Program-made: the position numbers and the translations under genes
The notes under the pieces: generated by a model
Database searches by the model: none
Told to the model about the DNA's origin: nothing
What the model saw: only the letters and a program-made list of their open reading frames with translations
NCBI GenBank assembly: GCA_024274695.1
Contig: JAJSAI010000014.1
Span: forward strand, 1-57,875
Direction of reading: 5' to 3'
Origin: an archaeon
GTDB lineage: Archaea; B1Sed10-29; JAJSAI01
DNA: 57,875 bases
Shown here: positions 1-57,875 of the stretch, one piece after another
How the letters are laid out: each line of letters starts with the position of its first letter
Numbering within the stretch: the first letter of the stretch is position 1

Positions 1-362
1 GCTGTGAACCCGTAGTCGCCGCGCACTACCTTTACCCAGGGGAGGATCGCGGTTAACAGTATCAGGGGGAGTGTCCCGAGGACGGTTCCCTGCCACAGGC
101 TCTTACTGGACAGGGAGACTCCTGTGAGTGTCAGGAAAAGGGTCCCGAGGCTGAGGTCGAGCATGATCACCTGGCGTAGGACAAGCGCTGTGCCCGCGTC
201 CTGTGCGGACTGCATCCACGCGTCAAGAACGACCCAGATGAGAACAGAGACAAGGCTGGCTAAAAAGAATTTTCTTGAGAGTATCTTCAGGTTACTTGAG
301 ATCCTTTTCATCATCAGCGCAAGGGGCAGTAGCGCCAGCGCGTGGAATATCAGGTGCATCAT
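1..362 (-). CDS. Multi-pass membrane protein, C-terminus cut by window edge
   Basis: The minus strand is open from an ATG-ATG start to the window edge, giving about 120 residues with no stop. It begins [20 protein letters not shown] and has four or so hydrophobic stretches separated by short basic or polar loops. The layout is weakly like the N-terminal 7TM sensor region of some histidine kinases, but the diagnostic part would lie outside the window, so no function is assigned. A TATA-like box about 29 nt upstream of the first ATG fits a leaderless mRNA and supports the chosen start. Confidence 0.6.
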
Positions 363-383
363 CCAGGACAAAGAAGGACAGAA

Positions 384-397
384 GGGTTTTTAATACC
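384..397. promoter_or_regulatory. Shared TATA-like element between divergent genes
   Basis: The sequence gggtttttaatacc reads as a TATA-like box in both directions. On the minus strand it lies about 29 nt before the membrane-protein ATG (leaderless). On the plus strand it lies about 45 nt before the eL40 ATG, which has its own ggaggt ribosome-binding site. Position and composition only. Confidence 0.5.
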
Positions 398-437
398 TTT
401 CCACAGAAAAAAACTGGAGCTAAGGAGGTTACCGACA

Positions 438-587
438 ATGCCAATATTCCCTGAGGTCAAGGAAAGGCTCTTGAAGAAAAAGATATGCATGAAGTGTAGC
501 GCTAGGAATCCTTGGACTGCCAAGAAGTGCAGGAAGTGCGGTTCAACTGACCTGAGGCCCAAGAAGATGGGCAAGAAGATGAAGTGA
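438..587 (+). CDS. rpl40e: 50S ribosomal protein eL40
   Basis: This 49-residue protein of the large ribosomal subunit has the family's usual archaeal size. The sequence shows a zinc-binding arrangement, CMKC followed 11 residues later by CRKC, in a very basic chain ending KKMGKKMK. A ggaggt ribosome-binding site lies 8 nt before the ATG, which rules out the longer upstream reading frame. The stop is one base from the ATG of the following HTH gene, so the two are almost certainly co-transcribed. The assignment is secure. Confidence 0.95.
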
Positions 588-588
588 G

Positions 589-1440
589 ATGAGGGAAAAA
601 CTCGTCTCAAGGGCTGAAAGAATTCTGGAAAGGGCAGGCTACCGTGTTCTCAAGTACTTTTCAGCCTGCTTTGATCTTGCGGCCTCTGGAAGGAAGCGCT
701 TGCTAGTTAAGGCGATTCTCAACGTGGACGGCTTCAGGCCAGGGCATGCTAGGGACCTTAAAAAACTGGCCGTGTGCGTGGACGCGGAGCCCATAGTCGT
801 GGGTGTTAAAACAAAAAGAGGCCTGCTGAAAAAGGGAGTGGTCTACGAACGGTTCGGGGTAATTGCCCTTTCTCCTGAGACTCTTGAAGGCTATGTGGCC
901 GGAGAATGCCCTCTGCCCTTTTACTCTAGGGGAAGGGAACTGGTGGAATTCGATCCAGTGAGACTGCGGCGCCTGCGCGAGTCAAGGGGCCTTTCCCTAT
1001 CAGGAATGGCTGCATTACTGGGGGTGTCCAAAGAGGCAGTTTACTTGTACGAGAGAGGGTCTCTGAAGATGAGGAGAGAGATCGCCGAGAGGATAGAAAA
1101 CGAGTTCGGCGAGAGCATAACCAAGAAGGTAGAGCTGAGGATAAGCGCTCCTGAAGAAGGCCTGGAAAAAAGACTGTCAACAGCCCTCGCGTCCCTTGAT
1201 TTCAGGGTTAGGGAGTTTGAGAGGACAGGGTTTGATGTTTTCGCGTATGATGAGTCTAACAGGGTGCTCATGACCGAAGGGATTCCAAGTTCTCCTGAGA
1301 AGATCATGAGCCTTTCAGACTTTTTTGACAGCAAGGTCGGGTTCGTGTCAGAACACGGGGAAGAAGACCTGCCTGTGCTATCCTGGGAAGAATTGTCCAG
1401 CGCAGGGTCAAAGAAAAAGCTCCTTTCCCTGCTCCGTTAG
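589..1440 (+). CDS. HTH-type (XRE/Cro) transcriptional regulator with N-terminal nuclease-like domain
   Basis: The 283 residues match the layout of the archaeal family annotated as putative HTH-type transcriptional regulatory protein. An N-terminal half (about 1-115) resembles a restriction-nuclease-like fold, a Cro/C1 helix-turn-helix lies at about 125-157 (LRRLRESRGLSLSGMAALLG), and a C-terminal alpha/beta part is of unknown role. It starts one base after the eL40 stop and is probably translationally coupled to it. The DNA target is not known. The family call is confident; the regulatory role is inferred from the HTH alone. Confidence 0.8.
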   Translation: MREKLVSRAERILERAGYRVLKYFSACFDLAASGRKRLLVKAILNVDGFRPGHARDLKKLAVCVDAEPIVVGVKTKRGLLKKGVVYERFGVIALSPETLEGYVAGECPLPFYSRGRELVEFDPVRLRRLRESRGLSLSGMAALLGVSKEAVYLYERGSLKMRREIAERIENEFGESITKKVELRISAPEEGLEKRLSTALASLDFRVREFERTGFDVFAYDESNRVLMTEGIPSSPEKIMSLSDFFDSKVGFVSEHGEEDLPVLSWEELSSAGSKKKLLSLLR

Positions 1441-1457
1441 GATTTTTGAGGGAAAAG

Positions 1458-1544
1458 TGGTGCGAGGGAGGGGATTTGAACCCCCGATGGGACTAACCCA
1501 CAAGGCCCTCAACCTTGCGCTATACCAGGCTAAGCAACCCTCGC
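1458..1544 (-). tRNA. tRNA-Leu (GAG)
   Basis: The minus strand folds as a class II tRNA. The acceptor GCGAGGG pairs with CCCTCGC, the anticodon stem is CAAGG/CCTTG with loop TTGAGGG (anticodon GAG), and there is a long variable arm TGGG-TTAGT-CCCA. The T arm contains GGTTCAAATCC. The discriminator is A and the CCA end is encoded. No intron is seen. Its body is almost the same as tRNA-Leu(CAG) at 21255-21341. Confidence 0.95.
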
Positions 1545-1572
1545 TCCCCTGTTTAATTCTTTTTGAGCGATC

Positions 1573-1584
1573 GGTTAAAAAACC
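1573..1584. promoter_or_regulatory. Near-palindromic TATA-like element, possibly bidirectional
   Basis: ggttaaaaaacc lies about 26 nt before the ATG at 1605 on the plus strand and about 35 nt before the 5' end of tRNA-Leu(GAG) on the minus strand. It is nearly symmetrical and could serve both directions. Inferred from spacing. Confidence 0.5.
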
Positions 1585-1604
1585 TTTTGTTCGGAACAAG
1601 ATAC

Positions 1605-2501
1605 ATGATGATCGGACTTCCCCTGAACACTGGCCTTGGAAAAGAGCTTGGGAAAAAGGGAACGAGCTCGGACGTCACGCTGTACAACCGCAGGTCCGGA
1701 GAGAAGGTGCTTAACGTGGTAGAGGCTTCCTCGTACCCTGAGAAGATAACGTCCATGCTCTTGTCGGTAAGCCTGTCAGAGTTTCTGGTGTTTCACGTGA
1801 GGCTAGATGGGCTTGACAAGAACTTTGCAGAGGCTGTTCTGGCTGCTGACGCTCTCGAGAAGAAGGAGGGTACTGTGTTCTTGGACGGGGTTGTTGAAGA
1901 ACAGGTGAAGCCCCTGGTCTCGGGGACTGTTGTCGAGCGCTATGAGTTCTTCTCAGGCTCTCCCGCGGACCTGCTCGCGAGACTGCTGTCCCTGGAGTCC
2001 TCCAGGAGTTCTGCCGGCCCGGCGAGAGTGCTCGTGGACCACTCCTTTCAGGTCAGGGGAGTTGGCACGGTGGTGTTGGGTGTTGTGCTGTCCGGGGAGG
2101 TTAAAAAGTACGATTCTCTCACCGCGCACCCTCTGGAAAAAGAGGTTACTGTGAAGTCCATTCAGGTGATGGACGAGGACCTGGATTCTGCCCGGGCGGG
2201 AGACAGGGTTGGCCTTGCCCTGAAAGGAGTCACCCCAGAGGAAGTGTCGCGGGGCACTGTGATAGGTGACGCGGAGACTGTAGCCGAGCTTTCTGCAGCA
2301 ATAGAGTACAACAGGTACTCCCAGGACACTGCCCTGGAAAGGAGTATGCTATTCGCCGGCGCGTCCAAGACCGAGTTCAGGGCAGGAGGAGAAAGGCTTC
2401 TGCTCGGGAAAAAGATCCCGGTCTGGAAGGGCCAGAACATGGTGGTTTACGACCAAAGCAAGAGGCCCACGGTAAGAGGGCGGCTGCGGGTTCCAGGATG
2501 A
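1605..2501 (+). CDS. EF-Tu/SelB-like protein without a working P-loop
   Basis: The 298-residue protein has a recognisable EF-Tu domain-2 beta-barrel at about 142-172 (VRGVGTVVLGVVLSGEVKKY), followed by a second barrel-like part (RAGDRVGLALKGV). This is the arrangement of archaeal EF-Tu-domain-2 (SelB-like) proteins. The N-terminal region, where the GTPase should be, has only GLGKELGKKGTSSDVTLYN and no GxxxxGK[ST], so GTP hydrolysis is unlikely. A TATA-like box 26 nt upstream supports the ATG at 1605 over an upstream TTG. The role in translation is unknown. Confidence 0.65.
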   Translation: MMIGLPLNTGLGKELGKKGTSSDVTLYNRRSGEKVLNVVEASSYPEKITSMLLSVSLSEFLVFHVRLDGLDKNFAEAVLAADALEKKEGTVFLDGVVEEQVKPLVSGTVVERYEFFSGSPADLLARLLSLESSRSSAGPARVLVDHSFQVRGVGTVVLGVVLSGEVKKYDSLTAHPLEKEVTVKSIQVMDEDLDSARAGDRVGLALKGVTPEEVSRGTVIGDAETVAELSAAIEYNRYSQDTALERSMLFAGASKTEFRAGGERLLLGKKIPVWKGQNMVVYDQSKRPTVRGRLRVPG

Positions 2502-2540
2502 CAGATAAATTAAAATATTCCTCTTCTGTTCTTGTATACC

Positions 2541-3206
2541 ATGGTGTTCGAGCTTAACGGAGTAAAAGTCCGCTGGCACGGTCACGCCACGTTCTCGTTT
2601 GAGTGGAACGGCGGGGTCCTGTACACGGATCCTTTTGTCCTTCCCGCCGACCCCCTGAAGGCAGACGTTGTCCTGGTGACCCACTCCCACTACGACCACT
2701 GCGACCCTGACAAGATAAGGGCGGTTTCAAAGCCCGGCGCCAGGATAGTTTGCCCTGGAGACTGCAGGGAAAAGCTCTCCTCCTTTGACTTGGTCGTGCT
2801 GGAGCCAGGCAAGGAAGCGATAGTGTCAGGAGTCAGGGTGGCTGCTGTCCCCGCCTACAACACTAACAAGTTCAGGGCTCCTGGGGATGTCTTCCACCCG
2901 AAGGAGAACAAGTGGAACGGTTACGTTTTCGAGATAAACGGGACGAGGTTCTACCACGCGGGCGACACTGACGTGATCCCTGAGATGGAGAACCTGAAGG
3001 GAAAGGTTGACGTGGCAATGCTTCCCGTGGGCGGCACTTACACAATGACCCTGCAGGAGGCTGTTGAAGCAGTAAATATAATAAACCCAGAATACTTTAT
3101 CCCAATGCACTATAACCATCTTCCCGGGCTGGAGGTGTCCGAGGAAGAAATAAGGAAGGCATGTGAAGGAATGAGTTCACAGCTCGTGATAATGGAGGTG
3201 GAATGA
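2541..3206 (+). CDS. Metallo-beta-lactamase-fold metal-dependent hydrolase (UPF0173-like)
   Basis: The 221-residue hydrolase carries the metal-binding HxHxDH signature as HSHYDHCD near residue 50, then HAGDTD near 140 and PMHYNH near 188. These are the usual ligands of a two-metal MBL site. Length and the N-terminal WHGHATF motif fit the UPF0173 group. Its substrate is unknown. The ATG is chosen over an upstream TTG because a TATA-like stretch (taaattaaaatat) lies about 28 nt before it. It is followed one base later by a small coiled-coil gene. Confidence 0.85.
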   Translation: MVFELNGVKVRWHGHATFSFEWNGGVLYTDPFVLPADPLKADVVLVTHSHYDHCDPDKIRAVSKPGARIVCPGDCREKLSSFDLVVLEPGKEAIVSGVRVAAVPAYNTNKFRAPGDVFHPKENKWNGYVFEINGTRFYHAGDTDVIPEMENLKGKVDVAMLPVGGTYTMTLQEAVEAVNIINPEYFIPMHYNHLPGLEVSEEEIRKACEGMSSQLVIMEVE

Positions 3207-3207
3207 G

Positions 3208-3417
3208 ATGAAAGAGTTCGAGGAAATAAAAGAAGGGCTCGTGCAGGCCAACGAAAAACTCAGGAACGTGAACCCTGACGAGCTGGACGAAAAGCTCTTG
3301 GCCAGCGTGGTGGACCAGCTGATAGACCTGGTGAAGGACCTTACAGAAAGAGTGGACCTGCTGTCCGAAAGGGTAGAAGTCCTCAGCGAGAAGGTCAAGG
3401 TCGAGAGCGCCCAGTAA
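3208..3417 (+). CDS. Small coiled-coil protein
   Basis: The 69 residues are highly charged with regular leucine/valine spacing (LTERVDLLSERVEVLSEKV), giving a predicted coiled coil over most of the second half. No domain is recognised. The ATG follows the MBL-hydrolase stop by one base, so it is probably translated from the same mRNA. It may be an oligomerisation or scaffold protein; that is inference. Confidence 0.7.
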   Translation: MKEFEEIKEGLVQANEKLRNVNPDELDEKLLASVVDQLIDLVKDLTERVDLLSERVEVLSEKVKVESAQ

Positions 3418-3456
3418 AGCGAAAACCAACCTTTTCTTTTTTGGAGGTATTCTCCT

Positions 3457-4257
3457 GTGAAGAGGAGGAAGAGAAAAAAGGTGGGCGTAAGACCTAGGGC
3501 AGTTCTTGTGTACGGCGGGCTTCTGGCAGGAGTGGTCACTGCACTACTCATCTGCCAGGCTCTTCTTCCCGCGCTGCCTGAAGTGTACTCGTACGTTCCG
3601 GGCAACGCTTCCCTTGTGACCGCGGTTAATGACGCTGGCCTGCTCTCAAAAATGGCGGGGGACGACCAGCTGAGTATAGGGCTTCAGGACGCCGGCCTGG
3701 TGCGCACGATAAACTTCGGGTACAACGGGAGCCTGTTCTCCCTGATAGAACTCAGGTCCGCGGATTCAAACCTTTTTACCGGATGTACTGCGGTCGGGGC
3801 CCAGATGTACGATTGTTCTGGGATCGTGGGAGACTGGTACGTTTACAGGTTGGGCCAGAACCTTCTGCTTGGGGCGGACTCAAGAGAAGCGCTGGAGAGC
3901 ATGGTTAAACTCTATCCTCTGAGAAAACCCTTCAGCCCCCCGCATCCTGAGATAATGAAAATGCCCCTGGCAGTGTACGTTAACCTCTCACTTGGGAAGG
4001 GCTCCTCCTGGGCTTCGTCAGACGAAAACTTTACCCTGCTTATGATAGGGATGTCAGAGCAGGGGCTAAAAATCCTGGTGGGGTGCAGGGACGTTAGCAC
4101 CGCTGAGTATTACGAGAAGCACTACGAGGAGATAACCTCTCCTGTTGAGAACACTATTCTTGACGTGGGGCGCGCGAACGTGCGCAGGGAAGGAAAGCTG
4201 GTCATGATAGAATACGAGGGGAACTTCAGCCAGTACCTCTCGAATGCCTTTCAATAA
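3457..4257 (+). CDS. Single-pass membrane-anchored protein with extracytoplasmic domain
   Basis: The 266 residues begin with a strongly basic tail (MKRRKRKKVGVRPR), then one membrane helix (about 18-37), then a soluble domain rich in Asn-X-Ser/Thr sites, expected outside the cell. A ggaggt site 8 nt upstream decides the GTG start. The 3' end overlaps the end of the convergent aminotransferase gene by 32 nt. No family is recognised. Confidence 0.7.
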   Translation: MKRRKRKKVGVRPRAVLVYGGLLAGVVTALLICQALLPALPEVYSYVPGNASLVTAVNDAGLLSKMAGDDQLSIGLQDAGLVRTINFGYNGSLFSLIELRSADSNLFTGCTAVGAQMYDCSGIVGDWYVYRLGQNLLLGADSREALESMVKLYPLRKPFSPPHPEIMKMPLAVYVNLSLGKGSSWASSDENFTLLMIGMSEQGLKILVGCRDVSTAEYYEKHYEEITSPVENTILDVGRANVRREGKLVMIEYEGNFSQYLSNAFQ

Positions 4258-5443
4258 ACCTCGTTATCCTCTGGAACCCTTCGTCTATCCTCTCCTCTGT
4301 TTCTGAAACGAACGTGAGCCTCACGTGCCCTATGCCCTGCTTTCCGAAAAATCTCCCGGGTATCACCACGACCTTTTCCTCCTCCAGGAGCGCGTCCGCG
4401 AACTGCACGTCGTCCATTCCCATTCTTGAAAGGTACTGCCTCATGTCCGGGAAGAAGTAGAACGCTCCATTAGGGACCGAGTACCCTGCTTCGGGAAGGT
4501 ACTTGTCAATGCACTCATGCATTTTTTCCTTCCTCCTCTTGTAGGTTGGGATCACTACCTTGGACAGGTACTCTCTTTTTATTCTTCCCTTGTTCTCCAG
4601 AAACTTTCTCACCGCGTACTGGACTGTTCTGCCTGGGGCCAGTGATGTGGACTGTTTTATCTCGCTTATCTTCCTGACTACCTCCTTGGGGCCGTAGAAG
4701 TACCGTATCCTCAGCCCGGGAATGCTGGCAGTTTTGGAGAACGAGCAGCAGGTTATCGTTTTTTCTTCAGCCCCGTAGTGCCGCGAGTTCACGAACTTTC
4801 CTTCAAAGACTATGTGCTTGTATATGTCGTCCGTTATGAGCCACAGGTCGTGGTCTTCAGCCATGTCCGTCAGGAACTTCATGCTCTCGTCATTGTACAG
4901 CGTGCCGGTGGGGTTGTCAGGAGATGCTATCATTATTGCCTTGGTTTTCTTGCTGATAGCTTCCTTGAACTTCTCCTGGTCTATCTGGAACCCGATCTCC
5001 CAGCTTGACGGGACCATAACCTCTTTGGCGCCCGTCAGTTTTATGGGCTCCCTGTACCCGAGGTAGCTTGGGTCAGGGGTTATGATCTCGTCCCCGGGGT
5101 CCAGCAAGGTCTGTAGGGTCACGTACAAGGCCTCTGTTCCCCCTACAGAGAGGCATATTGCTTCTGGGGGGATGTCAATACCCTCCCATTATTTCAGGTC
5201 CTCTGAAATGGCCTGCCTTGTTTTTGGCAGTCCTATCGTGCTACAGTATGACGTGGACTTCTGAGGCTCTCTTTCCATTCTCTCGCACATTGCCTGCAGG
5301 ATCTCTTTCGGGGGAGCAAGACTGGGGGCTCCTCCGCCGAAACTGATGATGTCGGGATCAAAACCTGCTTTTTCTATGAGCGCGGCTATTCTTCTTATCG
5401 GGGACGCTTGGTACTCTTTAGCCCTTCTTGCGATTCCGGGCAC
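4226..5443 (-). pseudogene. PLP-dependent aminotransferase (class I/II) interrupted by an in-frame TAA
   Basis: Two pieces in the same frame make one aminotransferase of about 405 codons. The N-terminal piece (ISFGGGAPSLAPP) runs to DLK, then TAA at 5189-5191, then WEGIDIPPEAICLSVGGTEA continues straight into the rest. Key features are present: SPDNPTG, the TDDIY region, and the PLP-binding lysine in SFSKTASIPG near codon 234. No base is gained or lost, so one substitution explains the break. The start overlaps the PEP synthase end by 26 nt, suggesting an operon. It could be a recent pseudogene, a variant within a population, an assembly error or read-through. The downstream part alone would lack the N-terminal substrate region. 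Confidence 0.8.
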
Positions 5444-7709
5444 GCTTGCTCACCTCTTTTTCTATCTTGTGCACAAGCACCTTTGTCCTTTCCACGGCGT
5501 CAGGGTTTACTGAGATGGAGTCTATCCCCTGTTTCACGAGGAACTCTGTGAACTCGGGATAATTGCTTGGAGCCTGCCCGCAGATGCTCACTGTCTTGCC
5601 CTTCTTGTGCGCTTCTTTTATCAGGTGCTTGATGGCTCTTTTCACGGCCTCGTTCCTCTCATCAAACAAGCCCATTCTCCCGAGGATCTGGGAGTCTCTG
5701 TCCACGCCGAGTATCAGCTGGGTCAGGTCGTTTGATCCTATGGAGAACCCGTCGCACAGTTCCGCGAACTTGTCCGCCAAGAAAATGTTGCTGGGCACTT
5801 CGGCCATGAGCCATAGCTTGAAGTCTTTTCCCGGCCTCAGGTCCTCTTCTTCCATTATCTGCCTAACCCTTTCCACTTCATGCAGGGTTCTTGGGAACGG
5901 GAGCATCACGTGCACGTTCTTCCATCTCTTGAGGACCTTCTTTAGTGCTTTTAGCTCCAGCCTGAAGGCTGGCTCGTACTCGGGGGAGATGTACCGTGAG
6001 CATCCTCTCCAGCCGAGCATGGGGTTTTCTTCCGCGGGCTCGTACTTTTCCCCTCCCTTGAGTTCCCTGTACTCGTTCGTCTTGAAGTCAGACAGCCTGA
6101 GCACCACTGGCCTCGGGTGAAACGCTCTGGCCACTGTGCTTATCCCCTTCGCGAGCTTGTCTATGAACTCTTTCTCCCTGCCCTGTTCTATGAGCGAGAG
6201 GGGATGTTCTTTGACGTATGTGGCGAGTATGAACTCTTCTCTCATCAGCCCGACCCCGTCACAAGGTTTTTTGGCGATCTCTTTTGCTATCTCCGGGACT
6301 CCCAGGTTGACGTACACTTTCGTCCTTGTTCTCGGCACATTGGTGATCTTCTTTTCTTTTTCCTTCACGTGAACGATTCCTTCCAGCACTATTCCTTTTC
6401 CTCCGTCGACCGTGACCAGCTGGCCTTCCTTGAGTTTTTTGGTGGCATTCCCTGTTCCCACCACGCAGGGTATTCCCAGCTCCCTGCTGACTATCGCGGC
6501 ATGGCTTGTTACTCCTCCTGAGTCTGTCACTATCGCGCTCGCTTTCCTCATGGCCGGGACCATGTCCGGGCTGGTCATCCATGCCACGAGAACGTCTCCT
6601 TTTCTCACTTTTCCAACGTCCTTCACGCTCTTGACTATCCTCACTTTCCCGGCACCGATTCCGGGGCTGGCGGCAAGCCCCTTAAGAAGTACTTTTCCTT
6701 TGATCTCTTCTTCTGCTTTTCCTTTTTTCATTGACCAGACTGTTTCAGGCCTGCTCTGGAGGATCATGATCTTGTTCGTTCTCCTGTCAACAGCCCACTC
6801 TATGTCCTGGGGGTGGCCGTAGTGCTTTTCCAGCCTTATCCCGTACTCTGCCAGTTTTTTCACCTGCGCGTCAGAAAGAACGGGCTTGTTGACCATGTGC
6901 TCTGGGACCTTTTTTTCAACAACTCCTCCCCCAGGTTTTCTCACGAGCATTACCCTTTTTTCTGCCACGTGTTTTTCAACTATCCTAAGGTCCCTTTTCC
7001 TCACGAAGAAGTCGTCAGGGGTTACTTTCCCTTGTACGATGTACTCCCCGAGGCCCCACGATCCTTCTATGAGCACTTTTGTAGTGTCTCCGTTCCTGAC
7101 GTCAAGGGTGAACATGACTCCGGAGCAGAGTGAGTCAACCATTAGCTGCACGCCGGCTGACAGGTACACTTTAGAGTGCTCGAAGCCCTTTTGTATCCTG
7201 TAAAAGATGGCCCGGTCCGTGAAAAGGCTTGCGTAGCACTCCTGCACTTTCTTGACAACGTTTTTTCCACCCACCACGTTCAGGTAGGTTTCCTGCTGTC
7301 CCGCGAAGCTCGCTCCGGGAAGATCCTCTGCCGTGGCGCTGGACCGTACTGACACGTACGCTCTTTTCACTCCCACCTTTTTTGAGAGTGTCTCGTACGC
7401 TTTGAGTATCTCCTTCTCAAGGTCTTCGGGCATTTTCGCGTTTAGTATGAGTTCCCGCACCTTTTTCCCAACAGCCCTTAGTGCTCTGGTGTCGTTCGGG
7501 TCCTTGATCTTGTCCAGCTCTTTCTGTATTCTCGGCCACAGCATGTTATACCTTAGGAAGTGTCTGTAGGCGTCCGCGGTCACTGCAAAGCCTGTTGGCA
7601 CTGGCACTTTCGCCTTGTTGAGCATTTCACCAAGATTAGCGTTCTTTCCCCCGACCTTGGGCAGGTCTTTCCTGGTTATCCTCTCGAATGGAATAACATA
7701 CTCTGGCAT
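5418..7709 (-). CDS. ppsA: Phosphoenolpyruvate synthase (pyruvate, water dikinase)
   Basis: The 763-residue enzyme converts pyruvate and ATP to PEP, AMP and phosphate for gluconeogenesis. It has an N-terminal nucleotide-binding part (GGKNANLGEM; VRSSATAEDLPGASFAGQQE), a swivelling phosphohistidine domain near residue 400 (GGVTSHAAIVSRELGIPCV), and a C-terminal PEP-binding barrel ending with the ICGQAPSNYPEF region near the catalytic cysteine. Length is close to the usual 760-810. A TATA-like tttttaatt lies about 25-30 nt before the ATG. It sits directly upstream of the broken aminotransferase. Confidence 0.95.
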   Translation of the reverse strand: MPEYVIPFERITRKDLPKVGGKNANLGEMLNKAKVPVPTGFAVTADAYRHFLRYNMLWPRIQKELDKIKDPNDTRALRAVGKKVRELILNAKMPEDLEKEILKAYETLSKKVGVKRAYVSVRSSATAEDLPGASFAGQQETYLNVVGGKNVVKKVQECYASLFTDRAIFYRIQKGFEHSKVYLSAGVQLMVDSLCSGVMFTLDVRNGDTTKVLIEGSWGLGEYIVQGKVTPDDFFVRKRDLRIVEKHVAEKRVMLVRKPGGGVVEKKVPEHMVNKPVLSDAQVKKLAEYGIRLEKHYGHPQDIEWAVDRRTNKIMILQSRPETVWSMKKGKAEEEIKGKVLLKGLAASPGIGAGKVRIVKSVKDVGKVRKGDVLVAWMTSPDMVPAMRKASAIVTDSGGVTSHAAIVSRELGIPCVVGTGNATKKLKEGQLVTVDGGKGIVLEGIVHVKEKEKKITNVPRTRTKVYVNLGVPEIAKEIAKKPCDGVGLMREEFILATYVKEHPLSLIEQGREKEFIDKLAKGISTVARAFHPRPVVLRLSDFKTNEYRELKGGEKYEPAEENPMLGWRGCSRYISPEYEPAFRLELKALKKVLKRWKNVHVMLPFPRTLHEVERVRQIMEEEDLRPGKDFKLWLMAEVPSNIFLADKFAELCDGFSIGSNDLTQLILGVDRDSQILGRMGLFDERNEAVKRAIKHLIKEAHKKGKTVSICGQAPSNYPEFTEFLVKQGIDSISVNPDAVERTKVLVHKIEKEVSKRARNRKKG

Positions 7710-7733
7710 GCATAAGAGAACGCGTGAGCTGAA

Positions 7734-8831
7734 TTAAAAACTTTCTTTTTCGAGCACGCAGAACTCTCTTACCACGACCCTGAGCACTCCAGGCTCTCTT
7801 TCCTCGTCAAGGATTGTGCGTTTCATCCATCTCTTCCTCAGGCCCTTCGGGACGGCCTGCCAGAGGTTCTTGACCCTGAATCCCCTGTGCCTTAACGCCT
7901 GCCTGACGAGCCTTCCTCTCCGGGTCCTTATGGCGGGCAGTACTATCGCTATCGTGCCCTTGTCGTCCATGGCCTTCCACGCCGAGTCCAGGAAAGCAGA
8001 GTATGTCCTGTGAAGGTATTTTTGTATCCCTTCAGCGTCCTGCCTTGTTATGGGCTCTCTTAGGGGAGGCCCTAACTCGGGCTCAGTCGCTATTGACATG
8101 ACTCCTGAAAACTTTTCGTGAACCCTTCTCGCGTTACACTGTTCAACCCGGAAGCTCGCGTTGCTCTTGTACTTTCTTTTAGCCCACTCCAGGTTCGCCC
8201 GCGTTGCCTCAACGGCTTTCCTGTTGCTGTCGCTCGCCATAATGTCCTGGACTCCGTTCACCACTGCTTCCACGGGGATCGTCCCGCTCCCGCAGAAGGG
8301 GTCTAGGACGTTTTCAGTGGCCATGCTCAGGTTCACGAGTATCATTGCCCTGCTGGGGGAGATCGTAAGCCCTAGGCGCACGGGCCTCTTCATGTCCCTC
8401 CTGGCCTGCTCGAAGGGGTTGTTGACCGCAACGGTCCTGCCCAGGTACAGTCTGCCCGTGCCCTGGATGACTGCCTCTTCTTCTATTCTTTTTTTGAGCA
8501 GGTCTGCTGGAGAATACGCGCCTCCCTTCGGGGCCTGCCACTTTTTCTTGAACTCTGCGAGGAAGGTGTTGTCAGCGTGAAGGCTTCCTGGAACTCCCCT
8601 GCCGGGAATGCGGCCGAGTTGCCTGGGGCTTATGACCTCTTCTATCTCGCATACTTTTACCGTGCCCCCAAGCTCGTCAATGCGGTCTCCTATGCTTGTT
8701 TCTGACTCCACTATTAGTGCGTACTCTGAGACGTCCCTGACCCTGAAGTCTATTCCTCTTTTGTCCAGCCAGGACAGTGCTTCTGCTATGCTCAGGCCAG
8801 GGTTTTTCCCGGTAACCAGCGCCTGGATCAT
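7734..8831 (-). CDS. tRNA (guanine-N2) methyltransferase, Trm-G10/Trm11-like
   Basis: The 365-residue protein has an N-terminal THUMP-type RNA-binding region and a Rossmann methyltransferase domain. The SAM-binding motif is DPFCGSGTIPVEA near residue 175 and the acidic loop is ASDSNRKAVEA. The family's usual catalytic D-P-P-Y is replaced by TEPELGPPL near residue 249, as in a divergent branch of UPF0020 methylases. By family it would make N2-methylguanosine in tRNA, but the altered motif leaves the target open. The ATG at 8831 is preferred over an upstream TTG; a TATA-like box lies about 29 nt upstream. Confidence 0.75.
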   Translation of the reverse strand: MIQALVTGKNPGLSIAEALSWLDKRGIDFRVRDVSEYALIVESETSIGDRIDELGGTVKVCEIEEVISPRQLGRIPGRGVPGSLHADNTFLAEFKKKWQAPKGGAYSPADLLKKRIEEEAVIQGTGRLYLGRTVAVNNPFEQARRDMKRPVRLGLTISPSRAMILVNLSMATENVLDPFCGSGTIPVEAVVNGVQDIMASDSNRKAVEATRANLEWAKRKYKSNASFRVEQCNARRVHEKFSGVMSIATEPELGPPLREPITRQDAEGIQKYLHRTYSAFLDSAWKAMDDKGTIAIVLPAIRTRRGRLVRQALRHRGFRVKNLWQAVPKGLRKRWMKRTILDEEREPGVLRVVVREFCVLEKESF

Positions 8832-8853
8832 CAAACTAGTACAACGCTGGAAA

Positions 8854-8865
8854 GGTTTTTAAAAC
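8854..8865. promoter_or_regulatory. Shared TATA-like element between divergent genes
   Basis: ggtttttaaaac lies about 29 nt before the Trm-G10-like ATG on the minus strand and about 50 nt before the small gene at 8910 on the plus strand. The latter has a ggaggt ribosome-binding site at 8897-8902. Spacing suggests use in both directions. Confidence 0.5.
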
Positions 8866-8909
8866 AGGGCTTCGGACAAAACAAGAGAACTTTTTGGGAG
8901 GTTTGAACG

Positions 8910-9125
8910 ATGCCTGAATACAAGGTGATTAGTGTTGAAGAGTACAAGTATGGGAACAACAAGTTTGTTGAGGTCAGCAGGAAGACTGTTGACGATCAGG
9001 AGTTCATATTCATCAGCAGGGGCTTCTACAATCCTGCTGGAGAGAAGAGGTACAAGGGTGGAATGGGCTTTCCTGACGACCCTGGCCTGAAAGAGTTTCT
9101 CTCAGAGAAGATAAAAACCATTTGA
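8910..9125 (+). CDS. Small conserved-looking protein, unknown function
   Basis: The 71-residue protein has alternating strand-like segments (NNKFVEVSRKTVDDQEFIFI), a glycine/aromatic loop (RGFYNPAGEKRYKGG) and a C-terminal helix (LKEFLSEKIKTI). Strands followed by a helix faintly recall PC4-like small nucleic-acid-binding proteins, but no firm motif is present. A good ggaggt site 8 nt before the ATG and a promoter-like box indicate a real gene. Confidence 0.7.
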   Translation: MPEYKVISVEEYKYGNNKFVEVSRKTVDDQEFIFISRGFYNPAGEKRYKGGMGFPDDPGLKEFLSEKIKTI

Positions 9126-9133
9126 GCAGGTTC

Positions 9134-9910
9134 TCACAGCTCGTAGCTGTCGAGGATCCTTTCCTCTTTTTCTCCTTTTATGACAACCTTGACTTGCACG
9201 TGGTCCCTGATGCCCGAGGCTATTACTCTTGGTTTGAGGAGGTTGTCTATCTGGAATATTCCCGCTGAGTTGTTAAGCACGACCGTGATCTTCACAGGCT
9301 TTTTCCTTCCTTTTTCTATTCTTACCTCGTCAACGGCCATCGCGGACACGGAGTGTATGTCCTTCTTTCCCTTTTCAAAGGGTATTCTCGCCCTGCCTTT
9401 TTCCATGTCCAGAGCGTCTGCTATCAGGAACACCCCTGCCTCCAGGGTGAAGGGAGACGGGTTACTATCATGGAACGTGATCGCGTGCAGGACTTCAGAC
9501 TTTATTATTGTCTTTTCCTTTTCATCGTACTCTCCCGTAAGAAGCCTGTCCAGGATCGGAAGAGCGAGAAAAGCTCCGATAAGGTCATGGTCCCTCCTGT
9601 GGACTGCCATTCCTATATCGTGTAGCACGCAGGCGAGGAACAGGACAACTTCAGCGTCATCTCCTGACATCCCATGGTCCTTGACCATGCCTGGAACAAG
9701 CCCGTGACCCATCAGGATCCTAAACATTTTCAGGCCTATGTTCGCTACTATCTTCACGTGCACCGGGCCGTGGTCGTTGTAGCCCATCCTGTCTATGGAC
9801 ATCACGTTGGAGGCGTTGAGCAAGGCCAGAAGCTCTTGGTCCCTGTTCACTCTGTCAACGATCCTGGCGAGCTTGTCATTGCCTTCCACGGGAACGGTTA
9901 TCCTGGTCAT
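9134..9910 (-). CDS. HD-domain phosphohydrolase-like protein
   Basis: This 258-residue protein has HD-superfamily metal ligands: H in DHGPVHVKIV (about 50), the HD pair in CVLHDIGM, then HRRDHD and ITFHD. Such proteins hydrolyse nucleotides or other phosphoesters; the substrate cannot be read from the sequence. The C-terminal third is beta-rich and may be regulatory. The ATG at 9910 overlaps the Nth stop as ATGA, so it is preferred over an in-frame start 36 nt upstream and suggests translational coupling to the repair gene. Confidence 0.85.
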   Translation of the reverse strand: MTRITVPVEGNDKLARIVDRVNRDQELLALLNASNVMSIDRMGYNDHGPVHVKIVANIGLKMFRILMGHGLVPGMVKDHGMSGDDAEVVLFLACVLHDIGMAVHRRDHDLIGAFLALPILDRLLTGEYDEKEKTIIKSEVLHAITFHDSNPSPFTLEAGVFLIADALDMEKGRARIPFEKGKKDIHSVSAMAVDEVRIEKGRKKPVKITVVLNNSAGIFQIDNLLKPRVIASGIRDHVQVKVVIKGEKEERILDSYEL

Positions 9911-10566
9911 GTTTTCCACTCTCCTCTCTTGTTGTAGTAGTCGCACACCCTTTTAAGCCTGCACTTTTGGCACAGGGGTCTGTTCGTCCTGCAGACCTCT
10001 TTCCCGAAGAGCACGAGCCCCACGTTGACTATCCACCTGTCCTCTTCAGGGGTCAGGGACTCAAGAATCCGGCGCGTTTCCTCGTACCCTGCTTTCCTGG
10101 GGACGAGCCCAAACCGTTTTGACACCACGCTCACGTGAACGTCCACGGGAATGAACGGCCTGCCGAAACCGTAGCACAGCACCACGTCAGCTGTTTTCGG
10201 CCCGACTCCCGGGAGGGTCATTAGGGCGTTCCGGTCTTCTGGAACACGGCCGCGGTGTTTTTCCACAATCTCCCTTGCAAGGGAGACTATCTTCCTTGCC
10301 TTCTGCTTGTAGAACCCGACAGGGTATATCAGTTTCTGAACTTTCTCAGGGTCTGCCTTCGCCAGTTTTTGGGGCGTGGGATACTCTGAGAACAGTCTCC
10401 TGCTCGCTTCCTCAGTGACTTCGTCTTTGGTCCGCTGGGAGAGCACGCATGAAACGAGCGTCTGAAACCTTGTCCTGTGATTGCTCATGTAGTGTTCTCT
10501 TGCTTTTGTAGCGTACTCTTCCTTCAGGAATTTTAGGAGCGCGCGCATTTTCTCCTCGGGACCCAT
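9907..10566 (-). CDS. nth: Endonuclease III (DNA glycosylase/AP lyase)
   Basis: The 219-residue base-excision-repair enzyme removes oxidised pyrimidines and cuts the abasic site. It has the helix-hairpin-helix LPGVGPKTADVVL near residue 120 with the catalytic lysine, the catalytic aspartate in PVDVHV about 20 residues later, and the C-terminal [4Fe-4S] pattern C-x6-C-x2-C-x5-C (CRTNRPLCQKCRLKRVC). Length is standard. The ATG at 10566 has a TATA-like box about 28 nt upstream. The HD-domain gene follows with a 4-nt overlap. Confidence 0.95.
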   Translation of the reverse strand: MGPEEKMRALLKFLKEEYATKAREHYMSNHRTRFQTLVSCVLSQRTKDEVTEEASRRLFSEYPTPQKLAKADPEKVQKLIYPVGFYKQKARKIVSLAREIVEKHRGRVPEDRNALMTLPGVGPKTADVVLCYGFGRPFIPVDVHVSVVSKRFGLVPRKAGYEETRRILESLTPEEDRWIVNVGLVLFGKEVCRTNRPLCQKCRLKRVCDYYNKRGEWKT

Positions 10567-10600
10567 CAATTTTTATTCTCTCCTGGACTATAAAAACTGG

Positions 10601-11110
10601 ATGAGTGGTGGGGCAAGGCGCAAGCTGAGAGTGGCAAGATGGGAGAAAGAGTACAAGATCCCATGGTACAAGAAATGGTACTATAACTGGTTAGTGAAGC
10701 GTGCTACTTCTGAGGAGACGGGGCGGAAACTAGCGGAAACGATGATAAAACGGCATTCTAGGGCAAAACAAAAGCAGGCCAAGGCGCTGGCCTCCGGGAG
10801 TAAGGAGACTGCTAGGAGGTACGGGCGTAAGGCCATGGAAGTGGACAAGGAAGCAGAGTACGTCAAGAGACAGCTCAAGGAAGAGGCTGAGTCTATAAGG
10901 GGGCGGTTTTTGGCTGATGTGCTTGACCTTGCAGTCAGGCTTAATGACAAGGAGGCTGACAGACTGGCTTCAGAACTTGTGAAGGTTATCCAGGATGAGG
11001 AAGCTGGGAGAATTCCAGCGGAAGAGGCTGACAGGAGGATAGCAGAGCTTTCGGAGAAACTGGTTGAGAGAGCCTCTGTTGTCTACGCTAAGAAGAAAGG
11101 GAGGTCATGA
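10601..11110 (+). CDS. Basic helical protein, unknown function
   Basis: The 169 residues are mostly helical and charged. There is a basic aromatic N-terminus (WEKEYKIPWYKKWYYNWL), a lysine/arginine-rich middle (about 45-85) and a negative C-terminal half. It looks soluble and possibly nucleic-acid-binding; no family is recognised. The start is uncertain: the ATG has no ribosome-binding site, and an in-frame GTG 30 nt downstream is an alternative. The 3' end overlaps the convergent HhH gene by 23 nt. Confidence 0.6.
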   Translation: MSGGARRKLRVARWEKEYKIPWYKKWYYNWLVKRATSEETGRKLAETMIKRHSRAKQKQAKALASGSKETARRYGRKAMEVDKEAEYVKRQLKEEAESIRGRFLADVLDLAVRLNDKEADRLASELVKVIQDEEAGRIPAEEADRRIAELSEKLVERASVVYAKKKGRS

Positions 11111-11684
11111 ACCCTTTCCCGTGTTCTCCGCTTTCTTTTATCCACGCGAGCCAGCACAGGAACACCGGATCTTTCCCTTCTGTCTTCCGAATGAGCTCGA
11201 GATCGTTCTCCGCCCGCATCCCGTACTCTTTCTCCAGGAATCGTTTCACGATCTTGTCCGGCATTAGAGTGTTGACTCCTCCCATCATCCGAAGGTACTG
11301 CCACGTGTTCAGCCCAACTCCCTTCACCCTGCCGATAGGGTCTTCCTTCCATTCTTCCAGCCTCGCGCTCTTCGCCCAGTTCCTGATCCTCTCCCTGTCC
11401 GTTTCCCCGTACCCGAGCAGGATCCGGCTCACGCTCTTGGCAACGTGCCAGCTCCTTTTGTTCTTCCACACGCTGTACAATGGCCTCGCGCGCGAGAGCT
11501 CTTCCAAGTCAAGCTCCGGTTTTCTTTCAGCGATTTTTCTCACCGCTGGCACCACTGTCCCGAAGTAGCTGAGGCCCACGCTGGTGAACGCGGCGTCCAA
11601 GACCATCAGCGCCACGCTCCCGCCCCACCGCCTTGTTTCAAGGCACTCGCGAGCCAGCGCGCGAGCCTCTTGCTCAGGAATCAT
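11088..11684 (-). CDS. Helix-hairpin-helix protein, DNA-glycosylase-like layout
   Basis: The 198-residue protein is helical with one clear helix-hairpin-helix (IGRVKGVGLNTWQYLRMMGG) followed by DKIVKRFL, the order seen around the active site of HhH glycosylases. The usual catalytic lysine and aspartate pair and Fe-S cysteines are not evident, so enzymatic activity is doubtful. The ATG at 11684 lies inside the 3' end of the hydrolase gene; an in-frame GTG at 11696 is possible. Non-sequence-specific DNA binding is the safest inference. Confidence 0.6.
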   Translation of the reverse strand: MIPEQEARALARECLETRRWGGSVALMVLDAAFTSVGLSYFGTVVPAVRKIAERKPELDLEELSRARPLYSVWKNKRSWHVAKSVSRILLGYGETDRERIRNWAKSARLEEWKEDPIGRVKGVGLNTWQYLRMMGGVNTLMPDKIVKRFLEKEYGMRAENDLELIRKTEGKDPVFLCWLAWIKESGEHGKGFMTSLSS

Positions 11685-12408
11685 GGTCCTTTCCACCCTC
11701 CTGGGAGAAGAACTTGATTGTCTCCCTTACTACCCAGCGAGCAGTTCTGTCCTCTAAGTCGTGCCCTCCAGAAGTTATTTTCAGGAAGGCATTATTTCCT
11801 TTTGTCATTTTCTTGGCGTTTTCGATCGTGTTCCATTCATCATCTTTGGCTTGGAACAATACCCATGGAATGCTAACCTTCCGAGCCAGTTCGATCAAGT
11901 CATAGGACTTCCAGTCACGCCACAATTGAGGAGTGTATTCCCCGTATGATCGCTTGTAAGTTCTGCCCTCTTTCACCGCACGGTAAAATTTTCCTCCGAA
12001 TCCTTTTTCTGGAAGGATGGCTGGGTTGACGCATGCCATCCTCTTTATTTTCGAGCCCTCTGCTGCTGCAACTATCGCTGCGCACGCTCCAAAGCTTTTC
12101 GCGAACAAGAAGGACTCTCCAAATTCTTTTAAGAGGATTCTGAGGTCTTCCACTCTCGTGCTCAGGTTAGACTCTTCAAACGGTAAGTCTGAAGGCCTGT
12201 TTCCCCTGAACCAGAATCTGACAGTCCTGTATCCCGCGGCCTGTAACGCGTCATCAGCGTGCTCAAACAGGAACAAGTCAGCACCACCTCCTGGGAAACC
12301 ATTGATCCCATAACACATTATGACCGTTTTCCGATTCCAGTATTTTGGCGTGCTGACTACTCCAACGAGCTTGTCCCCCTTGACGTTGAGCTTGAAGACC
12401 TTCCTCAT
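11674..12408 (-). CDS. Alpha/beta hydrolase
   Basis: The 244-residue soluble hydrolase has the nucleophile serine in FAKSFGACAA (about 100), an acid in FQAKDDEWN and the histidine in TSGGHDLED, in the correct order for a catalytic triad. The oxyanion-side motif MCYGINGFPGGG lies near the N-terminus. Esterase, peptidase or thioesterase activity cannot be told apart. Its ATG overlaps the HAD stop as ATGA, so the two are translationally coupled. Confidence 0.8.
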   Translation of the reverse strand: MRKVFKLNVKGDKLVGVVSTPKYWNRKTVIMCYGINGFPGGGADLFLFEHADDALQAAGYRTVRFWFRGNRPSDLPFEESNLSTRVEDLRILLKEFGESFLFAKSFGACAAIVAAAEGSKIKRMACVNPAILPEKGFGGKFYRAVKEGRTYKRSYGEYTPQLWRDWKSYDLIELARKVSIPWVLFQAKDDEWNTIENAKKMTKGNNAFLKITSGGHDLEDRTARWVVRETIKFFSQEGGKDHDS

Positions 12409-13022
12409 AATTTCACCCTCTGGACACCTATTAGTCCTACAATTTCCCGAATCTTCGTTATTCTCGGTCTGAACTCAGGATGCTCGTTTTCAGGGTCGAA
12501 CAGGACCCCTGTCATGCCAAGCTCCTGCGTTGGGATCACATCTAAATGAAGTTTGTCTCCCACCATTACTGTTTCTTCTGGACTAACGCAAAGTGCTTGC
12601 GGGCAGTGCAAGAGCGCCCTCGGGTCCGGCTTGAGCACTCCCCGCTCGTAGCTCAGGAACACGCAGTCAAACCGTTTCCTCAGCCCCCACCTTCTGTCAA
12701 GCGCTTGAAAAGCGGTCTGGAAGGTGTTCGAGCACAACCCGAGTTTTATCCCCTTTTCCCGGAGGAGTTCAAGCGTCTCAAGCGCTCCTGGCACTGGTTT
12801 CGCGGTTCCAGCGGCTTGTTCTATTTCCTCGGCAAGTTCTTTGGGATCAGTTTCTATCCCGAATTTTTTTGCCAGCCGTTCTGCCGTTTGCTGGCTGGTC
12901 AGCGGTTCTTTCATTATCAAGTTCCCTATCTTTCCTTTGATTCCGTACTTGTCCCTCAGGGCCTTCCACCCGTCGTGCCAGAACAGAGTTCCCCACAAGT
13001 CGAACACAGCGAGCCTTATCAT
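12405..13022 (-). CDS. HAD-superfamily hydrolase (phosphatase-like)
   Basis: The 205 residues show the HAD motifs in order: motif I FDLWGTLF with the nucleophile Asp, motif II LCSNTF, a lysine in GVLKPDPRA, and motif III VMVGDKLHLDV. The second acid of the usual DxD is replaced by Trp (DLW), a known variation that may change chemistry or specificity. The ATG at 13022 is chosen because a longer reading frame would run through the tRNA-Arg gene. The alpha/beta hydrolase follows with a 4-nt overlap. Confidence 0.85.
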   Translation of the reverse strand: MIRLAVFDLWGTLFWHDGWKALRDKYGIKGKIGNLIMKEPLTSQQTAERLAKKFGIETDPKELAEEIEQAAGTAKPVPGALETLELLREKGIKLGLCSNTFQTAFQALDRRWGLRKRFDCVFLSYERGVLKPDPRALLHCPQALCVSPEETVMVGDKLHLDVIPTQELGMTGVLFDPENEHPEFRPRITKIREIVGLIGVQRVKL

Positions 13023-13044
13023 TATTCTGCCCCCGGAACGTTCT

Positions 13045-13229
13045 TGGCGGGCCCGAGGGGATTCGAACCCCTGACCACCAGGTCTCTCCACAGCCCCTTG
13101 TCTGGGATGTGTAAAAGGGAAGACGCCTTGTTTTGTTTTTGGATGTTAAGGGAAAGGGGTAATAGGGGAAAACCGTAGGTTGTCCCCATTCCGAAGCCTG
13201 GCGCTCTATCCAAGCTGAGCTACGGGCCC
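13045..13229 (-). tRNA. tRNA-Arg (TCG), with intron
   Basis: The acceptor GGGCCCG pairs with CGGGCCC, the anticodon stem CCAGG pairs with CCTGG, and the loop is CT-TCG-G then intron then A. The T arm is AGGGGTTCGAATCCCCT, the discriminator is G and CCA is encoded. Removing 13084-13190 gives a normal 75-nt body plus CCA with anticodon TCG. It lies between the HAD gene and a membrane-protein gene, on their strand. Confidence 0.93.
13084..13190 (-). other. 107-nt tRNA intron with bulge-helix-bulge splice site
   Basis: The intron sits at the canonical position after tRNA base 37. Anticodon-loop CTTC pairs with intron GGAG to make a 4-bp central helix, flanked by three-base bulges GGA (cut GG|A) and AGA (cut AG|A). 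The exon helix is CCAGG/CCTGG and an intron helix can form from ATGG and CTGT. This is the structure cut by archaeal tRNA-splicing endonuclease. No protein of meaningful size is encoded in it. Confidence 0.85.
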
Positions 13230-13241
13230 ATTTTCAGTTAT

Positions 13242-14423
13242 TCATTTTCCCAGTTTTAGTCTCTTGTGTTCTGCGGCTGGTTTTTCCTTGTACGCTCTTC
13301 CTTTTTGCAGCACCTCTTGTGCTTCTTCCTCTATTTTAGCTTTTTCCTCAACCGTTTTTTTCTCCCGTTCTTCTGGTGTCAGTTCTTTTGGCATTTTTGC
13401 CTTGTACTCTGGTTTTTCTTTCTTCCCTCCTGGGAGTATTTTGGAGAATATCCAGTAGAAGGGTGTTATGATCGCCCCGTATATTGTGACTGCGGTGAAC
13501 GCTAGTATCCCGTACAGGAAGGGCAGGAACTTGAGCAGGCTCTTGAAGAACGGTGTGTTGTACACTATCTTGTCGAACACTTCACCTATTTTTCCTGTGC
13601 TTTCGTTCAGGCGGGATACTATCGCCTGGTACGTTTTGTCCACCATCTGGTCTATCCTCTGGGGGTCCGATTGGGCCTGGTACTGCTCGTCTATTATTCT
13701 TTGTATGTTCTCCCATGCTGTGTTGGTAGCGTTGTCCACGAGTTCTGTTCTTTGGGCTTCAGTCATCATGTTCCACAGGCTACCGTAGGTGTCCTGGTAC
13801 TCTTTCTCTATCTTGGCCCTCAGGTCTTCCTTGCTTGTTATACCCTGGACGGACAGCACCATGCTCTGTATGTCTTCTCTGCTCAGCTTCTGCTCTTCTA
13901 TCATGCTCCTAACATCATCCTTGCTCAGGAAACTGGTGACGTTCTGGGCGAACCCTTGAGCGAAGGACTTCATTTCCTGCTTGAACTCTTCCTCGTAGGC
14001 TGGCTGGTCAGCGGAGACTATTGTCACGCCCGCGATGAACAGCCCTATCGCGAGGGAGTAAACGAGAGCTTTCGTTCCCGGCCTGAACTTGGTTAGCACG
14101 AGGCCGAGGAGCAGGAATCCTCCTAGGAACAGTGCTTCTGTTTTGTCTGGGATTATGATGAGGGAGTACACGAAAAGCACTATTCCTGGAATGCTCACGT
14201 ATAAGAGACTTTTTTCTTCTGACTTCTTTATGCTGGCAAGAGCAAGCCCTGCTGCGGCCGCAGAGGACACCAGGAGTATAATATTCTGGGGGTTGAGGAG
14301 TCCTTTGACCGTACTCGCTTCCATCATGCTCTTTATTGAGAACCCTGTCATGCTGTAGCACGTGAGGGAGACTATTCCTCCCACGAGAATAATCACGGCC
14401 ATTGTCTCTTTGGTTATCTTCAT
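13242..14423 (-). CDS. Polytopic membrane protein with large middle domain, unknown
   Basis: The 393-residue protein has about five membrane helices in the first 150 residues, a hydrophilic helical domain (about 150-300) with many Gln and Asn-X-Ser/Thr sites, one or two more helices (about 305-340) and a lysine/glutamate-rich tail (PEEREKKTVEEKAKIEEEA). No family is recognised. The soluble domain may lie outside and the charged tail inside; this is topology inference. The methionine aminopeptidase stop is 6 nt upstream, so it may be read from the same mRNA. Confidence 0.7.
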   Translation of the reverse strand: MKITKETMAVIILVGGIVSLTCYSMTGFSIKSMMEASTVKGLLNPQNIILLVSSAAAAGLALASIKKSEEKSLLYVSIPGIVLFVYSLIIIPDKTEALFLGGFLLLGLVLTKFRPGTKALVYSLAIGLFIAGVTIVSADQPAYEEEFKQEMKSFAQGFAQNVTSFLSKDDVRSMIEEQKLSREDIQSMVLSVQGITSKEDLRAKIEKEYQDTYGSLWNMMTEAQRTELVDNATNTAWENIQRIIDEQYQAQSDPQRIDQMVDKTYQAIVSRLNESTGKIGEVFDKIVYNTPFFKSLLKFLPFLYGILAFTAVTIYGAIITPFYWIFSKILPGGKKEKPEYKAKMPKELTPEEREKKTVEEKAKIEEEAQEVLQKGRAYKEKPAAEHKRLKLGK

Positions 14424-14429
14424 TCCAGG

Positions 14430-15320
14430 TCACCTTGTTATGACCTTACAAGAGTCTTTTTCTATTATAATAGTATGCTCTGCCTGCGAGACGAGCGATC
14501 CTCTCACGTCGTGGAGTACTGGGTATGGTCTGAGCGCGCCTGTTTCCACAAGCTCTTTTAAGCCTATTCTTATCTGAAATCCTGTCATGCCCTTCCCGTA
14601 AAGCCATCTCTCGGCGAAGGGAAGTGTTTTGTACTCTTTTGCCACTGTTTCCATTATCCTTCTAGCGTGCCTTCCTCTCACTGGGACGACCGCCTGGAGC
14701 ATGAACACTTCTGTTACCGCACCTTCTTTCACGATTCCCTCTCCTGTGCTCGCGAAGGGTTCTATTGCCACGGCCATTCCCTCTTCCAGTTTTCGGTTGT
14801 CGTTGGTTTTCACGTTCGGGATTGACAGCCCCGCGTGTAGCACGTATCTCCCGAGAAGGTGTCCTGTCAGGTTGGAGACGGGCTTGAACCCCTTTTCGGT
14901 TATTGTTTTTCCTATAATCTCTCCCAGTTCTCCTACGCTCACTCCTGCTTTCGCCGCGGCTATCGCGTTCTCTAGGGCTAGTCTGCTGGCTTCCACCAGC
15001 CCTTGGTTTTCTTGGGAGAGGTCTACCGTGATCGCGGTGTCCGCGATGTACCCGTCAACATGCACCCCCACATCAACTTTTACAACGTCCTTTTCTCCTA
15101 TCACGAGGTCATCATCATGAGAGGGGGTGTAGTGCGCGGCGTTCTCGTTGACCGAGATGTTCACAGGAAAGGCTATTCCTGCTCCCGAGTCTGTGATCAT
15201 CTTTTCCAGTTCTTCTGCTATCTCGAGCGCTTTTTTTCCTGGCCTGACCAGTTGCCTGCCCTTCTCTCTCACTCTTGCGGCGATCTTGCCCGCCTGCAGG
15301 TACTTTTCTATTTCATCCAT
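14430..15320 (-). CDS. map: Methionine aminopeptidase, type II
   Basis: This 296-residue enzyme removes the N-terminal methionine from new proteins. Metal ligands are visible: two Asp in KVDVGVHVDGYIADTAITVD, His in GRYVLHAG, Glu in VAIEPFAS and the final Glu in AEHTIIIEK. The inserted segment typical of archaeal type II enzymes is present. The start at 15320 overlaps the PolB stop by 13 nt. A longer in-frame start would add 50 residues inside the polymerase gene and does not resemble the family. Confidence 0.95.
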   Translation of the reverse strand: MDEIEKYLQAGKIAARVREKGRQLVRPGKKALEIAEELEKMITDSGAGIAFPVNISVNENAAHYTPSHDDDLVIGEKDVVKVDVGVHVDGYIADTAITVDLSQENQGLVEASRLALENAIAAAKAGVSVGELGEIIGKTITEKGFKPVSNLTGHLLGRYVLHAGLSIPNVKTNDNRKLEEGMAVAIEPFASTGEGIVKEGAVTEVFMLQAVVPVRGRHARRIMETVAKEYKTLPFAERWLYGKGMTGFQIRIGLKELVETGALRPYPVLHDVRGSLVSQAEHTIIIEKDSCKVITR

Positions 15321-17650
15321 TTTCCCAGCCCCGTTTGTTTTCCTTCTCCGAGGAGGTCTTCTTCTTTCACCCCCAGCTCGGCAAGTATCTTCATGCTCGC
15401 GGGAAGTATCTGGTGGTTTATGTAGTACTCTGCATCCGGTTTCCTGTTTCCAACGAGCTGGACCGGCCACGCCCTGTCGCTTATGCTCCCTGCTCCTTTC
15501 ACTATCACGTACTCCAGCACTGTCCCGGGCCTTACTCTGTATCCTGCTCTTTCAAGTTTTTCCGCGGCTTTCACGTGCGGTCCTATCTGCTCGTAGTCTT
15601 TTATTCTTCTGGTGATCTGCGTGTAGATCACAAGGTCCTCAAGTTTTACCTTTCCTGCCTTCAGGTCTTTTATTACTTTCTTCACGTACCTGACCGCCTC
15701 CTGAGGATCCCCGTGCTCCAGGACTTCTGCGATCACCCTCTCCTGGGTCTCTCTTGCTATTTTCGCCCAGTCCCTGCGCACGAGCTCGAACCCTTTTATC
15801 TCGACGGTCCCGTCTTCTCTGATGAGCGCGTACTTTTTCTTGGCAGCCTCTTTTTCTCCTCTCTTGGTCACGAACAGGCCTCTACGGTAGTATCCCTCGT
15901 ACTCCAGCTCCATGTCCGGGGGGAGCTCCTTGTTTATTTCTTGCACGAACCTTTTCGCGTCCTCCACTGTCTTGTTACCGAGCTTGAGGAACAGGCTGTC
16001 TGTGTCAGCGTAAAGGACCTTGAATCCTTTTTCTTCCGCCTTTTTTATGGTCTCCTGGATGTACTTCCTGCCGAGGGCTGTCACGCTCTCGGCGCATTCC
16101 CTTGAGTAGAACCTTGCCCTCGGGTATCCCATGTACCCGTAGCACGCGTTAGCGATTATCTTCAGGCCCCACTGTTTGAAGTGAAGCATTTTGTACTCGT
16201 CAGACCCTGGATCCAGTTTTTTCATCCTTTCCTTGACCTTCTTTCTCGTGTACACCAGGTCCTTGAGCACTGTTGGTATGAGCCCTGGTGGCTTTTTCCT
16301 GAACCTGTGTCCGAGGGGGGTCTCGTAGCAGTCCTCGCACTCTTCTCCTTCGCGGACGAGGGTGTGGCTGTCTATGTTGAAGGACATGATTATGCTTGGG
16401 TACAGGCTCCTGAAGTCGCAGACGACTATGTTCTCGTGCAGTCCCTTTTCAGGAAGTTTCACGAACGCTCCTTTTATGGGCCTCATCATCCTGGCCTTTA
16501 CTTCTCTTTCCTTTGGTATTGGGGGGATGAGCTCGTTCCGTTTCACTGCCTCCCGGATTATCATCCACTCTACCATCTGGCTGCTTGTCATCCATGTCAC
16601 GTCGTACAACGGGAGGCCTAAGATCCTGCTCAGCTCCGCGTACAAGGGTAGGATCTCTTCTCCCAGCTTGTACGCTGCCAGGGCGTCCTGTCTGTTGTAC
16701 TCCTTAAGGAGTTCGAGGTCTTTTCCTCCCTTGTCCCAGTACTCGTGTATTCTGGCGCAGTCTATGTCCAGTTTTTCTTTCCCGAAGAACTCCTTGTATA
16801 TTGACTCAAGGTCGTTCTTCGGAAGCCTGAGGGCTCCTATTCCCGTGAGGAAGGCGACTCCCCTGTACGTGTCAAGATGGACTCTTCCGTTTATCCTGCT
16901 CCTCCTTCCCAGACCACTCTTGCTCACCCCAGGCTCTGTCCCGTCCCGGCCCAGGGTGAGCTTTATTTTCAGTTTTTTGGCCCTCTCCTTCAGGTAAGGG
17001 AGGTCAAAGTCGTTGGAATTGTACCCTGTCAGGACGTCGTAGTCATTCTCGTTAACCTTTTTTATGAAGTCGTTGAACATGTCCTCTTCTTTTCTGTCCT
17101 TCCAGGTGATCACTTCGGACCCTTTCTCATCAGCGACTCCTATCATGAGCACAGGGTCTTTTTTCGGGTCAGAAGCTCCTTTTGGGTTGTACGTTTCTAT
17201 GTCGAAGGCCATCTGCTTGAGTCTTATGGGCTCCTGATCTGCTTTTTTGAAGTCCTGCAGGATCCCGTCCTTTATCTTGAACTGGTAGTAGTTTGACGCG
17301 TAAAGGCCGTTGTCTATCAGAAAACGGTAGATGAACTTGATCCTGGCCTCGAACGTTTCCGCGGTCTCTTTTATTTCGTTCCTTATCTTTATCACTTTTC
17401 CAGGATCATCTACCGTGACCTTCCACAGTTTCACTGGCCTGCCGTAGTACTTTTTTTCCACGGGAACGACTTTCTCCACACCATCCATTTTCTCAAGCTC
17501 TTCTTTTTTCACGCCGTCCCTGAGCACGTAAAAGTAGGGATCGTGCTCTGCAAGCACTCTGCTGACCTTGCCGTTCTCTTTTATCCACAGGGCGATCCGC
17601 TTGCCCTGGTCGTGTTCCACGTCCAGGATGAACCCTCTTATCCTGCTCAC
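15308..17650 (-). CDS. polB: DNA polymerase, family B
   Basis: The 780-residue replicative-type polymerase has 3'-5' exonuclease motifs DIETYN (about 150), YNSNDFDLPYL and YNRQDALAAY. Polymerase motifs are A (CDFRSLYPSI, about 410), B (KIIANACYGYMGYPRAR) and C (YADTDS, about 547). No intein is present. The C-terminus, QTGLGKWMK, fits a PCNA-interacting PIP box as in Thermococcus polymerases. A GTG start is used. The last codons overlap the methionine aminopeptidase start. Confidence 0.97.
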   Translation of the reverse strand: MSRIRGFILDVEHDQGKRIALWIKENGKVSRVLAEHDPYFYVLRDGVKKEELEKMDGVEKVVPVEKKYYGRPVKLWKVTVDDPGKVIKIRNEIKETAETFEARIKFIYRFLIDNGLYASNYYQFKIKDGILQDFKKADQEPIRLKQMAFDIETYNPKGASDPKKDPVLMIGVADEKGSEVITWKDRKEEDMFNDFIKKVNENDYDVLTGYNSNDFDLPYLKERAKKLKIKLTLGRDGTEPGVSKSGLGRRSRINGRVHLDTYRGVAFLTGIGALRLPKNDLESIYKEFFGKEKLDIDCARIHEYWDKGGKDLELLKEYNRQDALAAYKLGEEILPLYAELSRILGLPLYDVTWMTSSQMVEWMIIREAVKRNELIPPIPKEREVKARMMRPIKGAFVKLPEKGLHENIVVCDFRSLYPSIIMSFNIDSHTLVREGEECEDCYETPLGHRFRKKPPGLIPTVLKDLVYTRKKVKERMKKLDPGSDEYKMLHFKQWGLKIIANACYGYMGYPRARFYSRECAESVTALGRKYIQETIKKAEEKGFKVLYADTDSLFLKLGNKTVEDAKRFVQEINKELPPDMELEYEGYYRRGLFVTKRGEKEAAKKKYALIREDGTVEIKGFELVRRDWAKIARETQERVIAEVLEHGDPQEAVRYVKKVIKDLKAGKVKLEDLVIYTQITRRIKDYEQIGPHVKAAEKLERAGYRVRPGTVLEYVIVKGAGSISDRAWPVQLVGNRKPDAEYYINHQILPASMKILAELGVKEEDLLGEGKQTGLGKWMK

Positions 17651-17711
17651 CCAAAATGTTTATATGCTCTTAGATGTTCTAATCTGTTAAAAAGGTTTCC
17701 AGGGTGGACTA

Positions 17712-18194
17712 ATGGCAAGACCTGAAATGGTTTCTTCCGCGGGGCTGCTGGCAGAAATACACGCTCTAGACTCCAAGATAAGGGTGCTCGCCCAGAGGTT
17801 GTCAATAATAGAAAAGAACGAGCAGGTCATAGGGAAGACGCTCATATCCCACAACAGGAAGCTTAAGGAGCTTGAGTCCGCGATCGCAAAGCTAGAGGCA
17901 GCCCAGGAGAAGCCTGCCCAGTCAGAGGAGGTTTCCAAGCTCAAGGAGATTGTCCAGGAGCTTGAGAAGAAGGTGAAAGAGCTTGAGCCTGTGGTCCAGG
18001 AGAACAAGAAGGCAGACGATGCCATCCGCACCCAGATGAAGGAACTCAAGTACGTTGTGGACATGATAAACCCTGTGGCTTACGTGACCGCTGATGACGT
18101 GGAGGACATTGTGGAGGAAAAACTGAGGGAGTACCTGTCGGGCAAGAGGTCCAGGAGAACTGGCCTGGACGAGTTTGAGAAAGAGTTCCTCTGA
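17712..18194 (+). CDS. Coiled-coil protein, unknown function
   Basis: The 160-residue protein has long heptad stretches (about 15-55 and 70-110; VSKLKEIVQELEKKVKELE) and a short acidic C-terminal segment (ADDVEDIVEEKLREYL) before a basic tail. No enzymatic domain is visible. It is divergent from PolB with about 60 nt between; gttaaaaagg about 22 nt upstream may be its TATA box. A structural or scaffold role is the only inference possible. Confidence 0.75.
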   Translation: MARPEMVSSAGLLAEIHALDSKIRVLAQRLSIIEKNEQVIGKTLISHNRKLKELESAIAKLEAAQEKPAQSEEVSKLKEIVQELEKKVKELEPVVQENKKADDAIRTQMKELKYVVDMINPVAYVTADDVEDIVEEKLREYLSGKRSRRTGLDEFEKEFL

Positions 18195-18201
18195 CCCTTT
18201 T

Positions 18202-19035
18202 TCACTCCTCTTTTACTATGTCGAAGACGACCTGAACCTTTCCTGGAGAAAAGGGTCTTACGACCCTCTTGAACGCGATCCTGTACTTTGACCCTGTTTC
18301 CTCTGCCTTCCTGCGGATTATTTCCTCTGCTCTGGTGAAAGGGTCTTTCCTGTCGCCGATATAATAAAAGTGGATCACCCCTCCTTTTTTCACGTGCCTG
18401 AACGCAAGGTCAAGGAAATCTTCTCCTGTTTTGGGCAGGGGCATGATTATCCTGTCCATCTTCTCAGGAATCTTTTCAGCCTCTTCTCTCACGTTCCCGA
18501 GTATCGGGATCATCCTGCCCTCAACCCTGTTCAAGCGCACGTTCTCCTTCATCCACTTTACTGCTTCAGGGTTCAGTTCTATTGCGTATATCTTCACGTT
18601 AGGAACTCTCTTGAGTATCACGAGCCCGAAGGGCCCTACTCCAGCAAACCAGTATCCTATGACCTCTCCTGGCTTCACTTGCTTGGCTATCCTTTCCCTC
18701 TCGTAGCTTAGCCTGGGAGTAAAGTACACCTTGCTCACGTCAAGCCTGATCCTGGCCCCTGACTCCCTGTACTCCGTGACCGTTCTGTTCTCTCCCGCTA
18801 TCACTTTCACAGGCCTTATCCTGTAAACTCCCTCGTGTATTCCTGCTCTCTTGCACACTGTTTTGACGCTCTTGTGCACCTCAAGAATGGCTTCTCCTAT
18901 TTCTTTTTCCCTGTGCTCGAGTTCTTCTGGGACTTCTATTATCGCGATGTCCCCGATTATGTCAAAGCTAGTCACAGCCTTCTCGGCCTCTTCCTTGGGC
19001 AGTTTTTTCATGAGCACTTCACGCAGGCTCGTCAT
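18202..19035 (-). CDS. trm5: tRNA (guanine37-N1)-methyltransferase Trm5
   Basis: The 277-residue enzyme methylates G37 next to the anticodon, preventing frameshifts. Family features include VYFTPRLSYERERIA, the SAM-site segment WFAGVGPFGLVI, the ribose-binding IELNPEAVKWMKEN, and the MPLPKTGEDFLD motif at the catalytic position. The acidic residue usually before FAGVG is missing (GYWFAGVG). The ATG at 19035 overlaps the NreA stop as ATGA, which settles the start. Confidence 0.9.
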   Translation of the reverse strand: MTSLREVLMKKLPKEEAEKAVTSFDIIGDIAIIEVPEELEHREKEIGEAILEVHKSVKTVCKRAGIHEGVYRIRPVKVIAGENRTVTEYRESGARIRLDVSKVYFTPRLSYERERIAKQVKPGEVIGYWFAGVGPFGLVILKRVPNVKIYAIELNPEAVKWMKENVRLNRVEGRMIPILGNVREEAEKIPEKMDRIIMPLPKTGEDFLDLAFRHVKKGGVIHFYYIGDRKDPFTRAEEIIRRKAEETGSKYRIAFKRVVRPFSPGKVQVVFDIVKEE

Positions 19036-20252
19036 GACAACCACTTCGTCAGCCTTGGTTGGGTCACTTGTTCTTTCAGGATCATGCTGTTATTAAACCA
19101 TGCCTCGAACCTGACAGGTGATCTTTCGGTAATAACATTCTTTAACGCGCGCAGGCCAGACACTTTCTCCGGATCTCCTGAGAGCACTTTCCTCACGCCC
19201 TCCCTAACCTGCCACACTCCCACTGGAACAGTATAGCCGGGGCCGATGTGCCTGAGGACAAGTACTCCAGCGCTCCTGCGTATCCTGCACAGTTTTTCGT
19301 AGACCGCGAGCCTTGCCGCGAAATAGCTTCCTCCGATCTCGGGATACTCCCTTAACCCTTTCCTGTCCTCTCTTGCCCCTGCTATCACCAGGCCTGCCGC
19401 CGGGTTCCACACGCTCTTCCCCGACCATGCTTCCAGCATCTCGAACCCAACGCCTTCGGGGAAGAACACGATCACGTAGTTGTTATCGTACTGCGATCCT
19501 GAAAACACGAGGATCTGGTTCACTGGAGGGTATTCTCTCGTCCTTTTCATGAGTTCTTCAGATATCATGGAATCAGAGGCGGTGATACTCCACCTGGTGG
19601 GCACCATCTTCCTTTTCTTACCGAGCCCGAGCATTCCAGCGCTCAGAACCTGGCTGACCCTGGAGACAGGGACTCCTTTCTCGTACAGGCTCACGAGCGC
19701 GTCCCTCGCCCGCAGGTCCGTGTCAGACCAGATTTTTTCTATCCTGTGATCTGTCTTGATTCCGTAAACGCTTACTCTCCTGGCCCTGGCCGCGGGTGAC
19801 ATGACCTCTGACCCTGGATCAAGCGACAGCCTGGGCTCTTTCTCGAGCTCTGCTTCCGCGTCAGGGGGAGCGCGTGAGAGTACTGTCTCCTGGACTACTT
19901 CAGTAATCCGCCCGGGCTTTTTCACGTTCGCCCTGGCTTCTGTCCTGACCAGGGAAAACCTCATTCTGACGATCTCCTGCAAGGGCAGGCTCGCCCATGA
20001 TTCTGGGGAATCCAGTTTTCCCACTCCTTCTGCAAGAGGCGAGATCATGGGCCCAGCGTACACTCTAGGGTACCCGTGCCTGCCCACGAACACGCTGGGA
20101 GGGCTGGCTCCCTGCAGTTCCCTCGTGCTGACGACCTTTTCCACCTTCAGCCCGGCATAGTACTTCATGAGCAGCGGGCACTCTCGCCTGCCGCAGAGCA
20201 TTCTCGCGCCCTTGCACTTCACGCACAGTCCTGCCGGGAATCCTATGTTCAC
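19032..20252 (-). CDS. nreA: DNA repair protein NreA
   Basis: The 406-residue archaeal DNA-repair protein is of unknown chemistry; family members take part in mitomycin-type damage repair and bind PCNA. An N-terminal zinc-binding segment (CVKCKGARMLCGRRECP) and a C-terminal PIP box (QPRLTKWLS) are both present, bracketing the conserved body (FVGRHGYPRVYAGPM). A GTG start has a TATA-like ttaaatc about 27 nt upstream, fitting a leaderless mRNA. Trm5 follows with a 4-nt overlap. Confidence 0.92.
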   Translation of the reverse strand: MNIGFPAGLCVKCKGARMLCGRRECPLLMKYYAGLKVEKVVSTRELQGASPPSVFVGRHGYPRVYAGPMISPLAEGVGKLDSPESWASLPLQEIVRMRFSLVRTEARANVKKPGRITEVVQETVLSRAPPDAEAELEKEPRLSLDPGSEVMSPAARARRVSVYGIKTDHRIEKIWSDTDLRARDALVSLYEKGVPVSRVSQVLSAGMLGLGKKRKMVPTRWSITASDSMISEELMKRTREYPPVNQILVFSGSQYDNNYVIVFFPEGVGFEMLEAWSGKSVWNPAAGLVIAGAREDRKGLREYPEIGGSYFAARLAVYEKLCRIRRSAGVLVLRHIGPGYTVPVGVWQVREGVRKVLSGDPEKVSGLRALKNVITERSPVRFEAWFNNSMILKEQVTQPRLTKWLS

Positions 20253-20292
20253 GCTCTTACTCTGTAATCCCCGTGATTTAATGCTTGCGGAG

Positions 20293-20303
20293 CTGTTTTA
20301 AAC
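20293..20303 (+). promoter_or_regulatory. TATA-like box of the DUF63 gene
   Basis: ctgttttaaac lies about 28 nt before the ATG at 20326, the spacing expected for a leaderless archaeal transcript. Inferred from position. Confidence 0.5.
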
Positions 20304-20325
20304 CCCTCTTGGTAGTATACATCCT

Positions 20326-21105
20326 ATGGGCTTTCTAGAAGACTATTTTATCAATCCTGTACTGCACGGGACGGGATACAATCCTGTGAACACGCTCGTA
20401 TACGCGGTCCTGCTCGTGGCCAGCCTGCCGCTGGTGGCCAGGCTCATGAAAAGGTTGGGGATGCGTGCCGATGAGAGGACCTGGGCCTCGCTCCTGCCTT
20501 TCGTGGTCCTCGGAGGCTTGCTAAGGGCAATGCAGGACCACGGCATGTTCTCGTTCTTGGGTGGCGCAGAGTACGCGCTCTTCGTGACTCCCGGGATCTA
20601 CCTTACTGTGTTTTTGCTCGCGCTAGCGAGCATTCTCTTAGAAAAAAAGGTTGGGATTCCGACAGCCTGGGAGGGAATTTTCCTGCTCGCGTTTTTCGGG
20701 TCATGGTACGCGTTCGTCATCCGCAGGATAACGCCGCTGGCGTGGGTGCTGGGGGTGGCCGTTCTCGCGTTCATCCCCGCGTACTTTGTCCTGTCAAGGT
20801 ACTCCTGGAGAACTCTCCCCCGCGTTTCCAGCATGCCAGTGCTCGCGCACGTGCTGGACGCCAGCGCGAGCTGGACAGCTATTTCTGTGGTGGGCGGCTA
20901 CTTCGAGCAGCATGTTCTCCCAAGCGCTCTCTTTTCTCCTGGAACGTTCTGGATGTTTATTCCCCTGAAGCTCGTAGTCGCGGCCCTGGCGGTCCTGCTG
21001 GTGGACAAGTACTCGGACGGGTACGACGCGTGGGTGCTCAAGTTCGCCCTGCTGGTCCTCGGGCTCGGGCCGGGAGTCAGGGACACACTCACCATGCTGG
21101 CGTGA
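20326..21105 (+). CDS. DUF63 family membrane protein
   Basis: The 259 residues form about seven to eight membrane helices. The N-terminal pattern matches the archaeal DUF63 family: YFINPVLHGTGYNPVNTLVYA, the LGGLLRAMQDHG motif, and ALFVTPGIYLTVF. The charged Arg and Asp-His in LLRAMQDHG within the membrane region are characteristic. Function is unknown for the family. A TATA-like box fits a leaderless start. Confidence 0.88.
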   Translation: MGFLEDYFINPVLHGTGYNPVNTLVYAVLLVASLPLVARLMKRLGMRADERTWASLLPFVVLGGLLRAMQDHGMFSFLGGAEYALFVTPGIYLTVFLLALASILLEKKVGIPTAWEGIFLLAFFGSWYAFVIRRITPLAWVLGVAVLAFIPAYFVLSRYSWRTLPRVSSMPVLAHVLDASASWTAISVVGGYFEQHVLPSALFSPGTFWMFIPLKLVVAALAVLLVDKYSDGYDAWVLKFALLVLGLGPGVRDTLTMLA

Positions 21106-21148
21106 ACCGCAATCAATAAAAACGCGTGTTGGGAGAATATTTTTGGGA

Positions 21149-21225
21149 GCGCCGTTAGTCTAGCCAGGTTAGGACATGGGCTTCCCAAGCCTATGGCCCG
21201 GGTTCGAATCCCGGACGGCGCACCA
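21149..21225 (+). tRNA. tRNA-Gly (CCC)
   Basis: The acceptor GCGCCGT pairs with ACGGCGC. The anticodon stem TGGGC/GCCTA carries loop TTCCCAA (anticodon CCC). The T arm is CCGGGTTCGAATCCCGG, the discriminator is A and CCA is encoded. No intron. An AT-rich element (aataaaaac) is about 26 nt upstream. Confidence 0.95.
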
Positions 21226-21254
21226 GCAAGCGTGCGAAACCATAATCCCCCTCT

Positions 21255-21341
21255 GCAGGGATTGCTTAGCCTGGTATAGCGCTAGGTTCAGGGCCTAGTG
21301 GGTTAGTCCCATCGGGGGTTCGAATCCCCCTCCCTGCACCA
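21255..21341 (+). tRNA. tRNA-Leu (CAG)
   Basis: A class II tRNA: acceptor GCAGGGA/TCCCTGC, anticodon stem CTAGG/CCTAG with loop TTCAGGG (anticodon CAG), variable arm TGGG-TTAGT-CCCA, T arm GGGGGTTCGAATCCCCC, CCA encoded. It starts 30 nt after tRNA-Gly, so the pair is likely one transcript. Confidence 0.95.
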
Positions 21342-21359
21342 TTCCTTTTTTTATTCTTA
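21342..21359 (+). terminator. T-rich terminator after tRNA-Leu(CAG)
   Basis: A run of seven T followed by further T-rich sequence directly after the CCA end fits archaeal T-tract termination. There is no hairpin. Confidence 0.5.
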
Positions 21360-21361
21360 TC

Positions 21362-22225
21362 ATGTGTCTTCTTGTTGGGGTGTTCTTGTTGAAGGTCATT
21401 TTCGGCCCTGTTTTTCTTGAGCACGATAATCCTGCGCATCCGGAGAACAAGGGCAGGCTCTCGCTGATCCTGGAGGAGTTGGGAGAGTGGGATGTTGTTG
21501 ATCCTGAGGACGGAGAACAGTATCTTGGACTATGTCATTCTGAGGAGTATGTTCAGAGGATCAGGAGCCTGGCTGGCTCTGGTTTTCTGACTCCTGACAC
21601 CTACTATAACGAGCATACTTTTAGGGCAGCGTGTTATGCTGTTGGCGCGGCTGTTCAGGCCGCCCGGCTTAACGCGTTCGCGCTCGTCAGACCTCCTGGG
21701 CACCACGCGCTCAGGGAAAGGGGAGGTGGTTTCTGCATTTTTAACAGCATGGCAGTAGCAGCCAAAGTATTGTCAGGCGAGGGAAAAAGGATCGCGATCC
21801 TGGATATTGACTGTCATCATGGGAACGGCACGCAGGAGCTGGTCAAGGACGACAGGAACATTTTGTATTGCTCCCTGCATCAGAGCCCGTTGTACCCCGG
21901 CACAGGACTGCGGGATGAGGGTAATGCGTTGAACGCTCCCCTCCCTGCAGGCTCTGGGGATAAAGAGGGAATAAGGGTTTCGGAAGAAAAGTTTTTCCCT
22001 GCAATAGAAGACTTTAATCCTGACGTGGTGGGGGTATCAGCTGGTTTTGATGCTTACTACAAGGACAAGAGGCCCGAGCTCGGGAACGACTTGAACTTCA
22101 CGCTTGAGTTCTACGAGAGGGTCGCAGAATTCTTAAGGTCTTATGATAGGTTCCTGGTCCTAGAAGGAGGGTATGATCCGGTCAGTATCCTGGAGTGCTC
22201 CAAGGTTTTCCTGGAGGGACTGTGA
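21362..22225 (+). CDS. Histone-deacetylase-family hydrolase (AcuC/HDAC-like)
   Basis: The 287-residue zinc amidohydrolase has the class I/II HDAC signatures: HPENKGRL near the start, the paired catalytic histidines in RPPGHHAL, zinc ligands in DIDCHHGNG (about 150) and SAGFDAYYKD, and LEGGYDP near the end. It would remove acetyl groups from proteins or small amines; the substrate is unknown and no archaeal histone gene is seen here. The start is uncertain: the ATG used adds ten residues before KVIFGPVF, and TTG codons just upstream of that are alternatives. Confidence 0.9.
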   Translation: MCLLVGVFLLKVIFGPVFLEHDNPAHPENKGRLSLILEELGEWDVVDPEDGEQYLGLCHSEEYVQRIRSLAGSGFLTPDTYYNEHTFRAACYAVGAAVQAARLNAFALVRPPGHHALRERGGGFCIFNSMAVAAKVLSGEGKRIAILDIDCHHGNGTQELVKDDRNILYCSLHQSPLYPGTGLRDEGNALNAPLPAGSGDKEGIRVSEEKFFPAIEDFNPDVVGVSAGFDAYYKDKRPELGNDLNFTLEFYERVAEFLRSYDRFLVLEGGYDPVSILECSKVFLEGL

Positions 22226-22227
22226 GC

Positions 22228-23703
22228 TCACGCGCTCAGGGTGTCCCTGAGTATGGCCCTGTATGGTCTGGAGTGGGCTTCTTTCACCGCGATCTCGTTT
22301 TCTTTCACGAACTCTATTTTCATGCTGGCGTTGTTGATCACGGTCTGGTCTACTCCTGCCTCGTCCTCTAGTCCTATGCATGTGCCGACCCCGTAGTTCG
22401 GGCTGTCCAGAAGAATATTCTTCATCTCCAGCCCGAGAGGCGTTTGGGCGAGGTACTCCTCTCCTTTCTTCAGGAACAAGAGTGTCTTGAGTTCTCTGCT
22501 GGCGAGTTCTGCCTTGTACTTCTCGTACAGGGATTTCAGGATGGAGAACGCTATCGCTCTTTTGATGTGGGGAGGGTAGCCTGACACGTCTATCCTGGCT
22601 ATTGACCCCACTCTCTTCAGGTAGGGTGACACGAGGATGTTCAGGTCAAGCTTTCCTCCGAACGTGTTAGGGAACGCTTTGTGCAGTACCCTGATGAGTC
22701 TTATGGCCTGGTACGCGTAGAATTTCTTGGCTTCAGGAGTGTTGGCTAGTATTTCCTCCTCCAGTCCCTTTAGCGAAGAGTACTCTTCTGAGTGCGTTTC
22801 TATTGCCCTGTCCAGGATCTTGCCCGCTTCTTCCCCAGGCCCCTTCTCGTTCCTGGGGAGTTCAAGGACTTCCCTGAACTGGTCCCTGTTAAGCAGGTTT
22901 ATGTTCACGTAAACCTGGCCTACTCTCAGGGTGTTCACGGGCATTCCGATAGGCTGCAGGTGCGGGAACTCTTGCTGGTTGAAGTTTTTGTTAGGCGCGT
23001 TCATTCCAATGAACTCCTTGTTATCATCAAGCACTATGGCGGTTATTCCTGTGAGCACACAGTTCTCCATGATAACGTGGAACGCGTTCCTTACCTGGTC
23101 CTTGTTCCCTATCACCACCGTGCTCGAGAAAGACTGGATGTTCTCTTCAGCCAGTTCTCCTGTTATCCTCTTGCCCAAGAGTGCTTTGGCCATGGCCCTT
23201 ATTTCTCCTGCTTTTGGTGCTTCTACTGCTTTTCTTATGAGCATGCTGGGGAGCAGGAAGGGTTCAGAGAACAGTCTCGTGGTGTACTCTTCCAGGGCAT
23301 TGCGTAGTGGCACTACCCTTATGTCATAGGCGGCGCTTTCTTCCATGAGCCTTTCGTGCATTTCCTCTATTCTCTTGAAGAACTTGTCCAGGACAATGCT
23401 CATGTTCTCCCCGACTTTCACGTACCTCGGGCCGGGGGAGAGGATCAGGTACTTTCCCTTGAAGGTGGGGTAGTGCTTTTCCAGGAGTATCGCGTTCCCG
23501 GGAAGTTTTTCCGCCAGGGTTGAAGCGTTCCCTTCCACCACGTAGATCTTGTACAGTATCAGTAGGTATCCTCTCACAGTTCCCTCTCTCTTGTCTTCGA
23601 TAACGCTCAGCGCGAGCTTGTCAGGGTTCTCGTAAAAGTAGGTGTTGTACCCGGTCCACTTGCCGGAGAATATTTCTTTCCAGGGCCCGTGAGAGAGTTC
23701 CAT
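22228..23703 (-). CDS. HerA/FtsK-like protein with lost Walker motifs (probable pseudo-ATPase)
   Basis: The 491-residue protein follows the outline of HerA-type ATPases. A strand-loop-helix is found where Walker A belongs (VVIGNKDQVRNAFHVI), then IVLDDNKEFIGM, the RIDVSGYPPHIKRAIAF helix and a late VGTCIGLEDEAGVDQTVINN segment. GxxxxGK[ST] is absent, and the expected hydrophobic-DEAH Walker B reads TLLFLKKGEEYL. ATP hydrolysis is therefore unlikely. It may be a structural partner of a true HerA or a regulatory protein. The remote homology is by pattern only. Confidence 0.5.
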   Translation of the reverse strand: MELSHGPWKEIFSGKWTGYNTYFYENPDKLALSVIEDKREGTVRGYLLILYKIYVVEGNASTLAEKLPGNAILLEKHYPTFKGKYLILSPGPRYVKVGENMSIVLDKFFKRIEEMHERLMEESAAYDIRVVPLRNALEEYTTRLFSEPFLLPSMLIRKAVEAPKAGEIRAMAKALLGKRITGELAEENIQSFSSTVVIGNKDQVRNAFHVIMENCVLTGITAIVLDDNKEFIGMNAPNKNFNQQEFPHLQPIGMPVNTLRVGQVYVNINLLNRDQFREVLELPRNEKGPGEEAGKILDRAIETHSEEYSSLKGLEEEILANTPEAKKFYAYQAIRLIRVLHKAFPNTFGGKLDLNILVSPYLKRVGSIARIDVSGYPPHIKRAIAFSILKSLYEKYKAELASRELKTLLFLKKGEEYLAQTPLGLEMKNILLDSPNYGVGTCIGLEDEAGVDQTVINNASMKIEFVKENEIAVKEAHSRPYRAILRDTLSA

Positions 23704-23784
23704 GCCATCCCCCTGAATATTAGTTTGGCTTGATTTATAAAAGTTTTATAAACCAGGCTGCCTTTTTTTATCTCGGGTGTGCGG

Positions 23785-24315
23785 ATGGACGAGTCAAAGC
23801 TTGCCAGGATAGCTGACATCGTAAGGTCAATGAACGAGGCTGGAATGACCTTGAACGAGATAAGGTCCCAGCTTCAGGGAATGGGGCTGACAGAGGATGA
23901 AATAGAACAGGTCCTGTCCGCCGCGAAGGCACAGCCTTCCTCTGCAGAAATCCATGAGGAGATAAAAAAGGTCAGGGAAAAGATAGAGACGGGCGAGCAC
24001 CTGAAGCCAGTGGTAGAAGTAGTGGAAGAGGCGGGGGCTGAGGCAAGAGAGGCAAGGGAAAAGGTAGAACAAGTGGCTAAAGCGGTTGAGGAAACAAAGC
24101 AGGCCGTGACCCAGGAGATAAAAGAGCCGGTACAGAAAATAGTTGAAGAGCAGAAAGAGCTTCACAGGGAAATAAAAACGATCGCGGGCCTTGGGGAAGA
24201 GGTGCAAACGCTAAGGGACATGCTGATAGACATTAACGCGAACATCAAGGCCCTGAACCAGATAATGCAAAAGATTCTGGAGACGAACAGGAAACTGTTA
24301 CAGCAAAAGAAATAG
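23785..24315 (+). CDS. Coiled-coil protein with N-terminal helical domain
   Basis: The 176 residues contain an N-terminal three-helix-like segment (IVRSMNEAGMTLNEIRSQLQ, then LTEDEIEQVLSAA), followed by continuous coiled coil from about 50 to the end (VEQVAKAVEETKQAVTQEI). Soluble; no enzymatic motif. It is divergent from the HerA-like gene; ttttataaac lies 35-40 nt upstream. The ATG is preferred over a GTG two codons earlier. The role is unknown. Confidence 0.75.
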   Translation: MDESKLARIADIVRSMNEAGMTLNEIRSQLQGMGLTEDEIEQVLSAAKAQPSSAEIHEEIKKVREKIETGEHLKPVVEVVEEAGAEAREAREKVEQVAKAVEETKQAVTQEIKEPVQKIVEEQKELHREIKTIAGLGEEVQTLRDMLIDINANIKALNQIMQKILETNRKLLQQKK

Positions 24316-24332
24316 TTTTATTTTTCTTTTTT
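24316..24332 (+). terminator. T-rich terminator
   Basis: Immediately after the coiled-coil gene the plus strand reads ttttatttttctttttt. It overlaps the lysine-rich end of the convergent gene and fits archaeal T-tract termination. Confidence 0.4.
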
Positions 24333-24569
24333 CTTCCCGTGCAGGAACAGTCCTCCGAACAAGAACGTTTTCCAGTCAAAGCCTTCCTTCGCTTCCTCTC
24401 CTTCTTTTATTTTTTTCCTGAGACCGGGGCGGACTATGTTTTCTGGACTCATGAGCTCTTCTTTCCGTGTGGTGAGCATTGGAAGAAGTCCCAGTTCTTC
24501 TGGTGTTGGAACATGGTCCTTTGGGGGCATTGACTGTATGAGCACGTGCTTCTTCTTTTTCTTGCTCAC
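24318..24569 (-). CDS. Small lysine-rich protein, unknown
   Basis: The 83-residue basic protein (MSKKKKKHVLIQSMPPKDH) has a proline-containing middle and a short hydrophobic C-terminal patch (WKTFLFGGLFLHG). It overlaps the previous gene's stop by 4 nt (ATGA), so it is the last member of the small membrane-protein operon. No family is recognised. Confidence 0.65.
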   Translation of the reverse strand: MSKKKKKHVLIQSMPPKDHVPTPEELGLLPMLTTRKEELMSPENIVRPGLRKKIKEGEEAKEGFDWKTFLFGGLFLHGKKKEK

Positions 24570-24913
24570 TTTTTATCCTCCTCAAGCGCTTTCCTGACCA
24601 CGTTGACCCCTGCGCTTATGACTCCGGTGACCGCGCTCACAACATCATCCGCCCAGTCCTTGTCAGGACCGCTCTTTTCCTTGTACGAGAGTTCTATCTT
24701 GTCAGGTATCCTGTAAGGCGCTCCTCTTTTCGATTCTATCACTATCGGCTCCAGTTCTTCGTACCCCTTGCTTTTTTTCCCAGAGGCCTTTTTCTCTGGG
24801 AGTAGAGCGTAAACCCCGCACGCGAAGAGCGCGAACAACCCGAGCTTTTCGTATCCTGAAGACGCTAGCACGTACCAGAAGAAAAGCCCCATCAGGAACG
24901 CCCAGAGTCTCAC
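24566..24913 (-). CDS. Small membrane protein, paralogue 3 of a tandem family
   Basis: The 115 residues carry two N-terminal membrane helices (WAFLMGLFFWYVLAS; LGLFALFACGVYALL), then a KK-rich linker, then a cytoplasmic-looking tail with PIVIESKRGAPYRIPDKIEL and an amphipathic end. The same order (helices, lysines, PI-hydrophobic, P-Y, P-I-x-hydrophobic-T/Y, small C-terminal helix) occurs in the two preceding genes, so all three probably arose by tandem duplication. Function unknown. Confidence 0.7.
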   Translation of the reverse strand: MRLWAFLMGLFFWYVLASSGYEKLGLFALFACGVYALLPEKKASGKKSKGYEELEPIVIESKRGAPYRIPDKIELSYKEKSGPDKDWADDVVSAVTGVISAGVNVVRKALEEDKK

Positions 24914-24931
24914 GGTCTTCCCACCATCCTT

Positions 24932-25276
24932 TTACTCGAACAGCCAGTTGAAGAACTTAACGAGCCCCTTGCCTATGGCTCCTATCCCTTTGGGGATGTT
25001 GCTGACGCCCCTGTAGGGCCCGTAGTCGCTTTTCTTGTACGTTATCTTGAGCTTCGGGGGGTACAAGTAGGGGGGTTCTCCCTCGTCCTCGTAAATGACA
25101 GGGTGAAGGATAACTTCTTCTTCCTCTTTTTTCTTTCCTCCCGCTTTCTTCTTCTCCGGCCAGACTGCTCCTGCCACGAGCAGCAGTACTCCTGCCCAGA
25201 ACAGTATCCCGTACCCTGGAAGGTACAGGGCAGTCAGGCAAAATACTATTCCAAGAGCAATTGCCCCAGTTCTCAT
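24932..25276 (-). CDS. Small membrane protein, paralogue 2 of a tandem family
   Basis: The 114 residues have two membrane helices (IALGIVFCLTALYL; ILFWAGVLLLVAGAVW), a KKKAGGKKK linker and a tail with HPVIYEDEGEPPYLYPPKLK followed by a helical end that includes VKFFNWLFE. This is the same plan as its neighbours on both sides. The ATG at 25276 overlaps the upstream stop as ATGA, so the longer in-frame start at 25351 is rejected. Confidence 0.72.
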   Translation of the reverse strand: MRTGAIALGIVFCLTALYLPGYGILFWAGVLLLVAGAVWPEKKKAGGKKKEEEEVILHPVIYEDEGEPPYLYPPKLKITYKKSDYGPYRGVSNIPKGIGAIGKGLVKFFNWLFE

Positions 25277-25608
25277 GATAACAGCCAGTCCACAAACCTT
25301 TTGGTCAGGTTTCCTACAAGATTTCCAGTTGTTTTGCCCGCCTCCTTCCATCTGGTCGGAGGCTTTCCGGGCTCTGTTATTGTTATTTCTTCAGGGTAAA
25401 TGGACTCTGGTCCTTCGTACTTTCTTTTTACGATTATGGGCTGCACTTTCACCCTGGCCCCAGACCCTTTAGATTTTTTGGCAGGCTCTCTTGACACGAG
25501 CACCAGGATGGCTGCTGCTATTACTGCCGGGACGAGCACGCTCTCAACGTAGATGCCTGCGAGCACGAGCACCATGGCAAGGGCGAGCGTGCTTGCTCTC
25601 ATGTTCAT
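25273..25608 (-). CDS. Small membrane protein, paralogue 1 of a tandem family
   Basis: The 111 residues have two hydrophobic segments (LALAMVLVLAGIYVESVLV; PAVIAAAILVLVS), a KKSKGSG linker, then VQPIIVKRKYEGPESIYPEE and a C-terminal helix ending RFVDWLLS, close in layout to the end of paralogue 2 (FFNWLFE). The ATG overlaps the upstream gene's stop as ATGA. Confidence 0.72.
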   Translation of the reverse strand: MNMRASTLALAMVLVLAGIYVESVLVPAVIAAAILVLVSREPAKKSKGSGARVKVQPIIVKRKYEGPESIYPEEITITEPGKPPTRWKEAGKTTGNLVGNLTKRFVDWLLS

Positions 25609-25895
25609 CCTCCCAGGAGCCTCATGAGCTCAGGGGAGTAGTACTCTCCCCCTCCTTTCTCGCTCTTGGCCGCGCCGTACAATATTATTCCGGCTAGTAT
25701 TCCCAGGAAGATCCACCAGTACTTGGAGTACCCGAAGTAGACCATCGCGAGCACTAGCACTCCTATGACCGTTATTGGAACGCTTCTGGCGAGCACGATC
25801 AGGACAATGAACGTCAGGTAAAACAGGGTTTCCAGCCCCTGCTGTAGCGCGAGGAAGGACACGAGCAACAGTATTATCAGGCTCATGGGGTCCAT
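25605..25895 (-). CDS. Small membrane protein, unknown
   Basis: The 96 residues are mostly hydrophobic, with about four membrane segments (LIILLLVSFLALQ, LTFIVLIVLA, VIGVLVLAMVYFGY, WWIFLGILAGIILYG) and a short Gly/Glu/Tyr-rich cytoplasmic tail. It is part of a tightly packed minus-strand operon of small membrane proteins. No family is recognised. Confidence 0.68.
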   Translation of the reverse strand: MDPMSLIILLLVSFLALQQGLETLFYLTFIVLIVLARSVPITVIGVLVLAMVYFGYSKYWWIFLGILAGIILYGAAKSEKGGGEYYSPELMRLLGG

Positions 25896-25904
25896 GATAT
25901 CATC

Positions 25905-26129
25905 TCACTTGAACGCTTCTCCGAACTTTTCAAGGAAAGGGTATCCGAAGAAGAATATCAGGATTATTATCACGAGCTCGGGGTGAGAGTAGAAGGTGAG
26001 GTATCCTACTATAGCTGCGAGAATGATCCCCAAGGCCTTTGATTTTGTCAGGTCAGTCCCCCACTTTACTAGGTACACGAAGAATATGAGCGTGAAAGCC
26101 AGCCTCAGGTCAGTCCAAAGGTCCGCCAT
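25905..26129 (-). CDS. Small membrane protein, first gene of the operon
   Basis: The 74 residues have about three membrane helices (LAFTLIFFVYLV, ALGIILAAIVGYLTFY, LVIIILIFFFGYPFL). A very strong purine-rich ribosome-binding region (aggaggaaaggagg) lies just before the ATG and a TATA-like box about 45-55 nt upstream, marking it as the operon's leading gene. Confidence 0.68.
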   Translation of the reverse strand: MADLWTDLRLAFTLIFFVYLVKWGTDLTKSKALGIILAAIVGYLTFYSHPELVIIILIFFFGYPFLEKFGEAFK

Positions 26130-26170
26130 CCTTTTTTCCTCCTTTCCTCCTAAAGAAAAAGGGAGAACAG

Positions 26171-26183
26171 GGTATAAAAAGGT
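26171..26183 (-). promoter_or_regulatory. TATA-like box of the small membrane-protein operon
   Basis: On the minus strand this reads cctttttatacc, about 45-55 nt before the ATG at 26129. That leaves room for a leader carrying the aggagg ribosome-binding site. Inferred. Confidence 0.45.
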
Positions 26184-26198
26184 TGGTTTCAGAGGTGC

Positions 26199-27002
26199 CT
26201 AGATTATTCTCTTGAAGTCCTCCCATTTCCTGCCGACCTCTTTTTCCACGACTGGCTTCAGGTTTTTCCACACCCTAAGGAATGCCTTTTTCCTTCTTTC
26301 TAGTTCTTGCTTGCTCAGCTCCTTCACTATCATCATTTCCCTCAGATTCTTTTCAAACCCTCTTGGTTTGTATTCCAGTCTTCTCGCGCACCATAACCTC
26401 CAAGGGTCCGCGGGCACGTGGGTTTTGTTCAGCGCGAAAAGCGTTTGAAGGAGCATGTCAATCCCGTAACAAAAGCAATGGTGTGCTGCCAGAATATCTC
26501 CTCTGCGCACCCATTTTTCAGGCACATTAACGCAGAAGTAGTGGCTTTGCTCGAGGCCTTCCATCAAAAGCCATTTCCTCTCTTTTTCGGAGAGCACTGT
26601 CTTCTTTTTTATGAGCCGTTCGATCTTTTTCTGGGGATCGTATAATATCCTGTGCTGGGAGTACGCCCATTTCCTTTCAGGGTCCCAGCGTTCTTTCAGT
26701 GCTTTCTCGTACTCTACTATAGTCCAGTCTATTTTTACTTCTCTTACCCCGTATTTTCTGGAGTCTGGCTCGCTTAGGGGAACCCATACCTCTCCTTCTC
26801 TAGCGAGCCCGATCCGGGCGCCCTTGCTGACGAAGATCGTCATGTCAATGTCGGAGAACTTGTCGGCATAACCCCTCCCAAGACTACCCAGGCAAACTAT
26901 TCCCAGGACTCCCTTTTTCTTTTTCAGTCTCTCCGCGTACTCGCGCGCTACTTTTTCGTGCAGTTCTATTATGTTCTTGCCCCTGAGTCCCTGGGTCTTC
27001 AT
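26199..27002 (-). CDS. Nucleotidyltransferase-fold protein
   Basis: The 267-residue protein has the polymerase-beta-type signature GSLGRG, then 9 residues, then SDIDMTIF (about 38-52), giving the glycine-serine motif and two metal-binding aspartates. The C-terminal two thirds is helical with many aromatic residues (WKNLKPVVEKEVGRKWEDF). The layout resembles aminoglycoside-nucleotidyltransferase-like or DNA-polymerase-beta-like enzymes. The substrate is unknown. Confidence 0.75.
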   Translation of the reverse strand: MKTQGLRGKNIIELHEKVAREYAERLKKKKGVLGIVCLGSLGRGYADKFSDIDMTIFVSKGARIGLAREGEVWVPLSEPDSRKYGVREVKIDWTIVEYEKALKERWDPERKWAYSQHRILYDPQKKIERLIKKKTVLSEKERKWLLMEGLEQSHYFCVNVPEKWVRRGDILAAHHCFCYGIDMLLQTLFALNKTHVPADPWRLWCARRLEYKPRGFEKNLREMMIVKELSKQELERRKKAFLRVWKNLKPVVEKEVGRKWEDFKRII

Positions 27003-27015
27003 GATCGCCCTGTCT

Positions 27016-27369
27016 TCAGAATTTCTTGAACCGGGGGCTTGCCCAGAAGCCCTGCAGTCCGAAGATTATCATTCCCGAGAGCATGTAGGCCATGATGATG
27101 TAGGTGGTCCACACTCCTGCTGTTACCGGCAGGAGCCTTATACCAAAAATGTAAAAGAGGATCGCTGTTATGAGGTAGGTGGTGAGCCTGGTTCCTATCA
27201 CCATTCTCACGAAACTGTAGATCATGACCAGGATGTAGAACTGGAAGAGTATCCTGAATATGGGGATTGTTAGGATGGCGACGGTCATTCCCCCGATTAT
27301 CACCAGGAAGATGAGGGCCAGGATTATGAACGGGAGTATGAAAAAGCCCCTGCTTTTTTCCAGGATCAT
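27016..27369 (-). CDS. Membrane protein, about four helices
   Basis: The 117 residues are strongly hydrophobic (FFILPFIILALIFLVIIG, MTVAILTIPIFRILFQFY, YLITAILFYIFGIRLL, YIIMAYMLSGMIIFG), with a basic C-terminus. It overlaps the upstream membrane-protein gene by 4 nt. No family is recognised; like its neighbours it may belong to the surface island. Confidence 0.66.
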   Translation of the reverse strand: MILEKSRGFFILPFIILALIFLVIIGGMTVAILTIPIFRILFQFYILVMIYSFVRMVIGTRLTTYLITAILFYIFGIRLLPVTAGVWTTYIIMAYMLSGMIIFGLQGFWASPRFKKF

Positions 27370-27749
27370 CTTAGCAACGCCCTCCTCCTGCTCGCCGCTG
27401 ACTTGGCCGTGTCAGGAGGCAGGTCCCCTCCTCCTGCGCTGGCCATCGGTCCCGCGATAGACAGGTCGTACAATACCATGGTGAACCCAAAGGCTATGGC
27501 GAAGTACACTATCATCAGGGGTCCGAACAAGTGCCAGTACTGGAAGAGCATCAGGTACCCTAGTATGAGCACTAACGCGGTGATTATCGGGCCTCCTTCG
27601 AACCTGCTCCTGACGAAGGAGATCACGAACAAGAGCACGATTATCTTGAACCCGAACCACATCAAGTCCCAGTCGCTCTTCACTCCGGCCAGTGTCAAGA
27701 ACCTGTCCAGTATCCCCAGTACAGCCAGGACCGTCACGTTACTGATCAT
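27366..27749 (-). CDS. Membrane protein with proline/alanine-rich tail
   Basis: The 127 residues contain three to four membrane helices (FKIIVLLFVISFV, IITALVLILGYLMLF, MIVYFAIAFGFTMVLY) and a small Gly/Ala/Arg-rich C-terminal tail. The ATG lies about 31 nt from a TATA-like box, fitting a nearly leaderless start, and the next gene overlaps by 4 nt. Function unknown. Confidence 0.66.
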   Translation of the reverse strand: MISNVTVLAVLGILDRFLTLAGVKSDWDLMWFGFKIIVLLFVISFVRSRFEGGPIITALVLILGYLMLFQYWHLFGPLMIVYFAIAFGFTMVLYDLSIAGPMASAGGGDLPPDTAKSAASRRRALLR

Positions 27750-27774
27750 GCGGTAGAACAGAAGAACCCGAGGA

Positions 27775-27785
27775 TTATAAAAGTT
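27775..27785 (-). promoter_or_regulatory. TATA-like box
   Basis: On the minus strand cttttataatc lies about 31 nt before the ATG at 27749. Inferred from spacing. Confidence 0.45.
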
Positions 27786-27797
27786 ACTGGGGAAATG

Positions 27798-28766
27798 TCA
27801 TGTGGAAGATTTTACCAGAGAGCCGCTCTCGTCACAATAGTACGTGGACGTGGTTTTGCCCAGTTCAGTGTCAAGAGCGGTTAGCGTTACCTTGTCCTTC
27901 CAGCCTGTTATCTTGAACTCCTCTCCTCCATGCTTTTTGAAGAAGGCTTCCATCTCATACCATACTATATCATGGTGCTCGGGTTTAGGCACGTACACTC
28001 CGCTCTCGTCTGTGACCCACGTGAAGCCAGCGAACTTTTTTACCGCGTGGGCGGTCACCTTAAGCTCTGACAGGCCATTCGGTCCGCTGGGACAGTGTTT
28101 CCCTTCAAGCCCTCCTCCGAGCTCTTCCCTTATTCCCTCCGCCCATTCGGCCCACGCCCTGACTGGATCCGGAGTGCAGACCGTAATATCGTTCTCTGGT
28201 AGTACGCCTATCTTCTCGTACCCGTCAGGAGTCGGTATCTTCATCCAAACGTCTTTCCTTATGTCGTCGAACTGGCTGGAGTCTAGGGTGATGCACACTC
28301 GTCCGTCAGGGTGTTCCTCCTTGAAGAGGTCCTTTGAAACGCTGTGAATAGCATTGCTTATCTCCGTGTCATCAGGGGTTTCCGGCTCGCTCCCCTTGAA
28401 CACGAACGTCTTCCGCGTGGCGTCCACTGCGTTCACGACCGCTTCTGATGTCATCAGGCTAATCTCTTTTGAAACCCGCGCCTCCAGGGCGCCGAGTATG
28501 TCACTCTTTCCTTCCAGAGGGCTCTCCTCTATCTCCATTACTCGGGCCTTGACCGCGTTCTGTGTTTCCGCCTCCACGTTCGCCTTGACCACCTTGATGT
28601 TAATGTAGTCAGTTGAGGTTATCGAGCTTCCGGCCAGCGCTCTGGACGTCCGGAGGTCATTTTCTGCCATCATGCTGGCCGCGAGAATAGCCAGGATCAC
28701 CATGGTGGTGCCAACCAAAGGGGTGAATAAAGAAAAGCCCCTGTTCCTTTTCCGTGCGAAGGACAT
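27798..28766 (-). CDS. Pilin-like protein coupled to the 2566-residue surface protein
   Basis: The 322-residue protein has a class III-like N-terminus: short basic region RKRNRGF, then a hydrophobic stretch (TTMVILAILAASMM), then a soluble domain with helices and several cysteines. The signal departs from the K/R-G-Q form (RGFS), so cleavage by the prepilin peptidase is plausible but not certain. The start shares one base with the stop of the giant gene (TAATG), implying translational coupling and a joint role at the surface. Confidence 0.65.
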   Translation of the reverse strand: MSFARKRNRGFSLFTPLVGTTMVILAILAASMMAENDLRTSRALAGSSITSTDYINIKVVKANVEAETQNAVKARVMEIEESPLEGKSDILGALEARVSKEISLMTSEAVVNAVDATRKTFVFKGSEPETPDDTEISNAIHSVSKDLFKEEHPDGRVCITLDSSQFDDIRKDVWMKIPTPDGYEKIGVLPENDITVCTPDPVRAWAEWAEGIREELGGGLEGKHCPSGPNGLSELKVTAHAVKKFAGFTWVTDESGVYVPKPEHHDIVWYEMEAFFKKHGGEEFKITGWKDKVTLTALDTELGKTTSTYYCDESGSLVKSST

Positions 28767-31700
28767 TAGTCTTCACTCTCTGACTGAGCGCTTACATACT
28801 CCTGGTAATGCTCGTAGTCAGCATTAGGCCCTTTTGTCACGCACCAACCCTCTTTAGTTGCAAGACCCCCTTCACAGTACAAGCATGAGCCTTTAGAGTT
28901 TTGCGCCAGGCATGTCCAGCTACAATAGCCGTTTGCCTTGTTCACGCACAGGGCTTCATCTGGACACTTAAGAGTTACTTTCTCAGTATCGCACAGCTTC
29001 CAGTTGGATAACCCGTGGCAGATGACCTTGTATCCGCAGTTTTCTCCAGATCCCGATTCTGAAGGGCCCTTCTTTTCCGCACCAGTCACAGTATAATAAC
29101 TACCCCATGGAGATATTGTGTAGGTTATGGTCCCCCCTGAATCTTCAGAACCCATGATCACGTTTACTCTCAGGTTTCCGAGGCCAATGGGTAGAGATAT
29201 AGTGGTACCATCTGAGGGGAAGGAGCCTCCCTTGATCTTTAGGTGAATGTACGGAACAAACCCTTTCGGGCTGAACTTTAGAGTTTCGGTGGAGGACCAG
29301 ATTGTTTTGGTTTCTACACCTACTGTGATCTCAGTGCCCTCTGCTTGCAAGGGAATAATATCTATCTCATCTGCGAACACGTTGAGTGGAACATAACAAT
29401 CTAGTGCAATATGCTTTTTATCCTCGCCAGTGTATCTCATGTTACCGCAAAAGGCAGCGCACTTTCCGTAGAATACTCTTTTATCATTCTCTCCAGCAGG
29501 ACTGGGAGCATCTTTTACTACAAGGTTCTTGTTGGAGATCTTGATCAGTTTTCTTCCTGCAGTCATACCATTTATTGTGTCAAGGGTGTTCTGTTGAATG
29601 CCTTTCATTGTGGTAGGGGTGGATGGGATCTCGCATGCTTGGATTCCAGGGGCTGATGAGAGATACAGTGCTATCGTCTTATGTTCGCTGGTCGTGGTAT
29701 AGTACAAAACTTTCGCAAGCGTCTTATAGTCTCCTTCCTTGAATTCCATTATCACCTTCCCGAGGTCGTTGTCCGCAACGGTGGTTATGCTGTTGTCCTG
29801 GCCGCTGCCGAGCCGTTCGCTCAGCAGGCTGGATATCTTACTTTCCTTGCCTTGGGGTATTGACAGGTACACGTGGTTTGCTGTCTCCCAGTATACCGCA
29901 GTGTCTTCTGGCAGGGTCCAGCCAGCCTTCTCGCTGACAGCGGCCTTGAAGTTCAGTATCTCCGAGTACTCTCCAACCTGTTCTGGGGTGAAGTCTGACG
30001 GTCTCCCGATAATAATGTACGGCCAGGAGACTTCCTCAGGAGAGCTCCTGTAGACTACTCTCACCTGGTCTTCTCCGACTTCTTCCCCTTCCTCCACAAC
30101 ATCCTTGCCGGTTTTCTCGTGGATTATGTTCCTTATCTGGGCCTTCTCGTCTTCTGACAGGCTTGTTCCCAGCAAGTTGAGCACTTCGTAGTCTGTTCTG
30201 GAGGTTATCCACTTCCCGTCACGTATTTCCAGAACCTCATTTCCTTTGGAGAAGCGGATTATGTTATCAATGAACTCTTTCACGCTGTCCAGCGTTGGCC
30301 CGACAATATGCAGGTAGTTGTTCTTGTCAAGGTACGCGAGCCCTGCCGCCGGGAACCTGTTCTCGAGCTCGGGCACGTTCTCCCAGAGGTCCTGGCACGC
30401 CTGCTGTGTTTCGTCGAAGCATGTTTCTATTATCAGGTTGTGAGTGTACTCCTCGTCTCCCAGGACGCTCCTGGAGTAGGATACGCTGTAGCCTTCTTTT
30501 TCTCCAACGCCCCACAGAGCGTTCATGAGCTTGTGGACCTCTTCCTCTATTGACTTCCCTGTCGTTATCACCACCCGGGTCTGGTATACGGACGGCCGCT
30601 TCTCCGCAATGCTGCTGGCGTCCGCAGGTATGAACGCGAGGAAGTTCTCAAGCTTTTCCTTCGGATTCATGTCCGAGAGTTTTCCTGTCTCGTAGTACCT
30701 TAGTTTTTTAGTGGTCCCTTCCGCGGTCTGGTAGTTCGTGGTCTTCACGGTCCCGTATCCTATCTCAGGCCAGAAGTCTGTGAACACTTCGTCGTCTAAT
30801 CCTAATGTGTTCACCGCGATGTACATTTCGTCTTTGTTGAGTTTGTAGTACACGCTCCTGAACGCCTGGTTCGGTGTTTTGGCTCCCGTGAGTATCTGGG
30901 CGAGGGTCGCGAAAGCGTCAGGGTCAAAAGTTTCCCCTTTCTTCAGGGTCTTTGAGAAGTCTGCTGAGATAACTTCAACTCCTCCCGCGGGGGCTGCTGC
31001 TTCTTCTTGTACTGTGGCCTTGTACTCTATGGGGACTTTCTTGGTGATCCCGTTCTTTTCTGCAGTGAACTCTCCTTTCACGTCAATGTTCGTGTTTGTT
31101 GACGGGAACGGCGCGTACAATGTTATGCTCGCGCTGAACGTTATCTGGGACTCGTCTGACTCTACCTTTACGTTCTCCGCGCTGCATCTCCACGCTCCGG
31201 ACGCGAGGCAGTCCGCGGTTCCCTCGTCAGAGGACACTTCCGCTTTGAGCACGCTGGCTCCTGACACGCTCACGCCATCGCACCTGTTGTTGAGGATGAT
31301 GCTGACGTCGTTCTTTTGGCTTATTATCAGGGTATTGTCTTCAGAGTCCAGCCGGTCTGGGTAGCAGGCTTTGATCTTCATTGGCACGGTCACTGGCTTG
31401 TCAAAGTAGGGTTGTCCCGCGATCCTCTCGTCAGACTCTATAATCATTTGAGCGTTCTGGTCCTGGTCTAAGAGTTCCTTCCAGGGGAAGTCCCTTCTTT
31501 CGTTAGATAGCAGGCACAGCCCCAGGTCCAGTTTTATCCCGTTTTCCGAGTCTGTTATCCCTCCCTCCACGCTCTTGTCCAGGGTGCAGACGGTTTCTCC
31601 TGCCTGGGTGATTTCAATTCTCTTGATGTACTTGGATGTTAGGATTGTGTTCGTGTTGAGGTCCTTGAGCGGCACTGTCACTTCTGGAGTGAACTCGTCA

Positions 31701-34700
31701 ATGTCTATTTCTTCCGGCGACTGGACTTTCATGAACCCGCCTACTGGCGCGGACATGCTGGCGAGGGAGTGTTCTTCTGATCCTGTCGTTACTTTCAGCT
31801 CGTACCCCATCTTGCCGTAGAACGTGGCCTTGACAGGGATGCTGATGCTCGCCTGCTGGAACTTGTCTCCGGCTATCTCCAGAACAACGTCCTCCGGGCT
31901 ATTTCCTTGGGCTGGCTCGCAGGCGGTAGCCTCAGGAGACACTGAACAGGACGCTGCGCTTCTGCTGACCGCATTCTCTTCTCCAGAGTATTCCAGGGAG
32001 ATCTTGTCCGGCACGAGTGGGACATCTCCTTTTTTAATCAAGCTGATGTCCAGCGTGGCTTCTTCTCCTATCTTGAGCGCGCAGGCGCCCGGCTGGCTGG
32101 GGTTGCAGATGTTCCCGTCCTCGTCTGTCATGCTCGTGCTCCAGCACAAGGGCACTTCTTCTGAGCACTTGTAGTCCTTGGTCCACGGGGATATTGGCAC
32201 GGTGACATCCAGGCTCCTGCCGCCGACGCTCACGTTCAGGGTGTCTGTTTCGGGTATGAACCCGTAGAGTCCCAGGTTGATCACGAGACTGTCCCCGTAC
32301 GCGATTCCCTTGTAGTCTTTGACGGTAGCCTGGCGGTAGGTCCCCTGGCCGTTACTGTAGTCCGTCCCAAGAGTGTACTCAAGTTTTGCTCCGCGTTCTT
32401 CTCCTGAGTGGAGAACTGCTTTTGCAGAATCTCCTGCTCCCTTAACAAGCCTGAAGTAACCTTCCTGCGTGCTGATTCTCACTGTGTCCGAGAGTGTGTC
32501 CGTGCCGTAGTAGGATAGCACTATCTGGTATTTTCCTGTCCTGCCCTCTTCTAAGCGTATGTTGGCAGGTTCTTTTGCTTCCCACTCCATTTCAACAGCA
32601 GGTGCTTCAGAGTAAGTTATGTGGTCTGCGGTGTACTTTGTGCGCTCTGTGCACTTGTACGTTTTTTCGACCTCGCATCCCATGCTTTCAAGGTATTCTG
32701 GCAGGGAGTCGTAGCAGGAGAAAGCCAACATTACCTGTTTTCCTGGGCAAGAGAGAGAATAGTAGTGCCCCTCTTTTGTTGTTTTTGTCAGGGACTTTGG
32801 CTTGTTGAGTACTATCGTCTGCCCTCCGTTCTTCTCCTGTGCCAGCTTCAGCGTCCCGTCACACTTTATCATGAGCGCGATTTTCCCTTTCTCGTCTGGC
32901 GTCACCTTCCCCACGTCATTGAAAGAAAGAACCCCGTCTTCTGCGGTCAGCGTTTTCTGTTCTCTGAATTCAAGGGTTATCCGAGCTTCTTTCGTTATTT
33001 CCAGCGTGTCATCCTTCCATTCCACTTTTTTGTCCTGGTAGGAGTAAGAGTACCATTTTTTGACCGTGCCTATTCTCACTGTCGCTTTTCCAGCACAGCT
33101 CCCGCTTATTTCAAGCTTATTCAGGCTGAAGCTGGTCTTGGATGGGGAGTCTGTCACTATCACCACAGGGTTTGATAAGGTGTTCTTGTACTCTTTCTCC
33201 ACGGGGCTTCCTGTTCCGGAAGTCTTGTATTCTCCTGAGCCCTTCAGCCTATACACTTCCAGGCACACCTTCTGGTCTTCCGAGCAGGTTTCTGGCCTGG
33301 GTGCTTTCTCAACGTTCAGGTAGACCCTGTCTATGATGTTCTCTCCGTTGCCCAGGGTTATTGAGAGTTTTCCCTTGCCGTTGTAGTACCCTTTCCCGAC
33401 GGCGACTGCTACCACGTCCCCGGAGTATATTATGTGGTAGTTCCACTTCTGCTTGTTCTCTGTGTACGCGACAACGTTGTCGTTTCCTGTGGCGGTGTCA
33501 ACGTCAAAGTGCGTGCCGCTGCTGGACTCCTCTTTTATTGTTATTGTCTTACCCTCCAGTTCAGTGTCTGCTCCGGGCATTTGTTTGACCAGGTATGTCA
33601 GGGTGAATGGCTTCATGAACCCGACGTCGGGGATCTTTTTCCAGTAGTAGTCTTTCCCGTCTACTGTTATTGTAGCGTATTCCATTATTCCCGCGTTCTG
33701 GTTGCACACCATGGTTCCCTTTTCCCAGTCTTCTTCGGTGTACTCCTCTTCCGGCTTGCACTGGGTCTTGTCCGTGGTGATGATGACCTGCTTTTGGCTG
33801 TCGCCAGAGCCGGGCTTGACGTGGATGTACTGGTGGTACGCTCCCTTCTGGGCGGGGGTGAGCGCGTGGAGTTTCATGGTGATCGTCAGACTCTTGAAGG
33901 GCCTTAGCCCGTAGTCTGATTCAGTAGCGCCCGGGCAGTATCTTGAGATAATGTACTTGTTCCCTGTTCTCGTCACGGCGTGCGCGGTGGTTTCTCCTTC
34001 GCACTTGTACTTCACCTCGTTTACCCTGAGCAGGTTGCCTTCTCCTGAAACGCTCAGGCTGATGTCCTTGTTGTACGTTTCTGGTTTTTCGTTCACTACG
34101 GTCACGACAGCGGTCGCGTCCTCTCCTGGGGACAGTTGTACTGGGCTGGACAGTGGTCTGTTCTCAGAGTCGAACAGTGACCATATCACAGTGAGCCCTT
34201 CTCCTGGCAGGTACGTGCCCTCCCCGTTGTATGCTGTGATCTTAAATTCTTTTTCTCCTTCTCCCGGGTCTCTGACTGTCACCTGCGGCTTTTGCCATGA
34301 CCCGTGGTACCTGATGACGAGCTCCTTGCTCTCGCTTCCTTTCCAGTGCCTCACGTACACGGGGATCCTGACCTGTTTGACCGCGCTCTCCTGAGGCTGT
34401 GAATCAATTATCCTGATCTTGTTATCTCCAGCGTCGTACTCGTACTCTTGTTCTGCCTGGACAGAGATCATCTCGTCAGGAAGCTTTAGTTCTATGCTCG
34501 TGTTCTTGTACTCCTGCAGCAGCCCGTACGAGACCACAAGATAGTACCATTTTCCTGCGGTCAGTTTGTCCTGCGTTTCTCCGGAGGAGAACTCAAGGCC
34601 CATGACGTTCACTGATGCGTTGGGTCTTGTCAGGGTGATGTTGAGGGTCTTGTCAGTGTCCATTACCACTCCTGGGAGCATGGTGTAGTACGTTTCCTTT

Positions 34701-36466
34701 GTTTCAGGATCAACGTACTTTGCGTCCACGTCCACGACGGTGTCCTTTCTTATGAGCCCTTCAAAAAAGGCTACTCCTGCAGCGTTGGTCTCCTGTTCAG
34801 TCCGGTCGAGCCATTTTGATTCCACGGAGACCTTCGCTCCTTTCACCCTTTCTCCGGACGGGCTGGACACTACCACCATAATGTTTACTTTCTCTGACTC
34901 CATCCTGACCTGAAGGTACGCTTGCTTTCCTGCTTCTACGGTCACTGTGGTTTCGGAAGAGCATGGGGTCATGCTCTTTCCTTTGACTGCTTCCACGCAG
35001 TAGTCTCCTGGCTCCACCCACGGGAACACCGCGTGGCCGTAGGAGTCGGTCGTCTGGTCTGGAGCAGCCCATTCTTCTGGCTTGTTGTTCTCGAGCCTGT
35101 AGAGCTTTAGGTCCACTCCGTCAGCATAGGACCCGTCCTCGTAGAACACGTCCACCGCCAGGCTACCGTAGTCGTTGGGGTTCAGGCGTGTGAGCTCCAC
35201 AACGTTCTCTCCGCCCACTGTAACGTTAGCCTCTTTCACCTCGTACAAGTACTTGTAGAACATTGCGGTGTACTCTTCTCCTTTCTTCAGCCCCACCGTG
35301 CTCCTGCCGTTCGCGTTGGTCTCTGCTTCCAAGAACTTTACCCTGTTCCTGTCGAACACCTTGTAGTGCACGTTGGGCAGCGCGGCCACTTCGCCTGCTT
35401 TTTTGGTGATGAAAGTGGTGCTTTCAGCGTCTTCAAGGGTCACGTTCAGGGACAGGCTTCTAACGCTCTCGTTCAGCTCGTACGTTAGGTTGCTCTTGTA
35501 GTACAGGTAGTCCTCGCTCAGGACCCCTATCCTGAAAGGAGAGTACAGGGGGTAGTCCATGCACGCTGTCCCGTCCCTCGTGCGCGCGACCTTCTTGGTG
35601 CTCCCGCTGTGCGCGTCGTACAATTCCACTGAGACAGCGTATGGGACCACCTTCTGGTCAGGAGAGTAAACGGTAACGCACACGCTTCCCATTTCCTTCG
35701 GGGTCCTCTCCTGCTTCTCTAGTTTCAGGCATTCTGTGGACTGGCCTGCTCTCGTGAGATCCTCCCACGTGACGCCCTTAAGGTAGTACTCGTCCGCCCC
35801 GTATACTGCCCTGAAGGAGTACGTGTGGTCCTTCACGGCGGTGAGCGTGCACGAGGTCCCAGTGCATTCCCCTGTTTTTACCTTGTAACCGTACCCTGAG
35901 TACTCAGTGTAAGTGACGTTGGGGAGGAAAACCTTTCCTTCAGAGTCCTGGACGCAGAAGGTCACCTGCGATGCAGCGGGCTTGATGCCCTGACAGTTCA
36001 GCGTTATCGTGTAAGGTTGGGCCTGCTGCCCCTGCACGGTTATTTCTTCTTCCGCGTCCTCGCAGTTCTCTACTTCTGCAACTTTGACAGTGTACGTTCC
36101 AGGAAGAACGTTAAGAGAAAGCAGTCCGTCAGCGTCAGTGTACCCTCCGTCAACAGGATTGTCCTCTTGGTCGAATAACTGCACTTTCGCGTTGGGTATG
36201 CTGGCCCCCGTATTGCTCACGACGCTTATGGATATTGGCACGGGCTGGGGGCCTGCTCCTCCAAGGCCTCCTACTATTCCGGCAGTAAAGTATACTACCA
36301 GCATTAGCACGGCGGCAAAAACGGGCAGTGAAGGGATCCCGTGCTTTTCTATCGGGTCAACAAGCTTGTACACTGGGACTCCTTTTCCGTCCATCCAGTC
36401 AAGCAGGTCGAACCAGCGGTCTTCAACCGCGTAATAAGCATTGAGCAGGGTGTCTGCAAAACCCAT
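28766..36466 (-). CDS. Giant surface protein with repeated prealbumin/Ig-like modules (2566 aa)
   Basis: After a 45-residue basic/acidic N-terminus comes one membrane helix (about 48-70), then a very long extracellular part. Residues about 75-600 hold at least six modules of the carboxypeptidase-regulatory/prealbumin type (for example PNAKVQLFDQEDNPVDGGYT, LPGTYTVKVAE, VEPGDYCVEAVKG, VKGAKVSVESKW). The middle contains beta-rich repeats and Cys pairs. The C-terminal 350 residues include helical parts and a Cys-rich end (KGSCLYCEGGLATKEGWC). No C-terminal membrane helix is present. Likely an adhesin, pilus-associated or S-layer-like protein; the role is inference. A TATA-like box and a ggtgat ribosome-binding site precede the ATG. 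Confidence 0.8.
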   Translation of the reverse strand: MGFADTLLNAYYAVEDRWFDLLDWMDGKGVPVYKLVDPIEKHGIPSLPVFAAVLMLVVYFTAGIVGGLGGAGPQPVPISISVVSNTGASIPNAKVQLFDQEDNPVDGGYTDADGLLSLNVLPGTYTVKVAEVENCEDAEEEITVQGQQAQPYTITLNCQGIKPAASQVTFCVQDSEGKVFLPNVTYTEYSGYGYKVKTGECTGTSCTLTAVKDHTYSFRAVYGADEYYLKGVTWEDLTRAGQSTECLKLEKQERTPKEMGSVCVTVYSPDQKVVPYAVSVELYDAHSGSTKKVARTRDGTACMDYPLYSPFRIGVLSEDYLYYKSNLTYELNESVRSLSLNVTLEDAESTTFITKKAGEVAALPNVHYKVFDRNRVKFLEAETNANGRSTVGLKKGEEYTAMFYKYLYEVKEANVTVGGENVVELTRLNPNDYGSLAVDVFYEDGSYADGVDLKLYRLENNKPEEWAAPDQTTDSYGHAVFPWVEPGDYCVEAVKGKSMTPCSSETTVTVEAGKQAYLQVRMESEKVNIMVVVSSPSGERVKGAKVSVESKWLDRTEQETNAAGVAFFEGLIRKDTVVDVDAKYVDPETKETYYTMLPGVVMDTDKTLNITLTRPNASVNVMGLEFSSGETQDKLTAGKWYYLVVSYGLLQEYKNTSIELKLPDEMISVQAEQEYEYDAGDNKIRIIDSQPQESAVKQVRIPVYVRHWKGSESKELVIRYHGSWQKPQVTVRDPGEGEKEFKITAYNGEGTYLPGEGLTVIWSLFDSENRPLSSPVQLSPGEDATAVVTVVNEKPETYNKDISLSVSGEGNLLRVNEVKYKCEGETTAHAVTRTGNKYIISRYCPGATESDYGLRPFKSLTITMKLHALTPAQKGAYHQYIHVKPGSGDSQKQVIITTDKTQCKPEEEYTEEDWEKGTMVCNQNAGIMEYATITVDGKDYYWKKIPDVGFMKPFTLTYLVKQMPGADTELEGKTITIKEESSSGTHFDVDTATGNDNVVAYTENKQKWNYHIIYSGDVVAVAVGKGYYNGKGKLSITLGNGENIIDRVYLNVEKAPRPETCSEDQKVCLEVYRLKGSGEYKTSGTGSPVEKEYKNTLSNPVVIVTDSPSKTSFSLNKLEISGSCAGKATVRIGTVKKWYSYSYQDKKVEWKDDTLEITKEARITLEFREQKTLTAEDGVLSFNDVGKVTPDEKGKIALMIKCDGTLKLAQEKNGGQTIVLNKPKSLTKTTKEGHYYSLSCPGKQVMLAFSCYDSLPEYLESMGCEVEKTYKCTERTKYTADHITYSEAPAVEMEWEAKEPANIRLEEGRTGKYQIVLSYYGTDTLSDTVRISTQEGYFRLVKGAGDSAKAVLHSGEERGAKLEYTLGTDYSNGQGTYRQATVKDYKGIAYGDSLVINLGLYGFIPETDTLNVSVGGRSLDVTVPISPWTKDYKCSEEVPLCWSTSMTDEDGNICNPSQPGACALKIGEEATLDISLIKKGDVPLVPDKISLEYSGEENAVSRSAASCSVSPEATACEPAQGNSPEDVVLEIAGDKFQQASISIPVKATFYGKMGYELKVTTGSEEHSLASMSAPVGGFMKVQSPEEIDIDEFTPEVTVPLKDLNTNTILTSKYIKRIEITQAGETVCTLDKSVEGGITDSENGIKLDLGLCLLSNERRDFPWKELLDQDQNAQMIIESDERIAGQPYFDKPVTVPMKIKACYPDRLDSEDNTLIISQKNDVSIILNNRCDGVSVSGASVLKAEVSSDEGTADCLASGAWRCSAENVKVESDESQITFSASITLYAPFPSTNTNIDVKGEFTAEKNGITKKVPIEYKATVQEEAAAPAGGVEVISADFSKTLKKGETFDPDAFATLAQILTGAKTPNQAFRSVYYKLNKDEMYIAVNTLGLDDEVFTDFWPEIGYGTVKTTNYQTAEGTTKKLRYYETGKLSDMNPKEKLENFLAFIPADASSIAEKRPSVYQTRVVITTGKSIEEEVHKLMNALWGVGEKEGYSVSYSRSVLGDEEYTHNLIIETCFDETQQACQDLWENVPELENRFPAAGLAYLDKNNYLHIVGPTLDSVKEFIDNIIRFSKGNEVLEIRDGKWITSRTDYEVLNLLGTSLSEDEKAQIRNIIHEKTGKDVVEEGEEVGEDQVRVVYRSSPEEVSWPYIIIGRPSDFTPEQVGEYSEILNFKAAVSEKAGWTLPEDTAVYWETANHVYLSIPQGKESKISSLLSERLGSGQDNSITTVADNDLGKVIMEFKEGDYKTLAKVLYYTTTSEHKTIALYLSSAPGIQACEIPSTPTTMKGIQQNTLDTINGMTAGRKLIKISNKNLVVKDAPSPAGENDKRVFYGKCAAFCGNMRYTGEDKKHIALDCYVPLNVFADEIDIIPLQAEGTEITVGVETKTIWSSTETLKFSPKGFVPYIHLKIKGGSFPSDGTTISLPIGLGNLRVNVIMGSEDSGGTITYTISPWGSYYTVTGAEKKGPSESGSGENCGYKVICHGLSNWKLCDTEKVTLKCPDEALCVNKANGYCSWTCLAQNSKGSCLYCEGGLATKEGWCVTKGPNADYEHYQEYVSAQSESED

Positions 36467-36494
36467 AAGATCACCGCTCTAAAGGAAATAAAGG

Positions 36495-36507
36495 GGGAAG
36501 AATATTT
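36495..36507 (-). promoter_or_regulatory. TATA-like box of the giant surface-protein gene
   Basis: On the minus strand gtaatataaatat lies about 35 nt before the ATG at 36466. The short leader contains ggtgat just before the start. Inferred. Confidence 0.5.
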
Positions 36508-36510
36508 ATA

Positions 36511-37050
36511 TTACTTTCCTAACCCTTTCCACGCTTTCGCAAGCCCCCGGAACACTCTTCCTCCCAGCACGTACCATGCGTAGTAGTATCCTGCGATCGT
36601 GCCCAGCAAGGTGGCCCTGAAGAACAGGTCGTGAACAAGGTCCGCTGTTCCTAGCCCGTGGGAAAAGGCAGACCATAACACGATCCAGATCCTGACAGGA
36701 TTTACGACCGCCACCAGCAGTAGCCCCAGCAGCACTCCCGCGAGCCTGTTCCTCCTGCTCCTGTCAGGGGTCGCGAGCACCGCGGCGACCACTACCGCGA
36801 TCTCCACGTTACCCGCGCACAAGTCGTTCACTTCTGCTCTCAGCCCGCCAGCGGTCACCACGGGATCTTCTCCTGAGAGGACGCACGAGCTAGGCACTCC
36901 GACACTGTTGAGTAGGCTGCTGGCAGCGCACGCTGAGAAGGCTTTTAAAGGGTAAAGGCCTGTTATTCCCAGAAACGCCCACACGGCTGCCGCGATGGCA
37001 AGCACTCTCGCCGTGAAAACGGCAGCGTCCCGGAGCTCTCGCGATCGCAT
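36511..37050 (-). CDS. Exosortase/archaeosortase-family protease
   Basis: This 179-residue polytopic membrane protein of about five helices shows the family's catalytic signature in order: Cys78 in NDLCAGNVEIA, Arg120 in NPVRIW and His140 in DLVHDLFFR. Exosortases and archaeosortases cut a C-terminal sorting signal (short Pro motif, membrane helix, basic tail) and attach the protein to the surface. It is short, close to the archaeal forms. A TATA-like box about 28 nt upstream fits a leaderless start. Its specificity class cannot be assigned from the sequence alone. Confidence 0.85.
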   Translation of the reverse strand: MRSRELRDAAVFTARVLAIAAAVWAFLGITGLYPLKAFSACAASSLLNSVGVPSSCVLSGEDPVVTAGGLRAEVNDLCAGNVEIAVVVAAVLATPDRSRRNRLAGVLLGLLLVAVVNPVRIWIVLWSAFSHGLGTADLVHDLFFRATLLGTIAGYYYAWYVLGGRVFRGLAKAWKGLGK

Positions 37051-37072
37051 GACAAGAGAAAGGGGTCTTGGA

Positions 37073-37082
37073 GGTTAAAAAG
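37073..37082. promoter_or_regulatory. TATA-like box between exosortase and pilus ATPase
   Basis: gttaaaaaga reads as a TATA-like box for the minus-strand exosortase (about 28 nt before its ATG). It directly abuts and overlaps the ggaggt ribosome-binding site (37070-37075) of the plus-strand ATPase gene. Confidence 0.45.
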
Positions 37083-37083
37083 A

Positions 37084-39363
37084 GTGGTGGAGTACACCAT
37101 CAGGACAGAAGGAGGGAAAAGATACCTTGTAATAAACTACAAGGGCAGGCCAATAGGCCCTAGTGTCGTGGACTACCCCCAGTGCATGAAAGAAGTGATA
37201 GAACTTCTTGAGAAGACTGACGCGGATTACGTGGTCCTGTCAGACGTTTACGAGATAACCTATGATGAAGAACAGACCAAGATGCTCAAGGAAATTGCTG
37301 ACGTTGCGAAACTCTTTTTCAAGCAGGGGGTCTGGAACCCCAGCAAGCTCGTTAACAACAAGGCCTGCGAGGACATGATCCCGAGCAGGTACAACACGGT
37401 CCTCTCAATAGCCCAGGGACTCCTGAAGCAGGACCCGATAAAAGCGTACGTGACTCTGATTAACGTGATAAAAAGAGAAGAGTCTTCCCTTGAGACCCTG
37501 CGGTCTCCCAGGAGGGAGTGCACCGAACACTACCTCAGAACCTTGTACGCCATGAGGGACGAGCTTGAGAAAACGACACTGATCAAAAAGTTTGTTGAGC
37601 TCGCGAGCAAGACAGGAATAAAAAAGATAACAAGAGAGGTCTACCGGCCGTTTTTTGAGGCCCAGATAAAGCCTGCTTTTGTTTCCAGTAGGGTCTTCTT
37701 CTACACTCCTCCTGAGGTCGTGCTGGTTGACCAGTACCAGGTGGCTGATGCGACCGTTAGTATTTACCAGCATCCTGAGAGGATAAACCTGTTGTACTAC
37801 CTGAACCCTCCTGAGTACTCCCTCACGCCCGAAAAGTACTTCCTGCTGTCCAAGACAAGAGAGATAGTCTCCACGTATCATCCGAAGGGAATAAGGTTCA
37901 TGAGCCCGAGGGAGGTCAAGGAATACTTCACCAGCGTGTACGAGACCACCATCCGGGACCTGGCGGACAGGCACAAGATCACGATAACGCCCGAGGAAAT
38001 AGAACAGCTTGCAAGGATCGTCACCAGGTACACTGTGGGGTACGGCATGATGGAGCTCCTGCTGTCCGACAGGAAGCTGACGGACGTGTACATGGACGCT
38101 CCCCTCGGCACGAAACCAGTTTACGTGGTGCACGGGGAGTACGGCACGTGCGAGACAAACGTGCTGTTCACAGAAGAAGAGGCCAAGGGAATAATTTCAA
38201 GGTTCAGGGCACAGTCAGGAAGGCCTTTTGACGAGGCCCACCCCGTGCTGGACTATGACATTCCTGACCTACAGACAAGGGTCGCGGTGATAGGCCCTCC
38301 GCTGTCCCCTGACGGGGTGGCGTTCGCCCTCAGGCTCCACAAGCTAACCCCCTGGACCCTCCCCCAGTTCATTGACGTGAAAATGCTTAACGCGGACACC
38401 GCAGGGCTATTGTCCTTTCTTATAGAAGCCCAGGCGAGCACGCTCGTGAACGGGTCAAGGGGCTCTGGTAAGACCAGCCTGCTGATGAGCCTCATGCTCG
38501 AGCTCCTGCCCTCCCTGAGGATAATCGTGCAAGAAGACACTCTAGAGATCCCTGTCCCTTACATGAAAAGGATAGGGTATAACATACAGCGGCTGAAAAC
38601 ACAGTCCGCGATAGCCGTGAGCAGGACCAGTGCTGAAGTGCCTCCTGAGGAAGCCCTGAGGACCGCGCTCAGGCTGGGGGACTCCGTGCTCGTGATAGGA
38701 GAGGTCAGGTCGAACGAGGCGAAGGTCTTGTACGAGGCAATGAGGGTGGGGGCCATCGGGAACGTGGTCATGGGAACCATCCACGGAGAAAACGCTTACT
38801 CTGTCTGGGACAGGATCGTGAACGACCTCGGGGTCCCTAACACGAGCTTCAAGGCCACTGACGTGATAGTCACGGCCGCGCCCATCCGGTTCGGAGGCTC
38901 TCTGAAGAGGCACAGGAGAGTGATAGAAATAACAGAGGTCAAGAAGCACTGGTACGAGGACCCTGAAAAAGAAGGCGGCCTGCTCACGCTCCTGAAGTTC
39001 GACGCCAAGAGGGACACACAGTATTACGTGAAAGAAGCTTTCGAGGAATCAGAGCTGTTGAAGAGAATAGAGGAAAGGTGGGGTGTTGACCGGGAGTTCC
39101 TGATGAACGAGATAAGGGCAAGGGCCCAGGCGAAACAGTTCCTCGTGGACCAGAAAAGAAAGCACAACATCCCTGACCTGCTAGAGGGAGAGTACACCGT
39201 GCCGGCCAACAACATGTACAGGATAATACAAGAGAGGCAGAGGACAGAGCTCGGCAGCGTGGACCACAAGAAACTCCTGCAAGAATGGAAGAAGTGGGTG
39301 CTCGAGGCCCAGGTCAAGCCTCTCATAAGGGTGAGCAAGAGTGCCGAGAAAAAGAAGGCATAA
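37084..39363 (+). CDS. Type IV pilus/archaellum-type assembly ATPase (TadA/VirB11 family)
   Basis: The 759-residue motor ATPase powers pilus assembly. It has a long N-terminal domain (1-270), then the VirB11/GspE-type core: Walker A NGSRGSGKTSLL (about 456-467), the Asp box QEDTLEIP, Walker B GDSVLVIGEVRS and the His box MGTIHGENAY. The C-terminal 150 residues are an extra helical extension. Two GTG codons in a row can start it, with ggaggt 9-12 nt upstream. The platform protein gene overlaps its end by 23 nt. Confidence 0.9.
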   Translation: MVEYTIRTEGGKRYLVINYKGRPIGPSVVDYPQCMKEVIELLEKTDADYVVLSDVYEITYDEEQTKMLKEIADVAKLFFKQGVWNPSKLVNNKACEDMIPSRYNTVLSIAQGLLKQDPIKAYVTLINVIKREESSLETLRSPRRECTEHYLRTLYAMRDELEKTTLIKKFVELASKTGIKKITREVYRPFFEAQIKPAFVSSRVFFYTPPEVVLVDQYQVADATVSIYQHPERINLLYYLNPPEYSLTPEKYFLLSKTREIVSTYHPKGIRFMSPREVKEYFTSVYETTIRDLADRHKITITPEEIEQLARIVTRYTVGYGMMELLLSDRKLTDVYMDAPLGTKPVYVVHGEYGTCETNVLFTEEEAKGIISRFRAQSGRPFDEAHPVLDYDIPDLQTRVAVIGPPLSPDGVAFALRLHKLTPWTLPQFIDVKMLNADTAGLLSFLIEAQASTLVNGSRGSGKTSLLMSLMLELLPSLRIIVQEDTLEIPVPYMKRIGYNIQRLKTQSAIAVSRTSAEVPPEEALRTALRLGDSVLVIGEVRSNEAKVLYEAMRVGAIGNVVMGTIHGENAYSVWDRIVNDLGVPNTSFKATDVIVTAAPIRFGGSLKRHRRVIEITEVKKHWYEDPEKEGGLLTLLKFDAKRDTQYYVKEAFEESELLKRIEERWGVDREFLMNEIRARAQAKQFLVDQKRKHNIPDLLEGEYTVPANNMYRIIQERQRTELGSVDHKKLLQEWKKWVLEAQVKPLIRVSKSAEKKKA

Positions 39364-41413
39364 GAAAAAAGAGAGGATAGTCTCGCCAAAACAGTACGCT
39401 GAAGCCTACGGGAGCCTGCTCCAGGGGGGACAGGAGAAAAGGACTACTGGAATCAAAGAACCCCTGTACGTGCGGTTCGCCAGATTCGCTGGAAGGATTA
39501 TCAGAGCACCTAACAAGTTCCAGAAAATAGAGTACCAGGCGGCCCTGGACTTCTTGGGGTGGGACCTGGAGCCAAGGGACGTGAACGCTGCAGGCTCTCT
39601 AGCCCTCGTCCTGTCCCTGCTGGCAGTAGTCCCCGCGGCAGGCATTCTCTTGTACATGACCTTCGTAACCTACGAGCTTTCGTACACAATGCTCTTCTAC
39701 ACGCTCGGTCCGCTGGTGCTCGTCCCGTTCCTGGTCAGCTTCTACGTTCAGAACTACATTCTCTTCGCGGCCAAGAAGGAAAGGATGCTGGCAACATCCA
39801 GCATTTCCGACGTGGTCAACTACCTCACCATGAGCATGAAGCTCTCTCCCAACCTGGAGAGGGCGATATCCTTCGCGGCAGAGCACGCCACGGGAAAGAT
39901 CGCAGAAGAGCTCAAACAGCTTGACTGGGAGATCAGGACAGGAGTGCACGCGAGCGCTGAAGAGGCTCTGGACAAGCTCGCGTACAAGTGGGGAGCGTAC
40001 TCCGACGAGTTCAAGCACGCGCTAATGCTGATCAGGTCAAGCACGATAGAAGTGGACGAGGCCAAGAGGAGCCTGATCCTGGACAAGGCTGTCTCGGACA
40101 CCCTGGAAGGAATAAAAGAGAACATGAACGCGTACGCAGGAGAAATGAGGCAGCCCAGCATATACTTGTACTACATGGGAGTCCTTCTTCCCCTCCTGCT
40201 CATAATCCTTCTTCCGATAGGGAGCATAATGGCCAGGCTCCCGTTCTCTAGAACCCCTTTCATAATACTCTTCTACAACATCCTTGTCCCACTCGCCGTC
40301 TTCGTGTTCGCAAGGAACATAATAGGCAAAAGGCCTCCTGTCTACACTGCTCCCGAGATCCCGGACGACTTTCCCGGCCTACCTAAAAAGGGCAGGATAA
40401 GAATAGGGAAGTCAGAGGTTCCGGCAGTGCTCCTGGGGCTGGTGGCAGCCCTCGCGATCATAGGACTGTTCTCGCTCTTCCTGGACCCCGTGCTCAACCC
40501 GTACCCTCCTGAGTGGAACGTTCAAGCGCGGGAGAACTGGTACCCCCTGTTCAGCCTGACGGGGGTGTTCCTGGGAGGGGCTGTGTTCTCAAGCATTGTC
40601 CTGTACTCCCTCTCGCACGCCAAGCGTAAAGCCCAGAAGGAAATAATGGGCATGGAGAACGAGTTCCAGGACTCTGTCTACCTGCTCGCGAGCAGGCTGG
40701 GGGAGAACAGGCCCGTGGAAGAAGCGGTGGAGTATACCGCCAGTTTTCTGGGAGACACTCCCCTGGGCAGGTTCTACCAGAGGACCGCGGACAACATACG
40801 CAACTTGGGAATGACCCTGGACGCCGCGTTCTTTGACCCAGTCTACGGTTCGCTGAAAACCGTTCCGAGCAGGCTCATCCGAGGAGCTGTCAGGGTCATG
40901 GTTGACGCCATGAGCCTCGGAGTACAGCAGGCTGCAAGGGCCCTCATCTCCTTGTCCCTGCAGATCAGGGACTCCCAGAAGGTCAGGGAAAGGATAGTAG
41001 GGATACTGAAGGAAATCACGGGCATGATGCGGTCAATAGTCCTGTTCATAGGCCCCATAGTTCTGGGAATAACCACCTCCCTGCAGGGGATCGTGGTCAG
41101 CACGCTCAAGAGAGTGAGCGAGACAGGGCTCGCGGGAGGAACAGCTTCAATTCCGGGAGTCAACCTGCCCATGGTCTCCTTCGGCAGCCCAGAAGCCCTC
41201 GCGGGAACTCCTGGCCCGATGCTTTTCATGATAATAATGGCTGTTTTCATGGTAGAACTAACAGTCCTGCTGGTGTACTTCATAACAAGGGTGGAGGAAG
41301 GGGAGAACAATACAGTGCTCTACCACGAGCTCGCCAAGACCCTGCCGATAGCCCTCGCCCTGTTCTTCCTTTCGGCCTGGTTCTCCCAGTCTCTCACAGG
41401 GGCAGTGATCTGA
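39341..41413 (+). CDS. Pilus platform protein with two TadC/FlaJ-type (T2SSF) domains
   Basis: The 690-residue membrane protein anchors the pilus ATPase in the membrane. It has a basic N-terminus (MPRKRRHKKK), then two T2SS-F units: helical cytoplasmic parts (about 150-260 and 440-575) each followed by paired membrane helices (LLPLLLIILLPIGSIMARL; IVLFIGPIVLGI). FlaJ/TadC proteins of archaea typically have this double layout. The GTG start lies inside the ATPase end, suggesting coupled translation; the pilin genes follow with a 1-nt gap. Confidence 0.88.
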   Translation: MPRKRRHKKKERIVSPKQYAEAYGSLLQGGQEKRTTGIKEPLYVRFARFAGRIIRAPNKFQKIEYQAALDFLGWDLEPRDVNAAGSLALVLSLLAVVPAAGILLYMTFVTYELSYTMLFYTLGPLVLVPFLVSFYVQNYILFAAKKERMLATSSISDVVNYLTMSMKLSPNLERAISFAAEHATGKIAEELKQLDWEIRTGVHASAEEALDKLAYKWGAYSDEFKHALMLIRSSTIEVDEAKRSLILDKAVSDTLEGIKENMNAYAGEMRQPSIYLYYMGVLLPLLLIILLPIGSIMARLPFSRTPFIILFYNILVPLAVFVFARNIIGKRPPVYTAPEIPDDFPGLPKKGRIRIGKSEVPAVLLGLVAALAIIGLFSLFLDPVLNPYPPEWNVQARENWYPLFSLTGVFLGGAVFSSIVLYSLSHAKRKAQKEIMGMENEFQDSVYLLASRLGENRPVEEAVEYTASFLGDTPLGRFYQRTADNIRNLGMTLDAAFFDPVYGSLKTVPSRLIRGAVRVMVDAMSLGVQQAARALISLSLQIRDSQKVRERIVGILKEITGMMRSIVLFIGPIVLGITTSLQGIVVSTLKRVSETGLAGGTASIPGVNLPMVSFGSPEALAGTPGPMLFMIIMAVFMVELTVLLVYFITRVEEGENNTVLYHELAKTLPIALALFFLSAWFSQSLTGAVI

Positions 41414-41414
41414 C

Positions 41415-41813
41415 ATGCTGGGCAGGGGGCAAGAGTTCGCGGTAATGAAGCTCGTGCTCGCGGTAGCGTTCGCCGCGGCACTCCTGGTCATAGTCACATT
41501 GTATGCTGGAAGCATACAGCCCTCTCCCAGCGCGGCAGAAGACATCCAGGGCCTCCTGTCACAGGCCATGAGCGCGAGAGGCCAGTGCTTCCACAGGACG
41601 GTCACGTACCTTCCCAGCGAAAGGTATCCCTCCAGCGCTTTCACTCCCAGCACGGTGGAGTTCAAGATCAGCGCCAGGTACTCCCAAATTTTTACTGGAG
41701 GGAATGCTCTGGAAGTGAAAGATTACAGGGTGACCGTGGAAACAAGCGCGTCATGCGACACGGCAGGCCAGTGCACTGTCTGCGTGGGAGAGCCCGACTG
41801 CTCCTGCCCGTAA
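41415..41813 (+). CDS. Pilin-like protein (class III signal)
   Basis: This 132-residue protein begins MLGRGQEFAV, an R-G-Q/E prepilin-peptidase-type site, followed by a hydrophobic helix (LVLAVAFAAALLVIVTLY) that would form the pilus core. A small soluble domain has seven cysteines, four of them in the last twenty residues. It is the first of seven pilin-like genes in a row behind the ATPase and platform genes. Confidence 0.78.
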   Translation: MLGRGQEFAVMKLVLAVAFAAALLVIVTLYAGSIQPSPSAAEDIQGLLSQAMSARGQCFHRTVTYLPSERYPSSAFTPSTVEFKISARYSQIFTGGNALEVKDYRVTVETSASCDTAGQCTVCVGEPDCSCP

Positions 41814-41827
41814 CACCGGGACAGAAA

Positions 41828-41839
41828 CCTTTTAAAACC
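41828..41839 (+). promoter_or_regulatory. TATA-like box within the pilin array
   Basis: ccttttaaaacc lies about 38 nt before the ATG at 41872. The pilin array may thus have internal promoters besides the operon promoter. Inferred. Confidence 0.4.
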
Positions 41840-41871
41840 ACACGCGCCTTTCTCTCTTCGGGTGATGCGTG

Positions 41872-42291
41872 ATGAGGAAAGGACAGGCTTTCAGCACATT
41901 CCAGCTCATGATCGCGGCCGTGGTCGCGATAGCCATTCTCGGAATACTCCTCGCCATAATAGGAGGGATCTCCCCCCAGGTCTCCAGCCCCAAGCACGCG
42001 ATAGAAAACGCGCTCAGGGAAGCGTACTCTTCCCCTAAGATAGTGAAGTCATCCCCTCAGAAGGTCAGGTTCACTGAGGGGGATAGGTATCCTGGGACCG
42101 CGTTCTCAGAAGTGGTGGGAGGGTCCACTGTACTGTTCAAGTGCGGGAGTATAACAGGTTGTAGTGTGGAAGACAATGGTGAGACCCTTGCAGTCACATC
42201 CACCTTCGACGCCAAGATCTTCGCCACGTGTGATGGTGGAGAGTGCTGTGTTGGGGTCGGAACAGCAATAACGAGCGTGAGCGACTGCTAG
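41872..42291 (+). CDS. Pilin-like protein (class III signal)
   Basis: The 139 residues begin MRKGQAFSTF, the archaeal class III signal with cleavage expected after KG, then a strong hydrophobic core (LMIAAVVAIAILGILLAII). The soluble domain is strand-rich with several cysteines (CGSITGC, CDGGECC). The ATG is preferred over the GTG one codon upstream because it places the basic residue and K-G-Q at the usual distance. Confidence 0.8.
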   Translation: MRKGQAFSTFQLMIAAVVAIAILGILLAIIGGISPQVSSPKHAIENALREAYSSPKIVKSSPQKVRFTEGDRYPGTAFSEVVGGSTVLFKCGSITGCSVEDNGETLAVTSTFDAKIFATCDGGECCVGVGTAITSVSDC

Positions 42292-42323
42292 GTCAGCGAG
42301 GCCAGCTCGTGAGATGATCTCGG

Positions 42324-42467
42324 ATGCGCAGGGGGCAGAACTGGACTCCGATTTACCTGGTGATAATAATAGCCATAGCAGTCATCCTGCTGTTCACTAT
42401 AGTAAAGCCGATGTTCACGCAGGCGGGACAGTACGTGCAGTCCACCCTGCCCTCCGTCTTGTTCTGA
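42324..42467 (+). CDS. 47-residue mini-pilin (class III signal)
   Basis: A short reading frame coding for MRRGQNWTPIYLV, then a long hydrophobic helix (IIIAIAVILLFTIV) and a 20-residue hydrophilic end. It is essentially a pilin N-terminal helix with almost no globular domain, like the small pilins of Tad/Flp pili. It fills the gap between two pilin genes on the same strand. Confidence 0.7.
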   Translation: MRRGQNWTPIYLVIIIAIAVILLFTIVKPMFTQAGQYVQSTLPSVLF

Positions 42468-42482
42468 TCCTCTGAAAAACCC

Positions 42483-42490
42483 TTTTATAC
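42483..42490 (+). promoter_or_regulatory. TATA-like box of a pilin gene
   Basis: ttttatac lies about 26 nt before the ATG at 42512, the standard spacing for a leaderless archaeal mRNA. Confidence 0.5.
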
Positions 42491-42511
42491 TCTCCCGGCT
42501 TTTTTCTTAGC

Positions 42512-43126
42512 ATGAGCAGGAAGGGCCAGGAGGCCGCGCCAATAGAACTCATGATAGGCGTTACCGTGCTCGCGTTCGTGCTCGTGATCGCGTACTACGT
42601 TTACTCTAACGCCGCGGCCTCTCAGTGCGTGGAAAAAATAAGGGCAAGCTCTGCCCAGCTCGCGAGAACAATAGAGGAGGTGGCCCAACAGGGCCCGGGG
42701 ACAACCAGGTACGTTACAGTCGGGTTCTCGTGCCAGAGTCAGAACGTTAAGGTTTCATACATAACGATAGCGGAAGGGCCTGACCAGACGTGCCAGAGAA
42801 TGGCCGGCGCGAGCAGGTGCTACATGCTCTACGTTATAGGAGACGAGTCAGGCCAGCTTACCGTCATACACTCGGAGCTGTTGAGGAACGTTGGAGAAAG
42901 CGTGGGGATAAAGTACAAGGTAGGGGGCGAGGAGACAAAAATGAAGTGCGATTACAACAGCTTGGTCGCCTACCTGAAGGACGGTAGCGGGTGCGACGCC
43001 GGCGCCTTCATCAAGGCAGGAGAGTACTCGTTCAGGATAACCAAACAAAAGGGAGGACCGGGGGACGAGAAAGAATACTACGTGGTCATAGAAAACCTTC
43101 TCGCTCCTGAGGAGGGAACCTCATGA
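42512..43126 (+). CDS. Pilin-like protein (class III signal)
   Basis: The 204 residues begin MSRKGQEAAPIELM, with the K-G-Q site, then a hydrophobic core (VTVLAFVLVIAYYVYSN) and a globular domain of about 165 residues with six cysteines. The longest of the array, so it may be a major or tip pilin. A TATA-like box 26 nt upstream fits a leaderless start. The next gene overlaps by 4 nt. Confidence 0.8.
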   Translation: MSRKGQEAAPIELMIGVTVLAFVLVIAYYVYSNAAASQCVEKIRASSAQLARTIEEVAQQGPGTTRYVTVGFSCQSQNVKVSYITIAEGPDQTCQRMAGASRCYMLYVIGDESGQLTVIHSELLRNVGESVGIKYKVGGEETKMKCDYNSLVAYLKDGSGCDAGAFIKAGEYSFRITKQKGGPGDEKEYYVVIENLLAPEEGTS

Positions 43127-43662
43127 GCCGCGGGCTGGCAATGTGGACCATGTCAAAAATAGTCATGCTGATATTCCTGTTCACGGTCATGGGGTCAATG
43201 CTGTACTACCAGGAGTGGATGAGGCAGACGAGCAGGATAAACCAGGCGCAGTCCGTGGCCATGGAAATAAGAGAAGGGTTCAACAGGATACTGCTCCCGG
43301 AGTCACTGGAATCCAGGGCAGCGGTTCCCATACCGTACAGGATAGCGGGACAAGAGTACTACTTTATGATAAGCACGGCTACCACGAGCTCGGGCCAGAA
43401 GATATTGTATATTGTCCTGGCCTACGGGTCTCATGATAATGGTTTCTTCGGCCCCTGGGATGCTGCGGCATCGCTCATAGTATCCCCTGAGACAGAATTC
43501 TCTAACGGCGAGACAGGAAAGTCCTTGGAAGACTCTCCTGTGCAGGGCAGTTCTTTAACCTACAGGTTCATAATGATTGACAAGGTAATAGACCCTGCTG
43601 GGCACGCTGCTGTCACGGTGCAAGCGTGCGAGAGACTGGACGTTAACGGTGAATGCGCTTGA
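43123..43662 (+). CDS. Pilin-like protein with atypical signal
   Basis: The 179 residues begin MSRGLAMWTMSKIVM, a basic start and a hydrophobic helix (IVMLIFLFTVMGSMLYY), but the K/R-G-Q motif is replaced by RGLA. The domain is strand-rich with a C-terminal cysteine. It overlaps its neighbours by 4 nt (ATGA) and 10 nt, so it clearly belongs to the array even though prepilin-peptidase cleavage is less certain. Confidence 0.7.
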   Translation: MSRGLAMWTMSKIVMLIFLFTVMGSMLYYQEWMRQTSRINQAQSVAMEIREGFNRILLPESLESRAAVPIPYRIAGQEYYFMISTATTSSGQKILYIVLAYGSHDNGFFGPWDAAASLIVSPETEFSNGETGKSLEDSPVQGSSLTYRFIMIDKVIDPAGHAAVTVQACERLDVNGECA

Positions 43663-44081
43663 TCGGGAAGGGGTTCATCGGTCCGGTGGGAGACGACATC
43701 CCAACGATCTTGATTATTGTAATGGCTATCACTCTTTTCTTCGCGGGATTTGGCTACGCTCTTCAACTGTACTCTGAAAAGAACGAGAGGCTCATGATGC
43801 TCAAGGCCTCGCTTGACATAAGCAGGGCTCTCCTGAGGTCTACGGTACTGCCAGAGAACCCCATGGATCCCAAGTACTCCGGGCACAAGCAGGCGAGCCT
43901 GCTGGCGCAGTCGTACGGGGTGAAGTTCAGCGCGGTTTACAAGGAGGAAAACTTTGACCCTGCTGCCGACTGCCACGTCCCGCCAGGCCGGGACGTGACC
44001 GTGATGTCCTTCCTGACCGCCAGGAAGGATGCTGACGGGAACATAGTACTGGACACTCTCAGGGTGTGCGTGTGGAAGTGA
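43653..44081 (+). CDS. Pilin-like protein with G-K-G-F signal
   Basis: The 142 residues start MRLIGKGFIGPVGDD, then a hydrophobic helix (IPTILIIVMAITLFFAGFGY) and a small mixed domain with cysteines near the end. Charged residues between the KG site and the helix (GDD) are like the conserved acid of pilins. It overlaps the previous gene by 10 nt. Confidence 0.7.
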   Translation: MRLIGKGFIGPVGDDIPTILIIVMAITLFFAGFGYALQLYSEKNERLMMLKASLDISRALLRSTVLPENPMDPKYSGHKQASLLAQSYGVKFSAVYKEENFDPAADCHVPPGRDVTVMSFLTARKDADGNIVLDTLRVCVWK

Positions 44082-44088
44082 TCACAGG

Positions 44089-44598
44089 ATGAGGAAGGGC
44101 CAGTCCGGAGTGATGGACGCCATGATGTTCATGATAATCACTTCAGGAGCGGTCGGCATGCTCCTGTTCGTTTCAGGACTGTACGCTGAGAGCACTAACC
44201 AGCAGGTCCTCTCCTCGTACTCCTACGAGTACGCTGGCAATGCGCTCGTGGCCCTGCACTACGCGCGGGATGATAAGGGAGACTGGTTCTGGAGAAAGCT
44301 TGCGGAGAAATACGACTCAGAGCATCCTGACGAGCTTGAAGAGTATCTTGAGGGAGACGCTGGGAATGTTGTGGAAAAAGTCAGGCTGTCTTCCCCTTCT
44401 CCGCAGACGTACCTGTGCGTGCTTGACAGTTCTGTCAATCCCCTGAAGGCAATGTGCTACAGCATGACCCCTGATGATGTCGGAGTGCTTCAGACAGACT
44501 ACGATAACCCTAACCCCTGCGGTCCCGGCATGCAGTCCTATTCTTACGCTGTTCCCCTGGACGGGGTCAAGTCAGTCTCAGTAATACTATGCTACTAG
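44089..44598 (+). CDS. Pilin-like protein (class III signal), last of the array
   Basis: The 169 residues begin MRKGQSGVMDAMMFM, a clear K-G-Q site and a hydrophobic helix (FMIITSGAVGMLLFVSGLY), then a helical and strand domain with four cysteines (ending VSVILCY). The stop overlaps the convergent 1601-residue gene by 4 nt. Confidence 0.78.
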   Translation: MRKGQSGVMDAMMFMIITSGAVGMLLFVSGLYAESTNQQVLSSYSYEYAGNALVALHYARDDKGDWFWRKLAEKYDSEHPDELEEYLEGDAGNVVEKVRLSSPSPQTYLCVLDSSVNPLKAMCYSMTPDDVGVLQTDYDNPNPCGPGMQSYSYAVPLDGVKSVSVILCY

Positions 44599-47500
44599 TC
44601 CTCTCTTCTTCTCGCGTACTCCCTGGCCATGGCAAGAGAGACTACTATCAGTGCCACGAACACGAGTCCAGCCGTTCCAGGCGGGATGCTCGGCAGGGCT
44701 AGGAACGGCTGCTCTTGCCTGGTCCCCCTCTTCTCAGGAGGCTTGGCGCTTGGCGCTCCCCACGGCGGCTTGCCCGGCTTCATGAACGCGGCCCCGTTGG
44801 CTCCCTGGCTCACGAACTGCGGGTTGAGCGGGAAGTAAAAGTCGTTCGTCAGACTCACTTTCCCGTCCTGGAAAGAGTAGCCTCCGTTAGGCCCGTTCAA
44901 GAGCATGAGCGGCAGCTTGTTTATTGGGTTGCCGTTAGCGTCGGTGATCACCAGCTGCGGGTTGCCCTGCGGGTCAGTGGTCATGACCGCATAGCCCTGG
45001 TTCCCGTTAGGCAGGACTATCTGGTATCCTGGCATGTCATTGTACGGGGTCTGGTTAACCCATCCCTGGACAGGATACTGGTCCGTGACAAGGTTCCCCT
45101 GGTCATCGTAGTACGAGTACGTGATGTTGGACTGTCCAGTATTAGGATCTGTCACGATCCCGAACATGTTGTTGTCGTCCCCGATGCCGTCCGTGATGCA
45201 CATCGTCTCGGCCTTGTCTTTCCACTGCCGTGCTTCTGGACTGTCCGGGCTCTTGAACTCCCACACGAACTTGAACCCTGGAGTGCCGTCAGGGAGCGTG
45301 CAGTTCTCTATCCTGGGAGCTCCTGCGAACGGCCCGTATTCACTGTCAAGACTGTGCTGCATTCCAGCCAGGTATCCTGTCAGGAACATGTGGTAGACTC
45401 CCGTGAAGTCGTATGCCTCGTCTCCCATTTCCTGTTTTACTCCCGGTCTTATGAATCCTCTGGTGTACACTATCGCTCCGTCGGATCCTAAGGCGAACCT
45501 GCAGAACTCGTCGCCCTTGCTGTCCTTTAGTATTATCGTTCCCTGCTTGTCGTTCTTGAACTCCAGGACGCCGTCCGGAACCGTTGCCACTCCTAAGAAC
45601 CTTGCCTTGCACTCTTTCGGAGGAGCTCCCTTGATGAACCTGAACTTGATCTCGTTCTCGGCAGTGGGCCAGATTATCGCGCGCTCGGTCTGCACGTAGT
45701 CCATGGCCCCCATGGCGTCCCGCAGTTGTTCCTTTACATAACCGTCGTCCTTCACGTTCTTGAGGGCGAGCATGTCGTCAGACATGAGCTTTTCTTTCAG
45801 GCAGTTCCCGTCCGGCGTGTCAGTCGTCTCTATTCCGTCAGGATACAGTTTGAGGATGGTGTCCGCCTGGTCCGCCTTCTTTATTTCTATTACTTTTGAG
45901 GCCATGTAAGCGTACCCGTTGTCCATGTCTATACCAAGGGACAGGAACAGCGGGTTCGGCTCTTCTAGTATTGGGTTGCCTTTCTCGTCAAGCAGGAAGT
46001 AGCCTCCTGCCATCATGCACTTGTACGCTCCGGTCCGCGGGTCCTGGTGGCAGAAGGATATCGGGCAGTCTGGGTCTAAAAGCCACCTGACGTTGGCCCT
46101 CTGGAAGTACGCGTCGTACACCCTGTCCGCGATCAGGTGCATTTCTCCTGGCGCTGTCACCACGTAATCGTGGAGCACCTGGGTCTGGACCTGGTTCGGG
46201 TCGGCCCAGCTCCTGATAATCTGGCCTGCTTCAGGGGACACTCCCTCCAGCCAGTTCACTACCGTGGAAATGGTCTGGCCCGCTTCTTTGGGCAGGTCCT
46301 TGAAGTCCTCTGCTATATCCTCTCCTTCCAGGACCCGCGCCAGGCTCGCTATCTCCACGTCTGTTTCCAGGCAGGTGCTCATGTCCTTTAACGCCTTCTC
46401 CTGGGCTTCTATGGCCTTCATTTCAATGTACGCGTTGGTAAGGTCCGCGACGAGGTCTATCCCCACTCCTACAGCAAAGCCAGCTGGTCCTGCCGCCGCG
46501 AACAGTTCTGGGAGGATGTTGGTGAACGTGGCAACACCCAAGGAGGCTGCCGCCGCCCACTTCCAGTACGTGATGTCCCCTTTCCTGTCGCCGAGCACCT
46601 TGGAGCACATCTGGTTCTCGTGCGAGAACGCGTACTTGACGTTCACCAGCGTTCCCTGCCTCATGTCCTGGCCTGTGAGCGTGGCGACCTGCATGAGCCT
46701 TCTTGCGGTGAAAGAGTATACTAACAGTTTTATGAAAAGCTCTCTCTGCGTGAAGCTGGGCACAGGGATGATGGCCGCGGGTATTGCCGCGTAGAATCCT
46801 CCTTCCAGCACCGCTTTTGAGAAAAGGTAAGTTGTTCCCGCGAAGGTCCCGAACGCGCTTTGGACCAGGTCAGGGGCTAAGGGCTTGTCCACCGCGCTCG
46901 CTATGTCCGCGTTCTTGGTGTACCAGTATATTCCCGTGTACATCCCGTCTTTCAGGTTGGTCCAGCCTGCCGGGTCCTCGTATATCGTGTAACCTGTCAC
47001 GTCATTATAGTCTGAGAAGAAGTAGAACTTTCCTGCCAGGGAAAGGATCATGTTCTTGTTGTTCACTTCAAGCTTCTGGTGGGGGTTGACCTGGTCAACT
47101 ATGTAAACGTGCTTCCCAAGACTCTTTCCCTTGGCAAGGGCCTGTGACGGGAAGTTAGGAGCGTCCGGAGTGTACTTCGTGCTCAGCATTCCCACAAGGC
47201 CTCCGACCAAGGAGAACCCTGCTTGTCTTGCCACGTTCTGGTTGATCCAGGTGGTGTGTATCTCTGTTTCCGCGTATACTGGAGCGCTGATGTTCTCCCT
47301 CAACTCCCTGCTCAGACTGATCTTTGTCACCTGTGATGGGAAGTACGGCTGTTGGAAGTACTCGTTGTACCTGCTCACGGCAATGTAAGAGAGGGTCATC
47401 CCAACATGGCTTAATCTTGTGAAAACTGTGAGGAATGAGATCACGCGCCCCCCGACCGCTGCGAAGATTACTTTTGCGGCGTCCCATTTCGGAACTCCCT

Positions 47501-49400
47501 TCAGGCTCCTGTACACGAGAAGGGGTCCTGCGGTCCCCGCAAGGTATCCTTCTGCGTTCTCAAGTCTTCTCATCTCGTCTTTGGCGTCCTGCAGGTTCTC
47601 TAGTTTTGACCCGTACTTGGCGTTGAAGGATTCCAGAGCGCTCTTGAATCCCTTTTTGGCCTTGCTGAGCTCGTTCATGTTCTCAGAATACGTTTTCAGC
47701 AGGGCCCTAACATCGCTCGGAGCATCTATCTCGTCCAGGTTCTTGACTATGACGTCCACTCCTGTGATTTTTCCTGAATCGTCCGTTATTATCCTGATAA
47801 TCTTTCTGTTCTCTAGTTCTTTAAGTTCGTCCAGGTGGCCTTCCAGGCTTTCCAGAGTCTTCTTAACGGCTCCTTCTTTTTTGGTAACCTCCTTTCCCGC
47901 GTCAAGCACTTTCTCCAGGGCCTCTTTTTTCTTTGAAACGTATCCTCCGATGGGGAAGGACCCTCTTCTGATCCCTCCGAGCACTGCTGATGTTATCCTG
48001 TCCCTGAGCGTGAGCGTGCCTAGATCATCTATGTTTATTGCTATCTTCTGCCCTTCAACTTCTTTTACTATCTGAAGCACACCGTTGTCTCCCTGGAGTA
48101 TCTTGTACCCGTCCCCGAGGTCAGTGTCCGCGGCGGCCTCAAACACTTTCCCTGTGCCCCTGTCGAGCACGTACGTTTTTCCCCCCTTGCTTACGCGCAC
48201 GAACCTTTCTTCAGCAGGCAGTCTCCGCGCGCCTTCCTGGAGGCTGTCCGCGATGTCTATCTGTGCCTCCAGCACTGCCTTGATGTTCTTGTTCCTGCCT
48301 GAAACCTCCCGGTACCAGTCTTTAAGATCATACCACCATCCGAGGGCCTTGCCTTTTATTCCCTTGCGCGCGGTTTTTTCACTGAGTTCTAGAGCCTCCT
48401 CGGCAGCATCGTCTCCTATTCCGGACGAGGGGTTGGCGAGCATTTCTGTTACCGCCGCAATAGAGTACACGGTGTCAAACTCGTTCCAGGCTGTGGCAAG
48501 CCAGCCTATGAACTGCATCAGGTGAACCGGCACGAGTATGTCCAGCTTGTCAGGCCCGAGAAGGTTTATTTCAATGTTGTTGCTCCTGATCCTGTTCGGG
48601 GGCTTGGACGCGTCCTCAAGGTCCCTTCCAACTACAGATGACACCTTGTTGGTCAGTTCCCTCACCACGAGCCTTTTCTCGTCCTCGCTTAGCACGGTCA
48701 CGTCCTTTTCCACATCATCAAGATCATACTCTTTTGAGACCTTGAGTATTGCGGACCTGACCCATGACCTCACCTTCTCGTCAGAATTGACAGCATCCCG
48801 GAACGCTTGCGTGTTATTGTTGTAAAGCGCGTTAACAAGGGACGTTATGATCGGCGCTCTCTCGGCAGTGTCAATAGTCCCGCTGAAGTCAATCCCTTTC
48901 CCGCAGTCCTCGTCCACGGTACAGTATATTGTTTCGTCTGTCCTGAGCGCGTACGAGACAAGCCCGTCAACTATAACGTTCTTCAGCTGGCACGCTTCCG
49001 CAGGGCTTTCCACCTGTTTTTTCTGCACGTTGTACAGCAGGAGCTTGCCTCTCTCGGTCATGATGAACTTGTCCTTCACTCTCTCTGCCCCGGGAACGTC
49101 AGAGAGGCCCTGTTCCTCCATTCTCTCCTGCTGCATTCCCAGGACAGGGTTCCCGAAAGCGTCCAGTTGGGGGAAGCTCGTGCGTATCTTTGTTTTCAGC
49201 CGCTGGTACTCTGAATAGTTTAGCTTGTCAATCCATACGTTTTCGCAGCCTCCCAGCCGGGCTCCTTCCTTAACGTCATTGTTCCTCCAGTCCCACACGG
49301 TGGCCATTTCAGAATCCTGGCAGCACTGGGTCAGAGGATAGAACGAGGGCATTATGAGCGTTACCGCGAGTAAAAACGTCAGGAGACCGCGTTTGTTCAT
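44595..49400 (-). CDS. Large exported membrane/surface protein with C-terminal sorting-like signal (1601 aa)
   Basis: An N-terminal signal peptide (KRGLLTFLLAVTLIMPSF) precedes two Cys residues. Residues about 340-640 are helical with coiled coil (KKTLESLEGHLDELKELENR). Hydrophobic segments follow near 650, 740, 860 and 967. The C-terminal third is strand-rich and Asn/Gly-rich (YDDQGNLVTDQYPVQG). The end has PSIPPGTAG, a membrane helix and REYARRRED, which resembles an exosortase signal. The start overlaps the upstream Cys-rich gene by 4 nt. It has no recognised family and is convergent with the pilin array, so it may be a pilus-associated membrane component; inference. Confidence 0.78.
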   Translation of the reverse strand: MNKRGLLTFLLAVTLIMPSFYPLTQCCQDSEMATVWDWRNNDVKEGARLGGCENVWIDKLNYSEYQRLKTKIRTSFPQLDAFGNPVLGMQQERMEEQGLSDVPGAERVKDKFIMTERGKLLLYNVQKKQVESPAEACQLKNVIVDGLVSYALRTDETIYCTVDEDCGKGIDFSGTIDTAERAPIITSLVNALYNNNTQAFRDAVNSDEKVRSWVRSAILKVSKEYDLDDVEKDVTVLSEDEKRLVVRELTNKVSSVVGRDLEDASKPPNRIRSNNIEINLLGPDKLDILVPVHLMQFIGWLATAWNEFDTVYSIAAVTEMLANPSSGIGDDAAEEALELSEKTARKGIKGKALGWWYDLKDWYREVSGRNKNIKAVLEAQIDIADSLQEGARRLPAEERFVRVSKGGKTYVLDRGTGKVFEAAADTDLGDGYKILQGDNGVLQIVKEVEGQKIAINIDDLGTLTLRDRITSAVLGGIRRGSFPIGGYVSKKKEALEKVLDAGKEVTKKEGAVKKTLESLEGHLDELKELENRKIIRIITDDSGKITGVDVIVKNLDEIDAPSDVRALLKTYSENMNELSKAKKGFKSALESFNAKYGSKLENLQDAKDEMRRLENAEGYLAGTAGPLLVYRSLKGVPKWDAAKVIFAAVGGRVISFLTVFTRLSHVGMTLSYIAVSRYNEYFQQPYFPSQVTKISLSRELRENISAPVYAETEIHTTWINQNVARQAGFSLVGGLVGMLSTKYTPDAPNFPSQALAKGKSLGKHVYIVDQVNPHQKLEVNNKNMILSLAGKFYFFSDYNDVTGYTIYEDPAGWTNLKDGMYTGIYWYTKNADIASAVDKPLAPDLVQSAFGTFAGTTYLFSKAVLEGGFYAAIPAAIIPVPSFTQRELFIKLLVYSFTARRLMQVATLTGQDMRQGTLVNVKYAFSHENQMCSKVLGDRKGDITYWKWAAAASLGVATFTNILPELFAAAGPAGFAVGVGIDLVADLTNAYIEMKAIEAQEKALKDMSTCLETDVEIASLARVLEGEDIAEDFKDLPKEAGQTISTVVNWLEGVSPEAGQIIRSWADPNQVQTQVLHDYVVTAPGEMHLIADRVYDAYFQRANVRWLLDPDCPISFCHQDPRTGAYKCMMAGGYFLLDEKGNPILEEPNPLFLSLGIDMDNGYAYMASKVIEIKKADQADTILKLYPDGIETTDTPDGNCLKEKLMSDDMLALKNVKDDGYVKEQLRDAMGAMDYVQTERAIIWPTAENEIKFRFIKGAPPKECKARFLGVATVPDGVLEFKNDKQGTIILKDSKGDEFCRFALGSDGAIVYTRGFIRPGVKQEMGDEAYDFTGVYHMFLTGYLAGMQHSLDSEYGPFAGAPRIENCTLPDGTPGFKFVWEFKSPDSPEARQWKDKAETMCITDGIGDDNNMFGIVTDPNTGQSNITYSYYDDQGNLVTDQYPVQGWVNQTPYNDMPGYQIVLPNGNQGYAVMTTDPQGNPQLVITDANGNPINKLPLMLLNGPNGGYSFQDGKVSLTNDFYFPLNPQFVSQGANGAAFMKPGKPPWGAPSAKPPEKRGTRQEQPFLALPSIPPGTAGLVFVALIVVSLAMAREYARRRED

Positions 49401-50230
49401 TTTCTCCTCCTCCTTGATCTTGCTACAGCAAGGCCTATTATCACGGCCGCCGCGATTCCCACCACCACCGCGGCGGTGGTCTCAGGGTTTTCTGCCACGG
49501 CCGTTTCTACGGGGCCCTTCTCCTCTTTTTCCAGTTTGTAGAAGGACGCTGCTATCGCGAGCCCCTTCTTGTCCATTTCTCCGTCAAAGTAAATCTTCTC
49601 GCCTATTAGATCGTAGTAAACCGCGTACCCTTCTTCAGGACTGCCTTCAACCTGGAACCCTGAAAAATTGCCGAACTCTTTCGGGTCTATGAGAAGGAAT
49701 ACTGGGGTGCCCTTCTTTAGGGTGACGGGGACCTTTTCCAGGCTAACGTTCTTAGGATAGGCTACCACGAACCTTCTCACGCTGATGTTCGTGTCCTCGT
49801 CAAGGACTCCTGTGGCCATGCACACGTCAACAGCGTCCCCGCACGCCGTGCACTCCGCCTCGCACTTGGACAGCTTCTCGTAGTCGTCAAGGTAGTCCAG
49901 GCACCGGTAGACTGTTCTCGCGCACCCCGGGTCGCAGGTCGTGTTGGAGTAGCACACGATCCCGTTCGTTATGACCACTGGAACTTCTGTTACAGTGGCC
50001 GAGAGCCAGCAGACCTTCCTCCCGAGCTCGTCGGTGTCACAGTCCTTCGTGGCCTCCTCGAAGGCCGCGGGGTTGGTCCACCTCCCGTACTGGTCCACGG
50101 TCCAGTTTTCTCCTATCATAGACTCGGGAATACAGATCTTGCCGGCACTGCTTTCCCTGCACACCTGTGAGAGACCCTGTGCTAGCAGGATCAGGACAAG
50201 CACCAGCCAAAGCTTCCTTGACATTCTCAT
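49397..50230 (-). CDS. Secreted Cys-rich protein with C-terminal sorting-like signal
   Basis: The 277-residue protein has a signal peptide (KLWLVLVLILLAQGLS), then a domain with about fourteen cysteines (for example CDPGCARTVYRC and CEAECTACGDAVDVC) and Asn-X-Ser/Thr sites. It ends NPETTAAVVV, hydrophobic helix, ARSRRRRK. This tripartite end (Pro motif, helix, Arg cluster) is the form cut by exosortases. The ATG at 50230 overlaps the upstream stop as ATGA; longer in-frame starts are rejected. Confidence 0.8.
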   Translation of the reverse strand: MRMSRKLWLVLVLILLAQGLSQVCRESSAGKICIPESMIGENWTVDQYGRWTNPAAFEEATKDCDTDELGRKVCWLSATVTEVPVVITNGIVCYSNTTCDPGCARTVYRCLDYLDDYEKLSKCEAECTACGDAVDVCMATGVLDEDTNISVRRFVVAYPKNVSLEKVPVTLKKGTPVFLLIDPKEFGNFSGFQVEGSPEEGYAVYYDLIGEKIYFDGEMDKKGLAIAASFYKLEKEEKGPVETAVAENPETTAAVVVGIAAAVIIGLAVARSRRRRK

Positions 50231-50718
50231 ACCCCCAGGTGCACTGCCAGCCAGAGCGCGCATGCTCCTGCCAGTAGTACTATAGTGTTGAACGTGATTA
50301 ATATTACGAACAGTTCCAGTTCCTCGGGCACTTTCATTATTCTCCGCATCCTCTCTCTAAAACTTTCAGCAGGCTTTTTCAGCACGAGCCCCAGCAGGAA
50401 TCCTGCGAGGACCGTCTGCCCAAGCTTGTCCGCGGCAACCCATCCTCCCTGGGCCGCTGGCACGAGGGCCAGGAATCCTGCGATCATAGCGCACGCTATG
50501 CCCAGGCTAGCAATGTAAGCAGACAGGCCCTCAGAGTTTTTCAGAAGGCTCCTCCTCGCTCTTACTGCCACGACAGAGAATGGCCATGCGACCAGCGTGA
50601 TGATCAGTGAGAGCAGCAGCAGGTCCAGAACATCCCATGCGAAGAAGGCGTTGAGGAGAGCGTAGGAGATCGCGAAAAAAGGGTTCACAGTGAACGTCTG
50701 CCAGAAGAAACTGTCCAT
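50227..50718 (-). CDS. Polytopic membrane protein, first gene of the surface-protein operon
   Basis: The 163-residue protein has four to five membrane helices (LLLLSLIITLVAWPF, IASLGIACAMIAGFLALV, TVLAGFLLGLVL, LFVILITFNTIVLLAG) and a basic cytoplasmic loop (KPAESFRERMRRIMK). It leads a three-gene operon with the two sorting-signal proteins, each overlapping by 4 nt. Function unknown. A TATA-like stretch lies about 28 nt upstream. Confidence 0.7.
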   Translation of the reverse strand: MDSFFWQTFTVNPFFAISYALLNAFFAWDVLDLLLLSLIITLVAWPFSVVAVRARRSLLKNSEGLSAYIASLGIACAMIAGFLALVPAAQGGWVAADKLGQTVLAGFLLGLVLKKPAESFRERMRRIMKVPEELELFVILITFNTIVLLAGACALWLAVHLGV

Positions 50719-50739
50719 ACGAGAACCAAAAGGTTTTTA

Positions 50740-50751
50740 GTGTTTAAAAAA
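50740..50751. promoter_or_regulatory. Shared TATA-like element
   Basis: gtgtttaaaaaa lies about 22-26 nt before the zinc-ribbon gene's ATG (50767, plus) and about 28 nt before the membrane-protein ATG (50718, minus). One AT-rich box may serve both divergent operons. Confidence 0.5.
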
Positions 50752-50766
50752 GTATCGTGTTACCGG

Positions 50767-51348
50767 ATGGCAGAAGACGAGATAGACGAGGAAGTGATGG
50801 AGCTCATACGAAAGGCCAGGCAGAGGAGAAAAGGGATACTGCCAGAGCCAGAACCAGAGCAGCCTGAGCCTGAAAAGAAGGAAGAACAGGAAGAGCCTGC
50901 CCGCACGGCAGGCTACCGCAGGAGATACCTTGAGAGACTGAAGCGCAGGCAAAAAAGAGAAGGGGCTAGGGAAACGGCTCCCGAGTACTCTCCTCCCTCG
51001 GTTCCTGAAACCGGCCAGACAGAAGAAAAGACTTCCGTTCCTTCAGAGGAGCTGGTATACTCTCCTCCTGTCCTGCCCGCAGAGATAGAGGAAGAGCTGA
51101 AGCTCCCGGAAAAAGAAGAAACGCTTGACTTGATGAAACAATTAGAGGAACTGGAGGTTCCTGAAAAGAAGGCGTGCGCCACGTGCGGGGCTATCAACAG
51201 CAAGAAGTACTACTGCCCGTACTGCGGGAAACAGTTCTGCACGTCATGCGGAAAGGTTCTCGAAAAAACGGAGGGCAGGACCGTTTACGAGTGTCCTAAC
51301 TGCCACAAGAGGGTCGTGATAGAGGAAGAGCGGGAAAATCAGGAGTGA
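50767..51348 (+). CDS. Zinc-ribbon protein with charged, proline-rich N-terminal half
   Basis: The 193-residue soluble protein has an acidic and basic low-complexity first half (EPEPEQPEPEKKEEQEEPA, LERLKRRQKR) and a C-terminal half with three CxxC pairs plus a C-x2-H (CATC, CPYC, CTSC, CPNCH), giving two zinc ribbons. This form is common in archaeal proteins that bind nucleic acids or proteins. The TATA-like box 22-26 nt upstream supports this ATG rather than a longer in-frame start. Confidence 0.8.
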   Translation: MAEDEIDEEVMELIRKARQRRKGILPEPEPEQPEPEKKEEQEEPARTAGYRRRYLERLKRRQKREGARETAPEYSPPSVPETGQTEEKTSVPSEELVYSPPVLPAEIEEELKLPEKEETLDLMKQLEELEVPEKKACATCGAINSKKYYCPYCGKQFCTSCGKVLEKTEGRTVYECPNCHKRVVIEEERENQE

Positions 51349-51352
51349 CTGC

Positions 51353-51892
51353 TCACAGCTCTTTTGTCACGTAGGGGAACGCGAACAGGTTCTCGCTCAC
51401 GTGCAAGGGGGGTCTTACGATGTCCGCTCTCAGTCTCCCCTCCTCGTCCACTGCTTCTGGCTTGTAATGGAGCCTGACCACCCTCCCGATTATTAGCACG
51501 TGGTCTCCCTCTTTCTTTGCGCTCTCCAGGTAGCATTCCATGCTCGCCGCGCATTCCGCGAGAAGGGGTGGGGCTACTTTCTCGGCGGGCGCGGTCTGGA
51601 GCCCTGCCTTCTCTATCTTGGACACGTCAGGATCATGCTTTCCGCCCGCTATCCACACCTTTTCAAGCATCTTTTCTGTTGGGATGTTGACCACGAACTC
51701 CTTTTTCCGGGTGATGTTCCAGTAGGAGTGCTTGTTAGGGCCTACCGCGAGCATGAGCAGGGGAGGGTCAAAAGAAACAGGGGCCACGAAAGAGAACGCT
51801 GCCACGTCAGCCCTTCCCTTCTCGTCCACGGTGGTCACGAGGACCACTGGCCTGGGCGCCAGCAGCTTGTAATAGTTCTTAGGGTCGGTCAA
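51353..51892 (-). CDS. Flavin-reductase-like protein (FMN-binding split barrel)
   Basis: The 179-residue protein carries the flavin reductase-like fold: LLAPRPVVLVTTVDEKGR near the start, FSFVAPVSFDPPLLMLAVG for FMN binding, and FVVNIPTEKMLE. It would bind FMN and transfer electrons in the cytoplasm; the partner is unknown. The DUF473-like gene lies 7 nt upstream, so it is likely in the same operon. Confidence 0.88.
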   Translation of the reverse strand: MTDPKNYYKLLAPRPVVLVTTVDEKGRADVAAFSFVAPVSFDPPLLMLAVGPNKHSYWNITRKKEFVVNIPTEKMLEKVWIAGGKHDPDVSKIEKAGLQTAPAEKVAPPLLAECAASMECYLESAKKEGDHVLIIGRVVRLHYKPEAVDEEGRLRADIVRPPLHVSENLFAFPYVTKEL

Positions 51893-51899
51893 GACAGGA

Positions 51900-52271
51900 T
51901 CACCCCAGGATGGCGTGTTCTTTTATCTCAACCTCCATTCCCTTGCCAAGGCCCTTGTCCCTGACGCTCTGGACCTGCACCTCGTCAAGATACCTCACCT
52001 GGATCCTGGCGGTCAAGAGCTCTTTCTCGTCAAATTCCCTTGGAACCGTTCTCCAGTAACCTGTTTTCACTGACAGGACCTGGGCCAGTACTCCTCTTGT
52101 GCCTTTTACCACGTCCTGCTTGCTGAGGTTGGTTATGAACAGCATTTCTCCCTTCTTTATCCTGGTGGCTGTCGTGATGTGGTCAGCGCACACTAGCTCA
52201 AACGTTTTTATCCCGTGCCTCATGAGATCCTCTATCTCACTCCAGTCTATGGCAGTTATCGCGTAGACCAT
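51900..52271 (-). CDS. DUF473-like small protein
   Basis: The 123 residues form a beta-rich protein with the order typical of archaeal DUF473: an N-terminal ITAIDWSEIEDLMRHGIKT, a strand LVCADHITTATRIKKGEML, then VVKGTRGVLAQVLSVK and LLTARIQVRYLDEVQVQ. The PUA-like fold hints at RNA binding, but family function is unknown. It sits between the flavin-reductase-like and PAC2 genes. The ATG is preferred over the GTG one codon upstream. Confidence 0.55.
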   Translation of the reverse strand: MVYAITAIDWSEIEDLMRHGIKTFELVCADHITTATRIKKGEMLFITNLSKQDVVKGTRGVLAQVLSVKTGYWRTVPREFDEKELLTARIQVRYLDEVQVQSVRDKGLGKGMEVEIKEHAILG

Positions 52272-52277
52272 CACGCA

Positions 52278-53015
52278 TCACCCGTACATGCTCGGATACA
52301 CCTGTTTCTCGGCGTTAGTGTACCCTTTCCTCCCCTTTTCTATTTGCGCGAGCATTGTCTTGACCTTCTCCTTTATTTTTTCAGCCTCTTTCCTCAGGTC
52401 CTTCACGTCAACCTGGACGCCGGTTATCCTGGAGAACACTTCAAGCAGGTCAGCGGCAGCCCCGGGGTCAGGGATGTTCTGCATGGTGGGCACCAGGAGC
52501 CCCATCCCCTCTACGCCCTCGTTGGCGCACATCGCGAGCAGGATCCCGGAGACTCCTGCTGTTACCCCTTCTTCCACGGGCGCTATTCCCAGGTTCTGGA
52601 ACGTTTTCAGTATCTTAGGGTTGGACGCTATCCCGTAGGCCTTCTTCGGCTGTGGCACGAGAGAGGTTATCCCCGCGAAGGAGATGATCCTCTTCACCCC
52701 CTGTTTTTTCGCCAGGTCTATGACCTCCCGGGCTAGAGGGTATACTGACTTGCTTGGTATGACGAACTCGGAGAGTATGACGCACAGTTTGGTTTTCTTG
52801 TCAGCGTAAACCCTCACGGGAAAAGACGGCCGTCCCTTTATTATGACCGAAACCGGAGCGAACTCATCGCTCTCCACGTACCCTACTTCTTCCATCCCGA
52901 GCTTGTCCACCAGGTGGCCTGCGGCTATTGTGGCCACCCATCCTATTCCAGGAAACCCTTCTATCAGGGTGTACCCCTTGAGGCTTGTTCTCTTGTTAAA
53001 CTTTATCCTTAGCAT
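52278..53015 (-). CDS. PAC2-family protein (proteasome-assembly-chaperone-like, PbaA/B group)
   Basis: The 245-residue protein has the PAC2 core: LIEGFPGIGWVATIAAGHLV, YVESDEFAPVSVI, LSEFVIPSKSVYPLAREVID, GVKRIISFAGITS and GVSGILLAMCANEGVEGMGL. It ends in a helical segment (LRKEAEKIKEKVKTMLAQ). Archaeal PbaA/PbaB are related to proteasome assembly chaperones. A TATA-like box (gtttaaaat) about 28 nt upstream fits a leaderless start. Confidence 0.88.
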   Translation of the reverse strand: MLRIKFNKRTSLKGYTLIEGFPGIGWVATIAAGHLVDKLGMEEVGYVESDEFAPVSVIIKGRPSFPVRVYADKKTKLCVILSEFVIPSKSVYPLAREVIDLAKKQGVKRIISFAGITSLVPQPKKAYGIASNPKILKTFQNLGIAPVEEGVTAGVSGILLAMCANEGVEGMGLLVPTMQNIPDPGAAADLLEVFSRITGVQVDVKDLRKEAEKIKEKVKTMLAQIEKGRKGYTNAEKQVYPSMYG

Positions 53016-53036
53016 CAGGGAATAACAAGAGGGTAC

Positions 53037-53048
53037 TGGTTTAAAATA
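53037..53048 (-). promoter_or_regulatory. TATA-like box of the PAC2 operon
   Basis: On the minus strand tattttaaacca lies about 28 nt before the PAC2 ATG at 53015. Inferred from position. Confidence 0.45.
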
Positions 53049-53127
53049 GTTGTCTTCCGCCGCCCAGAGAAAGTTATTTAAGTGACGGGAAGGTTAAACC
53101 CCACAGTACTCTGAAAAGGTGAAAGTG

Positions 53128-53886
53128 ATGGAGAAAAAGGTTTTTCTTGCCGTAGGAGTTCTCGTGGCAAGCGTTCTCCTCGCGGGATGCGTGGGAGAAC
53201 AGGCCAGCGGGGGCCAGTCATACTCGGGCATGACCCCGGAGCAGGTGATAAGCCACCTGGACTCTAAGATAGCTGAACTGAACAAAACAGGCCAATTCTA
53301 TTTCAAGGGAAGCATGGGCTTCAAGGGCACCAAAGGATACTATGAAGTGTGGGCGGACACCAAGGCAGAGAAGCTGAAGATGAAGGTGTCTGTTCCAGGG
53401 GAAGGGAGCATGACCATGCTGTACTCGGACAAGACCCTTTACATGTACGACGTGACGGGCACCGCGAAAGCGTCTGTGATGGGCGACGTGGACTGCTTGT
53501 ACTACTCAGTTCCAGAGGAAGATTCCGGAATGGAGAACGTGTCCAAGTACGCCACGACCACCTTAAAGTCAAAGGGGGCGGAGTTCAAGGGATTCAAGGA
53601 CTGCACGATCAACGGCCAGCCGCGCACGTGCGCTGAGGTACACTACATTGACGATAATGGGGATGACGTTACCGCCTGGTACACCATGGAAGAAGGGTAT
53701 CCTGTGAAAGTGATTACGAGGAGAGGCTCTGAAACGACCGTTAACATGATCAACGAGTTCAAGACATCAGTCCCGTCAGGAGTTTTTGAGGCTCCTAAGA
53801 ACTGTGTCTCCATGCAGGAGCTGCTGGTCAAGGCGATGAACAAGTCAGCCCAGGAGCCTACGACCGCGGTCACTCCCTCGGCATAA
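53128..53886 (+). CDS. Lipoprotein with LolA-like domain
   Basis: The 252-residue protein has a lipoprotein signal: KKVFLAVGVLVASVLLAG then Cys (lipobox LLAGC). The mature part is strand-rich and resembles the antiparallel sheet of LolA/LppX-type lipid- or hydrophobe-binding proteins (FYFKGSMGFKGTKGYYEVWA; MKVSVPGEGSMTMLYSDKTL). One or two Cys pairs are present. It stands alone between two divergent and convergent minus-strand operons. The ATG has ggtg 9 nt upstream. Confidence 0.75.
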   Translation: MEKKVFLAVGVLVASVLLAGCVGEQASGGQSYSGMTPEQVISHLDSKIAELNKTGQFYFKGSMGFKGTKGYYEVWADTKAEKLKMKVSVPGEGSMTMLYSDKTLYMYDVTGTAKASVMGDVDCLYYSVPEEDSGMENVSKYATTTLKSKGAEFKGFKDCTINGQPRTCAEVHYIDDNGDDVTAWYTMEEGYPVKVITRRGSETTVNMINEFKTSVPSGVFEAPKNCVSMQELLVKAMNKSAQEPTTAVTPSA

Positions 53887-53904
53887 ACCCCTCTTTCCTT
53901 CTTC

Positions 53905-54684
53905 TCATGCTATGCTGGACCCGAGCGAGAGCGCGTACACCGCGCTCGCGGCGGGAACAATCACGGAAGCGTAAAATACTATCCTGTCCCTCTTGTTCTC
54001 CGCGAGGGCAAGGAAAACAGACACTATAAGGCCCATGAGGGGCACGTAGTACTGGTTGGCGGTCAGGACAGCATCCTGCAGCCCACTGTCGTCAGGCCCG
54101 GTTCCCAGCACGCCGGTCCCGGGAAGGTCAAGGGACCTGACCACAGAGAAAGAGGTTCCCAAGAGCCACGGGATCAACAGCCCTGCCGAGATAACCAGGG
54201 TATACTTTTCCACGAGCAGTGACGCGTTCCCCTCTTTTTCAAGCGCTCTCTTGTTCATTCCCTCTTCGGCCAGTGTCCTCATGGCCCTCGCGACCCCCTC
54301 TCCCTTCCGGTAGCACGCGAGCAGCAGCCACACTTCCTCCCGGAGCAGGGGGTTCTCCTCAGCCATTTCCTCAAGCGCCTTTTCCACAGGAGCTCCCCTG
54401 CTTATCTCCCTGCACGCTCTCATAAGGCGGGCGTGGAACGGAGAGTCCCCTCTGGCCGCTTCCCTTAACGCTTTCTCAAAGGGAAGAAATCCCACCAGGA
54501 CCGAAAAGTGGTACATCACTTCAGGCGCGCTCTCCTTCTCCCTGCGCTTCCTCTTTTCCCTGCTGTACTCGGGGAACATCACCGCCTCTGCCACGGGGAT
54601 AGTGATCATAGGAGCGTAAACAGGCCCTGCCAGGACAGTTCCTGCGATCCACGCGCACGCGACCAGCACGACTCCGGAGATCAT
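53905..54684 (-). CDS. TadC/FlaJ-type pilus platform protein B (single T2SSF domain)
   Basis: The 259-residue protein has an N-terminal membrane segment, then a helical cytoplasmic part (SPFHARLMRACREISRGAPV, LEEMAEENPLLREEVWLLLA) that matches the T2SSF pattern, and three further membrane helices near the end. It is half the size of the platform protein of the other pilus locus. The ATG overlaps the stop of its sister gene as ATGA, so the two halves are coupled. A longer in-frame start is rejected. Confidence 0.75.
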   Translation of the reverse strand: MISGVVLVACAWIAGTVLAGPVYAPMITIPVAEAVMFPEYSREKRKRREKESAPEVMYHFSVLVGFLPFEKALREAARGDSPFHARLMRACREISRGAPVEKALEEMAEENPLLREEVWLLLACYRKGEGVARAMRTLAEEGMNKRALEKEGNASLLVEKYTLVISAGLLIPWLLGTSFSVVRSLDLPGTGVLGTGPDDSGLQDAVLTANQYYVPLMGLIVSVFLALAENKRDRIVFYASVIVPAASAVYALSLGSSIA

Positions 54685-55469
54685 GCCGCAGGCCTCCTTG
54701 ACAGCAAAAGCAGCATAACCGTGGCGCTCGCGGCAGGAAACCCTGCCAGGATGACTCCAACAGCCTGGACCGGGCCCAGTCCCACGTTCATGAAAGAGGA
54801 GCCTATGGTGACAAATGACTCGAACATGCACGGCAGAACCGCGGAGCACATTATAAAGAAAAGAGAGTACATGACCGCTTTGCTGTTATACTCCCTGATC
54901 CTGTTCCTCTGCTCCACGAGAACGCTCCTCGCGAAAGAGGAAAGGTTCTCTGTTGACCCCGTGTAGTAGGTTCTCTCAAGCTCTGAGCACGCTCTAGAGA
55001 ACGTTGGGCAGGGAGAAAGTATCCTCTCCTTCTCCAGTGCAGAGTGCGCGCTTTCCCCTGCCTCCATCCTGTCAGCTGCCCTGGCAAGCCTTTCCCCAGC
55101 AGGGCCTCCTGCGCCCTTGAGTGCCTTCTCAAACCCTTCTCCCGCCTCCAGGAGCGCGTACACGAGCAGGAGCGCCCACGGTACCGAGGAGTAAACCTTT
55201 CTGGCGATAAAACGCCTTTTGCAGAAAGGCCATAATCCCAGCACCATGATCCCCGCCCCGGCAAGACCCCAGACGCCGAAGAACAGGCAGGAAGAAAAGG
55301 AGGTCCACGCGGACAAGAACACCAGGCCCGCGAGCAGTCCAGAATACTCTTCAACGGTCCACCCTGCCTGGACGAGGGGCAGGCGCGCTCTGTCCAGCAC
55401 GCCGAGTAAAGGCCGTCCTGCGGGCTCAAACCCTCTTGCCAAGCACAAGAGCAGTCGCTCTAGAAGCAT
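54681..55469 (-). CDS. TadC/FlaJ-type pilus platform protein A (single T2SSF domain)
   Basis: The 262 residues have membrane helices near 30-75 and 185-250 around a cytoplasmic helical domain (ALLEAGEGFEKALKGAGG, ACSELERTYYTGSTENLSSF), the T2SSF layout. Together with the next gene it would form the two-part platform of a compact pilus. It starts inside the 3' end of the ATPase gene (44-nt overlap); the exact start is uncertain. Confidence 0.72.
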   Translation of the reverse strand: MLLERLLLCLARGFEPAGRPLLGVLDRARLPLVQAGWTVEEYSGLLAGLVFLSAWTSFSSCLFFGVWGLAGAGIMVLGLWPFCKRRFIARKVYSSVPWALLLVYALLEAGEGFEKALKGAGGPAGERLARAADRMEAGESAHSALEKERILSPCPTFSRACSELERTYYTGSTENLSSFARSVLVEQRNRIREYNSKAVMYSLFFIMCSAVLPCMFESFVTIGSSFMNVGLGPVQAVGVILAGFPAASATVMLLLLSRRPAA

Positions 55470-57090
55470 ACTCCCTGAAACCCTCCTCGCATGACTCAAG
55501 AAACCTTTTCTTGTCAGGGCATACCCTGCCCCCGGACACCTTCTCCAGGCCCCCTTTCTTCCAGAGGAACACTGGCTCGAGTCCATCTTGCCCCATGACA
55601 CTCGCGTGGGTTACCCTTCTAACCTCGCGCCCAGAGGAGTAGTCTGTCCACCTGTTCTGGCACACTATGACGTCAAATCCGGTCAGGAACGCCTTCCCGA
55701 CCCCGAGGCTTTCAAGCCTTTGTACCGTCTGTTCTGGGCTTCTCGCGTGGAACGTGGCGAAGCAGCTTTTGCCCTGGCCAGCCAGCATCGTGTCAACCAG
55801 CGCGCTGACCTCCTCCCTTTTCCTGACCTCTCCCACGACCACCCTGTCCGGCCGCATTCTCATGGTGTCAGCCACGAGACTGCTCATGCTGGTCCCCTGG
55901 TCTTCTGAGCACACCATCCTCACCACGTGCTCGTGAGGCGCGACTATCTCAGGAGTCTCCTCCACGATCACTATCCTCTCGTTCAGCGGGACGAGGCACA
56001 GGAGAGCGTTCAGGGTAGTTGTTTTCCCTGACCCTGTGCTGCCGCACACCAGGACATTCCGTCCTTCTAAGATCTTTTCCCAAAGCCAGGCTAGCAGTTC
56101 AGGAGTGCACGTTCCGTTCCGGATAAGGGAGCCTGGAGTGAGAGGCTCTTTCCGGAACTTCCGTATAGTGAGCACTGTTCCTCCAGCGCTCACGGGCGGT
56201 TGCACGGCGTGAATCCTGCCCAGGGGGATGTCCGCGTTTATCCTCGGCGTCTTAGCGGATAACCTCCTGCCGAGGCCCCTCGCCATCTTGTTGGCTATCT
56301 GAACGATCTTCTGGTCGGACGTGAAGCGCACGTTCGTGTCAGGCCACCCGTGTTCTGAGTGGTACACCCTTACGGGGCTTCCGGGGCCTGTCACTGTCAC
56401 TTCCTCCACAAGAGGGTCCTGCAGGAACTCTGACAGGACAGAATACCCTCTGAGCTCTTTCTCCATCTCCTGGACCAGGAACTCTCTTGTGCCTGGAGAG
56501 AGGATAACTCTCTGCCTTTCACAGTATTCTTCAAGCTCTTCCTCTGGCTCGAACCTGGGCTTTCCAAGAGAATGTTTCAGCAGACCGTGAAGAACCTTTG
56601 CCTCTTCTATCCACGGTGGCCTTCTTTTGGTCACGTACCACTTTTTTCCTTCCTCGTCCTCGCATATCATGGCGCGGTCGTTTTCCCATTCCACCCTCGC
56701 GGGCAGGATCTTTCTTTTCTCGTACCCGAGAAGAGAGTCCACTATCTTCTTCTCCGAATCGTTCAGCACCATCTCAATCGCGGAATAAGGGCATGAAGAA
56801 ACGCACGCCGGAAACCCTCTTGAGTAGCACAGGTCGCACTTGACTGCCTTTCTTCCCTTTATTAGCACGGCCTGGAACGGGCAGGCGCGGGCGCAAGCTC
56901 CGCACCCGTCGCACTCTTCAGCAAGTATCACAGGAAAACCGTTTGACAGGACGACAGCGTTTTTCGGGCAGGCGGTCACGCACTCCAGGCTGCAGTGGTC
57001 TGGATCGCACCTTAGCAGTGCCTTCATTTCCTCTGCTCCATCCGCTTTCTCGCAGGCGCACGCCCCGCACCCGACGCACGCGCTCTTCAT
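55426..57090 (-). CDS. Polyferredoxin-fused secretion/pilus ATPase (TadA/CpaF family)
   Basis: The 554-residue fusion has residues 1-105 as an iron-sulfur domain with 16 cysteines at about 5, 8, 11, 13, 28, 33, 37, 41, 60, 63, 66, 70, 85, 88, 96 and 100. That is enough for four [4Fe-4S] clusters and matches HycB/CooF-type ferredoxins (CDGCGACARACP; CVSSCP). A linker follows, then a full CpaF/TadA ATPase: Walker A GSTGSGKTT (about 350), EETPEI, Walker B RPDRVVVGEVR and the His box ATFHARSPEQT. A TATA-like box fits the ATG at 57090 better than one 15 nt upstream. It is followed by two TadC genes. Redox control of a pilus motor is inference. Confidence 0.88.
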   Translation of the reverse strand: MKSACVGCGACACEKADGAEEMKALLRCDPDHCSLECVTACPKNAVVLSNGFPVILAEECDGCGACARACPFQAVLIKGRKAVKCDLCYSRGFPACVSSCPYSAIEMVLNDSEKKIVDSLLGYEKRKILPARVEWENDRAMICEDEEGKKWYVTKRRPPWIEEAKVLHGLLKHSLGKPRFEPEEELEEYCERQRVILSPGTREFLVQEMEKELRGYSVLSEFLQDPLVEEVTVTGPGSPVRVYHSEHGWPDTNVRFTSDQKIVQIANKMARGLGRRLSAKTPRINADIPLGRIHAVQPPVSAGGTVLTIRKFRKEPLTPGSLIRNGTCTPELLAWLWEKILEGRNVLVCGSTGSGKTTTLNALLCLVPLNERIVIVEETPEIVAPHEHVVRMVCSEDQGTSMSSLVADTMRMRPDRVVVGEVRKREEVSALVDTMLAGQGKSCFATFHARSPEQTVQRLESLGVGKAFLTGFDVIVCQNRWTDYSSGREVRRVTHASVMGQDGLEPVFLWKKGGLEKVSGGRVCPDKKRFLESCEEGFREYASRATALVLGKRV

Positions 57091-57113
57091 GATATGCAGG
57101 CGCATCGCATGAT

Positions 57114-57123
57114 ACTATAAAAC
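57114..57123 (-). promoter_or_regulatory. TATA-like box of the polyferredoxin-ATPase operon
   Basis: On the minus strand gttttatagt lies about 28 nt before the ATG at 57090, the leaderless spacing, and only about 14 nt before the alternative ATG at 57105. This decides the start. Confidence 0.5.
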
Positions 57124-57142
57124 GAGTGGGAAAAGTATGTTG

Positions 57143-57472
57143 TCACACGGGCTCGGGTTTCAACCGGATTTTTTCCCCTGGCTTCAGGCCTTCGGCTTTC
57201 CCCACGGGCATTTCCACCAGGAACTTGGCCTGCTTTTTTGGGATCACGAGGGGTCTGAATGGTTTCACTCTGTCCACCTGGATGACCCTGTACTCCTCGT
57301 CAAGCCACACCGCGTCAAAAGGAAAGAAGACGAAAAAAGAGTGGATGCTGTTCCGGAGTTTTCCCTTCTTGTCGAACACGAACAGAAGGGGTCTTTCGTG
57401 TTTTTTCCTGAACATGAGTCCTCTGAACTTCTTCCAGGGCGTGTCACACAACTCGTAGTCGCGCAGGATCAT
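57143..57472 (-). CDS. DUF192 family protein
   Basis: The 109-residue protein has DUF192 features: TPWKKFRGLMFRKK near the start, LLFVFDKKGKLRNSIHSFFV, FPFDAVWLDEEYRVI and a C-terminal FLVEMPVGKAEGLKPGEKI. The family is often exported in other organisms, but no signal peptide is present here. It lies between a pilin and the Fe-S ATPase in the same direction; function unknown. Confidence 0.88.
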   Translation of the reverse strand: MILRDYELCDTPWKKFRGLMFRKKHERPLLFVFDKKGKLRNSIHSFFVFFPFDAVWLDEEYRVIQVDRVKPFRPLVIPKKQAKFLVEMPVGKAEGLKPGEKIRLKPEPV

Positions 57473-57479
57473 CTTCTCA

Positions 57480-57875
57480 TCACTTCCAGCACACGCTCAC
57501 GTTCCTGGAAAGTCTCTTGAAATCGTTCTCCAGGATAATGCTCACGGTGGTGGTGTTAGTGCAGTCTGTGGTGCAGTTGTAGAACGCGTCACAGTAGGCC
57601 GCCAGGGGCCCGGAAGAATATGAGATGTTAATGTCAAGCGCTTTTGAGGACGCGTACCACTCTGCGTACTTGCTGAAGTCTGAGATCCTGGCTGTGTTCG
57701 CTGGGTCCATTCTGACAACGTACGCCATTTCCCTGCTGATCTCCTGGAACACTGATTCTGCGGTCCCGGTTTCCTCCACGTTCTGCTCTGCTCTGTGGAA
57801 GTAGCTCACGTACGCTGCAGCAACCCCCGCGACCACGATTATCATCAGGTACGCTGCGATTATGTAGAACTGGCC
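57480..57875 (-). CDS. Pilin-like protein, N-terminus cut by window edge
   Basis: The frame is open to the window end and begins (from the edge) GQFYIIAAYLMIIVVAGVAAA. This is the G-Q of a class III signal followed by a hydrophobic helix, then a soluble domain of about 100 residues with cysteines (CDAFYNCTTDCTN) and Asn-X-Ser/Thr sites. The missing residues would be only the short basic leader before G-Q. It is the first visible gene of the second pilus locus. Confidence 0.75.
   Translation of the reverse strand, partial: GQFYIIAAYLMIIVVAGVAAAYVSYFHRAEQNVEETGTAESVFQEISREMAYVVRMDPANTARISDFSKYAEWYASSKALDINISYSSGPLAAYCDAFYNCTTDCTNTTTVSIILENDFKRLSRNVSVCWK

Follow-up and report, generated by a model that had tools for sequence, protein, structure and literature searches.

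A type IV filament ATPase with a built-in, predicted HycB-type polyferredoxin domain recurs in three archaeal groups

Does the motor ATPase of a type IV filament system carry its own polyferredoxin, as one archaeal gene suggests, and what might such a domain do there? The gene lies in the window, by which we mean the whole 57,875-nucleotide stretch of DNA analysed here, one contig of an 825-kb genome (91% complete). It is a single ATG-initiated open frame of 559 codons comprising a polyferredoxin and a filament ATPase (Table 1). The preliminary description had the frame right but began it at 57090, which is the second in-frame ATG; the ATG at 57105, aligned to the invariant first methionine of 12 fused orthologs, is preferred. 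That a 16-cysteine N-terminal domain and a complete motor share one uninterrupted frame is borne out by the sequence, the predicted structure and many homologs. Frameshift, misassembly or chance joining is excluded because the same joined frame is found in at least three phyla, in genomes assembled independently of one another. Neither such a joining error nor homologs in which the parts always stay apart, the two outcomes that would have spoken against the original proposal, was seen.

Table 1. Coordinates of the fused gene, its parts and its neighbours in the window
Feature	Position	Strand	Basis and remarks
Whole fused gene: polyferredoxin and type IV filament ATPase	55426..57105	-	559 aa; AlphaFold2 model, motif alignment, Pfam
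N-terminal HycB-type domain, predicted 4x[4Fe-4S]	56761..57105	-	Residues 1-115, 16 Cys in four motifs; HycB match, Pfam Fer4
Junction: helix, then LGY/LGW motif	56716..56760	-	Residues ~116-130; alignment; split point in G010
T2SSE motor ATPase core	55660..56436	-	Residues ~223-482; PF00437, 117 bits
TadC-like platform protein 1	54681..55601	-	T2SSF, 18.3 bits, under cut-off; position kept in relatives
TadC-like platform protein 2	53905..54849	-	T2SSF, 37.5 bits, over cut-off; conserved in relatives
DUF192 gene, directly upstream of the fusion	57143..57472	-	PF02643, 50.9 bits
Pilin-like gene, truncated by the contig end	57480..57875	-	N-terminal hydrophobic stretch GQFYIIAAYLMIIVV; resembles a pilin-like ORF in L220 (cluster c20)
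PAC2-family gene	52278..53015	-	PF09754, 163 bits; cluster c2, in 26 loci
DUF473 gene	51900..52274	-	PF04322, 85 bits
Flavin reductase-like (flavoredoxin) gene, possible redox partner	51353..51892	-	PF01613, 113 bits

An AlphaFold2 model of the fusion (pLDDT 83.6, pTM 0.72) places the N-terminal domain on the HycB fold and the remainder on that of FlaI, GspE and CpaF. Residues 1-115 of the model superpose on Escherichia coli HycB (7z0s_B) with Z 13.7 and an rmsd of 1.9 Å over 110 residues, at 34% identity, and HycB was again the best match when the domain was folded alone (Z 13.0). Several Fer4 families scored above the Pfam cut-off, and there are exactly 16 cysteines within residues 10-105, arranged in four motifs (C10 C13 C16 C18, C33 C38 C42 C46, C65 C68 C71 C75 and C90 C93 C101 C105).

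The description of the rest of the protein as a complete motor ATPase of the CpaF/TadA type holds as well. Walker A, Walker B, Asp box and His box all lie within one T2SSE domain, and the catalytic motifs occupy conserved columns of the alignment: Walker A GSTGSGKTT (355-363), EETPE (382-386), RMRPDRVVVGEVR (416-428) and H453. Over residues ~131-548, which include the ATPase's own N-terminal domain (residues ~131-222), the model has the archaeal GspE/FlaI fold, with Z scores of 27-30 (FlaI 4ihq_C, 30.1; GspE 2oap_2, 28.7; CpaF 8rjf_A, 27.3). No MshEN/GSPII domain was found at the N-terminus among Pfam matches with E values up to 0.055, nor are there twin ABC domains (PF00005, 18.6 bits, under cut-off). 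The same genome encodes at least six further T2SSE ATPases above cut-off, and the paralogs listed in the protein search align to the ATPase part of the query only. The same contig also encodes another T2SSE ATPase, a divergent one, beside a gene weakly similar to T2SSF (37084-39363 and 39341-41413, both plus strand).

The neighbourhood is that of a filament system. Two TadC genes, the DUF192 gene and a pilin-like gene are co-directional with the fusion, as originally noted, and the pair of TadC/T2SSF platform genes is kept in relatives. The listed reading frame of the first TadC gene overlaps the end of the ATPase, and its true start is probably near 55430. The conserved order is DUF192, Fe-S ATPase, TadC, TadC and PAC2, followed in the window's class by DUF473 and/or flavin reductase; several genomes have a second ATPase-TadC-TadC set directly upstream, accompanied by genes for pilin-like proteins and for a large secreted protein. 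DUF192-like genes (cluster c4) occur at 13 other loci, mostly directly upstream, and are found immediately 5' of ATPases with or without the Fe-S domain (window, L220, L222, L229, L294 and L295). This independence of the Fe-S state suggests a filament-related role for DUF192 here. No hydrogenase, formate dehydrogenase or similar catalytic subunit was found beside the fusion, where the neighbours are filament genes, PAC2, DUF473 and flavin reductase. Elsewhere in the window, 28766-36466 (minus strand) encodes a probable surface protein of 2566 aa with a CarboxypepD_reg domain, and 44595-49400 (minus strand) is a 1601-aa ORF with no Pfam match.

The domain-pair search located the fusion in the window's class, in the phylum that holds archaeon GW2011_AR10 and the named Diapherotrites, and in a third phylum. 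Full-length fusions are present in 13 of the 19 class genomes examined; in four others that ATPase is present, but its Fe-S part is encoded separately (G010), is broken (G016) or is missing (G005 and G001), and the remaining two, which are very incomplete, yielded no ortholog. At the domain level, at least 21 genomes of the AR10/Diapherotrites phylum have the fusion: 10 full-length (L192-L201), one that has every motif but is truncated at the C-terminus (G068), and 10 in reduced form. In the third phylum, a single genome (G274; 3.8 Mb, estimated contamination 6%) holds two different fused copies, and T2SSF genes follow one of these. These copies lie at 3524-5935 (L292) and 4364-6328 (L293), both on the plus strand, and one is extended at its N-terminus by ~150 residues rich in Pro and Lys. 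When 394 archaeal genomes were swept, the Fe-S part was confined to these three groups among the strong matches listed. A readable ATPase frame was present at 73 loci taken from other archaea, from bacteria and from viral contigs, and in none of them did that frame contain two or more Fe-S motifs. A single-protein search of genome contigs gave no match, the best 80 relatives in an alignment-based search of such contigs were all Fe-S-less, and viral contigs returned distant ATPases only. The named Micrarchaeota have the ATPase and lack the Fe-S part. A small SSU tree places the window genome with the other members of its order and gives weak support (85/89) to a grouping with AR10/Diapherotrites. 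Other archaea encode tandem complete secretion ATPases in one frame of ~1050-1190 aa (L045, L046, L047, L028 and L030).

Four-motif ferredoxins of the HycB/FdnH/DmsB family build each cluster from three cysteines of one motif and a fourth from its partner, motif I being paired with IV and II with III. Ligand losses among the Fe-S-bearing orthologs follow the same I/IV and II/III pairing. All 16 ligands are kept in 24 aligned rows, which are diverse (identity elsewhere only ~30%). Six rows lack exactly I-C1..3 and IV-C4, the ligand set of one cluster; two lack exactly II-C1..3 and III-C4; and four lack the first of these sets together with III-C1..3 and II-C4, so that two clusters stay complete. 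The chance that a random loss of four cysteines equals one cluster set is 4/1820, ~0.002 per event. One ligand is missing in G003, and the gene of G016 is broken. Three- and two-cluster versions of the domain occur in several genera (L202, L203, L205-L207, L277-L279, L281 and L282), the four ligands of each lost cluster going together. The strongest support for the clusters is evolutionary: because reduced relatives dropped exact ligand sets and the remaining sets are complete, the [4Fe-4S] clusters of the fusion are almost certainly real, as far as sequence comparison can tell. Their ligation by the 16 cysteines is near-certain on the same grounds, and we infer that they are occupied in vivo. 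Zinc-binding or chance cysteines were rejected, since the losses track [4Fe-4S] ligand sets.

In a tree of the ATPase part, 80 orthologs form one clade (SH-aLRT 100), in which Fe-S and Fe-S-less members are interleaved, with at least eight state changes of the Fe-S domain; internal support is modest, and G000 and G001 are on long branches. About half of the orthologs are without the domain and retain the motor. Pairwise identities of the Fe-S domain (cysteines excluded) and of the ATPase co-vary (Mantel r 0.63, p 0.0002), and 36 of 45 Fe-S-less orthologs retain an LGW-like junction motif, which argues for one old fusion and repeated losses. Such a history would fit the sequences best, and a few re-gains are possible. 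In G010 (L226, contig C83, 2081-3720, minus strand) an Fe-S gene of 125 residues and the ATPase gene adjoin with an ATGA stop/start overlap at the domain junction, either a natural fission or a frameshift error of that assembly.

Compared with known systems, the window protein shares its ATPase motifs, fold and pairing with TadC-like platforms with archaeal GspE2/FlaI (ArlI)/CpaF-TadA ATPases (PF00437), but differs from them in its Fe-S domain, which is absent from all 73 sampled loci outside the group. To our knowledge, none of the solved ATPases of this family has an Fe-S domain. The four motifs, 16 cysteines, ligand pairing and fold, with clusters predicted here, are those of HycB/CooF/FdnH subunits; these, however, belong to hydrogenases and molybdo/tungsto-enzymes, whereas here the domain is covalently joined to a motor ATPase with no such enzyme nearby. 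ABCE1/RLI, also encoded in the same genome (L303), likewise has an N-terminal ferredoxin-like domain on an ATPase and shows that a mechanical ATPase can bear Fe-S clusters (PMC7196836), although it is a twin ABC ATPase with two clusters that acts in ribosome recycling, and its motor is unrelated. Bacterial MshE/PilB-type pilus ATPases carry a sensory domain, MshEN, at their N-terminus, which makes them responsive to c-di-GMP (PMC5013675), but domain, ligand and subfamily are all different. The zinc-binding tetracysteine domain of EpsE/GspE is a metal-binding cysteine domain in a secretion ATPase (PMC5061722); unlike the fusion, it holds one zinc inside the ATPase and no Fe-S clusters.

What the domain does is a matter of weighing several readings. 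By homology, the fusion would be the ATPase of a type IV filament system (an archaeal pilus or a related secretion system) with a HycB-type four-[4Fe-4S] N-terminus. Related ATPases are hexamers that drive TadC-linked filament assembly with ATP; here, the hexamer would act through the two TadC-like platform proteins, so that pilins are added to or removed from the filament. Our preferred reading, held tentatively and with somewhat less than even confidence, is that a redox- or O2-responsive regulatory domain sits on an otherwise ordinary ATP-driven motor, and cellular redox state may thereby bear on filament assembly. The six Fe-S domains of a hexamer would most likely serve in sensing or regulation: the redox state of the clusters, or their integrity under O2 or iron limitation, would alter the docking or conformation of the ATPase N-terminal domain and so gate assembly, with the ferredoxin or flavin pool as electron source. 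Consistent with a regulatory domain are its occurrence in three phyla, the HycB fold with cysteine losses that follow cluster topology, its separability, in that it is absent from about half of the orthologs and has its own gene in G010, and its location at the end where bacterial pilus ATPases bear regulatory domains. Genomic associations with redox enzymes lend this reading some further weight, but each has its counterpart. In each of the 13 class genomes with the full-length form, a flavin reductase gene lies no more than 9 kb from the fusion, and in the Fe-S-less G005 and G001 it is on a different contig, the contigs of G001 being too short for certainty; yet the gene is present in 17 of the 19 class genomes whatever their Fe-S state and was not seen at the loci of the AR10/Diapherotrites phylum, and we therefore rejected it as an obligate partner. 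Similarly, POR_N oxidoreductase is encoded by 34 of 36 Fe-S bearers versus 31 of 43 genomes without Fe-S (Fisher p 0.016, kinship uncorrected), but on independent pairs, only two of which rest on well-supported branches, the association is not significant, and we do not claim it. Moreover, a chain of four clusters exceeds the needs of a sensor and in HycB, NarH and FdnH is a wire, and the two- and three-cluster versions are equally explicable as decaying domains.

The wire-like arrangement is the starting point of a reading that we regard as plausible though unlikely, a HycB/CooF-like relay that passes electrons from a soluble ferredoxin or flavoprotein to an acceptor at the membrane or filament apparatus (a disulfide or metal centre, or an extracellular acceptor), with the ATPase anchoring the relay at the filament base. 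It would account for the exact HycB arrangement of the four clusters and for the linked flavin reductase of the class, and the window genome encodes ferredoxins, a 2-oxoacid oxidoreductase alpha chain and a NuoI-like ferredoxin; on the other hand, no catalytic partner is encoded alongside, unlike for HycB, and some relatives retain the motor with just two clusters, one per two-cluster module, or with none. None of the 34 neighbourhoods examined encodes a multihaem (CxxCH-rich) protein, and electron entry into the filament via cytochromes was accordingly discarded. The preliminary description was right to see a natural fusion of HycB/CooF-like and CpaF/TadA-like parts, and the redox-gated motor that it suggested may exist and agrees with the reading we prefer; its proposal that electrons pass through the pilus base finds no backing in these neighbourhoods or in the relatives whose motor has three, two or no clusters. 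Somewhat more doubtful is a structural role, in which the clusters do no more than staple the fold and the domain serves as a docking piece or a lever whose movement follows the ATP cycle. In ABCE1, an N-terminal Fe-S domain is mechanically coupled to nucleotide-site closure (PMC7196836), 56 residues of module II/III can be overlaid on the Fe-S domain of ABCE1 (1.8 Å, 46% identity, but only Z 4.9), and cluster number varies while the domain is retained. Four clusters are nevertheless costly as a staple, and the domain, being absent from about half of the orthologs, is no obligatory part of the motor cycle. Very improbable, finally, is a near-neutral hitch-hiker, an old fusion of little function decaying by loss. 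The frequent loss and reduction of the domain on the ATPase tree would agree with it, but the 16 ligands are intact in 24 diverse rows, and losses that proceed by whole clusters and leave complete ones point to selection on those remaining.

Both parts of the protein are of known kinds; what is new is their combination, its spread and its cluster-by-cluster reduction. We found no earlier description of the fusion in the openly accessible literature, although automatic annotation in domain-architecture databases may already show the pair, and a 2016 census of archaeal type IV pili makes no mention of ferredoxin or Fe-S. We see about an even chance that the fusion defines a lineage-specific motor class, ancestral to several small-genome archaeal phyla and simplified cluster by cluster, in which assembly is redox-gated or redox-powered by the built-in polyferredoxin; this would be the first filament motor wired to electron carriers. 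The natural series of four-, three-, two- and zero-cluster forms, together with one two-gene split, offers ready-made test constructs. Type IV filament motors are regulated by small molecules and partner proteins, and cultivated DPANN relatives of these tiny-genome archaea depend on cell contact. If the proposal is true, a four-cluster domain on the motor itself would link surface filaments, and with them host attachment and secretion, directly to redox status.
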